Positions 1-64,000 of a stretch of 64,000 nt of DNA are shown one piece after another. The position numbers and the translations under genes were made by a program. Origin of the DNA: Candidatus Promineifilum breve (GTDB lineage Bacteria; Chloroflexota; Anaerolineae; Promineifilales; Promineifilaceae); contig NZ_LN890656.1 of assembly GCF_900066015.1 (NCBI RefSeq), positions 930,001 to 994,000 of the forward strand, given 5' to 3'. Positions within the stretch are counted from its first letter, which is position 1; each line of letters starts with the position of its first letter. Under the pieces are notes generated by a model, which was not told the DNA's origin, did not search any database, and saw only the letters and a program-made list of their open reading frames with translations.

Positions 1-986
1 TCCTGATTGACGCGCGGTGTGCCGTTGATCTCGTAGAACTCGATGGACGCCGGGCGCTCCCACTTGCGGTGCCAGTTGGCCGTGCCCCGGCAGTCGGCCA
101 CGCCATTGCTGCCGCGCACGTAGATGCCCATGTAGTTGTCCCACAAGTTGGGCGGGTCGGTGACCACGGAGACGATGGGCAGGTTGGTGGGGATGTTGAC
201 CAGATAGGTCTGGGTGGCCGTGGGGCTGACCATCTTGCCCGCCACCCAGGCCCGCGCCCGCAGCACGGTGCTGCCGTTGACGGCGATGGGGCCGCTATAG
301 AGGGGCGAAGTGGCCTTGGGCCGCGAGCCGTCGGTGGTATAGCGGATGGTCGCCCCGCTGTCGGGCGAGCTGAGGCTGACGCTGGTTCCACCACTGCGCG
401 GGCCGCCGGGCACGGAGAATTGCGGCCGGGCGGCGAAGGATGACGGGTTGTTGTTGGCGTAGGCCGGCGACGTGTTGGCCCCGCCGAAGGTCGGCTGATC
501 GTAGAAGGCCCACGCGCCGCCGCCGTCGGGCGTGCGGCCATAGGACACATCGGGCGATTGCGCCCCGAAGGTGACCTGATCGATGAGCGCGCCGCTGGGG
601 TTGCGCAGCGTCAACTGGCCGCCGTCCATGTCCATTTGAAACAACATGTGGGCGCCGCTGTTCTTCTCGTCGGCCCAGATGATGGCCCGGCCGTTGGCGG
701 GCAGGTTCAGGCCGGTCTTGACCGTGCCGTTCAGGGTCACCGTCTCGCCGGCGGGCAGGAAGGAGAGCTTGTAATTATTGAGATTGATGTTGCTGCCGGT
801 CGTGTTGCGCAGCTCAATCCAGCCGGAGTAATTGACGTAATCGGCATCGAGGGTCGTGCCGGTGTTGCCGACGAGGATTTCGTTGATCAGGATGGCCGGC
901 GTTTGGGCACGGCCACCGCGGGCGAAAACCGCCAGGCAGACGAATAACAGGAGCACCACGAACAGAGCGCGACGTGAACGAGTCAT
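1..986 (-). CDS. Secreted lamin-tail / CotH-type protein (3' part outside window)
   Basis: The reading frame is open from an ATG at 986 to the window edge, so only the first ~328 residues are visible. A GGGAGG ribosome site lies about 10 bases before the ATG. Residues 1-28 form a signal peptide (Arg-rich start, LFVVLLLFVCLAVFA core). Next comes a lamin-tail-like beta domain (ILINEILVGN, then YVNYSGWIELRN), a segment with chitobiase/hexosaminidase C-terminal-like features (SGATIRYTTDGSRP, ARAWVAGKMVSPT), and the beginning of a CotH-like region (LPIVSVVTDPPNLWDN, GIYVRG). This domain order is known from large extracellular bacterial proteins in which CotH is a kinase-like domain. The activity here cannot be judged because the catalytic part is outside the window. 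Confidence 0.8.
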   Translation of the reverse strand, partial: MTRSRRALFVVLLLFVCLAVFARGGRAQTPAILINEILVGNTGTTLDADYVNYSGWIELRNTTGSNINLNNYKLSFLPAGETVTLNGTVKTGLNLPANGRAIIWADEKNSGAHMLFQMDMDGGQLTLRNPSGALIDQVTFGAQSPDVSYGRTPDGGGAWAFYDQPTFGGANTSPAYANNNPSSFAARPQFSVPGGPRSGGTSVSLSSPDSGATIRYTTDGSRPKATSPLYSGPIAVNGSTVLRARAWVAGKMVSPTATQTYLVNIPTNLPIVSVVTDPPNLWDNYMGIYVRGSNGVADCRGTANWHRKWERPASIEFYEINGTPRVNQ

Positions 987-1134
987 CTTCCAATACCTCC
1001 CGATGGTAAAACAGCGTCCGGCCGAGGCCAAAACGGCCACACAAATAAAGGCGGGGCCGCGCTCCGGGCAACAAGGAGCGCGCCATCTTCATCGTAGCGG
1101 GTCAAGCTTACGGCTGGAGTTAAGGTGGACGAAC

Positions 1135-1171
1135 AAAAAACCGAGTTTCCGGGAAGAAACTCGGTTTTTTT
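1135..1171. repeat. AACCGAG hairpin repeat, copy 1
   Basis: Perfect inverted repeat with arms AAAAAACCGAGTTTC / GAAACTCGGTTTTTT and a short loop. It is one of about eleven copies in the window. It lies in the gap upstream of the lamin-tail gene and downstream of the HtrA-like gene. The T-run after the stem could serve as an intrinsic terminator. Confidence 0.85.
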
Positions 1172-1261
1172 GGGGGAGAAGCGGCTGAGCGCTGCCGGAT
1201 GGGGGAGAGGGAGGGGGACTCCCCTATCCGGCCGGCGCTGCGTACCGGTTGTTGTTTAGAT

Positions 1262-1296
1262 AAAAACCGAGTTTTCAAGAAAAAACTCGGTTTTCA
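1262..1296. repeat. AACCGAG hairpin repeat, copy 2
   Basis: Inverted repeat AAAAACCGAGTTTT-caag-AAAAAACTCGGTTTT immediately 3' of the HtrA-like gene (stop at 1301-1303 on the minus strand), a terminator-like position. Confidence 0.85.
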
Positions 1297-1300
1297 GGTG

Positions 1301-2521
1301 TTACGGCGCTTGCTCGAATTCGCTCTGCGGCACGGCCGCCGGGCGCTCGCCCAGCGTCAGGCTCAGGGTCTGCGGCTGGCCGTCGCGCAGGATGGTCAGC
1401 GTCACCGTCTGGCCCACCTGCGTGTTCTGCACGATGTAGCCCAGCAGGTCATCGAACTCGACCACGGTCAGGCTGTCGATGCCGGTGATGATGTCGGCCC
1501 CGCTGTTGGTGGCCGCGTCCAGGCCGCGCAGGCCGGCCGTCGCCGCCGGGCCGCCGGTCGTCACTTCGCTGACCAGCACACCGCGGGTCTCGCGCGGCAG
1601 CCCCAGCTCTTCGGCCGCGTCGGGCGACAGCGTGCCGCCGGCGATGCCCAGCCACGGGTAGCTGACTTCGCCGCTGGTGCGCAACTGGCCGATGATGACC
1701 TTGACCACGTTCGACGGCACGGCGAAGCCCACGCCGCTATTGGCCCGCACCGGCGACTCGATGGCCGTGTTGACGCCGATGACCTCGCCCGACATGGTCA
1801 GCAGCGGCCCGCCGGAGTTGCCGGGGTTGATGGCCGCGTCGGTCTGCACCACGTTGGGCACCTGATAGTTGGTGGCAATGCCCAGTTCCTCGACCGGCAT
1901 CTGCCGGTTCAGACCACTGACGATGCCCGTGGTCAGCGAATTGGACAGGCCAAACGGCGCGCCGATGGCGATGACGCTCTGGCCCACTTGCAGGGCGTCG
2001 GAATCGCCCAGGGGCAGGGCGGTCAGCTCGCCCGGCGCGGCCTCGACCTTCAGCAGGGCGATGTCGCCTTGCGAGTCGGTGCCCACCAGTTCGGCCGTCT
2101 TCACGTCGCCGTCATAGAAGACGATGGTGATCTCGCCGCCCTCGGCGATGACGTGGTTGTTGGTGACGATGTAGCCGCCGGCATCGACGATGAAGCCGGA
2201 GCCGCTGCCGCTGGTCATGTAGACCGTGACCACGCCGGGGTTGACGCGGTTGAACAGGTCGATGAGCTGCTGCTCGGTGGTGGTGGCCGGCACGGGCACG
2301 ACCGGCACGACTTCGGGCGCGGCCGTGGGGGCCACCTGAGCTACTTCCTGCACCGCCGCCTCGGCCTGCGCGGCCACGGTCGGCAACTGCTGCTGGATGG
2401 TCTCGGCCACCGTGCCCACGACGGGCAGCACCGACGACGCATCCCGGCCCAGGCTGCATCCGGTCAACAGCACAGCCATCAGGGCGATCAGAACGAATAT
2501 TGTGGATAGACGATGTTTCAT
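1301..2521 (-). CDS. HtrA/DegP-like serine protease lipoprotein with PDZ domain
   Basis: A 406-residue protein, expected to be lipid-anchored outside the cytoplasmic membrane and to degrade misfolded envelope proteins. The ATG at 2521 is chosen over the one 18 bases upstream because it has GGAGAA about 8 bases before it and opens directly into a lipoprotein signal (LLTGC, Cys22). A low-complexity Ala/Val/Pro linker (about 30-80) leads to a trypsin-like domain. Its triad is visible: His123 in TNNHVIA, Asp153 in GDIALLKV, Ser236 in GNSGGPLL. The last ~100 residues form one PDZ domain (YPWLGIAGG, GVLVSEVTTGGPAATAGL, DIITGIDSLTV). Length and layout fit single-PDZ HtrA proteins. It appears monocistronic. 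Confidence 0.93.
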   Translation of the reverse strand: MKHRLSTIFVLIALMAVLLTGCSLGRDASSVLPVVGTVAETIQQQLPTVAAQAEAAVQEVAQVAPTAAPEVVPVVPVPATTTEQQLIDLFNRVNPGVVTVYMTSGSGSGFIVDAGGYIVTNNHVIAEGGEITIVFYDGDVKTAELVGTDSQGDIALLKVEAAPGELTALPLGDSDALQVGQSVIAIGAPFGLSNSLTTGIVSGLNRQMPVEELGIATNYQVPNVVQTDAAINPGNSGGPLLTMSGEVIGVNTAIESPVRANSGVGFAVPSNVVKVIIGQLRTSGEVSYPWLGIAGGTLSPDAAEELGLPRETRGVLVSEVTTGGPAATAGLRGLDAATNSGADIITGIDSLTVVEFDDLLGYIVQNTQVGQTVTLTILRDGQPQTLSLTLGERPAAVPQSEFEQAP

Positions 2522-2541
2522 TATTTCTCCTAAATTCACTT

Positions 2542-2574
2542 GAAACCGAGATTTTTCCTGAAAACTCGGTTTCT
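2542..2574. repeat. AACCGAG hairpin repeat, copy 3 (5' leader of protease gene)
   Basis: Arms GAAACCGAGATTTT / AAAACTCGGTTTC, one mismatch. It ends about 20 bases before the HtrA-like start codon, so it cannot be a simple 3' terminator of that gene. It may sit in the leader. Confidence 0.8.
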
Positions 2575-2591
2575 TTCTTTCCCATCAATAA

Positions 2592-2882
2592 GAGTTGGCT
2601 ACGGATTACCACGGAAGAAACGGATATACCACTGGTCTTTCCGTTCTTCACCCGTATCCTCCGTCTCAATCCGTAGCCAAATCTTCAAGCATTGGCTACG
2701 GATTACCACGGAGGAAACGGATTTATTTCTTTCCTACGGTTCTTAACCCGTAACCTCCGGTTCAATCCGTAGCCAAATCTTCAAGCATTGGCTACGGATT
2801 ACCACGGAAGAAACGGATTTATTTCTTTCCTACGGTTCTTAACCCGTAACCTCCGGTTCAATCCGTAGCCAAATCTTCTCCA
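2592..2882. repeat. Three tandem ~96-bp palindromic units
   Basis: Units start near 2595, 2692 and 2788. Each opens with GGCTACGGATTACCACGG and closes with a near-complement ending AATCCGTAGCC, so each can fold back on itself. Units 2 and 3 are almost identical and unit 1 is diverged. No gene is seen in this gap. Confidence 0.85.
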
Positions 2883-3109
2883 TCACTTTCAATAGTTTGC
2901 AATGGAATCGTAAAAAATGTGTAATGGGGGGGTAAGGGTTAGATGAGCGAATCGATTGACGAAGCCCCGCCATTGTCCCTATAATGGAAGCGATCGCCCA
3001 TCCCTCTCGTTCTTCCAGCCCGGCGATCCCTTCCGACCACGGCGCGGGGCCAGGCCCCCGGCCCCGGCGACCGGGTCACACATTCAGGCAGTATAGACAA
3101 GGAGCAACA

Positions 3110-4552
3110 ATGAACTTCCCCTTTCGACGTTCCCACGCCCTGCGCGCCGGCATCCTGTTGTTGGCCGTCTTCCTCTGCGCCACAGCCGCCATAGCCGCCA
3201 CGGCTGCCACGGCCGCGCTGGCCCAGACCGACCCGCGCATCGTCGGCGGGCAGGAAGCCACCCCCGGCGAATGGCCGTGGCAGGTGGCGCTGGTGCAATC
3301 CGGCGGCGATACCTACCTCGGCCAATTCTGCGGCGGCTCGCTCATCGCCGCCGATTGGGTGCTGACCGCCGCCCATTGCGTCGACAACGACGCCCCCGGC
3401 GACATCGACGTGGTGGCCGGCATCCATGATCTGACCGCGCCGGAGACAGGCTTCCGCCGCGTTGGGCTGGACGAGATCATCGTCCATCCCGGCTGGAGCA
3501 ACAGCACCAAGGACAACGACATCGCCCTGCTGCGGCTGGCCTCGCCCATCGCCGAGCGGGCGGGCGGCGGCGGCGAGCTGCCCATCCGGTACGCCACGCT
3601 GCCGCCGGCGGCCATCGGCGCGCTGGCCGGGGCCACGACGACCGTCACCGGCTGGGGCAATCGCCTGCCCGGCGGCTCCGATTACCCGCCCCGGCTGCAT
3701 GAGGTGGAGGTGCAGGTCATTGCCAACGCCGCTTGCGCGTCGGCCTATAGCAATCTGACCGACAACATGCTCTGCGCCGGTGTGGACGGCGGCGGCAAGG
3801 ATTCGTGCCAGGGCGACAGCGGCGGCCCGCTGGTCTACAACAATAGCGGCGAATGGCAGCAGGTCGGCATCGTCAGCTTCGGCATCGGCTGCGCCGAGGC
3901 CGATTACCCCGGCGTCTATGCCCGCGTATCGCGCTACATCGACTGGATCATCCCGCTGGTAGCCACGGATCTGGCCTACGTGCCGGTTGCCCTCTACGTG
4001 CCGCCGGCCGGGCCGCCGCCGCCGCCGCCCGACCCGCTTGAAAACGGCAACTTCGAGCAGGGGGCGGGCGTGGGCTGGAGTGAGGCGTCCAGCGGTGGCT
4101 GGCCGATCGTCACCAACGATTTCCTGACCAACGTCATCGATCCCATTGGCGTGTGGGCGGCGTGGCTGGGTGGGGCCAATGACGAGCAGTCGGAATTGTG
4201 GCAGCAGATCGTCGTCGACCCCGCCACGCCGGTGCTGCGCTACACCTATGCCATCGGTTCGGCCGACGACTGTGGTTTCGACCGGGCCCAGATTGTCATC
4301 AACAGCACGGCTGTCGTACGCCAATTTGATTTGTGCGTGGCTAATGAGACCGACGGCTGGGTGCAGGGCACGGTCGATCTGGCAGCCTACGCCGGACAGA
4401 GTGTGGAACTGCTCTTCCTGCTGGTGAATGACGAAACACGCAACAGCAATTTCTTCCTCGACAACGTGGGCTTCGTCGCGGCGGCGGCCGCGGCCGAGCC
4501 GGCCGCGCCCCGCGCCCCGTCGGGCGATCTGGCTGCGCCCAAGAGTCGATAG
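3110..4552 (+). CDS. Secreted trypsin-like (S1) serine protease with C-terminal beta-sandwich domain
   Basis: 480 residues. ATG 3110 is preceded by AAGGAG; the upstream in-frame ATG at 2984 lacks a ribosome site. Residues 1-38 are a signal peptide ending ALAQ, followed by a short propeptide and the classical IVGG mature start (44-47). The triad is visible: His89 in LTAAHC, Asp137 in DNDIALL, Ser237 in GDSGGP, with the cysteines of the S1 fold. After the protease domain (to ~285) comes a proline-rich linker and a ~150-residue jelly-roll-like domain opening with LENGNFEQG, probably for binding. The short segment AYVPVALYVPP before the linker resembles hydrophobic 'LPLV' segments in other secreted proteins here. 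Expected to act outside the cell. Confidence 0.93.
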   Translation: MNFPFRRSHALRAGILLLAVFLCATAAIAATAATAALAQTDPRIVGGQEATPGEWPWQVALVQSGGDTYLGQFCGGSLIAADWVLTAAHCVDNDAPGDIDVVAGIHDLTAPETGFRRVGLDEIIVHPGWSNSTKDNDIALLRLASPIAERAGGGGELPIRYATLPPAAIGALAGATTTVTGWGNRLPGGSDYPPRLHEVEVQVIANAACASAYSNLTDNMLCAGVDGGGKDSCQGDSGGPLVYNNSGEWQQVGIVSFGIGCAEADYPGVYARVSRYIDWIIPLVATDLAYVPVALYVPPAGPPPPPPDPLENGNFEQGAGVGWSEASSGGWPIVTNDFLTNVIDPIGVWAAWLGGANDEQSELWQQIVVDPATPVLRYTYAIGSADDCGFDRAQIVINSTAVVRQFDLCVANETDGWVQGTVDLAAYAGQSVELLFLLVNDETRNSNFFLDNVGFVAAAAAAEPAAPRAPSGDLAAPKSR

Positions 4553-4566
4553 CCCCCCGCCAACAG

Positions 4567-4602
4567 AAAAGCCCCGCGAGCAGTCTTGCTCGCGGGGCTT
4601 TC
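4567..4602 (+). terminator. Strong intrinsic terminator-like hairpin
   Basis: AAAGCCCCGCGAGC, a 6-base loop, then GCTCGCGGGGCTTT: a perfect 14-bp stem 15 bases after the S1 protease stop. The downstream tract is TTTCCCCTTTCC rather than a clean T-run. Confidence 0.75.
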
Positions 4603-4691
4603 CCCTTTCCGGCGACGACCGGGGCGGCGCGGGTGCGCGGCCCCTCAAATCATCATCATAACCGATTACCCGAAGAAAAGCCGGCATGATG

Positions 4692-4782
4692 TAGGGCGGG
4701 ATGGTATCCCGCCCCTCCCCGCCCACCCCTTAGCCATAACGACCGAACAGCGCGAAGAAGGCGGGATACCATCCCGCCCAAC
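4692..4782. repeat. Inverted repeat GGGCGGGATGGTATCCCGCC
   Basis: A self-complementary 20-mer at 4693-4712 is repeated in reverse complement at 4762-4781. Between them lies about 50 bases without coding signal. Confidence 0.75.
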
Positions 4783-4785
4783 ATA

Positions 4786-4814
4786 TTGACAGACCGATTG
4801 AAGTGAGTATCCTA
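4786..4814 (+). promoter_or_regulatory. Sigma-70-type promoter of the metalloprotease gene
   Basis: TTGACA at 4786-4791, 16-base spacer, TATCCT at 4808-4813. Predicts a leader of about 115 bases before the ATG at 4936. Confidence 0.5.
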
Positions 4815-4855
4815 TGAGATAGGTTGCCGGCTCCCCGCCGCGCGGCCCATGAACA

Positions 4856-4892
4856 GTGCTCATCGGTGGGGGCAAGCCGATGAGGAGCGCAC
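4856..4892 (+). promoter_or_regulatory. Structured leader hairpin before the metalloprotease
   Basis: CTCATCGG (4859-4866) pairs perfectly with CCGATGAG (4877-4884) around a purine-rich loop. Outer bases GTG / CAC may extend the stem. It lies inside the predicted leader. I do not match it to a known riboswitch class. Confidence 0.4.
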
Positions 4893-4935
4893 AACCATAA
4901 ACCTGTCAGTCCAATCGCATAGGAGGTATCCCATA

Positions 4936-6846
4936 ATGAACCGCGTGTCTACTTCGATCCCGTGGCGGCGTCGGGCCTTTTTGGCGTTGCTGGTGATGGC
5001 CTTGTTGCTCATCCCCTCGGCCGCGCTGGCCCAGAGCGCCCCGCCCAGCTCCGACGGTCTGGAGCCGGGCGAGCACGTCACCTATGAGCAGGAGGTGCCG
5101 ATCAACGTCGTGTTTGTCGGCTATGAGGAGGGCGATTTGGCCCTCGGCGATATGGAGGCGGTTCTGCCGGCCGCCTACGCCCCCATCGTCCGCTATCCGG
5201 CCTTCTATGGTCTGGCGGGGCGCGACATGGGGCTGAATTTCACCTTCGACTACAGCACCTATTTCGCCGATGCCGCCTTTGAGGACGACTTCTTCGGCTA
5301 TTTGGCCGACACCGGCACGCCCGGCCCCATGACCCTGTTCCAATCGGACTACAACGCCCAGGTCAACAACGTGCTCGACGTGACCGACCCGGTGCTCTAC
5401 ATCGACGGCCCCTCGGCCGAGTGGTGGCTGATGGACAACGCCGGCCGGCTGGGCGTCGACCCGGCCCAGGGCTATACCATCTTCTTCATCAACTGGTACA
5501 GCCGCCCCGATTTCCAGTTCCACGTCTACACCAAGACCGACGCGCCCGACCCCGACACCGGCTACAACTTCGGCGAGGTGCGCGACAGCCGCAAGATGAT
5601 CGCCTGGGGCGGCTCCCACGGCCGCACCTGGTTCTATGACCTCTCGGCCGGGCCGGAGGCGTGGACCGACAACTGGAACGTCGACGACCCCGACCTGGAC
5701 GGCGACGGCGTGGAAGATTACCGCATGCCGCCCATCTGGGAATATGCCGCCGGCGGCTTCCGCGACCCCGCCGCGCTGTCGGAGGATTTGGGTCTGGTGG
5801 CCCGCTTCGTCGCCATCAACCTGCTCTTCACCCCGTCGCCGCTCTATGACCCGCTGGTCAGTTCGCCCGGGCCGGAGGGGGACAAGATTCTCCACGTCGA
5901 GATGTTCGAGCTGGACGGCAACGGCCGCGTGCAGGGCACGCACTATTACAATGCCCCGCTGGCCGGCGAGCTGATGTCCGATTTCCAGCCGTACTATGAT
6001 TGGCAGTCGGCCGTCGATCTGAACCCGCGGGCCATCGCCGGCGTCCAGCGCACCTTGCGCATCTTCTCCGGCCGGGCGCTGTTGCAGGGCTGCTGGCAGA
6101 ATTTCGGCACGCCGTTTGCCCAGATGTTCTGCTTCTTCGACCGGAACTACGGCCGCTTCGTGCCCGCCTATGGGCCGCAGGATTACGTCGCCGCCCAGTT
6201 CGCCTTCCACACCACGGCCACCCGGATGGGCGACCAGTTCGGCCTGCTGGGCTTCGCCGATGACGACTGGGTGACCGGCACGCCGTCCTACGTGTTCACC
6301 TTCGGCGCGCGCGAGTACCGCGAGTTGGGCTACGGCTTCACCAGCACGGTCGTCCACGAGGGCGGCCATCACATCGGTCTGTCGCATCCCCACGACGGCT
6401 ACGACGCCGAAATGGGCCTCGACTATGGCCCCGGCGGCTCGTTGTATTTCGCCTGGTCGGGCGACGAGGCCGACTCGGTGATGAACTACCTCGGCACGAC
6501 CAACCTCTTCGGCATGTTCAACCAGGACAGCATGAACCGCTACATTTTCGCCGGTTACCTGAACTGGGCCAACATGATCCTGGCCGACATCGTGGCCCAC
6601 CCCGACGCGGCCTCGGTGCAGGCTTACGTGGACGCGGCCGAAGCGGCGGCGATGCTGGCCCAGGATGCCTTCTGGGCCTGGGACTATGACGCAGCGGCGG
6701 CCCACGCCCGCACCGCCTACGAGCAGATCGGCCTGGCGGCCATGCAACTGGGCATCTCCACCGACATGGTCGCGCCCATGCGGGCCATCACCCCCACCGG
6801 CGCCCCGCCCAAGGAGGGCGACCCGATTCGCTTCCCCAATAATTAG
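4936..6846 (+). CDS. Secreted metzincin-type zinc metalloprotease
   Basis: 636 residues. ATG 4936 follows AGGAGGT at a good distance. Residues 1-33 form a signal peptide (AFLALLVMALLLIPSAALAQ). The key feature is HEGGHHIGLSH at 474-484, which fits the HExxHxxGxxH zinc site of metzincins (His474, Glu475, His478, His484). About 32 residues later, SVMNY (Met516) can be the Met-turn. Upstream, the ~400-residue N-terminal part (VPINVVFVGYEEGDL, FFINWYSRPDFQFHVYT) is not recognised. The C-terminal ~100 residues are helical and Ala-rich. Probably an extracellular protease with its own promoter, since a strong hairpin separates it from the S1 gene. Confidence 0.85.
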   Translation: MNRVSTSIPWRRRAFLALLVMALLLIPSAALAQSAPPSSDGLEPGEHVTYEQEVPINVVFVGYEEGDLALGDMEAVLPAAYAPIVRYPAFYGLAGRDMGLNFTFDYSTYFADAAFEDDFFGYLADTGTPGPMTLFQSDYNAQVNNVLDVTDPVLYIDGPSAEWWLMDNAGRLGVDPAQGYTIFFINWYSRPDFQFHVYTKTDAPDPDTGYNFGEVRDSRKMIAWGGSHGRTWFYDLSAGPEAWTDNWNVDDPDLDGDGVEDYRMPPIWEYAAGGFRDPAALSEDLGLVARFVAINLLFTPSPLYDPLVSSPGPEGDKILHVEMFELDGNGRVQGTHYYNAPLAGELMSDFQPYYDWQSAVDLNPRAIAGVQRTLRIFSGRALLQGCWQNFGTPFAQMFCFFDRNYGRFVPAYGPQDYVAAQFAFHTTATRMGDQFGLLGFADDDWVTGTPSYVFTFGAREYRELGYGFTSTVVHEGGHHIGLSHPHDGYDAEMGLDYGPGGSLYFAWSGDEADSVMNYLGTTNLFGMFNQDSMNRYIFAGYLNWANMILADIVAHPDAASVQAYVDAAEAAAMLAQDAFWAWDYDAAAAHARTAYEQIGLAAMQLGISTDMVAPMRAITPTGAPPKEGDPIRFPNN

Positions 6847-6950
6847 GGGCTAGGTTCTAGGTTCTAGGGGCTAGGGAAGAGCGATCTTCCCTAGCCCCTT
6901 CTCCCTTTCCCCCCTGCTCCCCTGCTCCCCTGCTCCCCTGCTCCCCCATA
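6847..6950. repeat. CTAGG and TGCTCCCC word repeats with hairpin
   Basis: Includes AGGGGCTAGGGAAGA-gcga-TCTTCCCTAGCCCCT (a perfect stem, possibly the terminator of the metalloprotease gene) followed by tandem CTGCTCCC words. Confidence 0.7.
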
Positions 6951-6979
6951 TGTGGCGCTAGACCAAACGTTCGATTTTG

Positions 6980-7009
6980 TGCTATAATAGCCTTGTTCTC
7001 AGAGAGAAC
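6980..7009 (+). promoter_or_regulatory. Extended -10 promoter with adjacent inverted repeat
   Basis: TG-C-TATAAT (6980-6988) is an extended -10 element without a clear -35. GTTCTC-aga-GAGAAC (6995-7009) directly downstream could be an operator. The next gene starts at 7203, after a repeat. Confidence 0.45.
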
Positions 7010-7042
7010 ATCCATCCCAAATCAGGAGACAGGGGTTTTCAG

Positions 7043-7160
7043 ATATCGAATACGGACACAGAGATCACGGAGGAGTCACAGAGGCCACAGAGGCCACAGA
7101 GAGAAGACAGCCGCACTCTCTGTGAATCTCTGTGACTCCTCTGTGTCCTCTGTGTTCTTA
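7043..7160. repeat. CACAGAG-word inverted repeat
   Basis: Left arm of CACAGAGATCACGGAGGAGTCACAGAGG-type words, right arm CTCTGTGACTCCTCTGTGTCC. The same family recurs at 15483-15605, 22866-23317, 47642-47704 (one arm) and 61448-61545. Confidence 0.8.
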
Positions 7161-7202
7161 AGATGACTACTGAAAAGCCCCCAACCAGGAGAATAACCCC
7201 CC

Positions 7203-8018
7203 GTGAAGATCGTCAAGAAATATCCCGATGGTGTGTTTAGCTGGATCGACCTGACCACGACCGACATTGCCGCCGCGCAAGCCTTCTATGCCGGGCTGTT
7301 CGGCTGGGAAGTGGACGAGCAGCCGGTGGGCGACAGTGGCGTGAATTACACCAACTTTCGCCTCAATGGCTACACCGTGGCCGGCGGCGGCCAGATGATG
7401 CCCGACATGCTGGCCGCGGGCGTGCCGTCCAACTGGATGCCCTACGTCAACACCGACGACATCGAGGCCACCGCGGCGCGGGCCACGGCCGCCGGTGGCG
7501 TGGTCTTCATGCCGCCGATGGCGGTGATGGACGCGGGCAGCATGGCCTTCCTGCAAGACCCCAGCGGCGCGGCGTTCGGCCTGTGGCAACCGGGCAACCA
7601 CATCGGGGCGCAGGTCGTCAATCAGCCCAATGCGTTGGTCTGGAACGAGCTGCAAACCCGCGACACGGAGGCGGCCGGCGCGTTCTACAAGCAGGTGTTC
7701 GGCTGGGGGCAGCGCACCAACGACGGCTATACCATGTGGGATCAGGACGGCCGCGTCCAATGCGGCGGGCTGCCGCTCGACCCGGCCTGGGGCGACGCCG
7801 TGCCGTCGAACTGGCTGACCTACTTCATGGTCGAGGACGTGGACGCCACGGCGGCACGGCTGGGCGAATTGGGCGGCACGGCCGTCCACGGCCCGGTGGA
7901 CATCGAGGGCATGGGGCGCATGATGGTGGCCCAGGACCCCCAGGGCGCAACCTTCGCCGTCATCCGCTTCAACGGGCCGGTCGATGAGCCGCCGGGGGAG
8001 GTGGAGGAAGTGGGTTAG
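7203..8018 (+). CDS. Two-domain VOC (glyoxalase/dioxygenase fold) protein
   Basis: 271 residues from a GTG start at 7203, with AGGAG about 14 bases upstream. No ATG fits the conserved N-terminus (GVFSWIDLTTTDIAAAQAFY). Two consecutive VOC modules are visible: residues ~8-125 (AAQAFYAGLFGWEV, ending FLQDPSGAAFGLWQPG) and ~135-260 (ALVWNELQTRDTEAAGAFY, ending VAQDPQGATFAVI). This resembles the CFP-30B/hydroxylase-like subgroup. The substrate is unknown. No partner gene lies next to it. Confidence 0.85.
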   Translation: MKIVKKYPDGVFSWIDLTTTDIAAAQAFYAGLFGWEVDEQPVGDSGVNYTNFRLNGYTVAGGGQMMPDMLAAGVPSNWMPYVNTDDIEATAARATAAGGVVFMPPMAVMDAGSMAFLQDPSGAAFGLWQPGNHIGAQVVNQPNALVWNELQTRDTEAAGAFYKQVFGWGQRTNDGYTMWDQDGRVQCGGLPLDPAWGDAVPSNWLTYFMVEDVDATAARLGELGGTAVHGPVDIEGMGRMMVAQDPQGATFAVIRFNGPVDEPPGEVEEVG

Positions 8019-8199
8019 GCGGTTGGGAGCAGCAGGTCAGTATTCAGTAGGCCAGTGGATCAGTTGAGAATGAGTGAGCCGCCTTAGCCATGACTGGGTG
8101 AGCGACGGTAGGTCTGTAGCCGGTCATCTAAAGAGAGGCGAACTCACGGGTCGAGGCCCCGCCATTGGCGGGGCCTCGACCTTTGGCGTTGGCGGAGGA

Positions 8200-9996
8200 C
8201 TAGGGCAGGAACTCCTCCAGCGGTGGGCGGGCGATGGGCGGGGAGAACTCCAGCCCGGTGGCACGATTCGGCGGATTCCAGGGGCAATTCTGGCCGCTGA
8301 AATAGTAGTTGTCGAAGCGCGCCTCGAAATTCGGCGCGAACGATCCGGCGCTGATGGCGATGCGGCCGTCCACATTGGGCATCGTGAATCGGTAGAGAAA
8401 AGTGTCATTCACGAACAGGTGCATTTCATGATCGCCAGAGGACTGCTGTATTTCGACCCGGTTCCAACCGCCCACGGCCGCGATGTGGCCGTCGGTGCCC
8501 GTTGCCAGCAAATTCCAGCCCGCGCCCGCCAGATACTCGAACACCACCCAGCGGCCCAGGCTGGGGGCGATCTCCAGCGTATAGAAGTGGGACCAGTCAT
8601 CATTCAGGCCGAAGACCAGGCCCGATAGCCCTTCCGCGTCGACCACGCGGGTCGAGATGGCTGTCCGTTGGCCATCCACCCAGCGGTCACCGCGGCCGAC
8701 GGCGAACCAGGCGTCGGCGTTGCGCTGGCGGATCATGTACGTCTCGCTGTCATAGCCGAACGCGACGTTGCCGTTGTCCCCGCTCGGCCAGCCGGAGGTC
8801 GGGTCGGTGAAGAAGTCCCGGATGAAGCCGCCGCTGCACGTGTTGTTGAAGGTCACGGGCACGGCCGCGGCGTGGCTGGTGGGGCGGAAGATTTCGATTG
8901 ATTCCCTCAGGACGACGGCGATTTCACCGTCGGCCAAGGGTGCGAGCCGGCTTTCTGTAAGAGTGGCGAACTTTTCATGCTTCAGATGGCCTACGTTTAT
9001 CACCGCGCCGGTGGCGGGGTCGAAGGTCAGAAGTTGGGAGTGAAGGTCGTTATAGGGATTCTCCGCCAGGACGATGGCGCGCCGGCCGTCGGGCGAAAAA
9101 GTTGTGCCCATGATGCCAAATCCAAACTTGGACGTTTCCAGGAGCGTGTGCGCGGGTTGCAACGTCTGCCCATCGTACAGGTACAAGATGTTGTCGGAGG
9201 CGGCGAAGAAGTAAGCCCCGTCGGGCGAGACCGCCCCAAAATAAACACCATCGTGGGTCGGGACACTGAGTTCCGCAACGGGCGCGGTCGCGGCAATGTT
9301 GTAGCGCCGGATGTGCGGCGTCCAGTTGTTATTCGTCTCTTCGAAGACGAAGAGCTGATCGCCGGCGATCGCGATCCTGGCGATGGCCGCGCCGTCGGCG
9401 GCCTCAAAGTAGCCCAGGCTGGTTCCCGTGGCCGGGTCGAAGATGTTGACCACCGTATCGCTGTAACTGATCCAGTACAGCCGGTCGTCCGGCCCATAGG
9501 CCATGTCGGACACGCTGCACGTAACGGTGGACGGGGCGCACGGCAGCGGCACGTCGGCGACCAGCGTCATCGTGGCGGTGTCGTAAAAACGCAGGTGGCC
9601 CCGTTCGCCGAAATAGTCTGTGATGCTGACGAGGCGCGTCCCGCTCCGGTTCAGGGCCAGGACGGACAATTCCGGGTCTTCCAGCGTCATCAGCCGCCGG
9701 GCCTGGCTGGTGTCGAAGACGTTGAGGGTGGGGCCATCGTCGATGTAACCGCCATCGCTAAAGGAAACGTACAGACGGTCGTGGGCCGGGTCGGCCACGG
9801 CTTGGGCCATGTAGGGCATCGTGAAGCCGGTGATGTGGGCGCGGTGGTAGAAGACGGGTATCAGGCCGTTCGGCGGCGCGGCCGTCGGCTCGCCGCCGGG
9901 CGCGCCGGGCTGGGCCGCGAGTCGCGACGAGGCAGTCAGGATGACGATGAGCAGGCAAGCGCAGACGATTCGCAGCGGCGAACGAAAACGGGACAT
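8200..9996 (-). CDS. Secreted beta-propeller protein with C-terminal LamG/jelly-roll domain
   Basis: 598 residues. The ATG at 9996 has AGGAG about 9 bases upstream. Residues 1-28 are a signal peptide. Residues ~50-390 contain repeated blade-like segments (LYVSFSDGGYIDDGPTLNVF, LVSITDYFGERGHLRFYDT, LYWISYSDTVVNIFDPATG, YFFAASDNILYLYDG), consistent with a WD/YVTN-type propeller. Residues ~400-580 form a concanavalin-like domain (GLVFGLNDDWSHFYTLEI, NRVEIQQSSGDHEMHLFVN). Cysteine pairs occur in both parts. Probably extracellular ligand binding; no catalytic motif is visible. Confidence 0.8.
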   Translation of the reverse strand: MSRFRSPLRIVCACLLIVILTASSRLAAQPGAPGGEPTAAPPNGLIPVFYHRAHITGFTMPYMAQAVADPAHDRLYVSFSDGGYIDDGPTLNVFDTSQARRLMTLEDPELSVLALNRSGTRLVSITDYFGERGHLRFYDTATMTLVADVPLPCAPSTVTCSVSDMAYGPDDRLYWISYSDTVVNIFDPATGTSLGYFEAADGAAIARIAIAGDQLFVFEETNNNWTPHIRRYNIAATAPVAELSVPTHDGVYFGAVSPDGAYFFAASDNILYLYDGQTLQPAHTLLETSKFGFGIMGTTFSPDGRRAIVLAENPYNDLHSQLLTFDPATGAVINVGHLKHEKFATLTESRLAPLADGEIAVVLRESIEIFRPTSHAAAVPVTFNNTCSGGFIRDFFTDPTSGWPSGDNGNVAFGYDSETYMIRQRNADAWFAVGRGDRWVDGQRTAISTRVVDAEGLSGLVFGLNDDWSHFYTLEIAPSLGRWVVFEYLAGAGWNLLATGTDGHIAAVGGWNRVEIQQSSGDHEMHLFVNDTFLYRFTMPNVDGRIAISAGSFAPNFEARFDNYYFSGQNCPWNPPNRATGLEFSPPIARPPLEEFLP

Positions 9997-10051
9997 GGTT
10001 GGCTCCTGTTAAACCCCCAGCCGGCAGCGCCGTCGCGGCTTTTATCGCCCG

Positions 10052-10153
10052 CTAATGCACCCGCCCGCGCGCGTGCCAGATGATGAGCAGCATGAGAATA
10101 CCCAACGAAAGAGGAATGAATACAAAGAGGGCGGCGGCCAGTTCCGGGTTCAT
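10052..10153 (-). CDS. Putative 33-residue single-pass membrane peptide
   Basis: ATG at 10153, stop at 10052-10054. The translation starts MNPELAAALFVFIPLSLGIL and continues into LLIIWHARGRVH: one membrane helix with a basic tail. No convincing ribosome site is seen. It lies between the propeller gene and a repeat. The composition looks like a real membrane peptide, but length and lack of signals keep this tentative. Confidence 0.35.
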   Translation of the reverse strand: MNPELAAALFVFIPLSLGILMLLIIWHARGRVH

Positions 10154-10241
10154 GCGCCGATGATAGCAAATGTTGGGGCGCATGTCATGCGTTGCTTCTT
10201 GCGGCGCGGTGGGTTATTGAAAATCAACCAATCAAAACGGC

Positions 10242-10404
10242 GTAGGGGCGAGGCGGCGGCGATAGGGGTAACGGGCAGCCAATAGCCTTGTCTCGCCGCC
10301 GCCTCGCCCCTTCTTCGCGCCGTCGTTATAGAAGAGGGGTCAGGCAACCGGGCGAGAAGTCTGCGCGTTGCCGGCGACGCCTCTCCCGGTTGCCTGACCC
10401 CTAC
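10242..10404. repeat. GTAG...CTAC compound palindrome (REPIN-like), intact copy
   Basis: Starts GTAG, then hairpin 1 with arms AGGGGCGAGGCGGCGGCGA / TCGCCGCCGCCTCGCCCCT, then hairpin 2 with arms AGGGGTCAGGCAACCGGG / CCCGGTTGCCTGACCCCT, and ends CTAC. This is an unoccupied target: the sequence TAGGGGCGAGG at 10243-10253 is what both IS110 copies have cut. Confidence 0.85.
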
Positions 10405-10461
10405 GTCAGGCGTGATTATGTGCTAATTGGCAACGATCTAATGGCTACTACAGAGCGCCGA

Positions 10462-10546
10462 AGAACGATAGCGATAGCGATTGCGATTGCGACCCACTGA
10501 CCACTGACCACTGACCACTACCCACTGACCACTACCCACTAATTAC
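10462..10546. repeat. GCGATA/GCGATT hexamer words and CCACTGA words
   Basis: Short array of GCGATAGCGATTGCGATTGCG followed by tandem ACCACTGACC-type words up to the stop of the next gene. No coding signal. Confidence 0.7.
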
Positions 10547-10549
10547 TGG

Positions 10550-11080
10550 TCAGCGCGGCCGATAGGCCCACACATTATCCACCTGCTGCCGGTCGAACTT
10601 GTCGCGCACCGGCGAGCCTTTGCGGCTGATGTCCTTGCCGAACTGATCGACCATGCTGCCGGCGATCCACTCCGGGGTGCGGTAGAACAGCGCCTTGTGG
10701 GCCGTGGTGATGATTTCCAGGCCGCGCGGGTCGGCCATGAGACCCTCAACGATGGTTTGGCGGGTGACGTAGGGATCGTCGACCAGACTCTTGGCGCGAA
10801 CGATGGCGGCGATGAGGCCGGAGGTTTCGTCGATGGGGAAGGGGGCGGCGGCCTTGGGGGCGCGAACGCGGGGGGCTTTGGCCGTCTTCTGAGCCGCCAG
10901 CGCCGCCGCTTCGGCCCCGGCCTGGTTGTTTTCCCAATGGATTTTCAGCGCGGCCAGCAGGTGGCGCTTGGTCATCCCGTCCTCATAGCGGACGGTGGCC
11001 CACATGCCGTCGATGGCCATAATCTCGTATTCACCGGCCGGATTACGATAGCGGTGACCCACTTCAATAGTATCGGTCAT
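10550..11080 (-). CDS. Uncharacterised protein with KOW/Tudor-like N-terminus
   Basis: 176 residues. The ATG at 11080 (MTDTIEVGHRY) has GGAGAG 6-8 bases upstream; an in-frame ATG 81 bases earlier lacks one. Residues ~5-50 (VGHRYRNPAGEYEIMAIDG, WATVRYEDG) look like a small beta-barrel. An Ala/Lys-rich linker (~65-90) follows, then a helical C-terminal half (PFPIDETSGLIAAIVRAKSL, WIAGSMVDQFGKDIS). I do not recognise the family. Cytoplasmic, monocistronic. Confidence 0.65.
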   Translation of the reverse strand: MTDTIEVGHRYRNPAGEYEIMAIDGMWATVRYEDGMTKRHLLAALKIHWENNQAGAEAAALAAQKTAKAPRVRAPKAAAPFPIDETSGLIAAIVRAKSLVDDPYVTRQTIVEGLMADPRGLEIITTAHKALFYRTPEWIAGSMVDQFGKDISRKGSPVRDKFDRQQVDNVWAYRPR

Positions 11081-11179
11081 GTTAACTCTCCGTTGGAAGC
11101 GCAGCCGCGTGCGGTGGCGGTTCGGGGTATCATTATTGTAATTGTCTGTAGTATACCCCAAGTGGGGGAAAAAGGCGAA

Positions 11180-11318
11180 CGGGGGGGGTGGGGGAGCAGG
11201 GGAGCGGGGGAGCAGGGGAGCGGGGGAGCAGGGGAGCGGGGGAGCAGGGGAGCGGGGGAGCGCCGCCGGGACGGCGGCTCTTCCTCACCCCTGCCCCCCT
11301 GCCCCCCTGCCCCCCTGC
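11180..11318. repeat. GGGAGCAGGGGAGCG words facing CCCCTGCCCCC words
   Basis: Tandem GGGGGAGCAGGGGAGC units on one side and CCCCTGCCCCCCTGCCCC on the other make a long imperfect hairpin. It abuts the 3' end of the lipoprotein gene that ends at 11320. Confidence 0.75.
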
Positions 11319-11319
11319 G

Positions 11320-12981
11320 CTACGGAATCGTCACCACCATGCTATAACTAATCGGCCCCGCGGCCGGGTCACTAAAGACGACGATGGTGTAATCGCCGCC
11401 GGCGGACAGGGGCACGACGACCCCCGCCGGATCACGGCCCACGGCGATGAGGTCGCCGGCGGGGCTATAGACGAAGACACTCAACCAGCCGGGCGTCGTG
11501 GCAACGAGCGAGGCCGTCATCGTCTGCCCGGCCATCGCCCCAATGACCCAGGTGTTCGCGCCGCCGCCGAAGGGTAAGTCGCCGGTCACGGTGGTCGAGG
11601 TAGCGCCGATGGGGAAGATGATGCGCGTGGCCGCGCCCGGCAGCGGCGGCACGGTGACGGTCAGGCGGTAATTGACCGCCGCGCCGGCCGTATCCAGCGT
11701 GATCAGATAGTCGCCCGTGGCCGAGAGGCGCGTGCCCAATTCCGTGGGGGCGCGGCCGAAGTTGAGCGTGTTGCCCGCCGCGTCGCGCACGGCGATGTTG
11801 ACGTTGCCCGGCGGGTTATCGGTCAGCGCGGTGAGCAGCGTCTGCCCGGCCTGGCCGCGAATGACGTACTGCGTCGCCGGCGTGCCGCCCACGACCGAGC
11901 CGTCGAGGGCCGCGCTGATCTGGCCGGGGCCGAAGGTGATGCGCGTCGGCTGGGCCGGGGGCACGGTCGGCGGCACGCCCAGCGGCGGCGCGGTGACGGT
12001 CAGCACGTAGGTGAAGGCCGGGGCATTGAGGCCGCTGGTCAAGTCGATGAAGTAATCGCCGGCCGAAGAGGTGGTGATCGACAGGCCGCTCATGTCCGTG
12101 CCCACGGCCACCCGTTGCCCCAGGCTGTTGCTGATGACGATATCGGTGACGGCCGGCACCGAGGCGAAGACGGCCACGCTCAGGTTTTGCCCGGCGGCCA
12201 GGGCCAGCACGTACTGGTTCAAATCGCCGCCGGCCACCATCGAATCATTCAATTGGGCCACCGACGCGCCGGGCGCGAACTGGATGCGCGTCGGCGGCAG
12301 GCCCGAGCCGGGCGGCACGAAGACCTGCATGGTGTAGGCGATCTGCGGCGCGGCCAAGGGCGTGGCCAGATTGATCTGGTAATCGCCGGTGGCCGGGGCC
12401 GCGACCGAAATGCCCGCCGTGTCCGGGTTAGCGGCCAGCACGCCGCCGCTCATGTCCATGAGCATGACGTTGATGGCCCCCGGCGGCGTCGCCAGCGTCT
12501 GCACACTGATGACCTGCCCGACCAGCACGCGGATGATCCACGTGTCGCCGTCGCCCCCGGCCACCAGCGTGCTCTGCACCGTGGCCGAGGTGGCCCCGGG
12601 GGCAAAGGTGATGCGCGCCGAGCCGCCGGGCGGTGGGCCGTAAGGGGGTGTGGCGGTGGGCGGCACGGGCGTAGCCGGCGGGCGGGTGGCGGTGGGTGGA
12701 ATGGCCGTCGGTGGGATGGCCGTGGCGGTCGGTGGAACGGCCGTCGGCGGGCCGGCCGTCGCCGTGGCCGGGATGGCCGTGGGCGACGGGGTGGGCGAAT
12801 TGGTCAGCGTCGCCGGCGCGGCCGTAGGCACGGTGGAAGTGGCCCCGGTCGTGGCCGCCGCCGTGGCCGCCGTGGTGGCGGCGCTGGTGGGCAACTCGCC
12901 CCCGTCCGGCCCGCGGCGGCAGGCGGCCAGGACAACCAACAACGACAAAAGCATGAATACGGACAGACCCTTGCGCGACAT
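11320..12981 (-). CDS. Lipoprotein with four PPC-like repeats
   Basis: 553 residues from ATG 12981, which has AAGGAGG just upstream; the in-frame ATG at 13014 has none. The signal ends in a lipobox (VVLAAC). A long Thr/Pro/Ala linker (~25-120, TAIPPTAIPPTATRPP) is followed by four repeats of about 105 residues, each opening like RI(T)F(A/G)PGA and containing GDTWIIR, GQ(V)IS, (A)ATGDYQI and closing TVTVPP. This matches the pre-peptidase C-terminal (PPC)-type beta-sandwich. Likely a surface-exposed stalk-plus-adhesion protein with no enzyme domain. Confidence 0.82.
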   Translation of the reverse strand: MSRKGLSVFMLLSLLVVLAACRRGPDGGELPTSAATTAATAAATTGATSTVPTAAPATLTNSPTPSPTAIPATATAGPPTAVPPTATAIPPTAIPPTATRPPATPVPPTATPPYGPPPGGSARITFAPGATSATVQSTLVAGGDGDTWIIRVLVGQVISVQTLATPPGAINVMLMDMSGGVLAANPDTAGISVAAPATGDYQINLATPLAAPQIAYTMQVFVPPGSGLPPTRIQFAPGASVAQLNDSMVAGGDLNQYVLALAAGQNLSVAVFASVPAVTDIVISNSLGQRVAVGTDMSGLSITTSSAGDYFIDLTSGLNAPAFTYVLTVTAPPLGVPPTVPPAQPTRITFGPGQISAALDGSVVGGTPATQYVIRGQAGQTLLTALTDNPPGNVNIAVRDAAGNTLNFGRAPTELGTRLSATGDYLITLDTAGAAVNYRLTVTVPPLPGAATRIIFPIGATSTTVTGDLPFGGGANTWVIGAMAGQTMTASLVATTPGWLSVFVYSPAGDLIAVGRDPAGVVVPLSAGGDYTIVVFSDPAAGPISYSMVVTIP

Positions 12982-13025
12982 GTTAGCCTCCTTAAGTCGC
13001 TTAACAACAAACATCGGCCTTCTTC

Positions 13026-13078
13026 GTAGTAAGCACTTTAGGGCTTTTCTGAAGAACGGCGATCAATCGCCTAACTAC
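13026..13078. repeat. Second GTAG...CTAC palindrome family, copy 1
   Basis: GTAG, GCACTTTAGGGC-type half, AAGAACGGCG, GCGATCAATCGC half, CTAC. A related copy is at 26643-26703. It lies upstream of the lipoprotein gene. Confidence 0.6.
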
Positions 13079-13227
13079 AAACGATGAATAGGTGTTAGAA
13101 ACGTGCCATACCTTACGATTTATGACCTGGACGGCCCCAACTCTCTACGCCTAGTATACCACCCGGCGGCCGTCGGTTCCGGACGGCATCATGGCGGGAG
13201 AGTGGCTATTGCCCTACCGTCTCTTTA

Positions 13228-13524
13228 ATGTCCGTCCCTTCGGTTTCCAGTTGCAAGTATACGGATTCGTGGACGCCCGTCTGTCAAGCAGGCGACACTA
13301 AAAGATTGGATTTGATTGCAGCGGCCGACCTGGGTTGGCAAGTCATCGCTGCCGGCGGCTCGACGATGAGCAGTTCGTCCTACACCCTGCTGAGCACCAC
13401 CGGCCAGCCCGTGGCCGGCGCGGCCAGCGGGGCCGACCATACGCTGCTAAGCGGCTATTGGTATGGCTTCCAGCAGTTCGTGTGGACGGTGTTGTTGCCG
13501 GTGGTTATGGGATCGCCGCCGTAG
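13228..13524 (+). pseudogene. C-terminal remnant of a small secreted 'LPVV-tail' protein
   Basis: The convincing part starts near codon 30: GWQVIAAGGSTMSSSSYTLL, then STTGQPVAGAASG, then TLLSGYWYGFQ and the tail VWTVLLPVVMGSPP. It resembles the C-terminal half of small secreted proteins with GTAGQP-like repeats. There is no signal peptide or ribosome site, and the upstream codons look non-coding. I read it as a 5'-truncated gene. Its stop codon lies at the edge of the AACCGAG hairpin into which the IS4-type element has jumped. Confidence 0.4.
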
Positions 13525-13542
13525 AAACCGAGTTTCTTCTTG

Positions 13543-14994
13543 TAATACCTTCGCCAAATCACGAAGGGCAAAGGGCAGGTTGAGGGGGATGAATCCTGCC
13601 CAACCTGGAAATCCGGTCGAAAATTGCTTCCGTAAAAATCGGGTCTGGTTTTTGCGGAAGCAATTTTAGCACTTCGGCCACGTATTTATGGCCGCGATAA
13701 TGAGCTTTCAAATCCAGCACGTTGACCGCTGGGTCTTCACGCCGCAGGTCCTGTAACAACACCTGAGAAACGTTGACCATCAGGAAGGACAGATTGATGG
13801 CATTGGTCACCGGGGTCTTTTTGACGTTCATAAAGTCCTCTAAACCCCAGTATTGTTTGGCGTCGCGGAAATTGAACTCGATTTGAAAACGCAGTTGATA
13901 ATACTCTAGCACCTGCGACCAGTTCAGGGCCAGGTCGCTGGTGAACAACAACACACGGGCCTGCGCGCCGGTGGTCGGCCTTGTTTTGAGCAGGATGACC
14001 ACATTGAGCGGCTGGGCGAACGCCTTGTGGCGCAGGGTAGCCTGATAGATGTCGGTGTGGACGCCGTCGTCGATGATCGTCTGCTGCCAGCAGCTGGCCG
14101 GGAGGTTGTCATAGGCGACCTTAGCGCCGTACTTACAACGTTTGTTGTCCCCCTGGTAGGGGAAATACAGGGCGGCATCGTGACGCAATTTGGAAACCAG
14201 GTGCAGCCCGCACTGCCGAACCATTTGCAGGGCATTGTTGTTGCCGAAGTGGCCGTCCAAGACCAGATAGGTCAATTTGAGTCGTTGGTCAACCACCGCC
14301 AAAAACTGCTTGACCATCGTTTGGATGCGGGTCAGTTCGGGCGTTAAGGTCACCTCGGTTTTGATGCTGTTGCGACGCCCCGGCGGGCGGCCGGGGCGGC
14401 CCGCGCTACTTTGGGCGGCGGCTTTCTTGCGCCGCGTCCGCGGCTTGACCTCTCTGTTTACCCCTTCCTGGCTGGGCACTTGTTCGCTCATCACCGGATA
14501 CGACCGCCGTTCCCGCGGGTTGACCAACGACAAGGCAAACAGGGCCACGCTGGACACTGGCCGGCCCCATAACGGCGCATAGAAGCGTCCCAAGCCGTGC
14601 GTCTCCTTGCCCGATTTGCTGACGACACATTCATCCCCCACTAACAGGTACTCGTCCCCGGCCTGGTGCAGATGGTCACGGAAGAAGGCCCACATGACTT
14701 GTATCCAGGGAATGGTGGTCTGGAAAAAACGTTGTACGCTCCGATAGCTGCCCCCTTTATCCGTCCAGCGCGCCATGCCCAACATCGTTACTCGTCCAGT
14801 CATGGCTAACATCGCCCCCATGAGTACGCTCATCTGCCGCATGGTCGTTTGGCTAACAATAGGACGCAATGGTTGTAATAGTGCTAGAATATTCATCGTG
14901 GGTGGTTGTGTCGACGGTTCCTTTTCCTTGGTCGGTAAAGTTTCCTATCTTACACGCCCACCCACTTTTTGCTATTTTTTTGGCGAAGGTATTA
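13543..14994 (-). mobile_element. IS4-superfamily insertion sequence, copy 1 (1452 bp)
   Basis: Terminal inverted repeats TAATACCTTCGCCAA (13543-13557) and TTGGCGAAGGTATTA (14980-14994). Flanked by the direct repeat TTCTTG (13537-13542 and 14995-15000). Outside these lie the two arms of one hairpin, AAACCGAGTTTC (13525-13536) and GAAACTCGGTTT (15001-15012). Removing the element and one TTCTTG restores a perfect hairpin with a TTCTTG loop. Same length as copy 2 at 61966-63417, opposite orientation. Confidence 0.95.
13559..14896 (-). CDS. IS4-superfamily DDE transposase (copy 1)
   Basis: 445 residues, complete. RNase H-fold DDE elements: Asp in LLVGDECVVSKSGK, Asp in LVLDGHFGNNNAL, and the IS4 signature Y-2-R-3-E-6-K visible in YYQLRFQIEFNFRDAKQYWG near residue 360. 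A basic, low-complexity insertion (PRTRRKKAAAQSS, GRPGRPPGRR) lies near 150-175. It differs from copy 2 by an Ile/Thr change around residue 65 and is otherwise the same as far as I compared. It probably cuts and pastes the element. The start lies 98 bases inside the inverted repeat. Confidence 0.93.
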   Translation of the reverse strand: MNILALLQPLRPIVSQTTMRQMSVLMGAMLAMTGRVTMLGMARWTDKGGSYRSVQRFFQTTIPWIQVMWAFFRDHLHQAGDEYLLVGDECVVSKSGKETHGLGRFYAPLWGRPVSSVALFALSLVNPRERRSYPVMSEQVPSQEGVNREVKPRTRRKKAAAQSSAGRPGRPPGRRNSIKTEVTLTPELTRIQTMVKQFLAVVDQRLKLTYLVLDGHFGNNNALQMVRQCGLHLVSKLRHDAALYFPYQGDNKRCKYGAKVAYDNLPASCWQQTIIDDGVHTDIYQATLRHKAFAQPLNVVILLKTRPTTGAQARVLLFTSDLALNWSQVLEYYQLRFQIEFNFRDAKQYWGLEDFMNVKKTPVTNAINLSFLMVNVSQVLLQDLRREDPAVNVLDLKAHYRGHKYVAEVLKLLPQKPDPIFTEAIFDRISRLGRIHPPQPALCPS

Positions 14995-15032
14995 TTCTTG
15001 GAAACTCGGTTTCTTTCCCCATATGGCCGAAG

Positions 15033-15103
15033 AGGGGTCAGGCAACCGGGAGAGGCGTCTGCCTGTTTCCCGGCGACGCTTATCCCGGTTGCCTGACCCC
15101 TAC
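15033..15103. repeat. Half REPIN-like palindrome (hairpin 2 only)
   Basis: AGGGGTCAGGCAACCGGG ... CCCGGTTGCCTGACCCCTAC. The GTAG hairpin-1 half is missing. Located between IS4 copy 1 and the DUF433 gene. Confidence 0.75.
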
Positions 15104-15121
15104 CAGTCAGGAATCAATGAG

Positions 15122-15394
15122 CTATTGGCTGACGGATATCAGGTGGTCAGGAATCGCGTTGCGCTCAATATAGCCGTTAATCTCTTCCATATGATCGCTA
15201 TAGTAGCTGAGCGCGTCAAACGTCTGAGCCGGGGTGAGGTGGGGCAGGTGGGAAGGGATTTCTTCGGCGGGCAACCCCTGTCGCCACAACTCGACGATGG
15301 CGCGAACGGGCGTGCGCGTGCCCTCGATGATGGGTTCACCACTGAGGATCGCCGGGTCGGTTACCACGTAGCGATGGCGGGTTGCTGCGGTCAT
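15122..15394 (-). CDS. DUF433 family protein (antitoxin-like)
   Basis: 90 residues with the DUF433 pattern: GEPIIEGTRTPVRAIVELW, then GLPAEEIPSHLPHLTPAQ, then FDALSYYSDH. DUF433 is a winged-helix-like DNA-binding fold often encoded just before a PIN-like (DUF5615) toxin. Here the 3' side is a repeat and an IS, and no toxin gene is present. A TATACT -10-like element lies about 34 bases before the ATG. Either an orphan antitoxin or a stand-alone regulator. Confidence 0.8.
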   Translation of the reverse strand: MTAATRHRYVVTDPAILSGEPIIEGTRTPVRAIVELWRQGLPAEEIPSHLPHLTPAQTFDALSYYSDHMEEINGYIERNAIPDHLISVSQ

Positions 15395-15482
15395 TGCCTA
15401 ATGCCTAATCCCGAATGGCGGAAAGTATAAATCACACGGCCGTTTATTGCCAAGAGCAGGGGGAAAGCAGGGCTTTTCCAAA

Positions 15483-15605
15483 GTCAAAGAACACAGAGCG
15501 CACGGAGAGCAGACACAGAGGACGCAGAGGGCAATAGCCTCTGGTTTCTCTGTGTGCTCTGTGTCCGCGCTCTATGATCTCTGTGTTCTTTGCTCCTTAG
15601 CCCAA
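15483..15605. repeat. CACAGAG-word inverted repeat
   Basis: AAAGAACACAGAGCGCACGG... against ...CTCTGTGTTCTTTGCTCC. Together with flanks (TTTTCCAAAGT / ACTTTGGAAAA) it forms a ~130-base imperfect hairpin. Confidence 0.75.
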
Positions 15606-15631
15606 CTTTGGAAAAACCCTGGCAGGGGAAA

Positions 15632-15662
15632 GAAACCGAGTTTTCAAGAAAAAACTCGGTTT
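15632..15662. repeat. AACCGAG hairpin repeat
   Basis: GAAACCGAGTTTT-caag-AAAAAACTCGGTTTC, 10 bases downstream of the baeRF-like gene stop (minus strand). Terminator-like position. Confidence 0.85.
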
Positions 15663-15672
15663 CCAGTTGCCC

Positions 15673-16767
15673 CTAATTCATCGCGTAATAGAGCTGCGCC
15701 AGGATGCCCCCGGCCGCGGCGGCCCGTTCGGCCGCCGCGCCGTGGAGGAATTCGACCCGGCTGCCGTAGCGGATGGCTTGCAGCAGCAGCGGCTCCACCG
15801 TCTCGGCCTCGCCGGGGTAGGGCAGGGCCAACAGCCGCACCGCGCCGCGATCGAGGGCGCGCTCCACGGCCACCGGGCCGATGGCCCCCCGGCCGCGGGC
15901 CTGGGCCTGGGCCGTCACTTCATCGACCAGCGCCGTCTCGTACTCCCGCTCGGCGGCTTCGGCCGTGTCGCGGATGAGCGCCGCCACCTCGTGGGCCGCC
16001 GACGCCGCCGGAATGGGCAGCACGGCGACGACCTTCTCCTGCACCGCCCGATGCAGCGACCCCAGCACGGCGTTGGCGATCTCCACGTTGCCGCCCAGGA
16101 TGATACGCTCGGTGTCGGGGTTCTTCAGGAAATATTTGTCCACTTCGCCTGCCGCCTGGCGCACGAAACGCCGGTCCAGCTCGTCGCTGCGAAATCCCTC
16201 GTGTTGGTGGCCGCCCCCCTTACGCAATTGGCGCAGCTTGGCATCGTCGCCGATGACCACCATCTCGCCGCCGGTGCTGCCCAGGGCCACGCGCAACACG
16301 CGGGCCGTGTCCTCGGCGAAGAGGATGACCATGTGCTGCTGGTACTCGTCGAGCGCCCACAGGAACTCCTGCACCCGCGGCTTGCCGAAGGAGACGCTAT
16401 TGGGCAGGCGCACCGGCAACTCGAAGCTATATTCGCTGCCGGGGCTGATGAACAGGGCCAGCGTCTTGCCCTCCGGCCGATAGCTGGTCAGGTATTTATC
16501 GAGGCGCTTGCGAATGCGCGCCCATTCTTTGTTGGGGTCGTTGTCGCTCAGGCGCACGCTCTTCCACTGCTTGGTCTGCGTCGGGTCGAGACCGGCCTCC
16601 ACGTCAGTGACGGCGTTCTTCAGGTACACCTGCCAGGCCGGAATCTGGCTCTGGTTCTCGGCATAGCCGGGGTCGGTCAGCAGGTAGAGTGACAGGTATT
16701 TCTCATCGGCGTGGCCGGCGGCATACTCGGCAAAATCACGCAGATCGTCGTTGAGTTGCTGAATCAT
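15673..16767 (-). CDS. baeRF-type (bacterial eRF1-like) protein
   Basis: 364 residues, soluble. The N-terminal ~130 residues (KYLSLYLLTDPGY, TLALFISPGSEYSFELPV) and the middle (HMVILFAEDTARVLRVALG, HEGFRSDELDRRF, DTERIILGGNVEIANAVLGS) match the architecture of bacterial archaeo-eukaryotic release-factor-like proteins. The C-terminal third (RGAIGPVAVERALDRGAVRL) corresponds to the L7Ae-like domain 3. These proteins are thought to act at ribosomes or in ribosome rescue; the role here is inference. I do not see a GGQ motif. AAGGAG lies ~15 bases upstream, slightly far. Monocistronic between repeats. Confidence 0.65.
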   Translation of the reverse strand: MIQQLNDDLRDFAEYAAGHADEKYLSLYLLTDPGYAENQSQIPAWQVYLKNAVTDVEAGLDPTQTKQWKSVRLSDNDPNKEWARIRKRLDKYLTSYRPEGKTLALFISPGSEYSFELPVRLPNSVSFGKPRVQEFLWALDEYQQHMVILFAEDTARVLRVALGSTGGEMVVIGDDAKLRQLRKGGGHQHEGFRSDELDRRFVRQAAGEVDKYFLKNPDTERIILGGNVEIANAVLGSLHRAVQEKVVAVLPIPAASAAHEVAALIRDTAEAAEREYETALVDEVTAQAQARGRGAIGPVAVERALDRGAVRLLALPYPGEAETVEPLLLQAIRYGSRVEFLHGAAAERAAAAGGILAQLYYAMN

Positions 16768-16839
16768 TAGCGGATGTAAGCTCCTTTAGTTTAAGCCGGG
16801 CGACCGGCAAGTTCGGCCCCAAAGATAGCACAATGCGGG

Positions 16840-16980
16840 GAGAGTGGCGAGTGGCAAGTGGGAGCGCAGGGGGGCGGGGGAGCAGGGGTGCAGGGGAGCA
16901 GGGTTTCTCCCCTGCACCCCTGCCCCCCTGCACCCCTGCGCTGCAACTCGCCACTCGCCACCCGCCACCCGCCACTATAG
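16840..16980. repeat. GAGTGGCGAGTGG / CCACTCGCCACCCGCC word repeats
   Basis: Left side GAGTGGCGAGTGGCAAGTGG and GGGGGAGCAGGGGTGCAGGG words, right side their complements. A long imperfect hairpin upstream of two divergent genes. Confidence 0.7.
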
Positions 16981-16989
16981 AATAGCGCC

Positions 16990-17682
16990 ATGATCGAACT
17001 CATCGCCTTCGACGCCGACGATACCCTCTGGCACACCGAACGTCTCTATCTGACCGCGCGGCAACAGTTCCGCGACCTCATCGGCGGGCGCGTGTCGCCG
17101 GCCGAGCTGGACGCGCTGGTGCACGACACCGAAATGCGCAACCTGCCCTACTACGGCTTCGGCATCACCAGCTTCATCCTGTCGCTCATCGAGACGGCCA
17201 TCGACGTGACCGGCGGGGGCATCAGTGGCGCGGAGATCGGCCGCCTGCTGGTCATCGCCCGCGAGATGATCTCGGCCGACGTGGAACTGATGGACGAGGT
17301 CGAGGAGACATTGGCCGCGCTGGCCGAGGATTACCCGCTGCTGCTCATCACCAAGGGCGACCTGCTGCACCAGACCGACAAGGTGGCCCGCTCCGGCCTG
17401 GGGCGCTACTTCAGCGCGGTCGAGGTCGTGGCCGACAAGACACCGCAGACCTATGGCGACATCCTGGCCCGCCGCCACGTGGCCCCGGAGCGCTTCGTGA
17501 TGATCGGCAACAGCCCCCGCAGCGACGTGCTGCCCGTGGCAACGCTGGGCGGCCGGGCCATCCACGTGCCCGACGCCAACACCTGGGTCTACGACATGGT
17601 CGATCTGCCCGACGACCTGCCGGGGCCGATCTTCCGCGTCAGCCGCCTCAGCGAAGTCGTGCCGCTGATTCGTGGCCTTTAA
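16990..17682 (+). CDS. HAD-superfamily hydrolase
   Basis: 230 residues. The four HAD motifs are visible: I, FDADDTLW (nucleophile Asp8 and Asp10); II, LLITKGD; III, a conserved Lys in ADKTPQTYGD; IV, GNSPRSDVLP. A helical cap lies between motif I and II, so it fits the phosphoglycolate-phosphatase-like type. The phosphate ester substrate is unknown. TAGAAT ends 6 bases before the ATG and there is no ribosome site, so the transcript is probably leaderless. Confidence 0.88.
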   Translation: MIELIAFDADDTLWHTERLYLTARQQFRDLIGGRVSPAELDALVHDTEMRNLPYYGFGITSFILSLIETAIDVTGGGISGAEIGRLLVIAREMISADVELMDEVEETLAALAEDYPLLLITKGDLLHQTDKVARSGLGRYFSAVEVVADKTPQTYGDILARRHVAPERFVMIGNSPRSDVLPVATLGGRAIHVPDANTWVYDMVDLPDDLPGPIFRVSRLSEVVPLIRGL

Positions 17683-17841
17683 GAAGAAACCACAGATTAC
17701 ACAGATTTCACAGATTGAAGACAGTGTATAGTGGGCAGTGGGCAGTGGACAGTGTCTGTCCACTGCCCACTGCCTACTATTCTTACTCTGTGAAATCTGT
17801 GAAATCTGTGAAATCTGTGAAATCTGTGGATTCTCTTCTTC
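17683..17841. repeat. TGTGAAATC-word inverted repeat between convergent genes
   Basis: GAAGAAACCACAGATTACACAG at the left faces CTGTGGATTCTCTTCTTC at the right, with tandem TGTGAAATC words and CAGTGGGCAG words inside. It lies between two convergent genes and could terminate both. Confidence 0.8.
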
Positions 17842-19056
17842 TTAAACGGTCGTCTTGGTCGCCAGGTAGCCCCCATGCGACAGGGCCATCGTGATGACCA
17901 GGCTATCGGAGAAGGCCGGCAGCCGCATTGACGGCGCCAATTGCAGCACGTCCGACGCCATGGGCATGGACATGATCGACCAGATCAGCGCCGCATAGGC
18001 GAAGACCAGGATCACCGTGAAAAAGAACATCTGAATCTTGCCCAGGTCGGTGAACTGGAAATTAGCCACCGTGTCGCCGCGCAGCATGTCGCTCCAGCGG
18101 GCCTCGGTGGCCGTCGGGTAGGCGTGGAGTTCGCCCACGGCCGAATTGCGGGCCGCTTCCAGTTCCACGGCGCGCTTGGTGGCCCGCTCGGTGGCCGCCT
18201 GGGCCGCCTGCAATTCGGCCGTCACCGCCGCCAGCCGGGCCTGGGCCGCGTCCAGGTCGGCCTGCGTGGGCGGCGCGCCGTCCAGCGATTCCAGCCCCGA
18301 CTGCATCGACTCCAGCATGTACTCCTTGTCGCTCTCCAGCGTCGCCACCTGATTGCCCATCGTGGCTGCGCGGCGTTGGGCGTTCTCCAACCGGCTGGCG
18401 GCCACGTCCTGCGCCCGGCCTTCGGGGTTGGTGGCCTGATTGGTCTTGATCAGCCCCGCGCCGGCCAGCGAGGCGATGCTGATGCCCAGCGCCAGCAGCA
18501 CCTCCTGCGGAAAGGCGATGTCCAGCGGGGCATAGCTGAACGCCTCGGCCGCCGTGGCGTCTTCATCGGCGGGGATGACCACCGTCGCGCCGGTGATGGC
18601 CTCCAGCATGGCCGCCGCCCGGCGCGTCTCGGCCTCGCCCACCACATTGTCGCCGGCCAACAGCCCGGCCACCTCGGCCACGACCTGCGTATCGGAGGCC
18701 AGCAGCCGCCCCTGCACCACCGGGATGACCCGATGCAGGGCGAACGTGGCCCAGGCCGACAACACGACCACCGTCCACAACACCAGTTGCAGCCGCGACA
18801 GGCTGATCTTGTTGCGCGAATCGATCAGCACGCCGTCGAGCCGGCCGGGGGTGAAGCGCAAATCCAGGCGGCCGCCGCGCAGGGCCACGGCCTGTTCCGT
18901 GCCGGTCACCTCGCGGCCGATGAGCGCCAGCAGCCCGACGAACACGCCCATGACCAGCAGCCAGCGCAACCCCAACGGGACGCGGCCGATCAGCCCGAAG
19001 ATGACGATCAGGGCCACGGCGGCGATGATGTAGATGGTGGAGATGTAGCGGCGCAT
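17842..19056 (-). CDS. Membrane protein with central coiled coil
   Basis: 404 residues. AGGAGG lies 8 bases before ATG 19056. Predicted membrane helices: two at the N-terminus (ISTIYIIAAVALIVIFGLIG, WLLVMGVFVGLLALI), one after the motif SRNKISLSRLQLVLWTVVVL, one near 210 (LLALGISIASLAGAGLI), then a ~100-residue Ala/Glu-rich coiled coil (~225-325), and a last helix (MFFFTVILVFAYAALIWSI) with tail HGGYLATKTTV. I know this architecture only as a conserved hypothetical. The coiled coil probably faces the cytoplasm and mediates assembly. No enzyme motif. Confidence 0.75.
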   Translation of the reverse strand: MRRYISTIYIIAAVALIVIFGLIGRVPLGLRWLLVMGVFVGLLALIGREVTGTEQAVALRGGRLDLRFTPGRLDGVLIDSRNKISLSRLQLVLWTVVVLSAWATFALHRVIPVVQGRLLASDTQVVAEVAGLLAGDNVVGEAETRRAAAMLEAITGATVVIPADEDATAAEAFSYAPLDIAFPQEVLLALGISIASLAGAGLIKTNQATNPEGRAQDVAASRLENAQRRAATMGNQVATLESDKEYMLESMQSGLESLDGAPPTQADLDAAQARLAAVTAELQAAQAATERATKRAVELEAARNSAVGELHAYPTATEARWSDMLRGDTVANFQFTDLGKIQMFFFTVILVFAYAALIWSIMSMPMASDVLQLAPSMRLPAFSDSLVITMALSHGGYLATKTTV

Positions 19057-19183
19057 GGAAGCCTCCTGGGAATTACGAATTACGAATTACGAATTACGAA
19101 TTAGGAAATAAGAGTGGCGCGGGCCGATTTGGGTGTCGGCCCGGATGAATGACATTGTAAGGGGTGGGGGGAGGATGTCAAGC

Positions 19184-19216
19184 AGAAACCGAGTTTCTGC
19201 CCAGAAACTCGGTTTC
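19184..19216. repeat. AACCGAG hairpin repeat
   Basis: CAGAAACCGAGTTTCTG / CAGAAACTCGGTTTCT: two self-similar arms. Downstream of the FG-GAP/PD40 gene (minus strand), terminator-like. Confidence 0.82.
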
Positions 19217-19240
19217 TATCCACGCGTTTGCAGGCGCAAT

Positions 19241-21313
19241 CTACCAGTCCGGCGACCGCGACTCGGCCGAGGGATCGACCGGCCGGACGTCGCTGCCGTC
19301 GCCGTTGGCGATGAAAATGCCGCCGTTCCCACCGCTGAAGACGATCTGCCCGCCGTCGGCCGACCAGCGGCCGAACGCGGCCGATTCGAGCAGCAACTGC
19401 GCCGTGCCACCCGTGGCGGGCAAGACGAACAGAGAACCGCCGGTGCCCGGGCCGCTGCCCCAATACAGAATGGTTTGCCCATCCGGCGACCAGTCCGGGC
19501 CATTCTCGAAATATTCGCTGTCGGTCAGATTCATCTTCCCGCTGCCGTCGGCTTTCATCAGCCACAAATCCCGCTGAGAGTCGGGATAGTGGCTGAAGAC
19601 GATCTGCGTTCCGTCGGGCGACCAGGCCGGATCGCTCGTCTCGCCGTTCAGGTCGTCCGTCAGGTTCGTCTGGCCGCGGCCGTCAACGTTGATGAGCTGG
19701 ATGTCCCAGTCATAGTAGCCCAGGTTCGGGTCTTCTGAATAGGCATTGAGCGCGATCTGTGTCCCGTCGGGCGACCAGGCCAGGTTATACATCATGTCCA
19801 GCTCCGGCGTGGCGATATGGCGTTGGCCGCTGCCGTCGGCGTTCATCACCCACAGTTCGCTGGCGCTGGACGGGGCCAGACGGGTGAAGGCGATCTGCTG
19901 CCGGTCGGGCGACCAACGCGGGCTGTATTCGGCCGCCGCGGAGTTGGTCAGGTTGGTCTTGCCCGTGCCGTCGGGGCGAATGGTGAAGATGTCGGGTTCG
20001 TAGGCCACGTCATCGGTGTAGACGATCAGATCGGCCGGGGCGGGGCCAAGGCTCAGGCCGATGGCGACCGGCAGATAGGCGGCGAAATCGCCCGCCGGCT
20101 CAAAGACGTGGACGGCCCCCTGTTCATCGTTGTTCAGGATCGTCTGATAGGGCGCGCCCACCAACAGGCCGGCCCCGGCCAGGGCCACGGTCTCGCCGAA
20201 TCCGAGGGCATTGGCGGGGCCTGTCTGCGTCTGCACCAGGTTCCACGCCGCGCCCGCGCCCTCGTAGACGGTGACCGCGCCGCCGGCGTCGCTCGCCAGA
20301 CCGAGCACAATCCGCCCGCCGGCGACGGCCGCCGAACTGATATAGGCATAAGGATCATCGTGTTCGGGCGACAGGACGGCCGCCGGTGTCCACGTCGCCC
20401 CGTCGCGGCTGAAGACGTAGGCCGCCAGGGGCGAGGTTGCCGAGCCATAGCCGCCGCAATCGGCCACGACCGCCGTTTGCCCGTCGTAGTCCACGGCGCA
20501 GCCGAAGCTGTCGTCGGTCGTGCCGCTGTAGGTCAGGGGGACGGCCGCCGACCAGACGGTGCCGGCGCGGCTGTAGGCATAGACCGCCCCGACCATCGCC
20601 TCGCTGCCGAAGCCGGTGGCCGGCGCGCCAACCAGCGCCACGTCGCCGCTGATGGCGACCGCCGCGCCGAAATCGGCCGCCCCGGCCGGGGCCGGCAGCT
20701 TGGTCTCCAGCGCCCACGCCGCGCCGCTACGCCGGTAGATATAGACGGACTCATTGGCGAAGCCGTTGGCGTTGGGCGCGCCGACGACCAGCGTGTCGCC
20801 GTCGAGGGCCAGCGCCGCGCCGAAGCGGTTGGAATCGACCAGATCGGCGGGCATCAGTTTGATCGGTTCCGACCACGTGGCCCCCGCGCCGGTATAGACG
20901 AACACCGCCCCGGCGTCGAAGAGCAGATTGGGCGGCGGGACGTTGATGCCGAACGCGCCTACGGCCAGCGTGTCGCCGTCGAGGGCCACCGCCCCGCCGA
21001 AGCCTTCATACGCGCCGCCGCCGGCCAGGGTCAGCTTCTTTTGCTCCGTCCACAGGCCGGCGGCGCGGCTGTAGACGTAGGCCGCACCCTGATAGGTGTT
21101 GCCCGTCTCGTTCCAGCCCACCGCGCCGATGGCCGCCGTGTCGCCGTCGGCGTCCAGCGCAAAGCCAAAGTTGTGCTCGTCGGCGCCATCGCCGGCCAGC
21201 AATCGGCCGCTATATTGCAGCGGCGGGCTGCCAACGGCCGCATCGGCCGAGGCGAACAATAGCCCGCTGATTACGAGGAACAGGCCAACAGCAACAGCTT
21301 TATAGGTCGTCAT
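19241..21313 (-). CDS. Secreted FG-GAP + PD40 (TolB-like) propeller protein
   Basis: 690 residues with a signal peptide (VAVGLFLVISGLLFASADA). Residues ~30-410 hold FG-GAP-type repeats (FGFALDADGDTAAIGA, FGGAVALDGDTLAVGA, FGAALALDGDTLVVGA, FGAAVAISGDVALVGA), the calcium-binding blades of integrin-like propellers. Then comes a short hydrophobic segment AAYLPVAIGLSLG, and residues ~430-690 have PD40/TolB-like repeats (FTIRPDGTGKTNLTN, WSPDRQQIAFTR, WVMNADGSGQRH, WSPDGTQIVF). The domain border at the LPVA segment recurs in other secreted proteins here. Extracellular, function unknown. Confidence 0.85.
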   Translation of the reverse strand: MTTYKAVAVGLFLVISGLLFASADAAVGSPPLQYSGRLLAGDGADEHNFGFALDADGDTAAIGAVGWNETGNTYQGAAYVYSRAAGLWTEQKKLTLAGGGAYEGFGGAVALDGDTLAVGAFGINVPPPNLLFDAGAVFVYTGAGATWSEPIKLMPADLVDSNRFGAALALDGDTLVVGAPNANGFANESVYIYRRSGAAWALETKLPAPAGAADFGAAVAISGDVALVGAPATGFGSEAMVGAVYAYSRAGTVWSAAVPLTYSGTTDDSFGCAVDYDGQTAVVADCGGYGSATSPLAAYVFSRDGATWTPAAVLSPEHDDPYAYISSAAVAGGRIVLGLASDAGGAVTVYEGAGAAWNLVQTQTGPANALGFGETVALAGAGLLVGAPYQTILNNDEQGAVHVFEPAGDFAAYLPVAIGLSLGPAPADLIVYTDDVAYEPDIFTIRPDGTGKTNLTNSAAAEYSPRWSPDRQQIAFTRLAPSSASELWVMNADGSGQRHIATPELDMMYNLAWSPDGTQIALNAYSEDPNLGYYDWDIQLINVDGRGQTNLTDDLNGETSDPAWSPDGTQIVFSHYPDSQRDLWLMKADGSGKMNLTDSEYFENGPDWSPDGQTILYWGSGPGTGGSLFVLPATGGTAQLLLESAAFGRWSADGGQIVFSGGNGGIFIANGDGSDVRPVDPSAESRSPDW

Positions 21314-21432
21314 GGAATGGCTCTCCCGATGAGGTAAGGTGATCCGTCGCGCTGGACGGCTATTTTCTATTATAGATCGGTGGGGGGATGGGTGTAAAGG
21401 AAAATTACATCAAAATCAACAATACTGGGTAC

Positions 21433-21483
21433 TTGACAATACTGTATGTCATATAGTATACTCTTACTGTACGACACACAGTA
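21433..21483 (+). promoter_or_regulatory. PadR promoter with two operator-like inverted repeats
   Basis: TTGACA (21433-21438), 18-base spacer, TATACT (21457-21462). ATACT (21439-21443)/AGTAT (21455-21459) lies between the boxes. TACTGT-acgacac-ACAGTA (21465-21483) covers the expected start. This layout suggests autorepression by the PadR protein encoded next. Confidence 0.6.
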
Positions 21484-21501
21484 CGATGAGGTACACAGTC
21501 T

Positions 21502-21873
21502 ATGAGTCCACAACCAACAACGGACAAAAACGAACTGGACGAACAATTTGACAACCTGCGGCTGGAACTGCGGCGCGGGGTGGTGGTGCTGGCCGTGCTC
21601 AGCCAGATGGATACGGCGCGCTACGGCTACAACCTGATCCAGCGCCTGGCCGAGCGCGGCCTCGACGTGGAAGAGGGCACGCTCTACCCGCTGCTGCGGC
21701 GGCTGGAGAAGCAGGGGCTATTGGAAAGCGAATGGGAAATCGGCGAGGCCCGGCCGCGCAAGTATTACCGCATCAGCCCCCTGGGGCGCAAGGTGCTGGA
21801 AGCGCTGACCGCCGAATGGCTGCATACGATCGAGGTGATGCACCTCATTTTATACGGAGAGAAAAATGTCTAA
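21502..21873 (+). CDS. PadR-family transcriptional regulator
   Basis: 123 residues. Winged helix from ~18 to 100: LRRGVVVLAVLSQM, YGYNLIQRLAERGLDVEEGT, LYPLLRRLEKQGLLESEWE, RKYYRISPLGRKVL. The C-terminal helix serves dimerisation. It overlaps the start of the next gene by 8 bases, so the two are translationally coupled. PadR proteins repress their own operon and are released by ligands or stress. The operator-like repeats just upstream fit that. Confidence 0.93.
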   Translation: MSPQPTTDKNELDEQFDNLRLELRRGVVVLAVLSQMDTARYGYNLIQRLAERGLDVEEGTLYPLLRRLEKQGLLESEWEIGEARPRKYYRISPLGRKVLEALTAEWLHTIEVMHLILYGEKNV

Positions 21874-22855
21874 TCTAGTCGAACGGTATATTCATCAGGT
21901 CGGCCGCTACGTGTCCGGCAAGGAGCGGGCCGACATCGAGGCCGAACTGCGCTCGCAGATTCAGGATCAATTGGAAGACCGCTATGGCGACGACCCGACG
22001 GAGGCCGAGGTGGCCGCCGTGCTGGCCGAACTGGGCGATCCGCGCCGCATGGCCGCTTCCTATGGCGGCGAGCAATATCTCGTCGGCCCCGACCTCTATC
22101 CGGTGATGATGCTGGTGTTGCGGCGCGGCTGGGCCATCGTGCCGCCGGTGGCCGTGCTGGTGCGCGTGCTGGCCGCGCTGCTGGGCGATGACTCCGGCAG
22201 CCTGATCGACCTGCTGCTGGAATCGGCCGCCGGCGCCTTCCAGGCCACGTTCATCTTCACCGCCATCGTCGTGCTCATCTTTGCCATCGTGCAACACTCC
22301 GGCGAAGAGCTGGAGGAGATCACCGGCAGCGAGGGCTTCGACCCGTTGGCCCTGCCCGAGGTGGACTTGCCGGGCGAGGTCGATCGCGTCGAGGCGGTCT
22401 TCGGCATGGCCTTCGGCACGTTCGCTGTGTTCGTGATGCTCTACTTCCTGCGTGTCGGCGGCCTGACGCTGCGCTTTAATCTGACCGACCCCGGCGAGGT
22501 GACCCCCGTGCCCATCCTCTGGCTGATCACGTTGATCGTCATCGTCGCCGGCCAGGTGGTGCTGCAACTGGTGGCCCTGTTGCGCGGGCACTGGACGATT
22601 CCGACCCATCTCCTTGAAATGGCGCTGGACATCATCGGCGGGGTGGCTCTCTACTTCGTGCTGTGGCTGCCACTGGCCGATGGGCTGTTCGCCGCCGTGC
22701 CCGCGCTGGCCGGCGTGCCGCTCATGAACCGCGCGCCGGAGCTGCTTACAATCGGCTTGCTGCTCATGGGCAGCATCGAGAACTTCAATAAGCTGGGCAA
22801 GATGCTTGGCCGCGGCCGGGAGCGGGCCACGACCTATCCGGTGAAGGGTAGTTAA
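21866..22855 (+). CDS. HAAS-domain membrane protein, PadR partner
   Basis: 329 residues. The first ~75 residues form a HAAS-like signalling domain (LVERYIHQVGRYVSGKERAD, IEAELRSQIQDQLEDRYG, VLAELGDPRRMAASYGGEQY). Six or so membrane helices follow (VPPVAVLVRVLAALLG, TFIFTAIVVLIFAIVQH, MAFGTFAVFVMLYFLRVG, LWLITLIVIVAGQVVLQLVA, and others). PadR-HAAS operons are widespread and thought to sense envelope conditions, with the HAAS domain interacting with the regulator. The start codon lies inside the padR stop region. Confidence 0.85.
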   Translation: MSNLVERYIHQVGRYVSGKERADIEAELRSQIQDQLEDRYGDDPTEAEVAAVLAELGDPRRMAASYGGEQYLVGPDLYPVMMLVLRRGWAIVPPVAVLVRVLAALLGDDSGSLIDLLLESAAGAFQATFIFTAIVVLIFAIVQHSGEELEEITGSEGFDPLALPEVDLPGEVDRVEAVFGMAFGTFAVFVMLYFLRVGGLTLRFNLTDPGEVTPVPILWLITLIVIVAGQVVLQLVALLRGHWTIPTHLLEMALDIIGGVALYFVLWLPLADGLFAAVPALAGVPLMNRAPELLTIGLLLMGSIENFNKLGKMLGRGRERATTYPVKGS

Positions 22856-22865
22856 TCAAACGGCC

Positions 22866-23317
22866 GAGGTACACAGAGATCACGGAGGGCAGACACAGAG
22901 GCCACGGAGAGAAAGACCCAGGCTCCGTTCCCTCTGTGACCCTCTGTGACTCTCTGTGAACTCTGTGTCACTTCTTAAGAGGTACACAGAGATCACGGAG
23001 GGCAGACACAGAGGCCACGGAGAGAAAGACCCAGGCTCCGTTCCCTCTGTGACCCTCTGTGACTCTCTGTGAACTCTGTGTCACTTCTTAAGAGGTACAC
23101 AGAGATCACGGAGGGCAGACACAGAGGCCACGGAGAGAAAGACCCAGGCTCCGTTCCCTCTGTGACCCTCTGTGACTCTCTGTGAACTCTGTGTCACTTC
23201 TTAAGAGGTACACAGAGATCACGGAGGGCAGACACAGAGGCCACGGAGAGAAAGACCCATGCTCCATTCCCTCTGTGACCCTCTGTGACTCTCTGTGAAC
23301 TCTGTGTCACTTCTAAA
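22866..23317. repeat. Four tandem 113-bp palindromic units (CACAGAG family)
   Basis: Units start at 22866, 22979, 23092 and 23205. Each is itself an inverted repeat (ACACAGAGATCACGGAGGG ... CTCTGTGAACTCTGTGTC) ending TTCTTAAGAG. Units 1-3 are nearly identical; unit 4 has two substitutions. Not CRISPR: no variable spacers. Confidence 0.92.
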
Positions 23318-23356
23318 TAATCACACCATATTCGTAAGCAACTGAAGAGGTATCTT

Positions 23357-24328
23357 ATGCAAGCAATTGTCTACACCCAGTACGGCTCGCCCGACCAACT
23401 GCGTCTCCAGGACGTGCCCACGCCCACCATCAAGGCCGACGAACTACTCATCGCCGTGCGCGCCGCCGGCCTCAACGCCGCCGACCGCTACCTGTTGCGC
23501 GGCCGCCCGGCCATGCTCCGGTTCAGCAGCGGGCTGATGCGGCCGAAACAGCCCATCCCCGGCTCCGACGTGGCCGGCGAAGTCGTCGCCGTCGGCGCCG
23601 GCGTCACCACCTTTCGGCCCGGCGATACCGTCTACGCCGACCTGTCCGCCGGCGGACGGGGCGGGCTGGCCGAATTCGTGGCCGCGCCGGCCAACATGGT
23701 GGCCCCCATGCCCGCCGGGCTGTCGTTCGTCGAGGCCGCCGCCGCGCCCATGGCCGGCGTCACGGCGCTGCAAGGCCTGCGCGATGCCGGGCAATTGCGG
23801 CCGGGGCAGCGGGTGCTCATCGCCGGGGCGTCGGGCGGGGTGGGCACGTTCGCCGTGCAGATCGCCCGCGCGCTGGGCGGCGAGGTGACGGCCGTGGTCA
23901 GCCCGCGCAACGTGGCGCAGGCGCAAGCGTTGGGCGCGGCGCGGGTCATCGACTACACCGCGCAGGACTTCGCCGCCGATGGCCCGGTCTATGACCTGGT
24001 GGTGGCCGTCAACGGGCGGCGGCCGATCAACGACTATCGCCGCGTGCTGCGTCCCGGCGGCGTCTACGTCATGGTCGGCGGCGAGATGGGGCAGATATTC
24101 CAGGCGTTGCTGCTCGGCCCGCTGCTGTCGGCGCGGGGCGGCGGCCAGGTGCGGGCGGTGTCGGCCAAGCCCAACGCGGCCGATCTGGCGGCCCTGGGCG
24201 AGATGATGGCGGCGGGGCAGGTGCGGCCGGTGGTGGAGCGCTGCTACCCGTTGAGCGAGACGGCGGCGGCTTTCCATTATATGGAGCAGGGACACGCGCG
24301 GGGGAAGGTGGTCATAACTTTCGCATAG
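23357..24328 (+). CDS. Zinc-independent quinone-oxidoreductase-like (MDR) enzyme
   Basis: 323 residues of the medium-chain dehydrogenase/reductase superfamily. An N-terminal GroES-like domain (MQAIVYTQYGSPDQLRLQDV, GLNAADRYLLRG, PGSDVAGEVVAVGAGVTTF) precedes a Rossmann domain with AGASGGVGTFAVQIARALGG (nucleotide-binding GxGxxG variant AxxGGVG). The Cys/His zinc ligands of alcohol dehydrogenases are absent, so it is expected to use NADPH to reduce quinones or enones. GAGGTA precedes the ATG. It lies alone between the 113-bp repeats and an IS110 element. Confidence 0.87.
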   Translation: MQAIVYTQYGSPDQLRLQDVPTPTIKADELLIAVRAAGLNAADRYLLRGRPAMLRFSSGLMRPKQPIPGSDVAGEVVAVGAGVTTFRPGDTVYADLSAGGRGGLAEFVAAPANMVAPMPAGLSFVEAAAAPMAGVTALQGLRDAGQLRPGQRVLIAGASGGVGTFAVQIARALGGEVTAVVSPRNVAQAQALGAARVIDYTAQDFAADGPVYDLVVAVNGRRPINDYRRVLRPGGVYVMVGGEMGQIFQALLLGPLLSARGGGQVRAVSAKPNAADLAALGEMMAAGQVRPVVERCYPLSETAAAFHYMEQGHARGKVVITFA

Positions 24329-24421
24329 TCAATCGGCCATAACCTGAGAAGCGGCTGACAAGATGCAAGATGGGGCAGGTGCGTCGGCCGATGCGGCCGA
24401 TGGTAGATACCGTCTTAAAAG

Positions 24422-25411
24422 TCAAGTACCCAGAGCAGGCGAAAGGGCAAAAGCCGGGTCAAAGGGGCGGCCGGACTTAAGGACGCCGAAGGCTAGATGG
24501 AGCAGCTTGCGCATGGCGGCGACGACGATGACCATTTTGGGTTTGCCGGCGCGCTGCAGGCGCTGCTGCATGGCCTGGATGACAGGATTGTGGCGCAGGG
24601 CAACCAGCGCGGGCATGTACAACTGCGCGCGCAGGACAGCATTGCCCTTGCGGGAGGTGTGGCCGCGCCCATAGACCGATGTGCCGGATTGGCAAACGGA
24701 CGGAGCCAGGCCGGCATGGGCCACCAGTTGCCTGGGGTTGTCGAAGGCGTGGATGTTGGGCAACTCGACCATCAAGCGGACGGCGGTTAACAGACCGATG
24801 CCGGGGATGGAACGCAGCAGTTGGCAGGTGTGGCGCAGAGCGGGATGGGCCTGCAGATGGGCCTCAATGGCCTTTTGCAACGCCACGATCTGGGCCTCGA
24901 GCACGGCCAGGATGGCTTGCAGGCTGGCCTGAACGATGGGCGGATGAGAACCGGCGGTCAGGCGATTGCGCTCCTGCTGATGCATGTGTTGCACGTCGGC
25001 CACGCGCCGCACGAGGGCGCACAGCTCCTGCTGTTCCGCCGTGGGCGGCGTCCAGAGGGCAGGGCGCTGGGTGCGGCCAAAGTCCAGGATGAGGGCGGCA
25101 TCCAGCCGGTCGGTCTTGGCCCGCCGGAGCTTGGACGCACCATAGGCTTTGATGCGCGCCGGATTGACGACCGAAACGGCGTGGCCTTGTTGGCTCAGGT
25201 AGTGGGCCAGGGCCTCACCGTATCGCCCGGTGGCCTCCTGGACCGCCCACACTCGGCCGGCCCCGTTTTTGTCCAGCCAGCGGCTCAGCGCTCGAAAGCC
25301 GGCCGGGTCGTTGTCAAAGCCGCGGCTGTTCTGCCGTGGCCCGACCTGTAACACGGCCTCGAACGTGGCCTTGGCGATGTCGATGCCCAGAAAGGAATAG
25401 GTGTCTGACAT
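24422..25411 (-). CDS. IS110-family DEDD recombinase (copy A)
   Basis: 329 residues from the ATG at 25411 (MSDTYSFLGID), with AGGAG 9 bases upstream; the longer frame from 25477 lacks a ribosome site. RuvC-like domain: Asp in LGIDIAKATFE, Glu in VQEATGRYGE, Asp pair in AKTDRLDAALI. The C-terminal Tnp domain has SIPGIGLLTAVRLM and the serine region GLAPSVCQSG. Related IS110 enzymes recombine under guidance of a bridge RNA. One difference from copy B was seen, Gly/Asp in NDPAGF/NDPADF. Confidence 0.94.
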   Translation of the reverse strand: MSDTYSFLGIDIAKATFEAVLQVGPRQNSRGFDNDPAGFRALSRWLDKNGAGRVWAVQEATGRYGEALAHYLSQQGHAVSVVNPARIKAYGASKLRRAKTDRLDAALILDFGRTQRPALWTPPTAEQQELCALVRRVADVQHMHQQERNRLTAGSHPPIVQASLQAILAVLEAQIVALQKAIEAHLQAHPALRHTCQLLRSIPGIGLLTAVRLMVELPNIHAFDNPRQLVAHAGLAPSVCQSGTSVYGRGHTSRKGNAVLRAQLYMPALVALRHNPVIQAMQQRLQRAGKPKMVIVVAAMRKLLHLAFGVLKSGRPFDPAFALSPALGT

Positions 25412-25479
25412 GGTTGACGCTCCTGTTGGTTTGCTCGGATTGGCTTGACAGTCCGGCCCGGCCCTTCTGGTGAACACCC

Positions 25480-25640
25480 TTGTTCATTCAGGCTCTTTCT
25501 GTGGTAGAATGGCCTACGATACCGTTCGTTCTGGCGAAGGGCTTGCGGGTAGGGGACCTCATCTACGTTTCAGGTGTAGCTACCCCTAGGGGCGAGGACA
25601 GGTTCACCCTACCCGTGGCCTTTCGCCAGACATTACCTCC
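25480..25640 (-). ncRNA. Candidate bridge RNA of IS110 copy A
   Basis: It lies in the 253-base non-coding end upstream of the recombinase, where IS621-type elements encode their bridge RNA. An imperfect 25-bp stem is visible: TCTGGCGAA (25530-25538) with TTCGCCAGA (25622-25630), and CGGGTAGGG (25546-25554) with CCCTACCCG (25607-25615). The enclosed loop holds TAGGGGCGAGG (25587-25597), identical to 11 bases of the target top strand (e.g. 10243-10253), and CTACG (25563-25567), the complement of the target's CGTAG. The two could pair with opposite strands across the core. Nearer the gene, GATACCGT (25518-25525) equals the element's own end (24406-24413), as a donor guide would. Order target loop then donor loop fits IS621. 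The exact ends are unknown. Confidence 0.65.
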
Positions 25641-25664
25641 TTTCGCTTCCCCCTTCAAGATACA

Positions 25665-25826
25665 AGGGGCGAGGCGGCGGCGATAGGTGTCGCATGAAAC
25701 AACGGACCTTGTCTCGCCGCCGCCTCGCCCCTTCTGCGCGCCGCCGCCGTCGCAGAGGGGTCAGGCAACCGGGAGAGAAGTCCGTCCGTTTCCCGGCGAC
25801 ACCTATCCCGGTTGCCAGACCCCTAC
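25665..25826. repeat. REPIN-like compound palindrome, occupied by IS110 A
   Basis: AGGGGCGAGGCGGCGGCGA / TCGCCGCCGCCTCGCCCCT then AGGGGTCAGGCAACCGGG / CCCGGTTGCCAGACCCCTAC. The leading GT of GTAG is on the far side of the IS110. It lies 3' of the RAYT gene. Confidence 0.85.
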
Positions 25827-25906
25827 GATGGCGCGCGAGATGCACCCCTTCTTCAACCGCCTATCCCGATCGCCCTGCCCCATACACCAAACGGGCCAAA
25901 CGGCCG

Positions 25907-26536
25907 TCATTGACCATCGTGATAGGTCATTCGTTTCAATATCTCATCCAGATTGTCACGGTCTTCCGCCCATCGGGCCGGATTGTCGCGGATGTAGGTC
26001 TGAATTCGGGCCAATTCGTGTTGATTGCGCACGATATGATCGTAATAGCCGCGTTGCCAGACGCGGGTTCCCGGAGAATGACGCAATGTATTGATCCGGC
26101 GCGTCACGCCCGATTTGTAATTGCCAATGATCGCCCCCAATGATCCGGGTACAAGCCTCGGCCGCTCGCCCGGGATCGTTTTCCCGGTAGATGGCGTTAC
26201 ATAACGCAGGTCGAATGGCAATCCGGGACCGATAGCCGCCGTATCTCCGGCAACATCCGTGGCATTCATGGGGCCGGGTAAAAGAATGAGGCCATGCATG
26301 TGGTTGGGCATGATGACCCATTCATCCACGAGAACGCCGTGGGCATGACGTTGTTCGGGGATTAGACGCCACATGATGGCCGCGATGTCGGCTAACGAAG
26401 GGTCTTCAAACAGGTTGGCGCGCTGATGGGTGCAAATCGTGACGAAATAATAGGCCTGCGTGCGATAATCCCAGCCGGACAAACGAATTGAGCGACGATG
26501 ATGGGTATCAGAGGAATGATTGGTCACAAGGGCCAT
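25907..26536 (-). CDS. REP-associated tyrosine transposase (RAYT, Y1/HUH family)
   Basis: About 209 residues. HUH motif in VIMPNHMHGLI, preceded by YYFVTICTHQRANLFED near the N-terminus. The likely catalytic tyrosine is in VWQRGYYDHIVRNQ, and IQTYIRDNPARW ends the core, all typical of TnpA-REP proteins. TATAAT overlaps the ATG at 26536; the GTG at 26527, 7 bases after this box, may be the true, leaderless start. The gene lies between two direct copies of the GTAG...CTAC palindrome, the usual 'REPtron' layout in which RAYT acts on the REP repeats. Single-copy, domesticated type rather than an IS200/605 element. Confidence 0.88.
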   Translation of the reverse strand: MALVTNHSSDTHHRRSIRLSGWDYRTQAYYFVTICTHQRANLFEDPSLADIAAIMWRLIPEQRHAHGVLVDEWVIMPNHMHGLILLPGPMNATDVAGDTAAIGPGLPFDLRYVTPSTGKTIPGERPRLVPGSLGAIIGNYKSGVTRRINTLRHSPGTRVWQRGYYDHIVRNQHELARIQTYIRDNPARWAEDRDNLDEILKRMTYHDGQ

Positions 26537-26565
26537 TATAGCATTGATGCGGCCGATCGTAGATC

Positions 26566-26789
26566 GTAGGGGCGAGGCGGCGGCGATAGGCGTAGGTGGA
26601 AACAATGGGCCTTGTCTCGCCGCCGCCTCGCCCTCTTGGTTCGTAGTTAACCACTTTAGTGGTGTTCTGGGGGGCGAAGAACGGCGCTAAAGCGCCTGAC
26701 TACTAACAAAGAAGGAAGAAGGGTCAGGCAACCGGGAGCGGAGACCGTTCGTTTCCCAGCGACGTTTCTCCCGGTTGCCTGACCCCTAC
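26566..26789. repeat. REPIN-like compound palindrome upstream of RAYT, with nested second repeat
   Basis: GTAGGGGCGAGG... hairpin 1 (26566-26635), an inserted palindrome (26643-26703), then hairpin 2 ending CCCTAC (about 26715-26789). The unit is bounded by CGATC / GATCG. Confidence 0.85.
26643..26703. repeat. Second GTAG...CTAC palindrome family, copy 2
   Basis: GTAGTTAACCACTTTAGTGG then GAAGAACGGCGCTAAAGCGC and CTAC. Matches the copy at 13026-13078 in layout and in the words CACTTTAG and GAAGAACGGCG. Confidence 0.65.
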
Positions 26790-26820
26790 GATCGGCCGCA
26801 TCACGCGCCAATTGCCCCCC

Positions 26821-28527
26821 TCAATCAAACAACCCCCGCTGCCCCGCCCCCTCTTCCTTCACCCGCCCGGCCGCCTTGAACGTCATCTCGCTGGGCGGCA
26901 TATCGACCCGCGCCCGCCCGGCCAGCAGGTCGCCCACGGTCAACAGTTGCAGCCGGGGGTGGCTCGTGCCCCAGCCGGGCGAGTCATAGTCGCCCGCCCC
27001 GGCCGCCTCGGTGATCATCTCCCGCGTCGGCGGCTCCAGCGACAGGAAGACGCCGATGGCCGCCCCTTCCCGTTGCAGCGTGCCGGCCAGATCGCGCACC
27101 GCCGGGCTGCCGACCTTGCCGCTCTTCACCTGCACGATGACCCGCTTGGCCTTATTGGTGTGGTCGTCGATGAAGGTAATCAGCCCGTCGATGCCCCGGT
27201 CGGCCCCTTTCTTGCCCGTCTTGCCGCCCGCCTCGCCGCCGTAGGGGCGGGCGCGCACCAGCGACAAGGCCCACCATTGGAACTGGTAGCGGTCATCGTG
27301 GGCCAATTGGCGCGCGCCGGATTCGGTCGTCGGCTCGCCGATGACCCGGAAGGCGGCGTCGGGGAACATCTGCGTCAGGCGGTACTTTTGCAGGGCGATG
27401 GACAGATGGGTGATGTCGATGCCGATCCAGCGCCGCCCCAACTTCTGGGCCGCGGCGATGGTCGTGCCGCAGCCGCAGAACGGGTCGAGCACTACGTCGC
27501 CGGGGTTGCTGCTGGCGCTGATGATGCGCTCCAGCAGGGCCAGCGGCTTTTGGGTGGGGTAGCCGAGCAATTCTGCGTCGGCTCCTCGTATTTGGGAAAT
27601 GTCCGTCCAGACATCACCAACAACTGCACCAGATTGTTCGTCTAGATACCGTTTACGCATAATGCGACCATCCTGGCTTGATGGGAAAATTAGTAAGCCT
27701 TTCTGGTCGAGTTCTTTCATTTTCTCAATTGATACCGCCCATCCATTTCGATGAGGTTTATAGCCCTTGTATTCATACATCAAGTTCGGGCGTGGATTTG
27801 GGCTTCGCAGGTCACTAGTGTTAAACCGTCTTGCGCCTATGGGTATTTTCTGGCTTTCACGCTCTTCCTTATTCATACGACGAATAGTGCCGTCAGGAAA
27901 TTCGAGATATTGGTACCAGTCTCGAAGTGTTCTTTCTTGAAAACCTCCGAACTGCCTGGTAAAGAGAGCATCTTTGGTTCGGGAATAAACTAATATTCGA
28001 TCACTAATCATCCCATATTGCTTTTTGGCGTCGTTGTGTGCGTCCGACCTCTTCCAAGTAATCTCATTACGAAAATTCTGCACCCCAAAAATCGTATCCA
28101 ACACAATCTTGAGATAATGACTAGCCGTCGGGTCGCAATGCAAATACAGGCTGCCGGTCGGCTTCAGGACGCGGTGCAGTTCCACCAGCCGGGCGGCCAT
28201 CATCACCAGATAGGCCATCATCTGGCTGGGGCCGATGAAGCCATGCAGGGCGTCGATCAGTTGCGATACGTGGGGCGGCGCGTTCTGGATGATCTCGCGG
28301 TAGGTGCGCTCGGCGGCCCGGTTCCAGTGCCAGGTGTCCTCGAAGGCGGCGATCTGGGCTTCGGCCTCGGCCCCGCTCTCCGGCTTGAACAGCACGTTGT
28401 AGGTGCGGTTGCTGTTGAAGGGCGGGTCGAGGTAGACCAGATCGACCGAAGCGTCGGCCACGTATTCGCGCAGGATCGGCAGGTTGTCGCCGTAGAACAG
28501 GGTGTTTTCGGTGATTGGGGCGGGCAT
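26821..28527 (-). CDS. DNA methyltransferase fused to an Mrr-like nuclease domain
   Basis: 568 residues. Motif IV DPPF (34-37, [13 protein letters not shown]) precedes motif I ([16 protein letters not shown], about 340-355), the order of beta-class N6-adenine/N4-cytosine methyltransferases. A variable target-recognition region lies between them. From ~425 on there is a nuclease-like domain: [12 protein letters not shown], then [20 protein letters not shown], where Asp...QVK fits the Mrr-type PD-(D/E)xK core. It may modify and cut in one chain, or the nuclease may target foreign DNA. TATAAT lies 6 bases before the ATG with no ribosome site (leaderless). Codon use in ~27600-28100 is less GC-rich, marking the recognition region. 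Confidence 0.85.
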
Positions 28528-28533
28528 GGGGAG

Positions 28534-28539
28534 ATTATA
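28534..28539 (-). promoter_or_regulatory. -10 box of leaderless methyltransferase transcript
   Basis: TATAAT on the minus strand, 6 bases before ATG 28527. The transcript would start at or next to the start codon. Confidence 0.5.
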
Positions 28540-28641
28540 GACTAATTACGAATTACGAATTACGAATTACGAATAATGAAGGGGGTTGGTTGACAATTTA
28601 ATGGGCGGTTTTATACTGCGTAAATCGCGAGGAGGAAAGAT

Positions 28642-29670
28642 ATGATCCCCAGTCCCCAGCCCATCGTCATCCCCGACGCCCCACCCATCCCCACCCTCCA
28701 CTTCCGCCACTACCGCGGCCCCGACGACCTGCCCGCGCTGGCCGCCGTCTATGCCGCGCTGGCCGATGCCGGGCAGCTCGAATACGAGGTGTCGGTCGAA
28801 TGGTTGGCGAATTACTTCGACCACGAGGTCAACCTTGATCCCTATGCCGACATCGCCCTGGCCGAGATCGACGGGCAGGTCGCCGGCCTGTCGCGCTGCT
28901 ACTGGGCCGAGGAGGTGGCCGGGCCGCGCCAGTATCAGTTCAACCTCCTGGTCACGCCGGCCTGGCAGGGGCGAGGCATCAGCCGCGCCCTGCTCCATTG
29001 GGCCGAGAACCGTTTGCGCCACACGGCCGCCACCCACCCGCCGGAGCCGCCGAAGCTGTTGCAGTTCTGGCTGCCCCACGGCCTGGCCCGCCTCAGACCC
29101 TTGCTGGAAAGCGCGGGCTACACCCCGGCGCGCTATAGCAACAACATGGTGCGGCCGTCGCTCGACGACATCCCCGATTTCCCGCTGCCGCCCGGCCTGG
29201 AAGTGCGCCCGGCCCGGCCGGAGCATTACCGCCGCATCTGGGACGCCCAAATCGAAGCGTTTCAGGACCACTGGGGCTTCCTGCAGCACCCGGAAGAGGA
29301 TTACCAGATGTGGCTGAACGATCCCATCTATTTCCAGCCCGCGCTGTGGCAGGTGGCCTGGGACGTGGCGACCGACGAGGTGGCCGGGATGGTGCTGACG
29401 TTCATCGACGCGGCCGAGAATGAGCGCTGGGGGCGGCGGCGCGGCTATACCGAGGGCATCAGCGTGCGGCGGCCCTGGCGGCGGCGCGGCCTGGCGCGGG
29501 CGCTCATCGCCCACAGCCTGCGCGCCCAACGCGACGTGGGCATGACCGAATCGGCCCTGGGCGTCGATAGCGAAAGCCTGACCGGCGCGACCCGCGTTTA
29601 CGAAGATTGCGGCTTCCTGACGGTGACGGTCGATATGCTCTATCGCAAGCCGCTGGAATCAAGCAGTTAA
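28642..29670 (+). CDS. Double-GNAT acetyltransferase
   Basis: 342 residues with two GNAT modules. The N-terminal one has acetyl-CoA loop TPAWQGRGISRALLHWAE (~115-130). The C-terminal one has RRPWRRRGLARALIAHSL (~277-294), then GVDSESLTGATRVYEDCGF, a typical end of a GNAT fold. GAGGAGGAAAG is a strong ribosome site 5 bases before the ATG. Members often acetylate small amines or act in antibiotic or mycothiol-type chemistry. The substrate here is unknown. No operon partner. Confidence 0.87.
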   Translation: MIPSPQPIVIPDAPPIPTLHFRHYRGPDDLPALAAVYAALADAGQLEYEVSVEWLANYFDHEVNLDPYADIALAEIDGQVAGLSRCYWAEEVAGPRQYQFNLLVTPAWQGRGISRALLHWAENRLRHTAATHPPEPPKLLQFWLPHGLARLRPLLESAGYTPARYSNNMVRPSLDDIPDFPLPPGLEVRPARPEHYRRIWDAQIEAFQDHWGFLQHPEEDYQMWLNDPIYFQPALWQVAWDVATDEVAGMVLTFIDAAENERWGRRRGYTEGISVRRPWRRRGLARALIAHSLRAQRDVGMTESALGVDSESLTGATRVYEDCGFLTVTVDMLYRKPLESSS

Positions 29671-29684
29671 GAATAGAACACGGA

Positions 29685-29768
29685 TAACGCGGATTGCGCG
29701 GATGAACACGGCTAAGAGAGAGCAGACTAATCCGTGTTCATCCGTCCCATCCGTGAAAATCCGTGGTG
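29685..29768. repeat. CACGGATAACGCGG / CCGTGTTCATCCGT word inverted repeat
   Basis: GAACACGGATAACGCGGATTG words face TAATCCGTGTTCATCCGTCCC words. It occupies the gap before the GH3 gene. Confidence 0.7.
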
Positions 29769-29801
29769 AATGATTCATTTTTTACTATCAGGAGCACCCC
29801 C

Positions 29802-31505
29802 ATGTCCGACTATCGCGACCCCACCCAACCCACCGCCGCCCGCGTGGCCGACCTGCTCGGCCGCCTGACCCTGGCCGAGAAGATCGCCCAGATGACCCAG
29901 CCCGAAAAGTACAGCGTCACCCCCGACGAGGTGGCCGCGCTGGGCATGGGCAGCGTGCTCAGCGGCGGCGGCGGCAATCCCAAGCCCAACACCCCGGCCA
30001 CCTGGGCGGCGATGGTGAGCGAGTACGACGAGGCCGCCCGCCGCTCGCGGCTGGGTATCCCGTTGCTCTATGGCGTCGATGCCGTCCACGGCCACAACAA
30101 CGTCCACGGCGCGACCATCTTCCCCCACACCATCAGCCTGGGCGCGGCCGGCGACCCCGAACTGGCGCGGCGCGTGGCGCGGGCCACGGCCCTGGAGACG
30201 GCGGCCACCGGCGTGCGCTGGGACTTCGCGCCGATGGTCTCGGTGGTGCAGGACCCGCGCTGGGGCCGCACCTATGAGGCCTTCGGCGACGACACGGCGG
30301 CCGTCACCGCGCTGAGCCGGGCCTACCTGCTGGGCCTGCAGGACGCCGGCGACGGGCGCGGGCTGGCCTCGCCCCACGCCGTGCTGGGCACGCCCAAGCA
30401 TTACCTGGGCGACGGGGCCACGCTGTGGGGCACGTCAAAAATGGAGATGTTGGGCCTGCGCTTCCACATCGACCAGGGCGACATGCGCGTCGATGAGGCC
30501 ACGCTGCGGGCCAAGTACCTGCCGCCCTATGCCGCCGCCGTGGAGGCCGGGGCGTTGTGCGTCATGCCCTCGTTCAGCAGTTGGAACGGCGTCAAGATGC
30601 ACGCCCATCGCTACCTGCTGACCGACGTGCTGAAGGGCGAAATGGGCTTGCGCGGCTTTCTGGTGTCCGACTGGCAGGCGATGGATCAGATCGACCCCGA
30701 CTACGCCACGGCCATCGCCACGTCGATCAACGCCGGGCTGGACATGAATATGGTGCCCTATGACTGGCGGCGCTTCATCGCCACGCTGATGGCGGCCATC
30801 GAGAGCGGGGCCGTCCCCCTCTCGCGCATCGACGACGCCGTGGGGCGCATCCTGACCGTCAAGTTCGAGATGGGGCTATTCGAGCAGCGGCCGGGCGACT
30901 TGCCGCCGCTGTCGATCCTGGGCGCGGCCGAGCACCGGGCGCTGGCCCGCGAGGCGGCGGCGCGGGGCATGGTGCTGCTGCACAACGACGGCGGCGCGCT
31001 GCCCATCGGCGGCGGGCCGATCTTTGTGGCGGGCGAGGCGGCCGACAACATCGGCCTGCAATGCGGCGGCTGGACGATCAAGTGGCAGGGCGAAGTGACC
31101 CGCGACCTGACCGTGGGCACGACCATCCTTGACGGGTTGCGCGAAGTGGCCCCGCCGGACACGGCCATCACCTATAGCCCCACGGCCGACTTCCCCGGCG
31201 ACGCGCGGGCGGCGGTGGGGCTGCTGTTCGTCCATGAGCTGCCCTATGCCGAGGGGCTGGGCGACCGCGAAGATCTGAACCTGCCGGCCGAGCAGGTGGC
31301 GCTGATCGACAAGCTGCGGGCGCGCTGCGAGCGGCTGGTGGTGGTGCTCATCACCGGCCGGCCGCTGCTCATCGCCGAGCATCTGGGGCGGGCCGAGGCC
31401 TGGGTGGCCGCCTGGCTGCCCGGCTCCGAAGGCGGCGCGGTGGCGGACGTGCTGTTTGGGCGCGTGCCCTTCACTGGGCGGCTGCCGCTGGCCTGGCCGG
31501 GATAA
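29802..31505 (+). CDS. Glycoside hydrolase family 3 (beta-glucosidase-like)
   Basis: 567 residues from ATG 29802 with GGAGC upstream; the in-frame ATG at 29763 lacks a site. The (beta/alpha)8 domain contains GIPLLYGVDAVHGHNNVHGA, TPKHYLGDGAT and the nucleophile Asp290 in GFLVSDWQAMDQID. The second alpha/beta domain runs from ~380 to the end (GMVLLHNDGGALPI, VVVLITGRPLLIAEHLG, WLPGSEGGAVADVLFG). No signal peptide, so it should act on imported cello- or other beta-oligosaccharides. At 567 residues it is a short GH3 lacking the FnIII tail. Confidence 0.92.
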   Translation: MSDYRDPTQPTAARVADLLGRLTLAEKIAQMTQPEKYSVTPDEVAALGMGSVLSGGGGNPKPNTPATWAAMVSEYDEAARRSRLGIPLLYGVDAVHGHNNVHGATIFPHTISLGAAGDPELARRVARATALETAATGVRWDFAPMVSVVQDPRWGRTYEAFGDDTAAVTALSRAYLLGLQDAGDGRGLASPHAVLGTPKHYLGDGATLWGTSKMEMLGLRFHIDQGDMRVDEATLRAKYLPPYAAAVEAGALCVMPSFSSWNGVKMHAHRYLLTDVLKGEMGLRGFLVSDWQAMDQIDPDYATAIATSINAGLDMNMVPYDWRRFIATLMAAIESGAVPLSRIDDAVGRILTVKFEMGLFEQRPGDLPPLSILGAAEHRALAREAAARGMVLLHNDGGALPIGGGPIFVAGEAADNIGLQCGGWTIKWQGEVTRDLTVGTTILDGLREVAPPDTAITYSPTADFPGDARAAVGLLFVHELPYAEGLGDREDLNLPAEQVALIDKLRARCERLVVVLITGRPLLIAEHLGRAEAWVAAWLPGSEGGAVADVLFGRVPFTGRLPLAWPG

Positions 31506-31602
31506 TGACGAATGACGAATGACGACTCCTGTCGTCCGACGAAATGACGAATGAAGAGCGCGTTCTTCATTCGTCATTCGTCATTCGTCATTCGTCATTT
31601 AA
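31503..31602. repeat. ATGACGA-word inverted repeat between convergent genes
   Basis: Tandem AATGACGAATGACGA words facing TTCGTCATTCGTCATTCG words. It separates the GH3 and CBS genes and may terminate both. Confidence 0.8.
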
Positions 31603-32027
31603 CTAAGGATGTAGTCTTCCAAATGCCGAATCAACACCTGTTGCTCCGACATAATCGACTTGACCACGTCGCCGATGGAGATGATGCCCACCAGGCGGCC
31701 GTCGGCCAGCACGGGCAGGTGGCGGATGCGCTTGTCGGTCATAATGACCATGCACTTGTCGGCCGGCAGGTCGGGCGAGACGCAGATGACCTCGTCGGTC
31801 ATCACGGCCCAGATGGGCGTGGTGCGCGATGATTTGCCCTGCAGGGCGATCTTGCGGGCGTAGTCGCGCTCGGAGAAGATGCCGGCCAGCCTGTCGCCGT
31901 CGATGACGACCAGCGCGCCGATATCCTTCTCGGCCATGAGGTGCAACGCCTCCAGCACCGTCGCGTCGGGGGCGATGGAGTAGACCTCACTGCCCTTGCT
32001 CATCAGCATCTGATTGACCGTCGCCAT
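31599..32027 (-). CDS. CBS-domain pair protein
   Basis: 142 residues consisting of two CBS motifs: YSIAPDATVLEALHLMAEKD with GALVVIDGDRLAGIFSERDY, and VICVSPDLPADKCMVIMTD with RHLPVLADGRLVGIISIGDV. Stand-alone CBS pairs bind adenine nucleotides and regulate partners. No partner is encoded nearby. GGAGGGC precedes the ATG. Confidence 0.93.
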   Translation of the reverse strand: MATVNQMLMSKGSEVYSIAPDATVLEALHLMAEKDIGALVVIDGDRLAGIFSERDYARKIALQGKSSRTTPIWAVMTDEVICVSPDLPADKCMVIMTDKRIRHLPVLADGRLVGIISIGDVVKSIMSEQQVLIRHLEDYILS

Positions 32028-32128
32028 AATGCCCTCCGGGTGATAGATTGTTGAAGTGCCGGCCGCGCGGCTGTCGTTGCCGGCATTGTAAAATATCCGG
32101 CGAGAGATGTAAAGAAAAGAGTAGGAAG

Positions 32129-32222
32129 AGAATCCACAGATTACACAGATGACACAGATTTAAGAAGAAGAACATCTATCCTCTTAAAAATCTGTGAAAT
32201 CTGTGTAATCTGTGGATTCTCT
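32129..32222. repeat. CACAGATTACACAG-word inverted repeat
   Basis: GAGAATCCACAGATTACACAG faces its complement ending CTGTGTAATCTGTGGATTCTC (about 20 bp outer stem). Just upstream of the ParA-like gene's -10 box. Confidence 0.8.
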
Positions 32223-32223
32223 T

Positions 32224-32229
32224 TATAAT
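32224..32229 (+). promoter_or_regulatory. -10 box of leaderless ParA-like gene
   Basis: TATAAT followed 7 bases later by the GTG start; no ribosome site. Confidence 0.5.
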
Positions 32230-32236
32230 CCCCACT

Positions 32237-32977
32237 GTGAGAGTTTTCGCGCTGTATAACATCAAGGGCGGCGTGGGCAAGACGGCCGCGGCGGTCAATC
32301 TGGCCTATCTGGCGGCGCGCGACGGCCGCTCCACGCTGCTGTGGGATCTCGACCCGCAGGGCGCGGCGTCCTACTGTCTGCAAATCGACCCCAAGGTGAA
32401 GGGCGGCCGCAAGGCATTGTTGCGCGGCAAAAGTCCGGTGGCCAAACTCATCAAGCCCACGGCCTACGACAACCTGGAGCTACTGCCCAGCGACTTCTCC
32501 TACCGCAACATGGATTTGGAATTGAGCGACGCCAAGCGGCCGGAGCGCCGCTTTCGTAAGCTGCTGGAGCCGCTGGAGGAGCATTACCACACCGTCTTCC
32601 TCGACTGCCCGCCGGGCCTCACGCTGACCACCGAGAGCATGTTCGGCGCGGCCGATACGCTGCTGGCCCCGGTCATCCCCGCCGCCCTGTCGCTGCGCAC
32701 GCTGGGCCTCATCGAGGAGTTCCTGGCCCGCGAGGAGCTGACCCGGCTGCGCACGCTGGCCTTCTATAGCATGGTCGACCGGCGCAAGACGCTGCACCGC
32801 CAACTGGTGGACGCCCGCCACGCCGACCCGCGCTTCCTCTTCACGACCATCCCCTACGCCAGCGACGTGGAGCGCATGGCCGAACGGCGCGCGCCGGTGG
32901 GGGAGTTTGCGCCCCGCTCGGCGGCGGCGGCGGCGTATGAGAGTTTGTGGAAGGAAGTAGAGGGGCGGCGGACTTGA
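32237..32977 (+). CDS. ParA-family (deviant Walker) ATPase
   Basis: 246 residues from a GTG start at 32237. Deviant Walker A IKGGVGKTAAAVNLAYLA (residues ~9-26), then LLWDLDPQGAASYCL and Walker B-like VFLDCPPGLTLTTESMF. ParA proteins dimerise with ATP and position DNA or cargo. No ParB gene follows, so a chromosome-partition role is unlikely; it may position another cargo. The gene ends in a hexamer-word repeat. Confidence 0.88.
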   Translation: MRVFALYNIKGGVGKTAAAVNLAYLAARDGRSTLLWDLDPQGAASYCLQIDPKVKGGRKALLRGKSPVAKLIKPTAYDNLELLPSDFSYRNMDLELSDAKRPERRFRKLLEPLEEHYHTVFLDCPPGLTLTTESMFGAADTLLAPVIPAALSLRTLGLIEEFLAREELTRLRTLAFYSMVDRRKTLHRQLVDARHADPRFLFTTIPYASDVERMAERRAPVGEFAPRSAAAAAYESLWKEVEGRRT

Positions 32978-32979
32978 GC

Positions 32980-33160
32980 GCTGTCGCAATCGCAATCGTA
33001 ATCGAAAAGCGAAGAATCGATAGCGATTGCGATAACGATAGCGATAGGGAGCGTGGGGAGGGGTCGCTGTCGTGATCGTTGTCGCTGTCGCAATCGCTTT
33101 CGTAATCATAATCAAATTCCGAAGATCGATAGCGAAGACGATCTGATCTACTGAATACTG
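32980..33160. repeat. CAATCG / CGATTG hexamer-word palindrome
   Basis: GTCGCAATCGCAATCGTAATCG on the left, GATAGCGATTGCGATAACGATAGCG in the middle, again GTCGCTGTCGCAATCGC further right. The period is about 6 bases. The same family occurs at 10462, 38733, 41695 and 41998. Confidence 0.8.
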
Positions 33161-33180
33161 AACACTTACATGGAGCCGCC

Positions 33181-35700
33181 ATGGGCAACGAACTAACGGC
33201 AAAGGGTGCGAACGCGCTAGAGAGGGAAGGCGCGCTGGTGCAACGCTTCCTGACAATGACAGGCGATGAAGAGACTCGGGTAAACGAGCAGGCGCCAGTC
33301 AAATCAGACGACAACTTCTTCACCCGACTCGTTGCTGCGGCCGAAGCCACGCTCGATAATTGGTCGCTGTCGATTCTCAATGCCCGTTACGGCCTTTTCA
33401 ACCGGCGGTCGATGACAGTTGACGAGATCGCCATCTACTCCGGGCTGACAGCCGAAATGGTTCGTGCTCACATTGACAGCGCGCTGGAACGGCTCAACGA
33501 GCAAGGGCAGCGGGAAATCTTGGAGGGCCGTGTGGATGAACCATGCGCCCGCCTGGTGCTATACGTGAGGGCGGCTGTGCGTCCGGAGGAGGAGGGTGCG
33601 ACAGCACGTCTGATGACTTTAACCTACAAGGACCTCTCGCACCTGGAGCCACTGCTCGACTTGCCCGACCTGCTGGCCTTGTTCACCAAAGAACCGGACG
33701 AGCAACATCTCCGATCGATTATGACGCGGCTGCAAGTGTTAGAAGCTCTTCAATCCGGTGTGACGATTACCTTTCAGTCTGAATATGGCCCCGCTGAGGA
33801 ACAGGAGTTCTCAGGCCTGTTGGCCGGTGTAGAATGGCCGCCCGCACCAGCGCGCTTGAGCTTGAGCGAGATTCGACAGTTTGAACCAGGCCTGCCGGAT
33901 GAAGAAACTGTAGTCGTCCAGTTGTTTTCAAGTACCAAGAGCAACCACCGATGTCAGTTCACGAACAGCCAGGTCTTCAATTTGTTGTGCCACCTGGAGT
34001 ATAACGAGCAGGTTGTCTATTACACGGAACGGCCCCTGCGCGTTCCCAATCCTTTTACCGACGAGGGTGAGCCAAACTTTGTCGAGCCATCGCATTTGAT
34101 GGCCTTGCAAGACGGTCGGGTCGTGCTCATCGACATGACGCCTCCGGGCGAGGTCGTTTTTGGTCTCCATTCATCTCGCCGCCTGGCCCTGCGTCTCTAC
34201 TGTATGCAACATGGGTATGGACTCCTGGTCACTGACGGTCGCGACACGGCACTTAGTCATAGCCAATGGCTCTTGCCAAGCGATCGCGGCTTCTTGGTTA
34301 CCCTGAGCATGACAACCGGTCTATTGACCGGCGAACCGGCTGTTAACCTCGGCGATTTGAACCTTACCCACCGTGAGATGTGTGGGCTTGTTGCCCGTGA
34401 GAACCTGTTTTGGCTGCCGGGCACGCATGCCGTTTCCACCCAACCCCCAGGCGCGAATAGAATGGGGGAAGTGGATGATGAGGACGAAGCAGCAAGCGAG
34501 ATGGAACCGGATGACACATTCACTGACAACAAGGTGGCCGATGGCGCTGATAATGTCAGAGGAAGTAGCCAATTAATGGAACTGTTGGTTAATGCCGTAG
34601 GTTTGACGCTGGATGAGCGGGAGGGAGCCATTTTCATGGCACGCTTTGGCTTGGAAGACGGACAGGCGCGAACCCTGAGCGCAGTCGGCGATCAGTTCGG
34701 CATCACTCGCGAACGGGCACGACAGATCATCGAGAAGGGCTTTCAACGCCTAACCCGCGCGGCCAAGAGCGCCCGGCGGCGCGCCCGTTATGACGAGCCT
34801 TGCGCCCGGTTGGCGGACTACATTCGCTCGGCCGTGAACCCCGACGCTGACGATGACGCCGAACGGTTGCTGGCGTTGATGCGTACGGAGCTTCCTCAGC
34901 TACGAACCCTATCCGTGCGTGATGCAGCCATGCTGCCTGCTCGATTCCTGGGAGACAAAGAGACAGCAGCGGATTATGCCAAGCGTGTCCGCGAGTTGTT
35001 GGAAGCCGAACAGGAGGTTAGGCGTATAGAGAAGGAAGTCGCGCGCTCCGATACCAGGCTCGCCGCCCTGTTAAGGGACGTCCTCTGGCCGCCGGAGATA
35101 AGCGTTATCGCGCCGGGTGATTTCGGCACTCTCGTCGCCGCCCGTTCAGTGTCGCCCATCATGGCTAGTGAGACCGGCGCGTTCGTCAGCGGCAAATTGG
35201 ACCGTTTGGTCGAATATGAATCAGCCCTTGAACACGACTTTCTGCAACTGCTTGAAGGAACCGGCAACGTTACTTTCTATCAGGAGCAGCCATTCCGTGT
35301 TCCGTATGAGGATGACGGACAAGTTCACCATACCTACCCCGATGTGTTCTTCGTGTTGGGTGACGGGCGTGGCGTCGTGGCAGAGGTCGCACCGAACTTT
35401 GAAATGGCCCAGAAAGAGAATTGGGTTAAGTGGCATGGCCTGCGCATGTTCTGCCGCGAGCGCGGTTACGGTTTGCTTATCACTGATGGGCGTCGTACCT
35501 TTCAGAGCGTGAGCCGTCACGAGGTTCGCTTGGACATCCGCCACTCACTGCTGGCAGCGCTGGACGATGGTCCCATGAGCTGGCCGGAATACCAGGCTTG
35601 GCGCGATACGTCGGGAATCACGACCGGCGAGTTCTATGCCATTGTGATTCGCGAGCGGCTGGATTGGAGGCTGCGGCCGTACCGGCTGGCGAGGGGCTGA
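33181..35700 (+). CDS. Tandem (sigma-region-4-like HTH + TnsA-like nuclease fold) protein
   Basis: 839 residues, internally duplicated. Unit 2 has a sigma-70 region-4-like HTH (~465-527: TLSAVGDQFGITRERARQII), a helical segment (DEPCARLADYIRSAV), and a TnsA-N-like PD-(D/E)xK fold (~670-775: ESALEHDFLQLLEG, FYQEQPFRVPY, TYPDVFFVLGDGRGVVAEVA, RERGYGLLITDGR). Unit 1 (~45-370) repeats the order in diverged form (LFNRRSMTVDEIAIYSGLT, DEPCARLVLYVRAAV, VVYYTERPLRVPNPF, MQHGYGLLVTDGR). The TnsA-type EVK lysine is EVA in unit 2, and unit 1 lacks the acidic core, so cutting activity is doubtful. No TnsB/TnsC nearby. Base composition is less GC-rich than neighbours, suggesting transfer. Function unknown. 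Confidence 0.75.
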   Translation: MGNELTAKGANALEREGALVQRFLTMTGDEETRVNEQAPVKSDDNFFTRLVAAAEATLDNWSLSILNARYGLFNRRSMTVDEIAIYSGLTAEMVRAHIDSALERLNEQGQREILEGRVDEPCARLVLYVRAAVRPEEEGATARLMTLTYKDLSHLEPLLDLPDLLALFTKEPDEQHLRSIMTRLQVLEALQSGVTITFQSEYGPAEEQEFSGLLAGVEWPPAPARLSLSEIRQFEPGLPDEETVVVQLFSSTKSNHRCQFTNSQVFNLLCHLEYNEQVVYYTERPLRVPNPFTDEGEPNFVEPSHLMALQDGRVVLIDMTPPGEVVFGLHSSRRLALRLYCMQHGYGLLVTDGRDTALSHSQWLLPSDRGFLVTLSMTTGLLTGEPAVNLGDLNLTHREMCGLVARENLFWLPGTHAVSTQPPGANRMGEVDDEDEAASEMEPDDTFTDNKVADGADNVRGSSQLMELLVNAVGLTLDEREGAIFMARFGLEDGQARTLSAVGDQFGITRERARQIIEKGFQRLTRAAKSARRRARYDEPCARLADYIRSAVNPDADDDAERLLALMRTELPQLRTLSVRDAAMLPARFLGDKETAADYAKRVRELLEAEQEVRRIEKEVARSDTRLAALLRDVLWPPEISVIAPGDFGTLVAARSVSPIMASETGAFVSGKLDRLVEYESALEHDFLQLLEGTGNVTFYQEQPFRVPYEDDGQVHHTYPDVFFVLGDGRGVVAEVAPNFEMAQKENWVKWHGLRMFCRERGYGLLITDGRRTFQSVSRHEVRLDIRHSLLAALDDGPMSWPEYQAWRDTSGITTGEFYAIVIRERLDWRLRPYRLARG

Positions 35701-35860
35701 ACCCCATCAACGTGACCTTCGCCGTGATCGCCGCCGTCTTCTGGCAGTTGGGGATGTTCGTGCTCTACTTCACCGATTGGCTCGAATTCGCCGATTATAC
35801 GCTGCCGGTCTGCTCTCCGCGATCTCCGCGTCATCTGACTTTGGAAATCCACAGTCAGAT
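35701..35860. other. Gap with possible gene remnant
   Basis: About 160 bases after the HTH/TnsA-like gene. A 58-codon frame from a GTG at 35712 begins like a membrane helix (FAVIAAVFWQLGMFVLYFTD) but then runs into unrelated sequence. No ribosome site. Probably a remnant. Confidence 0.3.
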
Positions 35861-36022
35861 CATGATCAACGTCACCCCAAACCTATGACAAATCTTAATA
35901 TCCAGCGCAAGGAAAGAGGAGTACAGTAAGCTATAGAAGCGGTCATCACGCCCCATTGTCCCGGATGGATCGGCACGGCAAAAGGAGTCGGGCGGGGCGG
36001 GCCGGTAGTTAGGAGCCTTTCG
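35861..36022. repeat. Duplicated 5' region of the beta-helix genes, copy 1
   Basis: 162 bases almost identical to 38958-39119, from CATGATCAACGTCACC to TAGTTAGGAGCCTTTCG before each start codon. It probably contains promoter and ribosome site (TTAGGAG). Confidence 0.85.
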
Positions 36023-38734
36023 ATGAGTACCGAACTGAATACTGGTGTTGGAGTCAACAGCGCGGCCGAGCGTGGTTGGTTGGCCGGCCTGCTGTTGCGT
36101 CGCGGCGATACACTGTTGCCGCGACTGGCCTTTTATTATAGGAAGATGGCCGCCCTGCCGCGCCCCTGGCGGCGGCAATTGCGGCGCAAACTGGCCGTCA
36201 CCGTCAGCGGGGCGGCGCTGCTGCTGGCCCTGGCCGGGCCGGTCTTGCCCCCCGCGTTGGCCGATGCCGACGCCCCCGCGGCGACGATCACCGTCGTCAA
36301 CGGCGAAGTCGCCATCACCAACAACAACAAGTGCTCCCTGCTGGAAGCCATCATCAATGCCCGCGCCACGACCAACGGGCAAATGAAAGCCGACTGCACC
36401 AGCGGCAACATCAACGGGCCGGACACGGTGTCGCTGCCCAACGGCGGCGATTTCGTGCTGACCGCATCGCACAACTCGCAATTCGGGCCGACCGGGCTGC
36501 CGGTCATCACCGATGACATGACCATCGAGGGGCACGGCTCGGCCATCCGCCGCGACGAGACTTACACCACGCCGGAGTTTCGCATCATGGCCGTCGATCC
36601 GGGCGTCAACCTGACCATCCGCGATACGACCATCAGTGGCGGGAGTAGCAGTTATCCCTACCAGGGCGGCGGCATCCTGAACAAGGGACATCTGCTTATC
36701 GAGGGCGGCACAATTCGCGACAATTATGGTTACTGGGGTGGCGGGATCGAAAACGAGGGTAACCTTGTGGTGATCGACAGCCTGATCACGTATAACACAT
36801 CGCGTTTTGGCGGTGGGGTCGACAACGAGGGTGAACTTGTCGTGAGCGACAGCCAGTTCACGCATAACAGTGGGGAGTACGGTGGCGGTGGCGTTTACAG
36901 CCACGCCGCGACAACCGCGACCATCACCGGCAGCCTGATCGCCGAAAACTTGGCCCACTACCACAATGGCGGCGGTATCCTGAGCAGTGGTATTCTGAGC
37001 ATCGAGAACAGCACGGTTGCGAACAATTCCGCCTACGCGGGCGGCGGCATTGATGCAACGCAAGCCACCATCACCGGCAGCCAGATCATTGAGAATAATG
37101 CCTGTAATCTCTCCCACCAGGTTTATTGTTTGGATGGGGGTGGCGGCATGCGCGTTGAGAATCTGACCCTGGTCAACAGCACGGTCGCCGACAACACATC
37201 TTATGGCGGCCTGGAATTCGCCGGGTGGGGCGGCGGCCCAGGTGGCGGTATCGTCATTAACGGCACCTCCACCATTACCGGCTCGACGATTAGCGGCAAC
37301 CGGGCTATTAGCGGCTATGGTGACATTTCTGATCCTGGCCTGCCGCCGGGGATTGGGGGTGGCATCCTCATCTATGATGACGTCACTATCGTCAATAGCA
37401 CGATCAGTGGCAACGAGGCGAACTATGGCGGTGGGATTCTCGTCGCCGAAGGTGACGTGACATTGATCCATACCACCCTGACCGGCAACGTTGCCAAGTA
37501 TGAGAGTTACTATAACGAAGAGTACTATGCTACGTACTCTGCCTCCGGGCTTGGCGGCGGCTTGTTTGTTGGCGGAACATTTGATTATGACGCCTCACCA
37601 ACTGTGTCGCTGAGCGGGTCGATCTTTTCCGGGAACACCGCCGACACGGCGGGGCGCGAAATCATGGGCAGTGCATCGGCCATCACCGGCAACGCCTTCA
37701 ACGTCATCGGCCGCAATGGTAACGCCGGAACGTCCGGCTTCACCCCCGGCGCGACCGACATCGTGCCCTCGGCCGGCCTCAACGCCATCCTCAGCCCCCT
37801 GGCCGACAACGGCGGGCCGACCATGACCCACGCATTGCCACAGGGCAGCCCGGCCCTCGACCGCGCGCCCAATGCCTCGTGTACGGCCGCGCCGGTCAAC
37901 GGCGTCGATCAGCGCGGCGAACCGCGCAACCAGAACGGCGCGGGCAACGCGAGCAACAACGAGTGCGACGCGGGCAGCTTTGAGCGGCAGGCGGGCGGCG
38001 GCGGCGGCGCGGCCTTCCTCGTCTCCCCGTCGGGCAGCGGCACGGTCGGCGGGGTCGCCTTTGCCCCCAGCGACATCCTGAAGTACGACCCGGCGGCCGG
38101 CTGGTCGATGTACTTCGACGGCTCCGACGTGGGCATCACCAAGAACCTGAGCGGCTTCGAACTGCTGGGCAACGGCGACATCCTCATGTCGTTCCAGGCC
38201 AGGCAGACCATCCCCGGCGTGGGGTCGTTCATGCCCCAGGACATCGCCCGCTTCGACCCGACGACTACCGGCGACAACACGGCCGGCGCCTTCCAATGGG
38301 CGCTGGACGGCTCGACCAAGGGGCTATCGACCAGCGGCGAGAAGATCGACGCGCTCGGCCTGTCGGCCGGGTCGTGGGCGATCAGCACCACCGGCGCGGC
38401 CACTGTCCCCTCCGGCGGCGGCACGCTGAAGGCCCAGGACGAGGATGCCCTGCTCTTTGATCCGGGCAGCGGCGGCTGGTCGGCCTTCTTCGACGGCACG
38501 CCCATCCCCGGCCTGAAGGCCGAGGACGTCAACGCCCTGTGGGTCGACCCGACCAACGGCGACCTGTATATCAGCCTGCTCAACGCGTTCAACCTGAGCG
38601 GGGTCAGCGGCAACGGCCGCGACATCGTGAAACTGACCAACAACGGCGGCGGCAGCTACACCCCGTCACTGTGGTGGAACGGCGCGGCGGCCGGCTTCCC
38701 GGTGAATGTGGATGGGGTCGAGATTCTGCCCTAA
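36023..38734 (+). CDS. Secreted right-handed beta-helix protein, paralogue 1
   Basis: 903 residues. TTAGGAG lies ~8 bases before ATG 36023. A long N-terminal extension (~50 residues, GLLLRRGDTLLPRLAFYYRK) precedes a signal-like helix (LAVTVSGAALLLALAGP). CSLLEAIINAR (near 110) is the usual opening of choice-of-anchor/parallel beta-helix proteins. About 180-570 contain ~20-residue coils with SxIxxNxAxxGGGI patterns (VANNSAYAGGGI, STISGNEANYGGGI). After PALDRAPNASC (~615) comes a C-terminal ~250-residue domain (ILKYDPAAGWSMYFDGSDVG, DALLFDPGSGGWSAFFDG, LYISLLNAFNLSGVSGNG). Likely a surface or secreted adhesin or polysaccharide-binding protein. It is paired with the next gene. Confidence 0.85.
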   Translation: MSTELNTGVGVNSAAERGWLAGLLLRRGDTLLPRLAFYYRKMAALPRPWRRQLRRKLAVTVSGAALLLALAGPVLPPALADADAPAATITVVNGEVAITNNNKCSLLEAIINARATTNGQMKADCTSGNINGPDTVSLPNGGDFVLTASHNSQFGPTGLPVITDDMTIEGHGSAIRRDETYTTPEFRIMAVDPGVNLTIRDTTISGGSSSYPYQGGGILNKGHLLIEGGTIRDNYGYWGGGIENEGNLVVIDSLITYNTSRFGGGVDNEGELVVSDSQFTHNSGEYGGGGVYSHAATTATITGSLIAENLAHYHNGGGILSSGILSIENSTVANNSAYAGGGIDATQATITGSQIIENNACNLSHQVYCLDGGGGMRVENLTLVNSTVADNTSYGGLEFAGWGGGPGGGIVINGTSTITGSTISGNRAISGYGDISDPGLPPGIGGGILIYDDVTIVNSTISGNEANYGGGILVAEGDVTLIHTTLTGNVAKYESYYNEEYYATYSASGLGGGLFVGGTFDYDASPTVSLSGSIFSGNTADTAGREIMGSASAITGNAFNVIGRNGNAGTSGFTPGATDIVPSAGLNAILSPLADNGGPTMTHALPQGSPALDRAPNASCTAAPVNGVDQRGEPRNQNGAGNASNNECDAGSFERQAGGGGGAAFLVSPSGSGTVGGVAFAPSDILKYDPAAGWSMYFDGSDVGITKNLSGFELLGNGDILMSFQARQTIPGVGSFMPQDIARFDPTTTGDNTAGAFQWALDGSTKGLSTSGEKIDALGLSAGSWAISTTGAATVPSGGGTLKAQDEDALLFDPGSGGWSAFFDGTPIPGLKAEDVNALWVDPTNGDLYISLLNAFNLSGVSGNGRDIVKLTNNGGGSYTPSLWWNGAAAGFPVNVDGVEILP

Positions 38735-38915
38735 TCCCAATCGCAATCGTTGTCGCAATCGCTGTCGCAATCGCAATCGAAAAGCGAAGAATCGATAGCG
38801 ATTGCGATAGCGATAGCGATAGGGATCGTGGGGAGGGATCGTTGTCGCAATCGCAATCGTAATCGAAAAGCGAAGAATCGATAGCGATTGCGATTGCGAC
38901 AGCGATTGCGATTGG
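38733..38915. repeat. CAATCG / CGATTG hexamer-word palindromes
   Basis: Two consecutive inverted arrays: CAATCGTTGTCGCAATCGCTG ... GATAGCGATTGCGATAGCG, repeated once. It begins at the stop of paralogue 1. Confidence 0.85.
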
Positions 38916-38957
38916 GCGAGACTTGCTCGGTCAAGGCATGAAAAACCCCAGAGAGAA

Positions 38958-39119
38958 CATGATCAACGTCACCCCAAACCTATGACAAATCTTAATATCC
39001 AGCGCAAGAAAACAGGAGTACAGTAAGCTATAGAAGCGGTCATCACGCCCCATTGTCCCGGATGGATCGGCACGGCAAAAGGAGTCGGGCGGGGCGGGCC
39101 GGTAGTTAGGAGCCTTTCG
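38958..39119. repeat. Duplicated 5' region of the beta-helix genes, copy 2
   Basis: Near-identical to 35861-36022 (offset 3097). Differences noted around 39007-39014 (GAAAACAGG for GGAAAGAGG). Confidence 0.85.
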
Positions 39120-41696
39120 ATGAGTACCGAACTGAATACTGGTGTTGGAGTCAACAGCGCGGCCGAGCGTGGTTGGTTGGCCGGCCTGCTGTTGCGTCGT
39201 GGCGATACACTGTTGCCGCGACTGGCCTTTTATTATAGGAAGATGGCCGCCCTGCCGCGCCCCTGGCGGCGGCAATTGCGGCGCAAACTGGCCGTCACCG
39301 TCAGCGGGGCGGCGCTGCTGCTGGCCCTGGCCGGGCCGGTCTTGCCCCCCGCGTTGGCCGATGCCGACGCCCCCGCGGCGACGATCACCGTCGTCAACGG
39401 CGAGGTCGCCATCACCAACAACAACAAGTGCTCCCTGATGGAAGCCATCATCAACGCCCGCGCCGAAACCAACAATCAAATGAAGGCCGACTGCGCCAGC
39501 GGCAACATCAACGGGCCGGATACGGTGTCGCTGCCCAACGGCGGCGATTTCGTGCTGACCGCGCCCCACAACGAGCAAAATGGCCCCACCGGCTTGCCGG
39601 TCATCACCACCAGCATGACCATCGAGGGGCACGGCGCGACGATTCGCCGCAGCACGGCCACGTACTCCCATTTCCGCATCATGGCCGTCGATCCCGGCGC
39701 CACCCTGACCCTGCGCGACACGACCATCCGCGACGGGTGGGCCTCTCCTGACTACGACGATGGCCCCGGTGGCGGTATTCTGAGCCGTGGCAACCTGGTC
39801 ATCGAGAATTGCACGATTGCCGACAATTACGGCTACTATAAAGGTGGCGGTATTTATGCCGCTGGGCAATTGACCATTACCGGCTCCAGCGTCACGAACA
39901 ATTGGGTTTGGGGTTCTGCTGCGGCCGGCGGCGGGATTTTTGCCAATGGGCAAACCAACATCACGGATAGCACCATTGCCGATAATCGGGCCTCGGCAGA
40001 CGATATCACTGCTCACGGCGGTGGGTTATATATCGGCCCGGATGCTCAGGCGACTATCTCCGGTAGCCTGATCAACCAGAACACAGCCTCTTCGCATTAT
40101 GATACCGCCGGCGCCGGTATTTTTGTCTACGGTCAGGCGACGATTGTTGACAGCACCATCGCCGAAAACATTAATAGTGGTAATGAGGGTGGCGGTACGG
40201 GCGGCGGCGTTTATGTGACCGGGCAGGCGACGATCTCCGGTAGTACCATCCGCGACAACGTTGTCCATGCATTTTACGAGGGTTACTCCTATGATTTGCA
40301 CCCGGCCTACGGCGGCGGTCTCCATAACGATGGCACGACCCTCGTTGTAAACAGCACGATCAGCGGCAATACGGCCGGTTATGGCGGCGGAGTGGTGAAC
40401 ACGCATGAGGGTAATTTGACGATATGGCACACCACCATCACCGATAATCATGCCATTCAGGAAGTTGCCGACTATGATGAAGCCGGTGGCAGCGGTGGTG
40501 GATTATTCTCCGGGCCTCACTATCAGGGTGAGAATTGCTCGGCGACGACACTGCGCGGAGTCATCATTTCCGGTAACACGTCCGACATTTCGGCGAAGCA
40601 GGCGCTTTTCGTGCCGCCGACACCCGGTTACTGTTCGGCGTCGATCACCGTCAACGCCTTTAACGTCTTCGGTCAGGGCGGTAATGCCGGCCTCGTCGGC
40701 TTCACCCCCGGCGCGACCGACATCGTGCCCTCGGCCGGCCTCAACGCCATCCTCAGCCCCCTGGCCGACAACGGCGGGCCGACGATGACCCATGCATTGC
40801 CGCAGGGCAGCCCAGCCCTCGACCGCGCGCCCAATGCCTCGTGTACGGCCGCCCCGGTCAACGGCGTCGATCAGCGCGGCGAACCGCGCAACCAGAACGG
40901 CGCGGGCAATGTGACCAACAACGAGTGCGACGCAGGCAGCTTCGAGCGGCAGGCGGGCGGCGGCGGCGGCGCGGCCTTCCTCGTCTCCCCGTCGGGCAGC
41001 GGCACGGTCGGCGGCGTGGCCTTCGCCCCCAGCGACATCCTGAAGTACGACCCGGCGGCCGGCTGGTCGATGTACTTCGACGGCTCCGACGTGGGCATCA
41101 CCAAGAACCTGAGCGGCTTCGAACTGCTGGGCAACGGCGACATCCTCATGTCGTTCCAGGCCAGGCAGACCATCCCCGGCGTGGGGTCGTTCATGCCCCA
41201 GGACATCGCCCGCTTCGACCCGACGACCACCGGCGACAACACGGCCGGCGCCTTCCAATGGGCGCTGGACGGCTCGACCAAGGGGCTATCGACCAGTGGC
41301 GAGAAGATCGACGCGCTCGGCCTGTCGGACGGGTTGTGGGCGATCAGCACCACCGGCGCGGCCACTGTCCCCTCCGGCGGCGGCACGCTGAAGGCCCAGG
41401 ACGAGGATGCCCTGCTCTTTGATCCGGGCAGCGGCAACTGGTCGGCCTTCTTCGACGGCACGCCCATCCCCGGCCTGAAGGCCGAGGACGTCAACGCCCT
41501 GTGGGTCGACCCGACCAACGGCGACCTGTATATCAGCCTGCTCAACGCGTTCAATCTGAGCGGGGTTAGCGGCAACGGCCGCGACATCGTGAAACTGACC
41601 AACAACGGCGGCGGCAGCTACACCCCGTCACTGTGGTGGAACGGCGCGGCGGCCGGCTTCCCGGTGAATGTGGATGGGCTGGAGATTCTGCCCTAA
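39120..41696 (+). CDS. Secreted right-handed beta-helix protein, paralogue 2
   Basis: 858 residues with the same layout as paralogue 1. The first ~125 residues are nearly identical (CSLMEAIINARAET replaces CSLLEAIINARATT). The central helix coils (~170-520: ITGSSVTNNWVWGSAAAGGG, DSTIADNRASADD, STISGNTAGYGGGVV) are different in sequence and length. The ~310 C-terminal residues from FTPGATDIVPSAGLNAILSP on are again almost identical. This pattern of identical ends and free-changing centre suggests duplication followed by gene conversion at the ends and selection for variety in the exposed helix. Confidence 0.85.
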   Translation: MSTELNTGVGVNSAAERGWLAGLLLRRGDTLLPRLAFYYRKMAALPRPWRRQLRRKLAVTVSGAALLLALAGPVLPPALADADAPAATITVVNGEVAITNNNKCSLMEAIINARAETNNQMKADCASGNINGPDTVSLPNGGDFVLTAPHNEQNGPTGLPVITTSMTIEGHGATIRRSTATYSHFRIMAVDPGATLTLRDTTIRDGWASPDYDDGPGGGILSRGNLVIENCTIADNYGYYKGGGIYAAGQLTITGSSVTNNWVWGSAAAGGGIFANGQTNITDSTIADNRASADDITAHGGGLYIGPDAQATISGSLINQNTASSHYDTAGAGIFVYGQATIVDSTIAENINSGNEGGGTGGGVYVTGQATISGSTIRDNVVHAFYEGYSYDLHPAYGGGLHNDGTTLVVNSTISGNTAGYGGGVVNTHEGNLTIWHTTITDNHAIQEVADYDEAGGSGGGLFSGPHYQGENCSATTLRGVIISGNTSDISAKQALFVPPTPGYCSASITVNAFNVFGQGGNAGLVGFTPGATDIVPSAGLNAILSPLADNGGPTMTHALPQGSPALDRAPNASCTAAPVNGVDQRGEPRNQNGAGNVTNNECDAGSFERQAGGGGGAAFLVSPSGSGTVGGVAFAPSDILKYDPAAGWSMYFDGSDVGITKNLSGFELLGNGDILMSFQARQTIPGVGSFMPQDIARFDPTTTGDNTAGAFQWALDGSTKGLSTSGEKIDALGLSDGLWAISTTGAATVPSGGGTLKAQDEDALLFDPGSGNWSAFFDGTPIPGLKAEDVNALWVDPTNGDLYISLLNAFNLSGVSGNGRDIVKLTNNGGGSYTPSLWWNGAAAGFPVNVDGLEILP

Positions 41697-41790
41697 TCCC
41701 AATCGCAATCGCAATCGCAATCGCTATCGAAAACCGTAAGAACGATAGCGATTGCGATTGCGACAGCGATTGCGAGGGGGATTGCGATTG
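41695..41790. repeat. CAATCG hexamer-word palindrome
   Basis: CCCAATCGCAATCGCAATCG then GATAGCGATTGCGATTGCGAC. Begins at the stop codon of paralogue 2, just as the array at 38733 does for paralogue 1. Confidence 0.85.
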
Positions 41791-41816
41791 ATGATTATTC
41801 AACAAATCAATACGGC

Positions 41817-41993
41817 GTGGGGGCGAGGCGGCGGCGAATAACCTGGTCAGAACATAGAACGTTGTCTCGCCGCCGCCTCGCCCTTCTTGGGTTCTCGCCC
41901 TTCTGCGCGTCATCGCCGCAGAGGGGGTCAGGCAACCGGGAGCGGAGTATACCTGTTTCCCAGCGACGTTTCTCCCGGTTGCCTGCCCCCTAC
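41817..41993. repeat. REPIN-like compound palindrome, empty copy (GTGG variant)
   Basis: GTGGGGGCGAGGCGGCGGCGA start (GTAG changed to GTGG), hairpin 2 arms GGGGTCAGGCAACCGGGAG / CTCCCGGTTGCCTGCCCCC, end CTAC. Not occupied by IS110. Confidence 0.82.
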
Positions 41994-41997
41994 GGTC

Positions 41998-42105
41998 GTT
42001 TTCGCAATCGCTATCGCTATCGCAATCGCTATCGCAATCGCAATCGCAATCGCAATCGTTCTTCCGTTTTTCGATTACGATTGCGACAGCGATTGCGACA
42101 GCGAT
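41998..42105. repeat. CAATCG / CGATTG hexamer-word palindrome
   Basis: Tandem CGCAATCGCTATCGCTATCGC words facing ATTACGATTGCGACAGCG words. Confidence 0.82.
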
Positions 42106-42155
42106 TGCGAGGGGGAGGGGGAAGGAAGAGCGATTATGAGTAAATCGCCCCCCAC

Positions 42156-42184
42156 TTGCCATAATCCCCGCCCCCTGCTATACT
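42156..42184 (+). promoter_or_regulatory. Promoter of the DEAD-box helicase gene with long leader
   Basis: TTGCCA (42156-42161), 17-base spacer ending TGC, TATACT (42179-42184). Predicts a ~200-base untranslated leader before the GTG at 42392. Long leaders are common in autoregulated or cold-responsive RNA helicase genes. No specific riboswitch recognised. Confidence 0.55.
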
Positions 42185-42391
42185 GCCCCTTGGCGTCGCG
42201 GCTACAGAGCCAAGACTAACAGTGCCATCGCATCACAGACCCACCTACTACTTACTGACGCATCTGTGCATCCGCGAAATCTGTGGTTTTTTGCCTCTGC
42301 CGCCGGCCGCCGAATACATTTTGATTATTGCAGACTTTCTAACCGACGCTGGGAGTGCGACTTGGCTGGTTGAAGTCAAGGAGAATACCCA

Positions 42392-43645
42392 GTGAGCGAT
42401 CACCAAACAGCGCCGGGCGGCTCGCCGTTCGACGCCTTTAACCTGGACTCGCGTATCCGCGCCGGCATTGTCGATGCCGGATACACGATTCCCACCCCCA
42501 TTCAAGAACAGGCCATCCCGTTCGTGCTCGAAGGGCGCGACGTCTTGGGCCTGGCCATGACCGGCACGGGCAAGACGGCCGCGTTCATGCTGCCCATCCT
42601 GCAACGCCTGACCCGTGGCCCGCTGCGGCGGCCGCGCGTGCTCATCGTCGCCCCCACCCGCGAGCTGGCCGAACAGATCAACGAGACGGCGGCCGTGTTG
42701 GGTCGCCACACCAAGATCCGCAGCGCGGCCATCTACGGCGGCGTGGGCAAGGGGCCGCAGGTCGCGGCCATCAAGCGCGGCACGGAAATCCTGGTCGCCT
42801 GCCCCGGCCGTCTGCTCGACCACATTGGCGCGGGCGACATTGACCTGTCGACCATCGAAGTGCTGGTGCTCGACGAGGCCGACCGGATGCTCGACATGGG
42901 CTTCCTGCCCGACATCAAGCGCATCCTGCGCTACGTGCCCAACCGCGAGCAGACCATGCTGTTCTCGGCCACTATGCCGGCCGACATCCGCGGCCTGGCC
43001 GACGCCATCCTGCGCGACCCGGAAACGGTGCAGGTCGACGTCATCGCCCCGGCCAAGACTGTCTCCCATGCCCTCTACCCGGTGCCGGAGACGCTGAAAT
43101 CGAAGCTGCTCCACGCCATGCTGGAAGAGACGCGCACCAGCCGCGTGCTGGTCTTCACCCGCACCAAGCACCGCGCCAAGCGATTGGCGGCCGACCTGGA
43201 CAAGCGCGGCTATCGCGTGGCCGCCCTGCAGGGTAACATGACCCAGAACCGCCGGCAGGAAGCCATGAACGGCTTCAAGGGCGGCAAGTACGACATCCTC
43301 GTCGCCACCGACATCGCCGCGCGGGGCATCGACGTGAGCGAGATTTCCCACGTGGTCAACTACGACATGCCCGACACCGTGGACGCCTATACCCACCGCA
43401 TCGGCCGCACCGGCCGGGCGGCGGCCACCGGCCAGGCGGTCACCTTCGCCGTGCAGGACGACGAGACCATGGTGCGCGACATCGAGCGCGTGCTGGGCAA
43501 GCCCATCGAGCGCCGCCGCATGGAAGGCTTCGACTACGGCGCCTTCGCCCCCGAAAGCCAGCGCCCCGCGCCGAAGAAGAGCGTCTACCGCTCGCGCAGT
43601 TTTCATGGCGCGGAGCGGGGTGGGCTGCCGGCGCAACGGCGGTAA
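42392..43645 (+). CDS. DEAD-box RNA helicase (RhlE-like)
   Basis: 417 residues from a GTG start with CAAGGAG upstream. Motifs in order: Q motif (FNLDSRIRAGIVDAGYTIPT, PIQEQAIP), I (AMTGTGKT), Ia (PTRELAEQI), Ib (ACPGRLLDH), II (LDEADRMLDMGF), III (FSATMP), IV (RVLVFTRTKH), V (ATDIAARGIDV), VI (HRIGRTGRA). Motif I has Met where most DEAD proteins have Gln (AQTGTGKT). The short basic tail (APKKSVYRSRSFHGAERGG) probably binds RNA. Expected to unwind structured RNA in ribosome assembly or decay. Confidence 0.95.
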   Translation: MSDHQTAPGGSPFDAFNLDSRIRAGIVDAGYTIPTPIQEQAIPFVLEGRDVLGLAMTGTGKTAAFMLPILQRLTRGPLRRPRVLIVAPTRELAEQINETAAVLGRHTKIRSAAIYGGVGKGPQVAAIKRGTEILVACPGRLLDHIGAGDIDLSTIEVLVLDEADRMLDMGFLPDIKRILRYVPNREQTMLFSATMPADIRGLADAILRDPETVQVDVIAPAKTVSHALYPVPETLKSKLLHAMLEETRTSRVLVFTRTKHRAKRLAADLDKRGYRVAALQGNMTQNRRQEAMNGFKGGKYDILVATDIAARGIDVSEISHVVNYDMPDTVDAYTHRIGRTGRAAATGQAVTFAVQDDETMVRDIERVLGKPIERRRMEGFDYGAFAPESQRPAPKKSVYRSRSFHGAERGGLPAQRR

Positions 43646-43925
43646 TTAGGAATTACGAATTACGAATTAGGAATGAAGAGCGCGCCGGGTTTGAACCCGG
43701 CGCTGCTAAACGAAACCCGGCTGAAGACGGTTAGGAAGGTCGATGACCTCTTCAACCGGCTTCAGCCGGGTTTTGTGTACCAGCGGCGGGTTTGAACCCG
43801 CCGGGCTGGTGGCGGCGGCGGGTTTGAACCCGCCGGGCCGAACCCGCCGGGCCGATGGTCGCGCCGGGTTTGAACCCGCTGGGTCTGATCCGCGTCAATC
43901 CGTCCCATCCGCGTCATCCGCGTTC
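43646..43925. repeat. GGGTTTGAACCCG palindromes with AATTACGAATT and CGCGTCATCC words
   Basis: At least five GGGTTTGAACCCG(C) palindromes (e.g. 43688, 43787, 43816, 43865), GGCTGAAG/CTTCAGCC arms (43720/43760), and ATCCGCGTCAATCCGTCCCATCC words. No gene. Confidence 0.8.
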
Positions 43926-43969
43926 GATTCTTATCGGTGCGGTTGCCCTGAAATTAGGAGAAGAAGCTA

Positions 43970-44674
43970 ATGACCGACAACGCCGTAACCCGCCTCTACC
44001 TCATGCAAGTCGGTTCCATGCCCCAATACGGCATCCCCATCGTCTGCTATCTGGTGCAGACGGCCGACGGCGGCCATATCCTGATCGACAGCGGGCTGCC
44101 GGCGATCATCCCCGCCGACGCGGCCGATTTCGAGAACGGGCGCGACGTGATCGAGCAGTTGGCCGGCCTGGGCCTGCGCCCCGACGACATCGATACCGTC
44201 ATCTCCACCCATTATGACGGCGACCATGCCGGGCGGCACGCGGCCTTCACCCGGGCGCAATACGTGGTGCAGCGCGCGCATCACGCCGACGCGGCGACCA
44301 ACCCGCGCTATGCCGATATTCGCGCCGAATGGGATCAGCCATTGGCCCGCATCCGGCTGGTGGACGGCGACACGACACTGCGGCCGGGGCTGACGCTGAT
44401 CGAGACCAGCGGCCACGTGCCGGGGCATCAATCGGTGCTGCTGCGCCTGCCCCAGACGGGGGCGGTCCTGTTGACCATCGACGCCGTGCCCTTCGCCGCG
44501 GGCTTCAGCCGCGACCTGCCCGACGACGGCGGCGACCCCGACGCGGCGGCCGTCCACGCCAGTACGATTAAATTGCTCGATCTGGTCGAACGGGAGCAGA
44601 TCGGGCTGGTGATTTTCGGCCATGACGAGGCGCAGTGGGCAACCCTCAAACAAGCGCCCGCGTTCTACGAGTAA
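43970..44674 (+). CDS. MBL-fold metallo-hydrolase (AHL-lactonase-like)
   Basis: 234 residues. TTAGGAG lies 9-15 bases before the ATG. Metallo-beta-lactamase fold: GIPIVCYLVQTADGGHILID, then the metal motif STHYDGDHAGRHA, GHVPGHQSV, and IFGHDEAQW near the end. The second His of the canonical HxHxDH is Asp (HYDGDH). A similar HFDxDH variant occurs in the N-acyl-homoserine-lactonase-like branch, so it can still be active. The substrate, a lactone or other ester, is a guess. No operon partner. Confidence 0.87.
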   Translation: MTDNAVTRLYLMQVGSMPQYGIPIVCYLVQTADGGHILIDSGLPAIIPADAADFENGRDVIEQLAGLGLRPDDIDTVISTHYDGDHAGRHAAFTRAQYVVQRAHHADAATNPRYADIRAEWDQPLARIRLVDGDTTLRPGLTLIETSGHVPGHQSVLLRLPQTGAVLLTIDAVPFAAGFSRDLPDDGGDPDAAAVHASTIKLLDLVEREQIGLVIFGHDEAQWATLKQAPAFYE

Positions 44675-44727
44675 TGCCGCATTTTGGTAGTTTTCAAATG
44701 AATGCGGCGTAGATACCGTCTTAAAAG

Positions 44728-45717
44728 TCAAGTACCCAGAGCAGGCGAAAGGGCAAAAGCCGGGTCAAAGGGGCGGCCGGACTTAAGGACGCCGAAGGCC
44801 AGATGGAGCAGCTTGCGCATGGCGGCGACGACGATGACCATTTTGGGTTTGCCGGCGCGCTGCAGGCGCTGCTGCATGGCCTGGATGACAGGATTGTGGC
44901 GCAGGGCAACCAGCGCGGGCATGTACAACTGCGCGCGCAGGACAGCATTGCCCTTGCGGGAGGTGTGGCCGCGCCCATAGACCGATGTGCCGGATTGGCA
45001 AACGGACGGAGCCAGGCCGGCATGGGCCACCAGTTGCCTGGGGTTGTCGAAGGCGTGGATGTTGGGCAACTCGACCATCAAGCGGACGGCGGTCAACAGA
45101 CCGATGCCGGGGATGGAACGCAGCAGTTGGCAGGTGTGGCGCAGAGCGGGATGGGCCTGCAGATGGGCCTCAATGGCCTTTTGCAACGCCACGATCTGGG
45201 CCTCGAGCACGGCCAGGATGGCTTGCAGGCTGGCCTGAACGATGGGCGGATGAGAACCGGCGGTCAGGCGATTGCGCTCCTGCTGATGCATGTGTTGCAC
45301 GTCGGCCACGCGCCGCACGAGGGCGCACAGCTCCTGCTGTTCGGCTGTGGGCGGCGTCCAGAGGGCAGGGCGCTGGGTGCGGCCAAAATCCAGGATGAGG
45401 GCGGCATCCAGCCGGTCGGTCTTGGCCCGCCGGAGCTTGGACGCACCATAGGCTTTGATGCGCGCCGGATTGACGACCGAAACGGCGTGGCCTTGTTGGC
45501 TCAGGTAGTGGGCCAGGGCCTCACCGTATCGCCCGGTGGCCTCCTGGACCGCCCACACTCGGCCGGCCCCGTTTTTGTCCAGCCAGCGGCTCAGCGCTCG
45601 AAAGTCGGCCGGGTCGTTGTCAAAGCCGCGGCTGTTCTGCCGTGGCCCGACCTGTAACACGGCCTCGAACGTGGCCTTGGCGATGTCGATGCCCAGAAAG
45701 GAATAGGTGTCTGACAT
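44728..45717 (-). CDS. IS110-family DEDD recombinase (copy B)
   Basis: 329 residues from ATG 45717, identical to copy A except Asp for Gly in NDPADFRAL, as far as I compared. All catalytic elements (GIDIAK, QEATGRYGE, KTDRLDAALI, GLAPSVCQSG) are intact. However, the non-coding end upstream is interrupted at 45895 by an IS5-type element, within the segment that matches the target. The protein could still act with the RNA of copy A. Confidence 0.94.
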   Translation of the reverse strand: MSDTYSFLGIDIAKATFEAVLQVGPRQNSRGFDNDPADFRALSRWLDKNGAGRVWAVQEATGRYGEALAHYLSQQGHAVSVVNPARIKAYGASKLRRAKTDRLDAALILDFGRTQRPALWTPPTAEQQELCALVRRVADVQHMHQQERNRLTAGSHPPIVQASLQAILAVLEAQIVALQKAIEAHLQAHPALRHTCQLLRSIPGIGLLTAVRLMVELPNIHAFDNPRQLVAHAGLAPSVCQSGTSVYGRGHTSRKGNAVLRAQLYMPALVALRHNPVIQAMQQRLQRAGKPKMVIVVAAMRKLLHLAFGVLKSGRPFDPAFALSPALGT

Positions 45718-45894
45718 GGTTGACGCTCCTGTTGGTTTGCTCGGATTGGCTTGACAGTCCGGCCCGGCCCTTCTGGTGAACACCCTTGTTCATTCAGGCT
45801 CTTTCTGTGGTAGAATGGCCTACGATACCGTTCGTTCTGGCGAAGGGCTTGCGGGTAGGGGACCTCATCTACGTTTCAGGTGTAGCTACCCCTA

Positions 45895-46751
45895 GAGCCT
45901 GTTATGAACTTTTGTAAGGCTGGGATATGCTGGGCGAATGGCACGGAAAGCATATCCCAGTGATGTCAGCGATGAAGAGTGGGCTTTTACCGTGGGGTAT
46001 CTGACATTGATGACCGAAGACGCGCCGCAACGCGAGTACGCCCTGCGGGAAGTCTTCAATGGGCTGCGTTGGCTCATCCGGGCCGGCGCGCCGTGGCGCA
46101 TGATGCCCAACGACCTGCCGCCGTGGGCCGTGGTCTACCAGCAAACGCAGCGCTGGTTGAAGGCCGGGGTATTCGAGAGCATGGCCCATGACCTGCGGGC
46201 TTTGCTGCGACTGGCCGATGGCCGGAAGAGCCAGCCGACGGCGGCGATTATGGATAGTCGGACGTTGCAATCGACGCCGGAGAGTGGCGCACGCGCCGGC
46301 TATGATGGGGCCAAACGGCGCAAGGGCAGCAAGGTTCACATGGCGGTGGACACGCTCGGACACCTGTTGACCTTGCACGTCACCCCGGCCAACCAACAAG
46401 ACCGCGACCAGGTCGGTCAACTGGCACAGCAGATTCAGGCTATCACCGAGGAGTCCGTTGAGCTTGTCTTTGTCGACCAGGGTTACACCGGTGACGAGCC
46501 GGCTGAGGTGGCCCTGGCCCACGGTATTCGCCTGGAGGTCGTTAAGCTGCCGGAAGCCAAGAAAGGCTTCGTCCTGCTGCCGCGCCGCTGGGTGGTCGAA
46601 CGCAGTTTCGGCTGGGCGGCTCGCTTCCGTCGTCTGGCCCGAGACTACGAACGACTGCCTGATACGCTGGCTGGTCTGCATTACCTGGCCTTTGTTATCC
46701 TGATGCTTCATCGCGTCGTTACTCTGGTGTCCTATAGTTCATAACAGGCTC
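45895..46751 (+). mobile_element. IS5-family (IS427-like) insertion sequence, 857 bp
   Basis: Terminal inverted repeats GAGCCTGTTATGAAC (45895-45909) and GTTCATAACAGGCTC (46737-46751). Inserted in CTAG with TA duplicated (45893-45894, 46752-46753). The same sequence in IS110 copy A is uninterrupted (CCCCTAGGGGCGAGG at 25583-25597), which fixes the ends. Confidence 0.93.
45938..46744 (+). CDS. IS5-family DDE transposase
   Basis: 268 residues in a single frame; many IS427-group elements use two frames with a frameshift. N-terminal DUF4096-like part: YPSDVSDEEWAF, LREVFNGLRWLIRAGAPWRM. DDE: Asp in AAIMDSRTLQS, Asp in VFVDQGYTGDE, Glu in RWVVERSFGWAARFRRLARD, with GSKVHMAVDTLGHLL between. The stop codon lies just inside the right inverted repeat. 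Probably active and recently inserted. Confidence 0.93.
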   Translation: MARKAYPSDVSDEEWAFTVGYLTLMTEDAPQREYALREVFNGLRWLIRAGAPWRMMPNDLPPWAVVYQQTQRWLKAGVFESMAHDLRALLRLADGRKSQPTAAIMDSRTLQSTPESGARAGYDGAKRRKGSKVHMAVDTLGHLLTLHVTPANQQDRDQVGQLAQQIQAITEESVELVFVDQGYTGDEPAEVALAHGIRLEVVKLPEAKKGFVLLPRRWVVERSFGWAARFRRLARDYERLPDTLAGLHYLAFVILMLHRVVTLVSYSS

Positions 46752-46829
46752 TAGGGGCGAGGACAGGTTCACCCTACCCGTGGCCTTTCGCCAGACATTA
46801 CCTCCTTTCGCTTCCCCCTTCAAGATACA

Positions 46830-46985
46830 AGGGGCGAGGCGGTGGCGATAGGGGTCGCATGAAACAATGAACCTTGTCTCGCCGCCGCCTCGCCCTTCTT
46901 CAGCCACGACCGAAGAGGGTCAGGCAACCGGGAGAGAGGTCTTTCTGTTTCCCGGCGACGCTTATCCCGGTTGCCTGACCCCTAC
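46830..46985. repeat. REPIN-like compound palindrome, occupied by IS110 B
   Basis: AGGGGCGAGGCGGTGGCGA / TCGCCGCCGCCTCGCCC and GGGTCAGGCAACCGGGAG / CCCGGTTGCCTGACCCCTAC. One substitution in the first arm. Confidence 0.85.
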
Positions 46986-47056
46986 GCGACACTTGATTGT
47001 TTTGTTAACCCGCAAGTGGGTGAAAAGAAATAGCGAAAGTAGGGAGGTCTTAGGCC

Positions 47057-47623
47057 ATGCGACCACTTCTATATTCTATCAATATCACCCTGGACGGCTG
47101 CTTCGATCATCGGGTGGGCATCGTCGATGAAGCGTTGCACCGTCACGCGGCCGAGAACATCGCGCGGGCCGATGCGCTGCTCTTTGGTCGGGTGACCTAC
47201 GAAATGATGGCAGCGGCCTGGCGGGCGCCGGCCCCGCCGGGCGCATGGCCGGCGTGGATGGCCGAGTGGATGATCCCCTTCGCCCGGACAATCGACGCGG
47301 CCAAGAAGTACGTCGTGTCCAGCACCCTGGATCGGGTCGATTGGAACGCGGAGATCGTGCGTGGCGACCTGGGAGATGCCGTCCGGAAGCTCAAGGCGGA
47401 GCCGGGCAATGGTTTGTTCGTGGGCGGCGAGAAGCTGGCGCTGTCGTTGACGGAGTTGGGCTTGATCGATGAGTACGAGTTCATCGTCCATCCCCGATTG
47501 GTGGGCCACGGCCCGACGTTGTTCGCGGGGCTAACGCAGGTTGTCGATTTGGAACTGGTGGACCGGATTGAGTTCGCCTCGGGGGCCGTGGCGATGCGCT
47601 ATCGAAACCGAGTTTTTTCCTGA
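47057..47623 (+). CDS. Dihydrofolate-reductase-like (RibD C-terminal) protein
   Basis: 188 residues. AGGGAGG lies 9-15 bases before the ATG. RibD-C/DHFR-like core: LLYSINITLDGCFDH, NIARADALLFGRVTYEMMA, AAKKYVVSSTLDRVDWNAEI, GNGLFVGGEKLALSLTELGL, DEYEFIVHPRLVGHGPTLF. Such proteins are probable NAD(P)H-dependent reductases of unknown substrate. The last codons (YRNRVFS, stop) are supplied by an AACCGAG hairpin repeat, so the original C-terminus has apparently been replaced. Confidence 0.87.
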   Translation: MRPLLYSINITLDGCFDHRVGIVDEALHRHAAENIARADALLFGRVTYEMMAAAWRAPAPPGAWPAWMAEWMIPFARTIDAAKKYVVSSTLDRVDWNAEIVRGDLGDAVRKLKAEPGNGLFVGGEKLALSLTELGLIDEYEFIVHPRLVGHGPTLFAGLTQVVDLELVDRIEFASGAVAMRYRNRVFS

Positions 47624-47635
47624 AAACTCGGTTTC
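47604..47635. repeat. AACCGAG hairpin repeat overlapping a gene end
   Basis: GAAACCGAGTTTTTTCC-TGAAAACTCGGTTTC. It encodes the last residues and the stop TGA of the DHFR-like gene. Confidence 0.85.
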
Positions 47636-47641
47636 TGGTTG

Positions 47642-47704
47642 GGCGATAGCCTCTGGTCTCTCTGTGTCCTCGCTCTGTGGACTCTGTGTTCTTTGCTCCT
47701 TAGC
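47642..47704. repeat. Single arm of the CACAGAG family
   Basis: GCGATAGCCTCTGGTCTCTCTG ... CTGTGTTCTTTGCTCCTTAG. Matches the right arm at 15530-15601; the facing arm is absent here. Confidence 0.7.
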
Positions 47705-47725
47705 CCGACCATGCGGTGGCGGAGA

Positions 47726-47757
47726 GAAACCGAGTTTTCAAGAAAAAACTCGGTTTC
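47726..47757. repeat. AACCGAG hairpin repeat
   Basis: GAAACCGAGTTTT-caag-AAAAAACTCGGTTTC. It lies 13 bases upstream of the TAAAAT box of the DUF2200 gene. Confidence 0.85.
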
Positions 47758-47785
47758 GAGGGTTGTGTGCTAAAATAACGACACC

Positions 47786-48160
47786 ATGAACCAAGAAACC
47801 CCCACCAAAAAACACCGCATCTATACCATGCCCTTCGCCCGCGTCTATCCCGAGTACGTGAACAAGGCCGAGCGCAAGGGGCGCACCAAGGCCGAAGTCG
47901 ATGAGATCATCGGCTGGCTGATGGGCTACTCTCAGGCCGAGTTGGACGCCCAACTGGCCAACCAGACCGACGTGGAGACCTTTGTGGCCCAGGCGCCGCG
48001 CCTGAACCCGGCGCGAGCCATGATCAAGGGCACGGTCTGCGGCGTCCGCGTGGAGGACATCGCCGAACCCACCATGCGCGAGATTCGCTATCTGGATAAG
48101 CTGATCGATGAGTTGGCCAAGGGCAAGGCGATGGAGAAGATTCTGCGGCAGGAAGTATGA
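47786..48160 (+). CDS. DUF2200 family protein
   Basis: 124 residues of one domain: [56 protein letters not shown] and [20 protein letters not shown] match the DUF2200 pattern. Cytoplasmic, helical. The function of the family is unknown. There is no ribosome site; TAAAAT (47771-47776, extended by TGTGC) lies 9 bases before the ATG, so the message may be leaderless or nearly so. Confidence 0.85.
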
Positions 48161-48373
48161 AGTATGAAGTATGAAGTATGAAGTATGAATTATGAATGGA
48201 GAGCGAGCGGCGGGTTTGAACCCGCCGTGGATTCGTCCCCCGGCCGGCGTCCCCCGGTCGGCGTTGCCTGGAACGCGCCACCCGCTACCCGCCACTCGCC
48301 ACCCGCCACCCGCCACCCGCCACCCGCCACCCGCCACCCGCCACCCGCCACCCGCCACCCGCTACCCGCCACT
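48157..48373. repeat. GAAGTAT and CACCCGC word arrays
   Basis: Tandem GAAGTATGAAGTATGAA (48152-48196), a GGCGGGTTTGAACCCGCC palindrome (48209-48226), and more than ten tandem CCACCCG words (48269-48373) that run into the McrC-like gene stop. Confidence 0.82.
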
Positions 48374-49585
48374 CCCCAACACCTCCCCCACAAACCGCCG
48401 GCAATTCTCCCGAAAATCCGCCAACGACCCATTGAGCGACAGCGCGCGCATCTCCAGCCGCACCCCGGCGCGCAGCACGTGGTCGTCGGTCAGCGGCGTA
48501 TCGCCGGGATAGACCAGCAGGCCGCGGCCGACGCCCAGGGTGTGGCAATAGGTCACCATCTGATGCACGTCGGCCGGGGTCGGCTTGTCCCCATAGACCT
48601 TGTACTTGGTGTCGAGCACCAGCGTGTCGCGGCCGTCGCGGCGCAGCACGATGTCGGGCCGCCCCGCCAGCCGCCGCGCCTCGTCGAGCCAGATGGGGGC
48701 CTGGGCCGCCACCTGATAGCGGGGCTGGGTCGCCGCCGCCTCGGCCAACAGCCGGGCCACGAACAACTCGAACAGCCGGTACATGGGCACGAGGAAGGTA
48801 GCAAACGGCGTGGCCCCGGCCCGCCCTTCCAGCGACAGATAGCGCAGAAACAGCCGGGCCAGATTGATGGGCGACCGGTAGCGCTCGGTCAGGCGGGTGT
48901 AGACCACGCCGTCGCATTCGGCCGGGGTGATGGCCGCCGGCGCGACCTCAGCGAAAGCGGCCAGCGTCCGGCGGGCGCGCGGCCCCAGGTCGGCATCGCC
49001 AAAGCGCGCCCGGGCCAGCAGGGCCAACGCCGCGCGCAGGATGCGGTTCTCCAGCACGTCGGCGGTGAACTCGTTGACCCGCTGCTGGAAGCCGACGGCC
49101 ACCGGGCCGCGCCGCACCTGTTGGGCCAGCAGCAGCCGCCCGCGCAGCCGCGCCCCGCTCTCCTCGACATCGACGTAGCCGCGATGGATGCCCCGCCGCA
49201 CGAGGTCGTCCACCTGGCCGAGAAAGATGCGCACGATGAAATCGAACAATGCCTCGCCGGCCGTCAAGGGGGCTAACTGGTCGCCGAAATCGGGCAGTTC
49301 GTGGGCATAGGTCAGCATGTAGAACAGGTTGGCGATGGGCACTTTCGGCGCGATGAGGATGCGCAGCGCGGGATCGCCGTCAATGGCGATGGAGCCGACG
49401 TAGGGCCCGGCGCTCAGGTCATAACCGCCCGGCGACCACGAGGGGGCCACGCGCAATTGGCCGTCGCGGTAGGTGGCGCGGAGGGCGGCGGCGGTGGTGG
49501 GGGAGAGGGGGACGGCGGTTAGGGTTTCGCTTTCCCGCAGGTGGATGAGGCGCGGTTCGGGCGTGGTCGTCGAGGATGGCATCAT
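48362..49585 (-). CDS. McrC-like component of a modification-dependent restriction system
   Basis: 407 residues from ATG 49585 (AGGA ~10 bases upstream). The N-terminal beta-rich part (GGYDLSAGPYVGSIAIDGDP, IAPKVPIANLFYMLTYAHEL) and the middle (RGRLLLAQQVRRGPVAV, EFTADVLENRILRAALALL) match McrC. The C-terminal PD-(D/E)xK is visible in GRPDIVLRRDGRDTLVLDTKYK (shown in two halves: GRPDIVLRRDG and LVLDTKYK). McrC normally works with the McrB GTPase, which is not encoded in the window. It lies directly downstream of hsdS, separated by ~200 bases of palindromes. Confidence 0.85.
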   Translation of the reverse strand: MMPSSTTTPEPRLIHLRESETLTAVPLSPTTAAALRATYRDGQLRVAPSWSPGGYDLSAGPYVGSIAIDGDPALRILIAPKVPIANLFYMLTYAHELPDFGDQLAPLTAGEALFDFIVRIFLGQVDDLVRRGIHRGYVDVEESGARLRGRLLLAQQVRRGPVAVGFQQRVNEFTADVLENRILRAALALLARARFGDADLGPRARRTLAAFAEVAPAAITPAECDGVVYTRLTERYRSPINLARLFLRYLSLEGRAGATPFATFLVPMYRLFELFVARLLAEAAATQPRYQVAAQAPIWLDEARRLAGRPDIVLRRDGRDTLVLDTKYKVYGDKPTPADVHQMVTYCHTLGVGRGLLVYPGDTPLTDDHVLRAGVRLEMRALSLNGSLADFRENCRRFVGEVLGSGG

Positions 49586-49615
49586 CAATTCGTTCCTACT
49601 CACTGTGCGACCGCC

Positions 49616-49798
49616 GGCCCGGCGGGTTCAAACCCGCCGCTGCCACACGAAACCGGCTGAAGCCGGTTGCGGAGGGCGCGCCCCTCCGGCAGTGCGTTGC
49701 AACGCACTTGGTGTACCAGCCGCGGGATTCATCCCGCGCGGCCGGCCGTGAACCGTGGTTATTTTGTGAATCGGCCACACCCCGCCACCCGCCACCCG
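49616..49798. repeat. Cluster of distinct palindromes
   Basis: GGCGGGTTCAAACCCGCC, AACCGGCTGAAGCCGGTT, GGAGGGCGCGCCCCTCC, GTGCGTTGCAACGCAC and CCGCGGGATTCATCCCGCG-like hairpins follow each other between hsdS and the McrC-like gene. Possible terminators. Confidence 0.8.
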
Positions 49799-50986
49799 CT
49801 ACAACGCCCCTTTGAACGCCCGGTCGAGGATGGCGGGCAGGAGGGCGTCGAGTTCCTGGTTGGTTTGGGTCTGTTCTAATTGCACCAATTGAATCTGACT
49901 CTGATAATTATCCAGTTGGTTGACAATCTTTATTTGCTCGTCGATTGGGGGCAAGGGTATCTCGAATTGCGCCACTTGTGATTTGGTAATAGCCTGTCTC
50001 GTCGCTCCCTTTTGCTGCTCATTGATAGAATTTTGCATACTAGGACGACTTAGCCAATACATCAAATACCGATTGTTAAGCGTTTGGGTGGGCCGAATAA
50101 TCATAACATGCTGGGTTACATTGGCGGTTGGGACATTCGGCGCACAGGATACACGTCCTATCGAAGCACCCGTGATATTCAACAGAACATCATTAGGTTC
50201 CACCTGCGTTCCAGCCATTTGTTGATGAACATCATCGCTAATAAACGCAATCCCATCCCATTGGAATGTACGCATGCGGACGTTTAGGCTACGAATCAAG
50301 GGAACCCCGCTTTCCGCGTATACCTCCTTCCCTCCCCTAGGGGTTGAGCCACTGCCTATCTTAGTCGTGAGGTGTCTGAGGGGATAAGCTGGATGATGAA
50401 TTTCCTCAAAGGCAGTGTCAATCAAGTTTTCGAGCAGCAAGTGGGTCTCCGTGGTCGCCTCCTCCCGCAACCGCCGCGCCGCCGCGATCTTGCCCGCCAA
50501 CGCCTCGATGCGGGCCACGATGCGTTGTTGCTCGACCAGGGGTGGGAGAGGGATGGTCAAGTCCCAGAATTGGGGAGGATTCAACGTCAGCTTACTGATA
50601 GCCGCAGCGCCCTTTGACAGGTTCTCCGCTTGTTTGGCGATCGATGGAGTTTGAAAATAGTAACGAAGATAACCGAGATCGAGTTGTTCAGGGTCATGCC
50701 GATAAGTGGGAAACTTGTCGGAAGCAATCTGCCCATGCACGTCTGCTCCTGCAATGGCAAATGATCCCTTCCAGGCAAATAACTTGTTGTAGATCACATC
50801 CCCGGATTCAACTACCCACTGCTGCTTTCGGCTGATATTCATCCCCAATTCACTATCGCGGATAAACGCTCCAAGACCATACCAGCGCACACCTATTCGT
50901 TGATACGTTACCGTATCTTCTAGGATAACCTTACGTTCGACCCGTTCAAACAAGTGAGCAAACGGTACGATTGGAAACTTACTCAC
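49799..50986 (-). CDS. hsdS: Type I restriction-modification specificity subunit
   Basis: 395 residues with two target-recognition domains, each followed by a conserved helix. TRD1 (~1-150) ends IPLPPLVEQQRIVARIEALA. TRD2 (~200-345) starts YPLRHLTTKIGSGSTPRGGK and ends IPLPPIDEQIKIVNQLDNYQ. It reads the bipartite DNA site and docks HsdM. Its start overlaps the hsdM stop by 4 bases (50983-50986), so translation is coupled. The TRDs are less GC-rich than the rest, as is common for exchanged modules. Confidence 0.95.
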   Translation of the reverse strand: MSKFPIVPFAHLFERVERKVILEDTVTYQRIGVRWYGLGAFIRDSELGMNISRKQQWVVESGDVIYNKLFAWKGSFAIAGADVHGQIASDKFPTYRHDPEQLDLGYLRYYFQTPSIAKQAENLSKGAAAISKLTLNPPQFWDLTIPLPPLVEQQRIVARIEALAGKIAAARRLREEATTETHLLLENLIDTAFEEIHHPAYPLRHLTTKIGSGSTPRGGKEVYAESGVPLIRSLNVRMRTFQWDGIAFISDDVHQQMAGTQVEPNDVLLNITGASIGRVSCAPNVPTANVTQHVMIIRPTQTLNNRYLMYWLSRPSMQNSINEQQKGATRQAITKSQVAQFEIPLPPIDEQIKIVNQLDNYQSQIQLVQLEQTQTNQELDALLPAILDRAFKGAL

Positions 50987-52470
50987 GATTGCAACTCCGA
51001 ACGAATAGATCGCAACAATTCAACAATCTCATGTTCTTTTGTCAGGATACTCTCCACCAACTCCTCCGGCGCCATATGCGCCAAATCTTCGGCGGCGTTG
51101 GGGTTCTTCTGGTCGAGGTTGACGGCCACCACGTTGCCCCGTTCGTCGCGGCGGATGAGGTCGGCGGCGGCCACGCGCCAGGCGCGGTCGTTGGCCTGCC
51201 GGTCGTCCCACCAGGCCAGCAGCGGCGCGAACTCCTCATAGGCCAGCGGCTTGGTTTTGGTGTAGTTCTTGCGCCCCTCCGGCAGGGGGTGCTCGTAATA
51301 CCAGATGTCGGTCGTCGGCCCCGTGCGGTCGAAGAACAGCAGGTTGGTGGGGATGCTGGTATAGGGAGCAAAGACGCCGTTGGGCAGGCGGACAATGGTG
51401 TGGAGATTGAAATCGGCCAGCAGTTGGGCCTTGATGCGCGCCGCCACGCCGTCGGCGAAGAGCGTGCCGTTGGGCACGACCATGCCCACCCGTCCCAGCG
51501 GCCGCAGCGAGCGCATGATGAATTGCAGAAACAGCAGCGCCGTCTCGGCCGTGCGCGTGGCCTCGGGAAAGTTGAGCTGGATGCCGGCCTCTTCCTCGCC
51601 GCCGAAGGGCGGGTTGGTCATGATCACATCATAGCGGTCTTTCGGCCCGATGTCCTTCAGCGGCCGGACGAGGGCGTTGCCGTGGCGGATGCGCGGGTTG
51701 CGCAGACCGTGGAGCATCAGGTTCATCATACCCAGCAGATAGGGCAGGGGCTTCTTCTCGATGCCGCTCAGCGTCTCCTCCTGCAACACGCGCTCGTCCT
51801 CGGCCCGCTGCTTCTGCGCCCCCAGATAGTCGTAGGCCTGGGCCAGAAAGCCGCCCGTGCCCGCCGCCGGGTCGAGCACCGTCTGGCCCAGCCGCGGCCG
51901 GACGCACTCGACGATGAGCCGCACCACCGGCCGCGGCGTGTAGATTTCGCCCGAATCGCCGCTGGCGTCGCGCATCTGGGCCAGCATCGACTCGTACAGA
52001 TGGGACAGGGTGAAGACCTCATCCTGCGAAGTGAAGTGGACGCCGTCGATCAGGTTGACCACGTCGCGCAGCAGATAGCCGGAGCGCATACGGTTGTCGA
52101 TCTCGCCGAATAGCTCGCGCACGACCAGGCGCGACTCGCTGCCGCGCAACTGGCGCAGGTGGGGCAGCAGTTGGCCGTTGACGAAGGCCAGCAACTCATC
52201 GCCGGTCAGGCCGTAGTTGGCATCGGCGGCCCAATCGCGCCAGCGGTAGGGGGCTTCGAGCACCGGATCGTGGGCCGCGTGGCCGGCCTGGCCGAAGGCG
52301 GCTTCGGTCTCGCGCACGCGCTCCATGTCGTCCAGAAACTTCAGGAACAGCAGCCACGACAGTTGCGGCAGGCGGTCCAGTTCGCCGCTGAGACCGGCGT
52401 CCTTACGCATGATGTCGCGGGCGGATTTGATGATCGAAGAGAGGCGGGATTTGGAGGTGGTAGTCGTCAT
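50983..52470 (-). CDS. hsdM: Type I restriction-modification methyltransferase subunit
   Basis: 495 residues. N-terminal HsdM_N helical domain (IIKSARDIMRKDAGLSGELD, LSWLLFLKFLDDME). Methylase domain with motif I VLDPAAGTGGFLAQAY and motif IV IMTNPPFGGEEE (N6-adenine type, NPPF). SGEIYTPRPVVRLIVECV is the typical entry to the SAM domain. Works as HsdM2S for methylation and with HsdR for cutting. Second gene of the minus-strand block hsdR-hsdM-hsdS. Confidence 0.96.
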   Translation of the reverse strand: MTTTTSKSRLSSIIKSARDIMRKDAGLSGELDRLPQLSWLLFLKFLDDMERVRETEAAFGQAGHAAHDPVLEAPYRWRDWAADANYGLTGDELLAFVNGQLLPHLRQLRGSESRLVVRELFGEIDNRMRSGYLLRDVVNLIDGVHFTSQDEVFTLSHLYESMLAQMRDASGDSGEIYTPRPVVRLIVECVRPRLGQTVLDPAAGTGGFLAQAYDYLGAQKQRAEDERVLQEETLSGIEKKPLPYLLGMMNLMLHGLRNPRIRHGNALVRPLKDIGPKDRYDVIMTNPPFGGEEEAGIQLNFPEATRTAETALLFLQFIMRSLRPLGRVGMVVPNGTLFADGVAARIKAQLLADFNLHTIVRLPNGVFAPYTSIPTNLLFFDRTGPTTDIWYYEHPLPEGRKNYTKTKPLAYEEFAPLLAWWDDRQANDRAWRVAAADLIRRDERGNVVAVNLDQKNPNAAEDLAHMAPEELVESILTKEHEIVELLRSIRSELQS

Positions 52471-52548
52471 AGTGGGTAGTGGTCAGTGGTCGGTGGTCAG
52501 TGGTCGGTGGTCGGTGGTCGCTGACCACTGACCACCGACCACCGACCA
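52471..52548. repeat. GGTCAGTGGTCGGT / ACCGACCACTGACC word palindrome
   Basis: Tandem GTGGTCAGTGGTCGGTGGTC words facing GACCACTGACCACCGACC words. It fills the gap between hsdR and hsdM. Confidence 0.85.
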
Positions 52549-54897
52549 CTATTCATAAAGCAACTGCTGCATCCGGCGCACGGCGGCGGTCATCTGTTCC
52601 GCGCCGCCGAAGCGGTTGGCGATCTCCAGGGCGTTGCCGTAGGCGCTGAAGGGCGGCACGCGCAAGACCTCGGCCAGATTGTCGAACTGGCCGCTGCCGA
52701 AATCGGCGTACTTGTCCAGCAGGTCGTCGAGGATGGCCCGCGCCGCCGGTTCGTAGGTGTTGAAGAAATTGGCCCCGGTCTGGCGCAGCTTCTCGGCCCG
52801 CTCGCGCCGGGTCAGCAGCGGGGCGTTGTAGGCCACGTGGAGCAGCAGATCGACGGCGTCGGCTTCGGGGCGGCCGGCGCGCTCAGCCAAATCTTCCAGC
52901 GTGATGCCGCGCTTGTGCAGCGCGGCGACGATCTCGGCCCGCTGCTCGGCCTGCGACCAGATGAGGCGCAGGTGATCGGCCGTGGGGGCCAGCCGGCGCA
53001 CCTGCTCGCGGGCGAAGTCGGTGAAGCTGACCGTGCGCAGGGTGTTGCCCTCGCTGTCCAACTCGAAGACCTGCTCGGCGACGATGTAGACCTCGCCGCC
53101 CTCGATGTAGAACTTGCGCGGTTCGGCCGGGCCGGTGGTCGCGTCGCCCGGGTCGATTGCGCCGGGTTCGGCGAAGGCCGGCGGCTCCGGCGCGGCCGTC
53201 GGGTCATCGACCGGGTCGTTGGATAGCTCGTTGCCGGTGGCGTCCATGGTGGAGACGTGGGTCGTCTCCGGGAAGCCGTCGAAGTCGGGGTCAAAGAACA
53301 GTTGGGTGGCCCCGGTGTAATCGAGGATGGTGAAGAAGAATTTGTCGTTGTCGGGGCTGAGGCGTGTGCCGCGGCCGATGATCTGCTTGAACTCGACGAT
53401 GGAACCGATGGCGCGAAAGAGGACGATGTTGTGGACGGTGGGCGCGTCGACGCCGGTGGTCAGCATCTGTGAACTGGTGACGATGACCGGCGTCTCTTTC
53501 TCCGGGTCCTGGAAATGATCGAGGTGGCCGCGGCCGTAGTGGCCCTCGTCGCTGACGACGCGGGCGACGTAATCGGGATAGACGCGCATCAGATCGGCGT
53601 TGAGCCGGGCCAGTTCGTAGCGCATTTGCGCGGCGTGTTCCTGATCGACACAAAAGACGATGGTTTTGTCCATGCGGCCGGTACGCTTCAGATACTCGGT
53701 CAGATGGTGGGCCACGGCGCGGGTGCGGCTGAGGACGGACAGGACGCGCTCGAAATCGGCCGTGCCATAGAGGCCGGGCGGGATCTCACGGCCGAAGCGG
53801 TCGCGGTCGCCGTCCTCGATCAGAACGCCCAGCGCGTCGCTGCTGGGAATGATGCGCTGGACGCGGTAGGGGGCCAGAAAGCCGTCGTCGATGCCCTCGG
53901 CCAGGCTGTAGGTGTAGACCGGGTCGCCGAAATAGGCGTAGGTGTCGGCGTTATCGATGCGGCGCGGCGTGGCGGTCAGGCCGATTTGGGTGGCGTCGCT
54001 GAAGTAATCCAGGATTTGCCGCCAACTGCTGTCGTCGCGGGCGCTGCCGCGATGGCACTCATCGACAATGATCAGGTCGAAGAAGTCGCGCGGGTACTTC
54101 TCATACAGGCTGCCGCCGTCGGGGTTATAGAGCGCCTGATAGAGGGCGAAATACATCTCGCGGCTTTTGACCACCCGCCGCCCGCTCAGCTTGACCATCG
54201 CATCGCCCATGGGGGCGAAGGTCTGATCCTTGGCCTGGTCGACCAGGAAATTGCGGTCGGCCAGGTAGAGGATGCGCTTCTTGCGCTTGGCCTTCCAGAG
54301 CCGCCAGATGAGCTGGAAGGCGACGAAGGTCTTGCCCGTGCCGGTGGCCATGGTGATCAGGATGCGGCGGCGGCCGGTGATGACCGCTTCCACGGCGCGA
54401 TTGATGGCGATCTGCTGGTAATAGCGCGGCGTCTTGCCGCCGACTTCTTCGTAATAGGCGGCCAGGGCGTCGGCCGCGTCGCGGTCGTCCGCCAGCCGCA
54501 ACTCGCCGCGCAGCCGCGCCCACAGTTGCTCCGGGGTGGGGAAACGGTCGAGCCGGCTCTCGACGCCGGTCAGGAAATCGTGCTCAACGATGCCGCGGCC
54601 GTTGCTGCCATAGGCAAAGCTCACGCCCAGGCGCAAGGCATATGCCATCGCCTGCTGCAAGCCGTCGTCCGGCTCCTTGTAGTCGTCCTTGGCCTCGACG
54701 ACGGCGATGGGATAGAACGGCCGCAGGTCGAGGATGTAGTCCGGCCGCAGGCGCGGGCCGCGGCTGTGTCGCTTGCGGCCCACTGGCGTGACGCGGCCGT
54801 CGGTGATGGTGACCTGCTCGCGGATTTGATCATCGCGCCAACCGGCGGCATAGAGATTGGGTAGAATATAGGTGCGACAGGTATCAGCTTCAGACAT
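52549..54897 (-). CDS. hsdR: Type I restriction enzyme, translocase/nuclease subunit
   Basis: 782 residues. N-terminal PD-(D/E)xK nuclease: RPDYILDLRPFYPIAVVEAK (Asp ... Glu-x-Lys). Translocase: Walker A ITMATGTGKTFVAFQLIW (~190), DEAD-like IIVDECHRGSARDDSSW, motif III IGLTATPRR, later SSQMLTTGVDAP and IIGRGTRLSPD. The EcoEI-like C-terminal domain (FTDFAREQVRRLAPTADHLR) binds the methylase. Complete, no frameshift seen. The ATG lies at the start of the block, so the promoter is probably at 54898-54960. Confidence 0.95.
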   Translation of the reverse strand: MSEADTCRTYILPNLYAAGWRDDQIREQVTITDGRVTPVGRKRHSRGPRLRPDYILDLRPFYPIAVVEAKDDYKEPDDGLQQAMAYALRLGVSFAYGSNGRGIVEHDFLTGVESRLDRFPTPEQLWARLRGELRLADDRDAADALAAYYEEVGGKTPRYYQQIAINRAVEAVITGRRRILITMATGTGKTFVAFQLIWRLWKAKRKKRILYLADRNFLVDQAKDQTFAPMGDAMVKLSGRRVVKSREMYFALYQALYNPDGGSLYEKYPRDFFDLIIVDECHRGSARDDSSWRQILDYFSDATQIGLTATPRRIDNADTYAYFGDPVYTYSLAEGIDDGFLAPYRVQRIIPSSDALGVLIEDGDRDRFGREIPPGLYGTADFERVLSVLSRTRAVAHHLTEYLKRTGRMDKTIVFCVDQEHAAQMRYELARLNADLMRVYPDYVARVVSDEGHYGRGHLDHFQDPEKETPVIVTSSQMLTTGVDAPTVHNIVLFRAIGSIVEFKQIIGRGTRLSPDNDKFFFTILDYTGATQLFFDPDFDGFPETTHVSTMDATGNELSNDPVDDPTAAPEPPAFAEPGAIDPGDATTGPAEPRKFYIEGGEVYIVAEQVFELDSEGNTLRTVSFTDFAREQVRRLAPTADHLRLIWSQAEQRAEIVAALHKRGITLEDLAERAGRPEADAVDLLLHVAYNAPLLTRRERAEKLRQTGANFFNTYEPAARAILDDLLDKYADFGSGQFDNLAEVLRVPPFSAYGNALEIANRFGGAEQMTAAVRRMQQLLYE

Positions 54898-54960
54898 GAA
54901 CGCGTTCCGGCTCGTCCTTCCAGGTCCCGGTTGCGATCATAACCGATAAAGGCCGGGTCG

Positions 54961-55464
54961 TCACGCAATCACCGGCCGGTTCTCTGTTTCCGTCTCAACC
55001 AGCAGGTTGTCTTCAACGGCAACCTCATCCCCCACCCCAATCTCCCCACCTTCCACCACCCGCGCCAGCACCCCAATCGGCCCCAGCCCGGCGATCGTCT
55101 GCCCCTGGGCCGCTTCCAGCCGCGTGCAGCCGTTGCGCCCCTTGACGATCTCCAGCACGGCCGCCGCCCCCAGCCGCAGCCGCGCCCCCGGCGGCAGGGC
55201 CACCACGTCCAGCCCGGTGAGGATGAGTTGCTCGCCGAACTGGCCGGGCGCGGTGCGATAGCCGCGCGCCGCCGCCGTTGCCAGCCACTCGGCCGATAGG
55301 ATGTTCACTTGCCGGTCGGGGTTGCGCCCGGCCTTGCGGTCGCCGCGCAGCCCTTGGCCGGCCACCAGTTCGACCCGCGCCAGTGGCAGGCGGATGAAGT
55401 CGGTTGCGCCCGGTTCGTAGGTGAGGTCGCGCGGTTGGTAGACGATGCTGCTGAGGTGGGCCAT
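54961..55464 (-). CDS. MOSC-domain protein
   Basis: 167 residues. MOSC (molybdenum cofactor sulfurase C-terminal) features: VAGQGLRGDRKAGRNPDRQV near 35-55, FGEQLILTGLDVVALPPGA, and the conserved Cys in VKGRNGCTRLEAAQG (residue ~113). Stand-alone MOSC proteins are linked to molybdenum-cofactor sulfur chemistry or to N-hydroxylated-compound reduction. The substrate is unknown here. Upstream base-rich gap, own transcript. Confidence 0.9.
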   Translation of the reverse strand: MAHLSSIVYQPRDLTYEPGATDFIRLPLARVELVAGQGLRGDRKAGRNPDRQVNILSAEWLATAAARGYRTAPGQFGEQLILTGLDVVALPPGARLRLGAAAVLEIVKGRNGCTRLEAAQGQTIAGLGPIGVLARVVEGGEIGVGDEVAVEDNLLVETETENRPVIA

Positions 55465-55512
55465 AGCTGTTTCTCCTGGGTCAAGTTTGTTGCAGGGGCG
55501 ATAGTTTAACAG

Positions 55513-55612
55513 ATCAGTTGTCAGTTGTCAGTGGACAGTGGTCAGTGGACAGTGGTCAGTGGGCAGCACTGTCCACTGCCCACTGCCCACTGCCCACTGC
55601 CCACTGATCCAA
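55513..55612. repeat. CAGTGGACAGTGG / CCACTGCCCACTG word palindrome
   Basis: Tandem GTCAGTGGACAGTG words face TGTCCACTGCCCACTG words. Same word family as 17720-17780. Confidence 0.82.
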
Positions 55613-55616
55613 ACCA

Positions 55617-55645
55617 TTGACAAATATAGACAATATATGTACAAT
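55617..55645 (+). promoter_or_regulatory. Promoter of TspO-like gene with ACAATAT repeats
   Basis: TTGACA (55617-55622), 17-base spacer, TACAAT (55640-55645). ACAATAT occurs at 55630-55636 and 55641-55647, and ACAAATAT at 55620, with an ~10-11 base period, as an activator or repressor site would show. Leader ~28 bases to the ATG. Confidence 0.6.
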
Positions 55646-55680
55646 ATCTGGGTATTATCCAACCAATCATGGAGTGAATC

Positions 55681-56457
55681 ATGTCCAACAAAACCCGCAG
55701 TATCTTGACCTTAGTCGTCCTCATCCTCGGCGTCATCGCCGCCAACTATCTGGGCTTTCGGATGAACACCGACACCGGCGACATCGCCAACCAGACCTTC
55801 GACAACACCAACTACTTCTTCCCGGCCACCTACGTCTTCACCACCATCTGGCCGGTCATCTACGCCGGGCTGGTGGGGCTGGCCATCTATCAGGCGCTGC
55901 CGGCCAACCGCGACAACCCGCGCTTCCGCGCCGCCGCGCCGTGGCTGATGCTCAACATCTTCCTCAACGCTCTGTGGGTGTGGGTCTTCGGCCAGGAGGC
56001 GTTTGTGTCCACCGTGCCGATCATGCTGGTGCTGGTCTTTACCACGGTGATGATCTACCGCAAGCTTGAGATCGGCCGCGCCCCGGTCGGCCGCTGGGAG
56101 CGCATTCTGCAAATCCCGATCAGCATCTATCTGGCCTGGCTCAGCATCGCCACCGTGGCCAACATCGCTTCGGCCCTCATCGCCGCCGGCTGGAACGGCT
56201 TCGGCCTCAGCGCCGAGGTGTGGGCGCTGGTCATGCTGCTGGTCGGCGCGGGGCTGGCCGTTTTCCTCTATCGCGGTCTGGGGCGCGACGTGGTCATCCC
56301 CCTGACCTTCATCTACGCCTACGTGGGCGTCATCGTGCGCTACTATGACGTGCCGCTGGTGCTGGTGGGGGCCATCATCGGCGCGGTCATCCTGGCGGGG
56401 TTGTCGGTGCTCCACTTCCGGCAAGGGGGGAGCTACGCATTGGGAATTACGAATTAG
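55681..56457 (+). CDS. TspO/MBR-like tryptophan-rich membrane protein
   Basis: 258 residues with about eight membrane helices (ILTLVVLILGVIAANYLGF, VFTTIWPVIYAGLVGLAIYQ, WLMLNIFLNALWVWVFG, IYLAWLSIATVANIASALIA, VWALVMLLVGAGLAVFLY). The TspO-like WP and W-W positions are in the first five helices; the extra helices are usual in the long bacterial relatives. TspO proteins bind porphyrins or are linked to tetrapyrrole and light or oxygen responses; this is family knowledge only. The last residues (SYALGITN, stop) are encoded by an AATTACGAATT repeat that starts inside the gene. Confidence 0.82.
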   Translation: MSNKTRSILTLVVLILGVIAANYLGFRMNTDTGDIANQTFDNTNYFFPATYVFTTIWPVIYAGLVGLAIYQALPANRDNPRFRAAAPWLMLNIFLNALWVWVFGQEAFVSTVPIMLVLVFTTVMIYRKLEIGRAPVGRWERILQIPISIYLAWLSIATVANIASALIAAGWNGFGLSAEVWALVMLLVGAGLAVFLYRGLGRDVVIPLTFIYAYVGVIVRYYDVPLVLVGAIIGAVILAGLSVLHFRQGGSYALGITN

Positions 56458-56512
56458 GAATTAGGAATTACGAATTAGGAATTAGGAATGAAGAGCACTT
56501 CTTCATTCCTAA
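56444..56512. repeat. AATTACGAATTAGG word repeat overlapping a gene end
   Basis: Tandem GGAATTACGAATTAGGAATT words followed by AGGAATGAAGAGCACTTCTTCATTCCT hairpin (read as two halves AGGAATGAAGAG / CTTCTTCATTCCT). It supplies the stop codon of the TspO-like gene. Related arrays at 19070-19103, 28545-28576 and 43646-43674. Confidence 0.8.
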
Positions 56513-56560
56513 ATTTTATTTCGTGATGGTGCGCGGTTCAGTGATATTAACAACAGAATA

Positions 56561-56569
56561 TGGTATAAT
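56561..56569 (+). promoter_or_regulatory. Extended -10 promoter of the VWA/propeller gene
   Basis: TGG-TATAAT (56561-56569), about 95 bases before ATG 56665. No clear -35. Confidence 0.45.
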
Positions 56570-56664
56570 CTGACTGTCCTTGTCTTTTCGGCCATTCGCG
56601 GAATTGGGTTCGTGTTGTTCATGCGGGCGCTGGTAGGCCCAATGCGTTTTCCAGGGAGCTAACC

Positions 56665-59600
56665 ATGAAGGCACAGGTCAGATCGCTATTCCTCTTCAGT
56701 ATCCTCCTGATTGGCACAGTCGGGTTTGGCGGCCGGGCGGCGGCCCAGCCGGCCGGCGGCCACACCATCAACCTGCCGCTGGTCATGGGCAGCCAGGGCA
56801 AAGTCACCATTCCCGAGACGACGGAAGTCCTCGACTCCGGCACGCTCCAGGCGCTCAGCGACATCTCCTCCGATGGTGAGCAATTTACCTTTGCCGCCAC
56901 CACTCCGGCGCTAAGCGACCTCGACGTGGGCGACGTGATGGTGGCCGGCCCGTCGAACGCCGCGCCGGCCGGCTTTCTGCGCACGGTCACCGACGTTCAG
57001 CAGGCCGGGGGCGAAGTCGTGGTCGTCACCAGCGGGGCGACGCTGGAAGATGCCATCATTGACGGCGGCTTTGCCATCAGCCGCCAACTGACCGCCGCCG
57101 ACATCACCTCGGCCGAGTTCATCGAAGGCGTGTCGCTCGTTGAGGATCGCACCGGCGCGGCCACCGAAGGCTTCCGCCTCAACATCGACGCGGTCTATGA
57201 CTACGACCATAACCAGAATACCACCAACGACCAGATAACGGCCGAAGGCTCCATTGAGCTATCGCCCGACTTCGATTTCGCCATCGACATTGACGGGCGA
57301 ACGCTCGAACAACTCGAGGTCATCCTCCGCCTGGAGGAAGTGACGGACCTGGAGTTGAAGTCCACCCTGGCCAAGCCGGTAGAAGCCGAGCTACAGATCG
57401 GCGTGTTGACCTTCGCCAACATCGTCGTTTTCGTCGGCTACGTGCCGGTCGTCATCACCGTCGATATGCCCATCGCCTTGCAGATCAAAGGCGAGTCCGC
57501 CATCGTCGTCAGCTTCGGCAAGGTGACCCAAACGGCCAACATCGAGGCCGGCGTGCGCTACGACCGGCCCGATTGGGATCTGGTGGGCGATTTCGACAAC
57601 GATTTCGACGTGGAGCCGCCGAACGTGGTGGTGCAGGCCAAGCTAGTCGGGTTGGTGCACCCGCCTTTACGGCTGCGACTCTACGGCGTCGCCGGGCCAT
57701 ACGTCGCTGCCCAACCCTATGCGGAACTGGAAGCCAAATTCCCGCTGCTGAATCCCCATCTGTCGTGGGACATCTATGGCGGGCTGACCGTGCCCGTCGG
57801 CGTCGAGGTCGAACTCCTGGGCCGCACGCTGGCCGACTACGAGGGCAACGCCATCGAATACCGCAAGCTGCTATTGTCGTCCAACGACCCGCCTTTTGTG
57901 CCGTCGAACCCATCGCCGCCCGACGGCGCGGCCAATCAGCCGGCGGCGCTGCAATTGGGCTGGCAGGGCGGCGACCCGGAAGGGGACGAGGTGAGGTACG
58001 ACGTCTACCTGGACGCCGGCGACTCCACGCCGGGGACGCGCATCTGTGATGACATCGACGTCACCAGCTGCGCCACGCCGGCGCTGACGCCCGGCTCCGT
58101 CTACTATTGGCGCGTGACGGCCCGCGACGATGACGGCAAGGAGAGCGAGGGGCCGGTCTGGGGCTTCACCACGGCCGGCAGCGGCGGCAACCAGTCGCCC
58201 TACTTGCCGTCGAACCCCGCCCCGGCCCACCAGTCGGCCGGGCAACCTCTCAACGCCCAATTGCTGTGGAACGGCGGCGACCCCGATGGTGATCCGGTCA
58301 CCTACACCGTCCAGTTTGAAGCCGACGATGACACACCGGATGCGGTCGTCTGCGCCGCGCTGAGCGCCACCCTGTGCAACCCCGGCCCGCTGGCGGCCGA
58401 CACCACCTACTACTGGCAAGTGCAGGCCACCGACGACGGCGGCCTCACCGCTGTCGGCCCCATCTGGCACTTCGACACCGCCGCGGGCGGCGACATTGCC
58501 ACCATCGACATCGCCCTGATCATCGATAGTTCCGGCAGCATGGCTTCCAATGACCCGGCCAATCTGCGCAAGGCCGCGGCCAAAACCTTCATCGGGGCCA
58601 TGGTCTCCGGCGACCTGCTCAGCGTCATCGATTTCGACGACAGTATCTCCGTGCCTTTTGCGTTACAAATGCTGGTGGATGACCGTAGCGCGCCGCTGGC
58701 GGCGGTCGATACCATTGACAGCAACGGCGGCACCAACATCGGCCTGGGGCTACAAGCCGGCTACAATCAGTTGATCGCCTCGCCCAACACCAACCCCAAG
58801 GCGGCCGTTCTCCTGACCGACGGCGAGGGCCAATACAGCGGGCAAGCCCAACTCTATAGCGCCAAGGGTTGGCCGGTGTTCACCATCGGCCTGAGCAGCG
58901 CCGCCGATGAGGCGCTCCTGCGCGACATCGCCGGCGACACCGGCGGCCAGTACTTCAGCCTGAATGACCCCAACCAACTGATTCAAGTCTACGTCGCCAT
59001 CCAGGCGGCCGTCACCGGGGCCGACATCGTCGTGAATTCCACCTTCCCGATGCAGCAAGACCAATCGATCTCGCTGCCCGCGACCATCGATAGCGACCAG
59101 AACACCGCTAACTTTGTCACCAACTGGCCCGGCAGCCGCGTCGATACGACCCTCATCGACCCCCTCGGCCGCCTGATCACCCCGGCCACGGCGCAGACCG
59201 ACCCCAACGTCTACTACGCGCAGGGCGCCACCTACGAGATATACCGTATCAGCGCGCCGCCGGCCGGCCAATGGTCGGTGGAACTCTATGGCGCGGAGCT
59301 GGCCCCCGGCGGCGAAGATGTGACGGTGCAGGTGTCGCAGCGCGATAACGAACTGCCCAGTAACGCCTGGGAAGAACTGGGGGCCAACTCGGCCGGCGGC
59401 GGCGGCATCAGCAACACGGCCGCCGATTCCGGCCGCCCGGCCATCACCCACGTGGGGGATGACCTGTATCTGGCCTGGGCCGAAACCCGCGGCCAGCAAA
59501 GCGACATCTACGTCCGGCGCTGGGACGGCAACGCCTGGGTCGAAGTCGGCAGCGGCTCGGCCACCGACGGCGGCGTCAGCAACACGGCCGCCATCTCACA

Positions 59601-60549
59601 AGCGCCGTGGATTGAGGCGGCGCCGGATGGCTCGGTCTATCTGGCCTGGCATGAGGCGGTCGGCGCGAGCTACGACATCTATTTGCGACACTGGGACGGC
59701 AGCGCCTGGGCCGACGTCGGCGGTTCGGCCACCGGCGGCGGCCTCAGCAACACGCCCGCCTTGTCGCAATGGCCGTCGCTGGGTATCGACGGACAAGGCC
59801 GGGTGTACGTGGCCTGGGAAGAGGTGACGACGGCTGATAAGGAAATCTACCTGCGGCGCTGGAATGGCAGCGTCTGGGAAGAGGCCGGTGGCGCGTCGGC
59901 CTCCGGCGGCGGCCTCAGCAACAACAGCGGCGATTCCGGGCGGCCGTTCCTGCTCATCGACGGTAGCGACGCGCCCATCGTCGGCTGGTCCGATGGCTCC
60001 GGCGGCGTCGACACCGAGGTCTACGTGCGCCGTCTGACCGGCGCGAGTTGGACGGAGATCGGCGGCTCCGGTTCCGGCGGCGGCGTTAGCAACAATGACG
60101 GCGATTCGCGCCCGCCGGTGCTGGGCGTCGATTCGTCGGGGGCCATCTATGCCACCTGGCCCGACAACAGCGGCGGCGAATTCAACATTTACGTTCGCCG
60201 CTGGGACGGCAATGCCTGGGTCGAAATCGGCGGCTCGGCCACCGGCGGCGGCATCAGCGGCACGAGTGAAGTGTCGTTGGCCCCCCACATCGCCGTGGCG
60301 CCCGACGATACCGTCTACGTCATCTGGTATGAGCGGCTGGGAACCAACACCGACATCCTGATCCGGCGCTGGACAGGTTCGTTCTGGGACGAAGTTGGCG
60401 TCGGCTCGGCCTCCGGCGGCGGCATCAGTAATACGTTCGGAGCATCCTCTTTGCCGACAGTCACGATTACCGGGGCCAACATGCCCGTTGTCGCCTGGGC
60501 CGACAACAGTTCCGGCAATTACGAGATCTACGTGCGGGCGTGGCGTTAA
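56665..60549 (+). CDS. Giant secreted protein: FN3-like, VWA and beta-propeller domains
   Basis: 1294 residues. Signal peptide 1-28 (LFLFSILLIGTVGFGGRAAA), then TINLPLVMGSQG, an N-terminal beta-rich part (~40-410), and two FN3-like modules starting PFVPSNPSPPDGAANQP (~412) and YLPSNPAPAHQSAGQP (~513). Next is a von Willebrand A domain (~612-790) with intact MIDAS (ALIIDSSGSMASNDP, then GGTNIGLGL and AAVLLTDGEGQ), and a C-terminal array of ~6 repeats of ~60 residues (VSNTAAISQAPWIEAAPDGS, VYLAWHEAVGASYDIYLRHW, DGSAWADVGGSATGGG), probably a propeller. Likely a surface adhesin or sensor with metal-dependent ligand binding. Confidence 0.88.
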   Translation: MKAQVRSLFLFSILLIGTVGFGGRAAAQPAGGHTINLPLVMGSQGKVTIPETTEVLDSGTLQALSDISSDGEQFTFAATTPALSDLDVGDVMVAGPSNAAPAGFLRTVTDVQQAGGEVVVVTSGATLEDAIIDGGFAISRQLTAADITSAEFIEGVSLVEDRTGAATEGFRLNIDAVYDYDHNQNTTNDQITAEGSIELSPDFDFAIDIDGRTLEQLEVILRLEEVTDLELKSTLAKPVEAELQIGVLTFANIVVFVGYVPVVITVDMPIALQIKGESAIVVSFGKVTQTANIEAGVRYDRPDWDLVGDFDNDFDVEPPNVVVQAKLVGLVHPPLRLRLYGVAGPYVAAQPYAELEAKFPLLNPHLSWDIYGGLTVPVGVEVELLGRTLADYEGNAIEYRKLLLSSNDPPFVPSNPSPPDGAANQPAALQLGWQGGDPEGDEVRYDVYLDAGDSTPGTRICDDIDVTSCATPALTPGSVYYWRVTARDDDGKESEGPVWGFTTAGSGGNQSPYLPSNPAPAHQSAGQPLNAQLLWNGGDPDGDPVTYTVQFEADDDTPDAVVCAALSATLCNPGPLAADTTYYWQVQATDDGGLTAVGPIWHFDTAAGGDIATIDIALIIDSSGSMASNDPANLRKAAAKTFIGAMVSGDLLSVIDFDDSISVPFALQMLVDDRSAPLAAVDTIDSNGGTNIGLGLQAGYNQLIASPNTNPKAAVLLTDGEGQYSGQAQLYSAKGWPVFTIGLSSAADEALLRDIAGDTGGQYFSLNDPNQLIQVYVAIQAAVTGADIVVNSTFPMQQDQSISLPATIDSDQNTANFVTNWPGSRVDTTLIDPLGRLITPATAQTDPNVYYAQGATYEIYRISAPPAGQWSVELYGAELAPGGEDVTVQVSQRDNELPSNAWEELGANSAGGGGISNTAADSGRPAITHVGDDLYLAWAETRGQQSDIYVRRWDGNAWVEVGSGSATDGGVSNTAAISQAPWIEAAPDGSVYLAWHEAVGASYDIYLRHWDGSAWADVGGSATGGGLSNTPALSQWPSLGIDGQGRVYVAWEEVTTADKEIYLRRWNGSVWEEAGGASASGGGLSNNSGDSGRPFLLIDGSDAPIVGWSDGSGGVDTEVYVRRLTGASWTEIGGSGSGGGVSNNDGDSRPPVLGVDSSGAIYATWPDNSGGEFNIYVRRWDGNAWVEIGGSATGGGISGTSEVSLAPHIAVAPDDTVYVIWYERLGTNTDILIRRWTGSFWDEVGVGSASGGGISNTFGASSLPTVTITGANMPVVAWADNSSGNYEIYVRAWR

Positions 60550-60738
60550 GGCGACCGGCTCGCCCAAACCGGCTGGAAGGGCCGTCGACCGCGCGGTCGA
60601 CGGCCCCGACGGCCGAGTAGGGCACACCAGCGCGCCCCCTTCACTCGTCGGCTTTCACTCACCGCCAGCCTTGCCATGCGCCGCCAATCCGTGGTAAATT
60701 CCCCCGGCCAAAATCTGTAGGCCGAGGAGAACGAACCC

Positions 60739-60969
60739 ATGACCGACCAGCCCATCGATGGTTCCGCCTATGGCTTCCCGGCGGGCATGTCGCAGCCGGC
60801 GCTGCGGGCGCTGCTGGCCGCGGGCTACACCTCGCCGGCCGCCGTCGCCGCCGTTTCGCCCAAAGAGCTATTGAAGCTCCACGGTTTGGGGCCGAAGACG
60901 ATCCGCATCTTGCGCCCGGCGTTGGCCGCTGAAGGGCTTTCCTTTGCCGGCGAGGAGCAGCCAGGTTGA
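60739..60969 (+). CDS. Helix-hairpin-helix DNA-binding-like protein
   Basis: 76 residues. PALRALLAAGYTSPAAVAAV, SPKELLKLHGLGPKTIRILR show two HhH/SAM-like helices of the type seen in the alpha-CTD and in stand-alone HhH proteins (GLGPKT hairpin). GAGGAGAACGAACCC precedes the ATG. Its stop overlaps the TTG start of the next gene, so both are cotranslated. Exact DNA role unknown. Confidence 0.8.
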   Translation: MTDQPIDGSAYGFPAGMSQPALRALLAAGYTSPAAVAAVSPKELLKLHGLGPKTIRILRPALAAEGLSFAGEEQPG

Positions 60970-61406
60970 CCACCGAAGAACCGATCTATGACAGTCCTGA
61001 GAAATGGGTGCGCGACCACATCGAGGGCTACGTCGCCAGTGACGGCCGCCAGGGCCACCACTGGCGCGGGCTGCCGACGCTGCTGCTGACCACGCGCGGC
61101 CGAAAGACGGGCAAACTCCGCCGCACGGCGCTGATTTACGGTCAGGCGGCGGACGATTATCTCATCGTGGCCTCCAATGGCGGCGCGGCCGACCATCCCC
61201 TGTGGTATCTCAATCTGGTCGATGAGCCGCGCGTCACGTTGCAGGTCGGGGCCGAGACGTTTGACGCCCGCGCCCGCACGGCCACACCGGAAGAAAAAGC
61301 GCGCCTGTGGCCGGTGATGGCCGCCATCTTCCCCACCTACGACCGCTACCAGCAGGATACCAGCCGGGACATTCCGTTGGTGATCCTGGAACGTGTAGAG
61401 TCGTAA
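60966..61406 (+). CDS. Deazaflavin (F420)-dependent nitroreductase-family protein
   Basis: 146 residues from a TTG start at 60966 in TTGA overlap with the previous stop; the N-terminal sequence TTEEPIYDSPEKWVRDHIEG is conserved in this family from about here. Ddn-like split beta-barrel: LPTLLLTTRGRKTGKLRRTA, LIYGQAADDYLIVASNGGA, HPLWYLNLVDEPRVTLQVGA. Members use F420H2 to reduce nitro or quinone substrates. F420 use suggests an actinobacterial/Chloroflexota-type metabolism. Confidence 0.9.
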   Translation: MTTEEPIYDSPEKWVRDHIEGYVASDGRQGHHWRGLPTLLLTTRGRKTGKLRRTALIYGQAADDYLIVASNGGAADHPLWYLNLVDEPRVTLQVGAETFDARARTATPEEKARLWPVMAAIFPTYDRYQQDTSRDIPLVILERVES

Positions 61407-61447
61407 TCGGCCGCTGATGCTCACGTAGAGGTTTTCACTTGTTAAAG

Positions 61448-61545
61448 TGTGACACAGAGATCACGGAGGAGTCACAGAGATTCACAGAGAAAGCATAAGT
61501 TGCTCTGTGAATCTCTGTGACTCCTCTGTGTCCTCTGTGTACCCT
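61448..61545. repeat. CACAGAG-word inverted repeat
   Basis: GTGACACAGAGATCACGGAGG and CACAGAGATTCACAGAG face CTCTGTGAATCTCTGTG and CCTCTGTGTCCTCTGTG. Confidence 0.82.
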
Positions 61546-61566
61546 GTATCCCCAAGGAGTAAACAC

Positions 61567-61938
61567 ATGGAACTAGGTACTTTTTCAATTAGCTTGTCCG
61601 TCAAGGACCTGGAAACGTCACGGGCCTTCTACGAGAAGCTGGGCTTCACGCAGATGGGCGGCGACGCCGCCGCCAACTGGCTCATCCTGCGCAATGGGCC
61701 GTGCATCATCGGCATCTTCCAGGGCATGTTCGAGGGCAATTTGCTGACCTTCAACCCCGGTTGGGACGGCGACGCCCAGCCGCTGGCGTCCTTCACCGAC
61801 GTGCGCGATTTGCAGCGCGCGTTGCAGGGCCAGGGCGTGAGCTTCATCGCCGAGGCCGACACGACGACCAGCGGCCCGGCCCATTTCGTCCTGGTTGACC
61901 CCGATGGCAATACCATCCTGGTGGATCAGCACGTCTAG
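61567..61938 (+). CDS. Single-domain VOC (glyoxalase-like) protein
   Basis: 123 residues from ATG 61567, with AAGGAG 9 bases upstream; the longer frame from 61507 is encoded by a repeat and is rejected. VOC fold: FSISLSVKDLETSRAFYEKL, LGFTQMGGDAAANWLILRNG, ASFTDVRDLQRALQGQGVSF, HFVLVDPDGNTILVDQH. Metal-ligand-type positions (Glu/His) are only partly kept, so enzymatic activity is uncertain. Confidence 0.9.
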   Translation: MELGTFSISLSVKDLETSRAFYEKLGFTQMGGDAAANWLILRNGPCIIGIFQGMFEGNLLTFNPGWDGDAQPLASFTDVRDLQRALQGQGVSFIAEADTTTSGPAHFVLVDPDGNTILVDQHV

Positions 61939-61965
61939 AAACCATAGAAACCGAGTTTCTTCTTG

Positions 61966-63417
61966 TAATACCTTCGCCAAAAAAATAGCAAAAAGTGGGT
62001 GGGCGTGTAAGATAGGAAACTTTACCGACCAAGGAAAAGGAACCGTCGACACAACCACCCACGATGAATATTCTAGCACTATTACAACCATTGCGTCCTA
62101 TTGTTAGCCAAACGACCATGCGGCAGATGAGCGTACTCATGGGGGCGATGTTAGCCATGACTGGACGAGTAACGATGTTGGGCATGGCGCGCTGGACGGA
62201 TAAAGGGGGCAGCTATCGGAGCGTACAACGTTTTTTCCAGACCACCATTCCCTGGACACAAGTCATGTGGGCCTTCTTCCGTGACCATCTGCACCAGGCC
62301 GGGGACGAGTACCTGTTAGTGGGGGATGAATGTGTCGTCAGCAAATCGGGCAAGGAGACGCACGGCTTGGGACGCTTCTATGCGCCGTTATGGGGCCGGC
62401 CAGTGTCCAGCGTGGCCCTGTTTGCCTTGTCGTTGGTCAACCCGCGGGAACGGCGGTCGTATCCGGTGATGAGCGAACAAGTGCCCAGCCAGGAAGGGGT
62501 AAACAGAGAGGTCAAGCCGCGGACGCGGCGCAAGAAAGCCGCCGCCCAAAGTAGCGCGGGCCGCCCCGGCCGCCCGCCGGGGCGTCGCAACAGCATCAAA
62601 ACCGAGGTGACCTTAACGCCCGAACTGACCCGCATCCAAACGATGGTCAAGCAGTTTTTGGCGGTGGTTGACCAACGACTCAAATTGACCTATCTGGTCT
62701 TGGACGGCCACTTCGGCAACAACAATGCCCTGCAAATGGTTCGGCAGTGCGGGCTGCACCTGGTTTCCAAATTGCGTCACGATGCCGCCCTGTATTTCCC
62801 CTACCAGGGGGACAACAAACGTTGTAAGTACGGCGCTAAGGTCGCCTATGACAACCTGCCGGCCAGCTGCTGGCAGCAGACGATCATCGACGACGGCGTC
62901 CACACCGACATCTATCAGGCTACCCTGCGCCACAAGGCGTTCGCCCAGCCGCTCAATGTGGTCATCCTGCTCAAAACAAGGCCGACCACCGGCGCGCAGG
63001 CCCGTGTGTTGTTGTTCACCAGCGACCTGGCCCTGAACTGGTCGCAGGTGCTAGAGTATTATCAACTGCGTTTTCAAATCGAGTTCAATTTCCGCGACGC
63101 CAAACAATACTGGGGTTTAGAGGACTTTATGAACGTCAAAAAGACCCCGGTGACCAATGCCATCAATCTGTCCTTCCTGATGGTCAACGTTTCTCAGGTG
63201 TTGTTACAGGACCTGCGGCGTGAAGACCCAGCGGTCAACGTGCTGGATTTGAAAGCTCATTATCGCGGCCATAAATACGTGGCCGAAGTGCTAAAATTGC
63301 TTCCGCAAAAACCAGACCCGATTTTTACGGAAGCAATTTTCGACCGGATTTCCAGGTTGGGCAGGATTCATCCCCCTCAACCTGCCCTTTGCCCTTCGTG
63401 ATTTGGCGAAGGTATTA
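61966..63417 (+). mobile_element. IS4-superfamily insertion sequence, copy 2 (1452 bp)
   Basis: TAATACCTTCGCCAA (61966-61980) and TTGGCGAAGGTATTA (63403-63417), direct repeat TTCTTG (61960-61965 and 63418-63423), outer hairpin arms AAACCGAGTTTC (61948-61959) and GAAACTCGGTTT (63424-63435). Same target as copy 1: the loop of the hairpin. Confidence 0.95.
62064..63401 (+). CDS. IS4-superfamily DDE transposase (copy 2)
   Basis: 445 residues, same as copy 1 except Thr for Ile near residue 65. DDE residues in VGDECVVSKSGK, LVLDGHFGNNNA and the Y-2-R-3-E-6-K signature in YYQLRFQIEFNFRDAKQ. High identity and intact ends suggest recent movement. Confidence 0.93.
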   Translation: MNILALLQPLRPIVSQTTMRQMSVLMGAMLAMTGRVTMLGMARWTDKGGSYRSVQRFFQTTIPWTQVMWAFFRDHLHQAGDEYLLVGDECVVSKSGKETHGLGRFYAPLWGRPVSSVALFALSLVNPRERRSYPVMSEQVPSQEGVNREVKPRTRRKKAAAQSSAGRPGRPPGRRNSIKTEVTLTPELTRIQTMVKQFLAVVDQRLKLTYLVLDGHFGNNNALQMVRQCGLHLVSKLRHDAALYFPYQGDNKRCKYGAKVAYDNLPASCWQQTIIDDGVHTDIYQATLRHKAFAQPLNVVILLKTRPTTGAQARVLLFTSDLALNWSQVLEYYQLRFQIEFNFRDAKQYWGLEDFMNVKKTPVTNAINLSFLMVNVSQVLLQDLRREDPAVNVLDLKAHYRGHKYVAEVLKLLPQKPDPIFTEAIFDRISRLGRIHPPQPALCPS

Positions 63418-63444
63418 TTCTTGGAAACTCGGTTTCTAAGAACG

Positions 63445-63625
63445 GGCCATGTAGGTGGAACTTCCAGTTCCACCCGGAACTTCCAGTTCCACCCGGAACT
63501 TCCAGTTCCACCCGGAACTTCCAGTTCCACCCGGAACTTCCAGTTCCACCCGGAACTTCCACTTCCACCCGGAACTTCCAGTTCCACCCGCTGGGCGGAC
63601 GTGGAGCTGGAAGCTCCACCTACGA
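63445..63625. repeat. Tandem 19-bp repeat with inverted ends
   Basis: Seven to eight copies of AACTTCCAGTTCCACCCGG (one with CACTTCC). The array opens GTAGGTGGAACTTCCA and closes TGGAAGCTCCACCTAC, which are inverted copies, so the whole array can fold back. No spacers, so not CRISPR. Confidence 0.9.
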
Positions 63626-63639
63626 GTCTATGGCGAATA

Positions 63640-63671
63640 GAAACCGAGTTTCGAAGAAGAAACTCGGTTTC
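63640..63671. repeat. AACCGAG hairpin repeat before a start codon
   Basis: GAAACCGAGTTTC-gaa-GAAGAAACTCGGTTTC. Ends 14 bases before the RidA-like ATG, so it lies in or next to the leader. Confidence 0.85.
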
Positions 63672-63684
63672 GGGGGAATGACCT

Positions 63685-64000
63685 ATGAAAACGTTTCGCA
63701 ATCCGGCCGATGTGCATGCGCCGGCCGGCCATTACGTGCATCAGGTGGAGTTGCAGGGCGCGGGCCGGTTGCTGGTCGTGGCCGGGCAGATCGGGATGCG
63801 GCCCGACGGCAGCGTGCCCGACGACCCGCTGGCGCAACTGGACGTGGCCTTCGAGAACGTGGCCGGCAATCTGCGCGCCGCCGGCATGGGGCTGAGCGAC
63901 ATCATCAAGGTCACCTACTACCACGTCGGACGCCTCGACCGGGGGCGGCGGCTGGCGGTGATCGTGAAGCATCTGGGCGAGCACAAACCGGCCTCGACGC
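63685..64000 (+). CDS. RidA (YjgF/UK114)-family protein, 3' end outside window
   Basis: The first 105 codons are visible. RidA fold: VHAPAGHYVHQVELQG, RLLVVAGQIGMRPDGSVPDD, AQLDVAFENVAGNLRAAGMG, DIIKVTYYHVGRLDRG. RidA enzymes hydrolyse reactive enamine/imine intermediates; the Arg that marks the active subgroup would lie near the missing end. GGGGGA upstream of the ATG is a possible ribosome site. Confidence 0.88.
   Translation, partial: MKTFRNPADVHAPAGHYVHQVELQGAGRLLVVAGQIGMRPDGSVPDDPLAQLDVAFENVAGNLRAAGMGLSDIIKVTYYHVGRLDRGRRLAVIVKHLGEHKPAST

What the first reader, a model, noticed from the sequence alone, without database searches (positions are those of the whole stretch)
33181..35700. Duplicated sigma-region-4-like HTH + TnsA-like nuclease fold in one protein
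Two units of HTH, DEPCARL helix segment and TnsA-N-like fold. Unit 2 keeps the Glu (SALEHDFL) and Asp (YPDVFF) but has EVA instead of EVK. Unit 1 is further degraded but keeps the fold words (YYTERPLRVP, HGYGLLVTDGR). A DNA-binding protein evolved from a transposition endonuclease, possibly a regulator or a defence/anti-mobile factor. Lower GC than neighbours and position next to IS-rich DNA suggest transfer. I know of no described system with this layout.
Basis: partly seen in the sequence, partly recalled or inferred. Interest (0 to 1): 0.8.

Follow-up and report, generated by a model that had tools for sequence, protein, structure and literature searches.

The report
Doubled, disarmed DNA-binding nuclease protein
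One bacterial protein holds two copies of a DNA-binding module joined to a DNA-cutting module, in which the cutting residues are lost in steps (one of four in copy 2, all in copy 1) while selection keeps the part of the protein that could be compared, so a plasmid-type nuclease has apparently been turned into a double DNA-binding protein of unproven purpose.

Summary
ORF 33181-35700 (839 aa) is an intact tandem duplication (29% identity over 383 aa, E=1e-34). Each unit has a sigma-region-4-type HTH, a helical linker with a WPP motif, and a TnsA-like PD-(D/E)xK fold. An AF2 model of the unit 2 domain matches Tn7 TnsA at Z=13. Unit 2 keeps E684, D721 and E735 but has A737 in place of Lys. Unit 1 has lost all the catalytic residues and the -35-reading residues of its HTH. 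A 78%-identical relative in one other genome of the genus, cut at a contig end before unit 2's nuclease fold, shows purifying selection on unit 1 (dN/dS 0.07-0.20), so unit 1 is not a relic. There is no Tn7 element in this genome. The layout is not wholly new: collinear single-unit proteins with intact catalytic residues sit on about 300 IncI/K-type plasmids (pCT_066, an 'unusual putative sigma factor'; published knock-out without phenotype) and on a Mycobacteroides abscessus plasmid. The duplication arose in the Chloroflexota-side lineage, followed by stepwise active-site loss. Best reading: a catalytically dead, bivalent DNA-binding protein (regulator or roadblock). In G002 it lies downstream of brxL-dndA (type 4 BREX-like), a link seen once.

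The parts
33181..35700 (+). 839-aa protein, two tandem HTH + TnsA-like units
   Evidence: Intact ORF; duplication E=1e-34; 78% identical homologue in G002 over 631 aa
33316..33516 (+). Unit 1 HTH (residues 46-112), region-4-like; recognition helix degraded (GLTAEMVRAHIDSA)
   Evidence: Pfam Sigma70_r4 x2; alignment with RpoD; dN/dS 0.07
33517..33840 (+). Unit 1 helical linker with DEPCARL and WPP
   Evidence: Alignments; dN/dS 0.20
33889..34260 (+). Unit 1 TnsA-like fold, catalytic positions V265, S304, D318, T320 (predicted inactive)
   Evidence: hhalign vs TnsA E=2.4e-7, vs single-unit family E=1.5e-11; alignment; numbering; dN/dS 0.16 over residues 216-375
34418..34545 (+). Acidic, weakly conserved linker between the units (residues 413-455)
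   Evidence: dN/dS 0.48, higher than the folded parts
34546..34770 (+). Unit 2 HTH (residues 456-530), recognition helix GITRERARQIIEKG as in sigma region 4.2
   Evidence: Sigma70_r4 E=1.6e-14; RpoD alignment
34771..35100 (+). Unit 2 helical linker with DEPCARL and WPP
   Evidence: Alignments; low-confidence AF2 shows helices
35167..35499 (+). Unit 2 TnsA-like PD-(D/E)xK fold (residues 663-773): E684, D721, E735 kept, Lys replaced by A737
   Evidence: AF2 domain model, core pLDDT mostly 70-93; TnsA 1f1z Z=13.1, 112 residues, rmsd 2.7; Foldseek E=1e-5
35500..35697 (+). C-terminal tail of unit 2 (shared with unit 1 and single-unit relatives)
   Evidence: Alignments
32237..32977 (+). Upstream ParA-like ATPase: neighbour, probably not part of the system
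   Evidence: PF13614 E=6e-31; present in G003, G004, G005 and G007, where only sigma-type matches to the query protein were listed and other genes follow it

Best explanation
The protein descends from a family of single-unit DNA-binding nucleases found mainly on plasmids: a sigma-region-4-type HTH, a helical linker, and a TnsA-type PD-(D/E)xK endonuclease. In this Chloroflexota lineage the gene was duplicated head to tail within one ORF, and the active sites were lost in steps (the lysine in unit 2, every catalytic residue in unit 1). The product is most likely a catalytically dead protein with two DNA-binding units. Unit 2's HTH keeps the residues with which sigma factors read -35-like DNA. 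Both TnsA-like folds serve to clamp DNA or to pair the units. Its role would be to bind promoter-like or other double-stranded DNA and block or bridge it (a repressor or roadblock of mobile DNA). Shown: duplication, homology, fold of unit 2, residue losses, purifying selection on unit 1. Inferred: inactivity, DNA binding, -35 preference, the regulatory or blocking role.
For: Duplication E=1e-34. Collinear single-unit homologues: IncI/K protein BLASTP E=1e-30 over about 400 aa including the HTH, M. abscessus plasmid protein. Tree: single-unit and double-unit nuclease domains group apart from TnsA (91/79); units 1 and 2 are sisters (98/90), so duplication came after the split. Catalytic residues intact in the single-unit relatives (E355, D392, E406, K408; E249, D286, E300, K302) and lost stepwise here. 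Unit 2 fold = TnsA, Z=13.1. HTH residues TRERxRQ kept in unit 2 and in RpoD. dN/dS for unit 1 HTH 0.07, linker 0.20, nuclease-like fold 0.16: a non-catalytic function is maintained. No TnsA/Tn7 elsewhere in the genome.
Against: No DNA-binding, expression or activity data. Some PD-(D/E)xK enzymes work without the canonical Lys (own knowledge: BamHI, BglII), so unit 2 might still cut. The G002 copy is cut off at a contig end before unit 2's nuclease fold, so the K-to-A change is seen in one genome only and selection on that fold could not be measured. Unit 1's HTH has lost the -35-reading residues, so bivalent -35 binding is not indicated. No TTGACA enrichment near the G002 gene. The only genetic test of a relative (pCT_066 knock-out) gave no phenotype.
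Confidence: 0.5

Rival explanations
1. Unit 2 is still a working endonuclease, with the missing lysine replaced by a nearby residue (for example the conserved Lys of the following helix), and unit 1 is a regulatory or dimerisation partner.
For: E684, D721 and E735 retained; the K-W pair of the next helix is shared by unit 2 and phage gp4-type relatives; a half-dead tandem can act as a pseudo-dimer (inference).
Against: The canonical Lys is present in both single-unit relatives and nearly invariant in the TnsA proteins aligned but is Ala here; unit 1 lost every catalytic residue.
Confidence: 0.2
2. It is an accessory of a defence locus, for instance of type 4 BREX (phosphorothioate-linked), where a dead nuclease fold binds modified or foreign DNA.
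For: In G002 it lies directly downstream of brxL, a dndA/sspA-like cysteine desulfurase and a phage-type antirepressor, same strand; type 4 BREX has BrxL and DndA-like enzymes (PMC12839542). The window itself holds a type I R-M set, McrC and an MTase-Mrr gene within 20 kb.
Against: G000 has no BrxL (an empty answer without a positive control); its copy sits beside ParA. Plasmid relatives have no BREX neighbours in the stretches read. One link only; the G002 contig ends inside brxL on one side and inside the target on the other.
Confidence: 0.15
3. It acts as a sigma factor or sigma-like transcription initiator.
For: Best profile hits of the HTH are RpoD region 4 (TIGR02393 E=5.5e-19); a relative is called a putative sigma factor.
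Against: No region 2 or 3 in this protein or in the IncI and M. abscessus relatives in Pfam scans, so no core-binding or -10 melting parts.
Confidence: 0.05
4. It is a decaying relic of a transferred gene.
For: Low GC3, loss of active sites, patchy occurrence (2 genomes of the genus).
Against: Intact 839-codon frame and dN/dS 0.21 overall, 0.07-0.20 in the unit whose active site is entirely gone.
Confidence: 0.05

Closest known systems
pCT_066 / WP_000004563-type protein of IncI/K conjugative plasmids ('TnsA endonuclease N-terminal domain-containing protein', 'unusual putative sigma factor')
   Same: Same order: region-4 HTH, helical linker, WP motif, TnsA-like fold; BLASTP E=1e-30
   Different: One unit, catalytic E/D/ExK intact, extra N-terminal region of about 125 aa, located on plasmids between excA and a hok-type gene; found in 256 of 5,426 complete E. 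coli genomes, always on plasmids
WP_206491613 of Mycobacteroides abscessus plasmid pGD21-1
   Same: Single-unit version, 404 aa, homologous with the IncI protein over nearly its whole length
   Different: One unit, intact active site, next to a WhiB gene and a 662-aa protein without a Pfam match
TnsA of Tn7 and Tn7-like transposons (1F1Z, 1T0F, PseTnsAB)
   Same: PD-(D/E)xK core fold, Z=13.1; PDB profile hit E=2e-7
   Different: No HTH of this type before the nuclease, works with TnsB encoded next door; here no TnsB/TnsC and the active site is lost
Phage T4 gp4-type head-completion nucleases (PHROG 218)
   Same: Weak profile match to the nuclease-like fold (P0001 E=3.9e-5, IncI protein E=1.2e-11)
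   Different: Short stand-alone phage morphogenesis proteins, no HTH
Sigma-70 region 4
   Same: HTH with TRERxRQ recognition helix in unit 2
   Different: No region 2 or 3; not a sigma factor

Membership tests
HTH-TnsA single-unit plasmid family (pCT_066 type) | Collinear region-4 HTH, linker with WP motif, TnsA-like fold | tested here: met
   BLASTP E=1e-30, alignments, tree
HTH-TnsA single-unit plasmid family (pCT_066 type) | Single unit with intact E, D, ExK | tested here: not met
   Two units; A737 in unit 2, all lost in unit 1: a derived variant
Tn7-like TnsA | PD-(D/E)xK fold of the TnsA type | tested here: met
   Unit 2 Z=13.1 with 1f1z; unit 1 by profile only, E=2.4e-7
Tn7-like TnsA | Gene next to tnsB in a transposon | tested here: not met
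   Neighbours are ParA and surface proteins; no other TnsA match in the genome
Tn7-like TnsA | Catalytic residues intact | tested here: not met
Sigma-70 factors | Region 4.2 HTH | tested here: met
   (unit 2; unit 1 degraded)
Sigma-70 factors | Region 2 (core RNAP and -10 binding) | tested here: not met
   No Sigma70_r2 in Pfam scans to E=1
Active PD-(D/E)xK nuclease | Cleavage of DNA | not testable with these tools
   Residue loss argues against it; needs an assay
Type 4 BREX component | Recurrent linkage to brxL/brxC/pglZ/PAPS reductase | tested here: inconclusive
   Linked to brxL and dndA in G002, no BrxL found in G000; G002 contig too short

The most novel reading that the evidence does not exclude
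A plasmid or mobile-element nuclease with a sigma-type DNA reader was duplicated and stepwise disarmed to make a two-headed DNA clamp that silences or blocks promoters of invading DNA, working beside R-M/BREX-type defence. This would be a dead-nuclease silencing factor built from a TnsA-type enzyme.
Probability: 0.2. Interest if true: 0.65.

Novelty: new variant of a known kind. Interest (0 to 1): 0.5.

Why it matters
It shows a case of enzyme-to-binder evolution with the intermediates visible: intact single-unit relatives, a unit missing one catalytic residue, and a unit missing all yet under purifying selection. It also corrects the reading of pCT_066, a gene on widespread E. coli resistance plasmids called a putative sigma factor: it has no sigma region 2 but carries a complete TnsA-type active site, so the published knock-out assays (stability, transfer, growth, biofilm, competition) may not have been the ones that show a nuclease's role, such as action on other incoming DNA.

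Tried and rejected
1) Tn7-like element around the gene: no TnsB/C near it, no other TnsA in the genome. 2) More full-length relatives in Chloroflexota: only G000 and G002 gave full-length-type matches among the genomes sampled; the other hits looked into were TnsA proteins of transposons or C-terminal parts of large helicase-type proteins. 3) Viral contigs: no relative with P0001, P0002, P0003 or A2; the A7 TnsA search was also empty. 4) The genome-contig scan returned a single locus, matching the HTH only. 5) CP061251 as a 73%-identical divergent relative: rejected, its frame is broken by stops and frameshifts, probably sequencing errors; its dN/dS was not used. 6) Two weak class hits outside the fold (G116, G416; E about 3e-4 and 7e-4) look like chance. 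7) Whole-unit AF2 with two sequences: pLDDT 48.6, not used for fold claims. 8) TTGACA near the G002 gene: no excess. 9) Literature: no paper found for the annotation names or for TnsA plus region 4; the library holds only open-licence papers. 10) A dN/dS of the IncI family was not obtained, because the other copies read were near-identical or broken.

Full report
Observation. The window has a single intact ORF at 33181-35700, + strand, 839 aa. Its two halves align at 29% identity over 383 aa, E=1e-34. Pfam finds sigma-70 region 4 twice and the TnsA-like N-terminal domain once, in unit 2, slightly under the curated cut-off.

Fold. A domain model of unit 2's nuclease-like part, made with unit 1 and phage gp4-type relatives as alignment rows, has pLDDT mostly 70-93 across the core (residues 663-772). 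It matches Tn7 TnsA at Z=13.1 over 112 residues, rmsd 2.7; apart from the TnsA chain of the TnsABCD transpososome (7.7), the other rows lie at 7.6 and below. Unit 1 was not modelled on its own; its fold rests on profile comparison (E=2.4e-7 to TnsA, 1.5e-11 to the single-unit family). A model of the whole of unit 2 with two sequences was too weak to use (pLDDT 48.6).

Active site. Aligned with ten TnsA proteins and the two single-unit relatives (numbering), unit 2 keeps E684, D721 and E735 but has A737 where those rows have Lys. Unit 1 has V265, S304, D318 and T320. The single-unit relatives keep all four. Unit 1's HTH also lost the first two Arg and the Gln of the TRERxRQ helix that unit 2 shares with RpoD.

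Family. Searching plasmids with the HTH-free part of unit 2 gave matches with E about 1e-19 covering 72% of the query on IncI-complex plasmids. The gene there encodes a 528-aa protein with one unit, collinear with unit 2 over about 400 aa including the HTH. With that protein as query, 331 plasmid records match, 279 of them over at least 80% of its length; the gene is in 256 of 5,426 complete E. coli genomes, always on plasmids. A third member, 404 aa, is on M. abscessus plasmid pGD21-1. In a tree of nuclease domains these and our two units separate from TnsA (91/79), and units 1 and 2 are sisters (98/90). The long branch of unit 1 fits relaxed catalytic constraint.

Published work. [quoted passage not shown] Its inactivation changed nothing in stability, conjugation, growth, biofilm or competition (PMC4083329). 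The domain scan of the near-identical P0002 shows no sigma region 2 and a TnsA-like domain over the Pfam cut-off, so the name is doubtful.

Selection. G000 against G002, 628 codons: dN/dS 0.21 overall; unit 1 HTH 0.07, linker 0.20, nuclease-like fold 0.16; inter-unit acidic linker 0.48; unit 2 HTH 0.26 and linker 0.14. The G002 contig ends before unit 2's nuclease fold, so nothing can be said about selection there, and the loss of Lys in unit 2 rests on one genome.

Context. In G000 the gene follows a ParA-like gene that G003, G004, G005 and G007 also carry, with other genes downstream; only sigma-type matches to the protein were listed in these four. GC3 is 0.65 against 0.75-0.92 nearby, in keeping with transfer; the G002 copy has 0.72. 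In G002 the order is brxL, dndA/sspA-like, P22-type antirepressor, target, all on one strand. BrxL with a DndA-like enzyme fits type 4 BREX (PMC12839542), but the contig holds no more of the set. In this window defence genes lie at 26.8-28.5 kb and 48.4-54.9 kb.

Reading. A dead, double DNA-binding protein is the simplest account of loss of catalysis together with constraint. What it binds and why are not known. Duplication, homology, the unit 2 fold, residue changes and selection on the compared part are shown; inactivity, DNA binding and role are inferred.

Noticed in passing
26821-28527 (-): One gene joins an N6/N4 DNA methylase to an Mrr-type restriction nuclease domain.
   Followed up: no
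48362-54897 (-): McrC-like gene next to a type I R-M set (HsdS, HsdM, HsdR with EcoEI C-terminal domain); no obvious McrB among the ORFs just upstream.
   Followed up: partly
36023-38734 and 39120-41696 (+): Two neighbouring surface-type proteins with nearly identical N- and C-terminal parts and different middle parts.
   Followed up: no
32124-32224 and 32978-33110: Dispersed repeats of ATCGCAATCGTAATC type with matches in many places of the genome.
   Followed up: no
24422-25477 (-), 44728-45783 (-), 62064-63401 (+): Two IS110-type transposases and a DDE_5 transposase: the region is rich in insertion sequences.
   Followed up: no
L068:3813-6735: In Klebsiella plasmid p16HN-12_2 the single-unit gene is split by an IS3-family transposase gene.
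   Followed up: partly
L210:3001-4578: The E. coli pSTEC399_1 copy of the single-unit gene has several stops and frameshifts, more likely sequencing errors than divergence.
   Followed up: yes

What the first reader, a model, noticed from the sequence alone, without database searches (positions are those of the whole stretch)
35861..41696. Paralogous beta-helix proteins with near-identical ends and freely variable centre
The 162-base upstream region, ~125 N-terminal codons and ~310 C-terminal codons are almost identical at DNA level, while the central coils differ in sequence and length. Both genes end directly in the same hexamer repeat. This resembles a cassette system in which the exposed helix is exchanged between conserved ends.
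Basis: partly seen in the sequence, partly recalled or inferred. Interest (0 to 1): 0.62.

Follow-up and report, generated by a model that had tools for sequence, protein, structure and literature searches.

The report
Surface-protein pair with recombined ends
Two neighbouring bacterial genes for secreted coil-shaped proteins have almost identical ends but old, very different middles, most likely because DNA recombination keeps copying the ends while the middles stay distinct; similar behaviour is known for adhesins in other bacteria.

Summary
Genes A (36023-38734) and B (39120-41696) match at 160 of 162 upstream bases, 364 of 375 bases of the first 125 codons and 907 of 930 bases of the last 310 codons; the centres are about 55% identical. 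Silent sites show the same contrast: dS about 0.01 and 0.05 at the outer ends, saturated in the centre. So the segments have different ages; relaxed protein constraint alone cannot explain it. Two cross-species pairs of the same family keep centre and ends in step.

The pattern recurs: a second pair 77 kb apart in the same genome, and, at the 5' end only, a tandem pair in another genus. No third copy carries A/B-type ends, no centre is shared between loci, and no silent archive was seen. Best reading: ectopic gene conversion of the conserved ends of secreted beta-helix proteins (choice-of-anchor-Q cap, propeller-like tail); replacement of one centre is the main rival. Working analogues are H. 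pylori babA/babB and homA/homB and H. influenzae HMW1/HMW2. Strains could not be compared.

The parts
35861..36022 (+). leader of A, shared with B
   Evidence: 160 of 162 bases identical to 38958-39119
36023..38734 (+). gene A, 903 aa secreted beta-helix protein
   Evidence: ORF; choice_anch_Q match; model
36023..36472 (+). A codons 1-150, 5' shared segment (0.99-1.00 to codon 90, 0.90-0.93 to 150)
36473..37756 (+). A codons 151-578, variable centre with graded left edge (beta-helix coils)
37757..38731 (+). A codons 579-903, 3' shared segment (952 of 975 bases)
37784..37990 (+). A choice-of-anchor-Q domain, residues 588-656
38015..38731 (+). A C-terminal propeller-like domain, residues 665-903
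38733..38914 (.). hexamer arrays after A (genome-wide element)
38958..39119 (+). leader of B
39120..41696 (+). gene B, 858 aa secreted beta-helix protein
39120..39569 (+). B codons 1-150, 5' shared segment
39570..40718 (+). B codons 151-533, variable centre with graded left edge
40719..41693 (+). B codons 534-858, 3' shared segment
40746..40952 (+). B choice-of-anchor-Q domain, residues 543-611
41695..41790 (.). hexamer array after B (genome-wide element)

Best explanation
A and B are paralogous secreted beta-helix proteins: helical leader and signal segment, CSL-type N-terminal region, a right-handed beta-helix centre, a choice-of-anchor-Q cap and a propeller-like C-terminal domain. Shown: the outer segments of A and B share a much more recent common ancestor than their centres. 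Inferred: ectopic homologous recombination (gene conversion) between the paralogues copied the two ends, plus the leader, from one gene to the other; the diverged coils offer too little identity to be converted, so they stay distinct. The result is uniform export, capping and anchoring ends around different exposed centres. No dedicated exchange machinery is needed. A binding or adhesin role of the centre is inferred from architecture only.
For: Controls: cross-species pairs L069-L200 and L072-L105 have centre dS 0.74 and 0.84 against 0.49-0.60 in N, cap and tail, so centres are not hypervariable by nature. Second pair L063/L064, 77 kb apart: codons 25-115 at 93-94% nt, centre 36-62%, cap and tail 86-100%, plus a shared 3' flank but unshared upstream DNA. 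The L183 pair in another genus shares only the 5' end (94-98%, then about 50%), which is end sharing without a matching 3' event. C-terminal tree: A+B 100/100, L063+L064 100/100, L074+L075 100/99: the tails of A and B pair within the genome. No in-genome donor for a centre: the 15 longest runs shared between centres are all between genomes.
Against: A tandem duplication followed by one replacement of a centre predicts the same A/B pattern with fewer events, and the junctions near codons 150 and 580 are fairly sharp. Positional orthologues L074/L075 share a neighbour and the 3' end but not the centre, which looks like replacement of the centre or of the 5' part. L068-L207 has an over-diverged centre (dS 2.77 against 0.45-0.68), so centres may evolve fast in some lineages. 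Direction of transfer is not shown.
Confidence: 0.55

Rival explanations
1. Centre replacement: the gene was duplicated in tandem recently (leader to hexamer array), then the centre of one copy was replaced by a diverged centre through recombination in the conserved ends, from another locus, strain or species. This is the reader's cassette idea in evolutionary form, without dedicated machinery.
For: Fewest events for A/B; fairly sharp steps near codons 150 and 580. L074/L075: contiguous 79.7% alignment over neighbour gene and 3' end, centre only 0.57. B's centre is nearest to L075's centre in three of four trees and by pairwise identity (0.565-0.569 against at most 0.477).
Against: No donor centre in the own genome. 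The B-L075 link is model dependent (A+B rejected at p 0.005, not, p 0.138, nor, p 0.30 and 0.098), and one alignment joins L074 with L075. One-sided sharing in L183 and unshared upstream DNA in L063/L064 fit end copying better.
Confidence: 0.32
2. No recombination: recent duplicates whose centres diversified very fast under selection or a targeted mutation process.
For: Centres are the least conserved part across the whole family (median 0.50 nt identity over 210 pairs); L068-L207 centre is over-diverged.
Against: Silent sites in the A-B centre are saturated while those at the outer ends are at 0.01-0.05; three of four cross-species control pairs keep centre and ends in step.
Confidence: 0.06
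3. Assembly artefact: A and B are alleles of one gene from two strains, placed in tandem by the assembler.
For: The source assembly could not be checked; near-identical ends with different middles can mislead assemblers (general knowledge).
Against: Long contigs (3 contigs, 5.03 Mb); a dispersed second pair at two different loci with different neighbours shows the same pattern.
Confidence: 0.04
4. Dedicated cassette system with silent copies or a specific recombinase that exchanges the centre.
For: Only the shape: conserved ends, variable centre.
Against: No third set of ends, no silent centre copies seen, no centre shared between loci, hexamer arrays not specific.
Confidence: 0.03

Closest known systems
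Helicobacter pylori homA/homB and babA/babB outer-membrane paralogues (PMC2795765 and PMC4552749, passages read)
   Same: Paralogues with conserved 5' and 3' segments and a polymorphic middle; 3' segment under concerted evolution attributed to gene conversion (PMC2795765); gene conversion placed in the 5' and 3' regions of bab genes (PMC4552749).
   Different: Unrelated protein family and organism; here the middles are saturated at silent sites, and no strain or phenotype data exist.
Haemophilus influenzae HMW1A/HMW2A adhesins (PMC8262952, passages read)
   Same: Two paralogues whose binding domain, predicted to be a beta-solenoid, is the most variable part (36% identity); the paper cites gene conversion swapping binding domains between loci.
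   Different: HMW proteins use an outer-membrane translocator and repeat-based phase variation; neither was shown here. Adhesion is established there, not here.
NCBIfam choice_anch_Q (NF041518) proteins
   Same: A and B score 55 and 57 bits over a cut-off of 25; matches in 50 of 51 genomes of the bacterial family.
   Different: The model covers only the cap and says nothing about recombination.
Rhombotarget A (PDB 9cdu/9cdv)
   Same: Best Foldseek hit of the A model (E 1.6e-5); sub-threshold TIGR04212 match of B (E 0.02).
   Different: A and B end in a propeller-like domain, with no GlyGly-CTERM tail by inspection; TM-score to the query is only 0.21.

Membership tests
NCBIfam NF041518 choice-of-anchor Q | score above curated cut-off | tested here: met
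   55.3 and 57 bits against 25
Gene-converting paralogous surface proteins (bab/hom/HMW type) | paralogues with conserved ends and divergent middle | tested here: met
   second pair
Gene-converting paralogous surface proteins (bab/hom/HMW type) | ends of paralogues closer to each other within a genome than to relatives | tested here: met
   C-terminal tree A+B 100/100 and L063+L064 100/100; N tree 97/94 and 100/98
Gene-converting paralogous surface proteins (bab/hom/HMW type) | middle domains swapped between loci among strains | not testable with these tools
   one genome per species is held; the species-level hint (B centre nearest L075) is model dependent
Gene-converting paralogous surface proteins (bab/hom/HMW type) | adhesin function | not testable with these tools
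   no functional data
HMW / two-partner secretion adhesins | translocator gene next to the adhesin gene | not tested
   neighbouring ORFs were listed but not searched for translocator families
Silent-cassette antigenic variation (vls/pilS type, recalled) | archive of silent centre copies highly similar to the expressed centre | tested here: not met
   no other place with A/B-type ends; no close centre-only copy among 63 matches of A in the genome; longest run shared by A and B centres 14 bases
CSLREA N-terminal domain (name recalled) | match to an NCBIfam model of that domain | tested here: inconclusive
   no such model listed at E up to 0.1, though a CSL.EAI motif is present
Hemopexin-fold four-bladed propeller (C-terminal domain) | structural match standing above unrelated folds | tested here: inconclusive
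   top 16 VIA rows are hemopexin-fold, Z 9.1-11.7 over 158-179 of 247 residues; Foldseek's E-value ranking puts kelch domains first; no PDB sequence match
Rhombotarget A | C-terminal GlyGly-CTERM tail | tested here: not met
   the proteins end in VDGVEILP / VDGLEILP

The most novel reading that the evidence does not exclude
A genus-wide diversification system in filamentous Chloroflexota: beta-helix centres travel between loci and species as exchangeable units, with the conserved caps as homology arms, so that each lineage shows a set of different surface coils on a common anchor.
Probability: 0.1. Interest if true: 0.65.

Novelty: new member of a known kind. Interest (0 to 1): 0.36.

Why it matters
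If true, it extends to a floc-dwelling environmental lineage, and to a widespread uncharacterised beta-helix family, a mode of evolution that the papers seen here describe for host-adapted pathogens. It marks the variable centre as the part likely to meet the outside world (other cells, polymers or phages) and gives a simple criterion, silent-site steps at cap boundaries, for finding further cases. It also warns that orthology assigned from the ends of such genes can be wrong for their centres.

Tried and rejected
Third copy with the same ends in the own genome: none. Close relatives in named genomes: one distant locus; in viral contigs: none; in plasmids: no near DNA match and only distant protein matches in 6 records. 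Survey of 60 loci from ten other genomes of the family for within-genome repeats: most hits lie inside one gene, and of five loci examined by ORF only L183 was a tandem pair with a shared end. The list was cut by the tool and I fetched only part of it; most of those genomes are fragmented (up to 1290 contigs), so near-identical copies may be collapsed or broken there and absence is weak. The hexamer repeat as part of a cassette: rejected, 21 places genome-wide. L064 as positional orthologue of L074/L075: suspected from the shared neighbour gene, withdrawn, because L064 lies on the other side of that gene and the position itself is empty in this genome. B's centre as proven orthologue of L075's centre: not kept as proven, because support depends on model and alignment. 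Pfam gave no family for A and only a sub-threshold DUF4957 for B. PDB sequence searches gave nothing. Literature: choice-of-anchor Q, 0 papers; Promineifilum with adhesin, 0 papers; Chloroflexi / beta-helix / adhesin / paralogs and choice-of-anchor / beta-helix / gene conversion listed no paper on this case by title and abstract.

Rows dropped or missing: L076 (contig ends at A residue 585) is absent from the N, core and cap trees; L075 lacks its N-terminal part and its contig starts with an adapter-like peptide, so the first 30 residues of its ORF were cut in the core comparisons; L202 was left out; genes without both N and cap segments were left out of the 210 pair comparisons of 21 genes.

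Full report
What is there. The window is G000:C2:930001-994000 of a 5.03 Mb genome in 3 contigs. Genes A (36023-38734, 903 aa) and B (39120-41696, 858 aa) lie in tandem between an 839-aa gene (33181-35700) and a DEAD-box helicase gene (42392-43645; named by eye, not searched). Along the codon alignment, identity is 0.99-1.00 to codon 90, 0.90-0.93 to about 150, near 0.7 to about 210, near 0.5 in the centre, and 0.94-1.00 from codon 579 of A. Counting which of A and B matches a third gene places steps near codons 150 and 580.

What the proteins are. Both carry an NCBIfam choice-of-anchor-Q domain (55 and 57 bits, cut-off 25); Pfam has no passing family. A model of A (pLDDT 77) shows helices at 15-70, then beta strands and coils from about residue 134; its best solved match is rhombotarget A (E 1.6e-5, TM-score to the query 0.21). 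The C-terminal 247 residues fold with pLDDT 93; the best structural alignments are hemopexin-fold four-bladed propellers (Z up to 11.7 over 159 residues), although Foldseek's own ranking puts kelch domains first. The own-genome search with A gives 63 matches, 27 of which cover only this tail (query start 640 or later), so the tail is a shared module. Secretion and a binding role of the centre are inferences from this architecture.

Age of the segments. Stronger selection on the protein ends would not lower silent divergence this much. Controls are cross-species pairs of the same family: L069-L200 and L072-L105 have centre dS 0.74 and 0.84 against 0.49-0.60 in N, cap and tail; L066-L107 is also in step. 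L068-L207 is not in step (centre 2.77, ends 0.45-0.68), a result against treating all centres as slow. Across 210 pairs of 21 genes, centre identity runs from 0.40 to 0.67 with median 0.50; A-B (0.56) lies near the family background although its ends are the closest of all.

Recurrence. In the same genome, L063 (about C2:630.4-632.9 kb) and L064 (about C2:707.4-709.9 kb) show the same profile: 0.93-0.94 over codons 25-115, decay to 0.54 near codon 205, centre 0.36-0.62, then 0.86-1.00 to the stop. Blastn gives 90.5% over 1176 bases, reaching about 119 bases past the gene, while upstream DNA and the first 20 or so codons are not shared. In G036, of another genus, tandem genes in L183 share leader and first 90 or so codons at 94-98% and fall to about 0.5 at once; their 3' ends are not shared. 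L074 (G005) and L075 (G007) are positional orthologues by a contiguous 2037-base alignment at 79.7% that spans a neighbour gene and the 3' end; their cap and tail are 0.84-0.86 identical but their centres only 0.57.

Trees. N, cap and tail trees join A with B (97/94, 95/93, 100/100) and L063 with L064 (100/98, 97/91, 100/100). In the centre, LG+G4 with 17 rows joins B with L075 (100/98) and rejects A+B (p 0.005) and L074+L075 (p 0.008). This weakens under other settings: mixture model with 16 rows, B+L075 93/96, A+B p 0.138, L074+L075 p 0.067; 8 rows, A+B p 0.30 and 0.098, and one alignment prefers L074+L075 (76/85). Pairwise identity favours B-L075 in three alignments (0.565-0.569 against at most 0.477), but rate differences could cause that. 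I therefore treat movement of centres between loci as suggested, not shown. L063 and L064 do pair in the centre too, weakly (80/91), on long branches.

Mechanism. Ectopic homologous recombination is the step best supported. Whether ends were copied onto old paralogues or a centre was replaced in a new duplicate cannot be settled without strains. I favour end copying (0.55) because the sharing can be one-sided, occurs between dispersed genes with unshared upstream DNA, and no centre donor is present in the genome (median longest shared run 13.5 bases over 74 same-genome pairs; the 15 longest runs are all between genomes). Against it stand the L074/L075 comparison and the simpler event count for a tandem pair. 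Dedicated cassette machinery has no support: no third set of ends, no silent copies seen, and hexamer arrays at 21 places.

Place among known things. The H. pylori homA/homB paper describes conserved segments 1 and 3, a polymorphic segment 2 and concerted evolution of segment 3 (PMC2795765, passages). The bab paper places gene conversion in 5' and 3' regions (PMC4552749, passages). The HMW paper reports a binding domain at 36% identity between HMW1 and HMW2 and cites gene conversion swapping binding domains between loci (PMC8262952, passages). The present case works like these but is an unrelated protein family, so I file it as a new member of a known kind, not as a bab, hom or HMW protein.

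Organism. Names are withheld. The gene after L063 encodes a RuBisCO large subunit followed by a phosphoribulokinase-like ORF (named by eye). Together with the form I' rubisco of Candidatus Promineofilum breve (PMC10135865, passages) this suggests, but does not prove, a Promineifilum-like Chloroflexota, a filament of activated-sludge flocs (PMC6753630, passages).

Noticed in passing
G000 contig C2 (1.004 of 5.034 Mb): 11 of 12 fetched own-genome genes with both the N-terminal and cap segments lie on C2, which is 20% of the genome (binomial p 2e-7). C2 may be a second replicon rich in surface proteins.
   Followed up: partly
L065:1116-3521, L078, L079, L080, L082: Genes of another architecture share the C-terminal propeller-like module at 84-91% DNA identity, in several pairs higher than the rest of the gene at about 80-83%: possible further homogenisation of the tail.
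   Followed up: partly
window 38733-38914, 41695-41790, 42002-42110: ATCGCA/CGATTG hexamer arrays arranged as inverted repeats, part of a set at 21 places genome-wide; might be a terminator or a repeat element.
   Followed up: partly
window 44728-45783 and L063:12630-13001: IS110-like transposase gene (named by eye) with a 100% identical stretch near the L063 locus, and a further transposase-like ORF at 45938-46744. No link to the shared ends was tested.
   Followed up: no
L183:2115-5830 (G036): Tandem beta-helix genes sharing leader and first 90 or so codons, then about 50%.
   Followed up: yes
L064:6386-9001 against L074 and L075: Two neighbour genes are adjacent in the own genome with no beta-helix gene between them, where G005 carries one, and G007 carries one beside the first neighbour: presence/absence at one locus.
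   Followed up: partly
L075:5300-5504: Contig end translates to an adapter-like peptide run, a sequencing artefact (recognised from memory).
   Followed up: yes
L076 (G001:C627), contig end at A residue 585: The contig stops inside the gene just where the conserved 3' identity starts, next to the same helicase gene; an assembly break at a repeated end is possible.
   Followed up: partly
window 22866-23314: Four copies of a 113-base tandem repeat at 99% match, rich in CTCTGTGA-like words.
   Followed up: no
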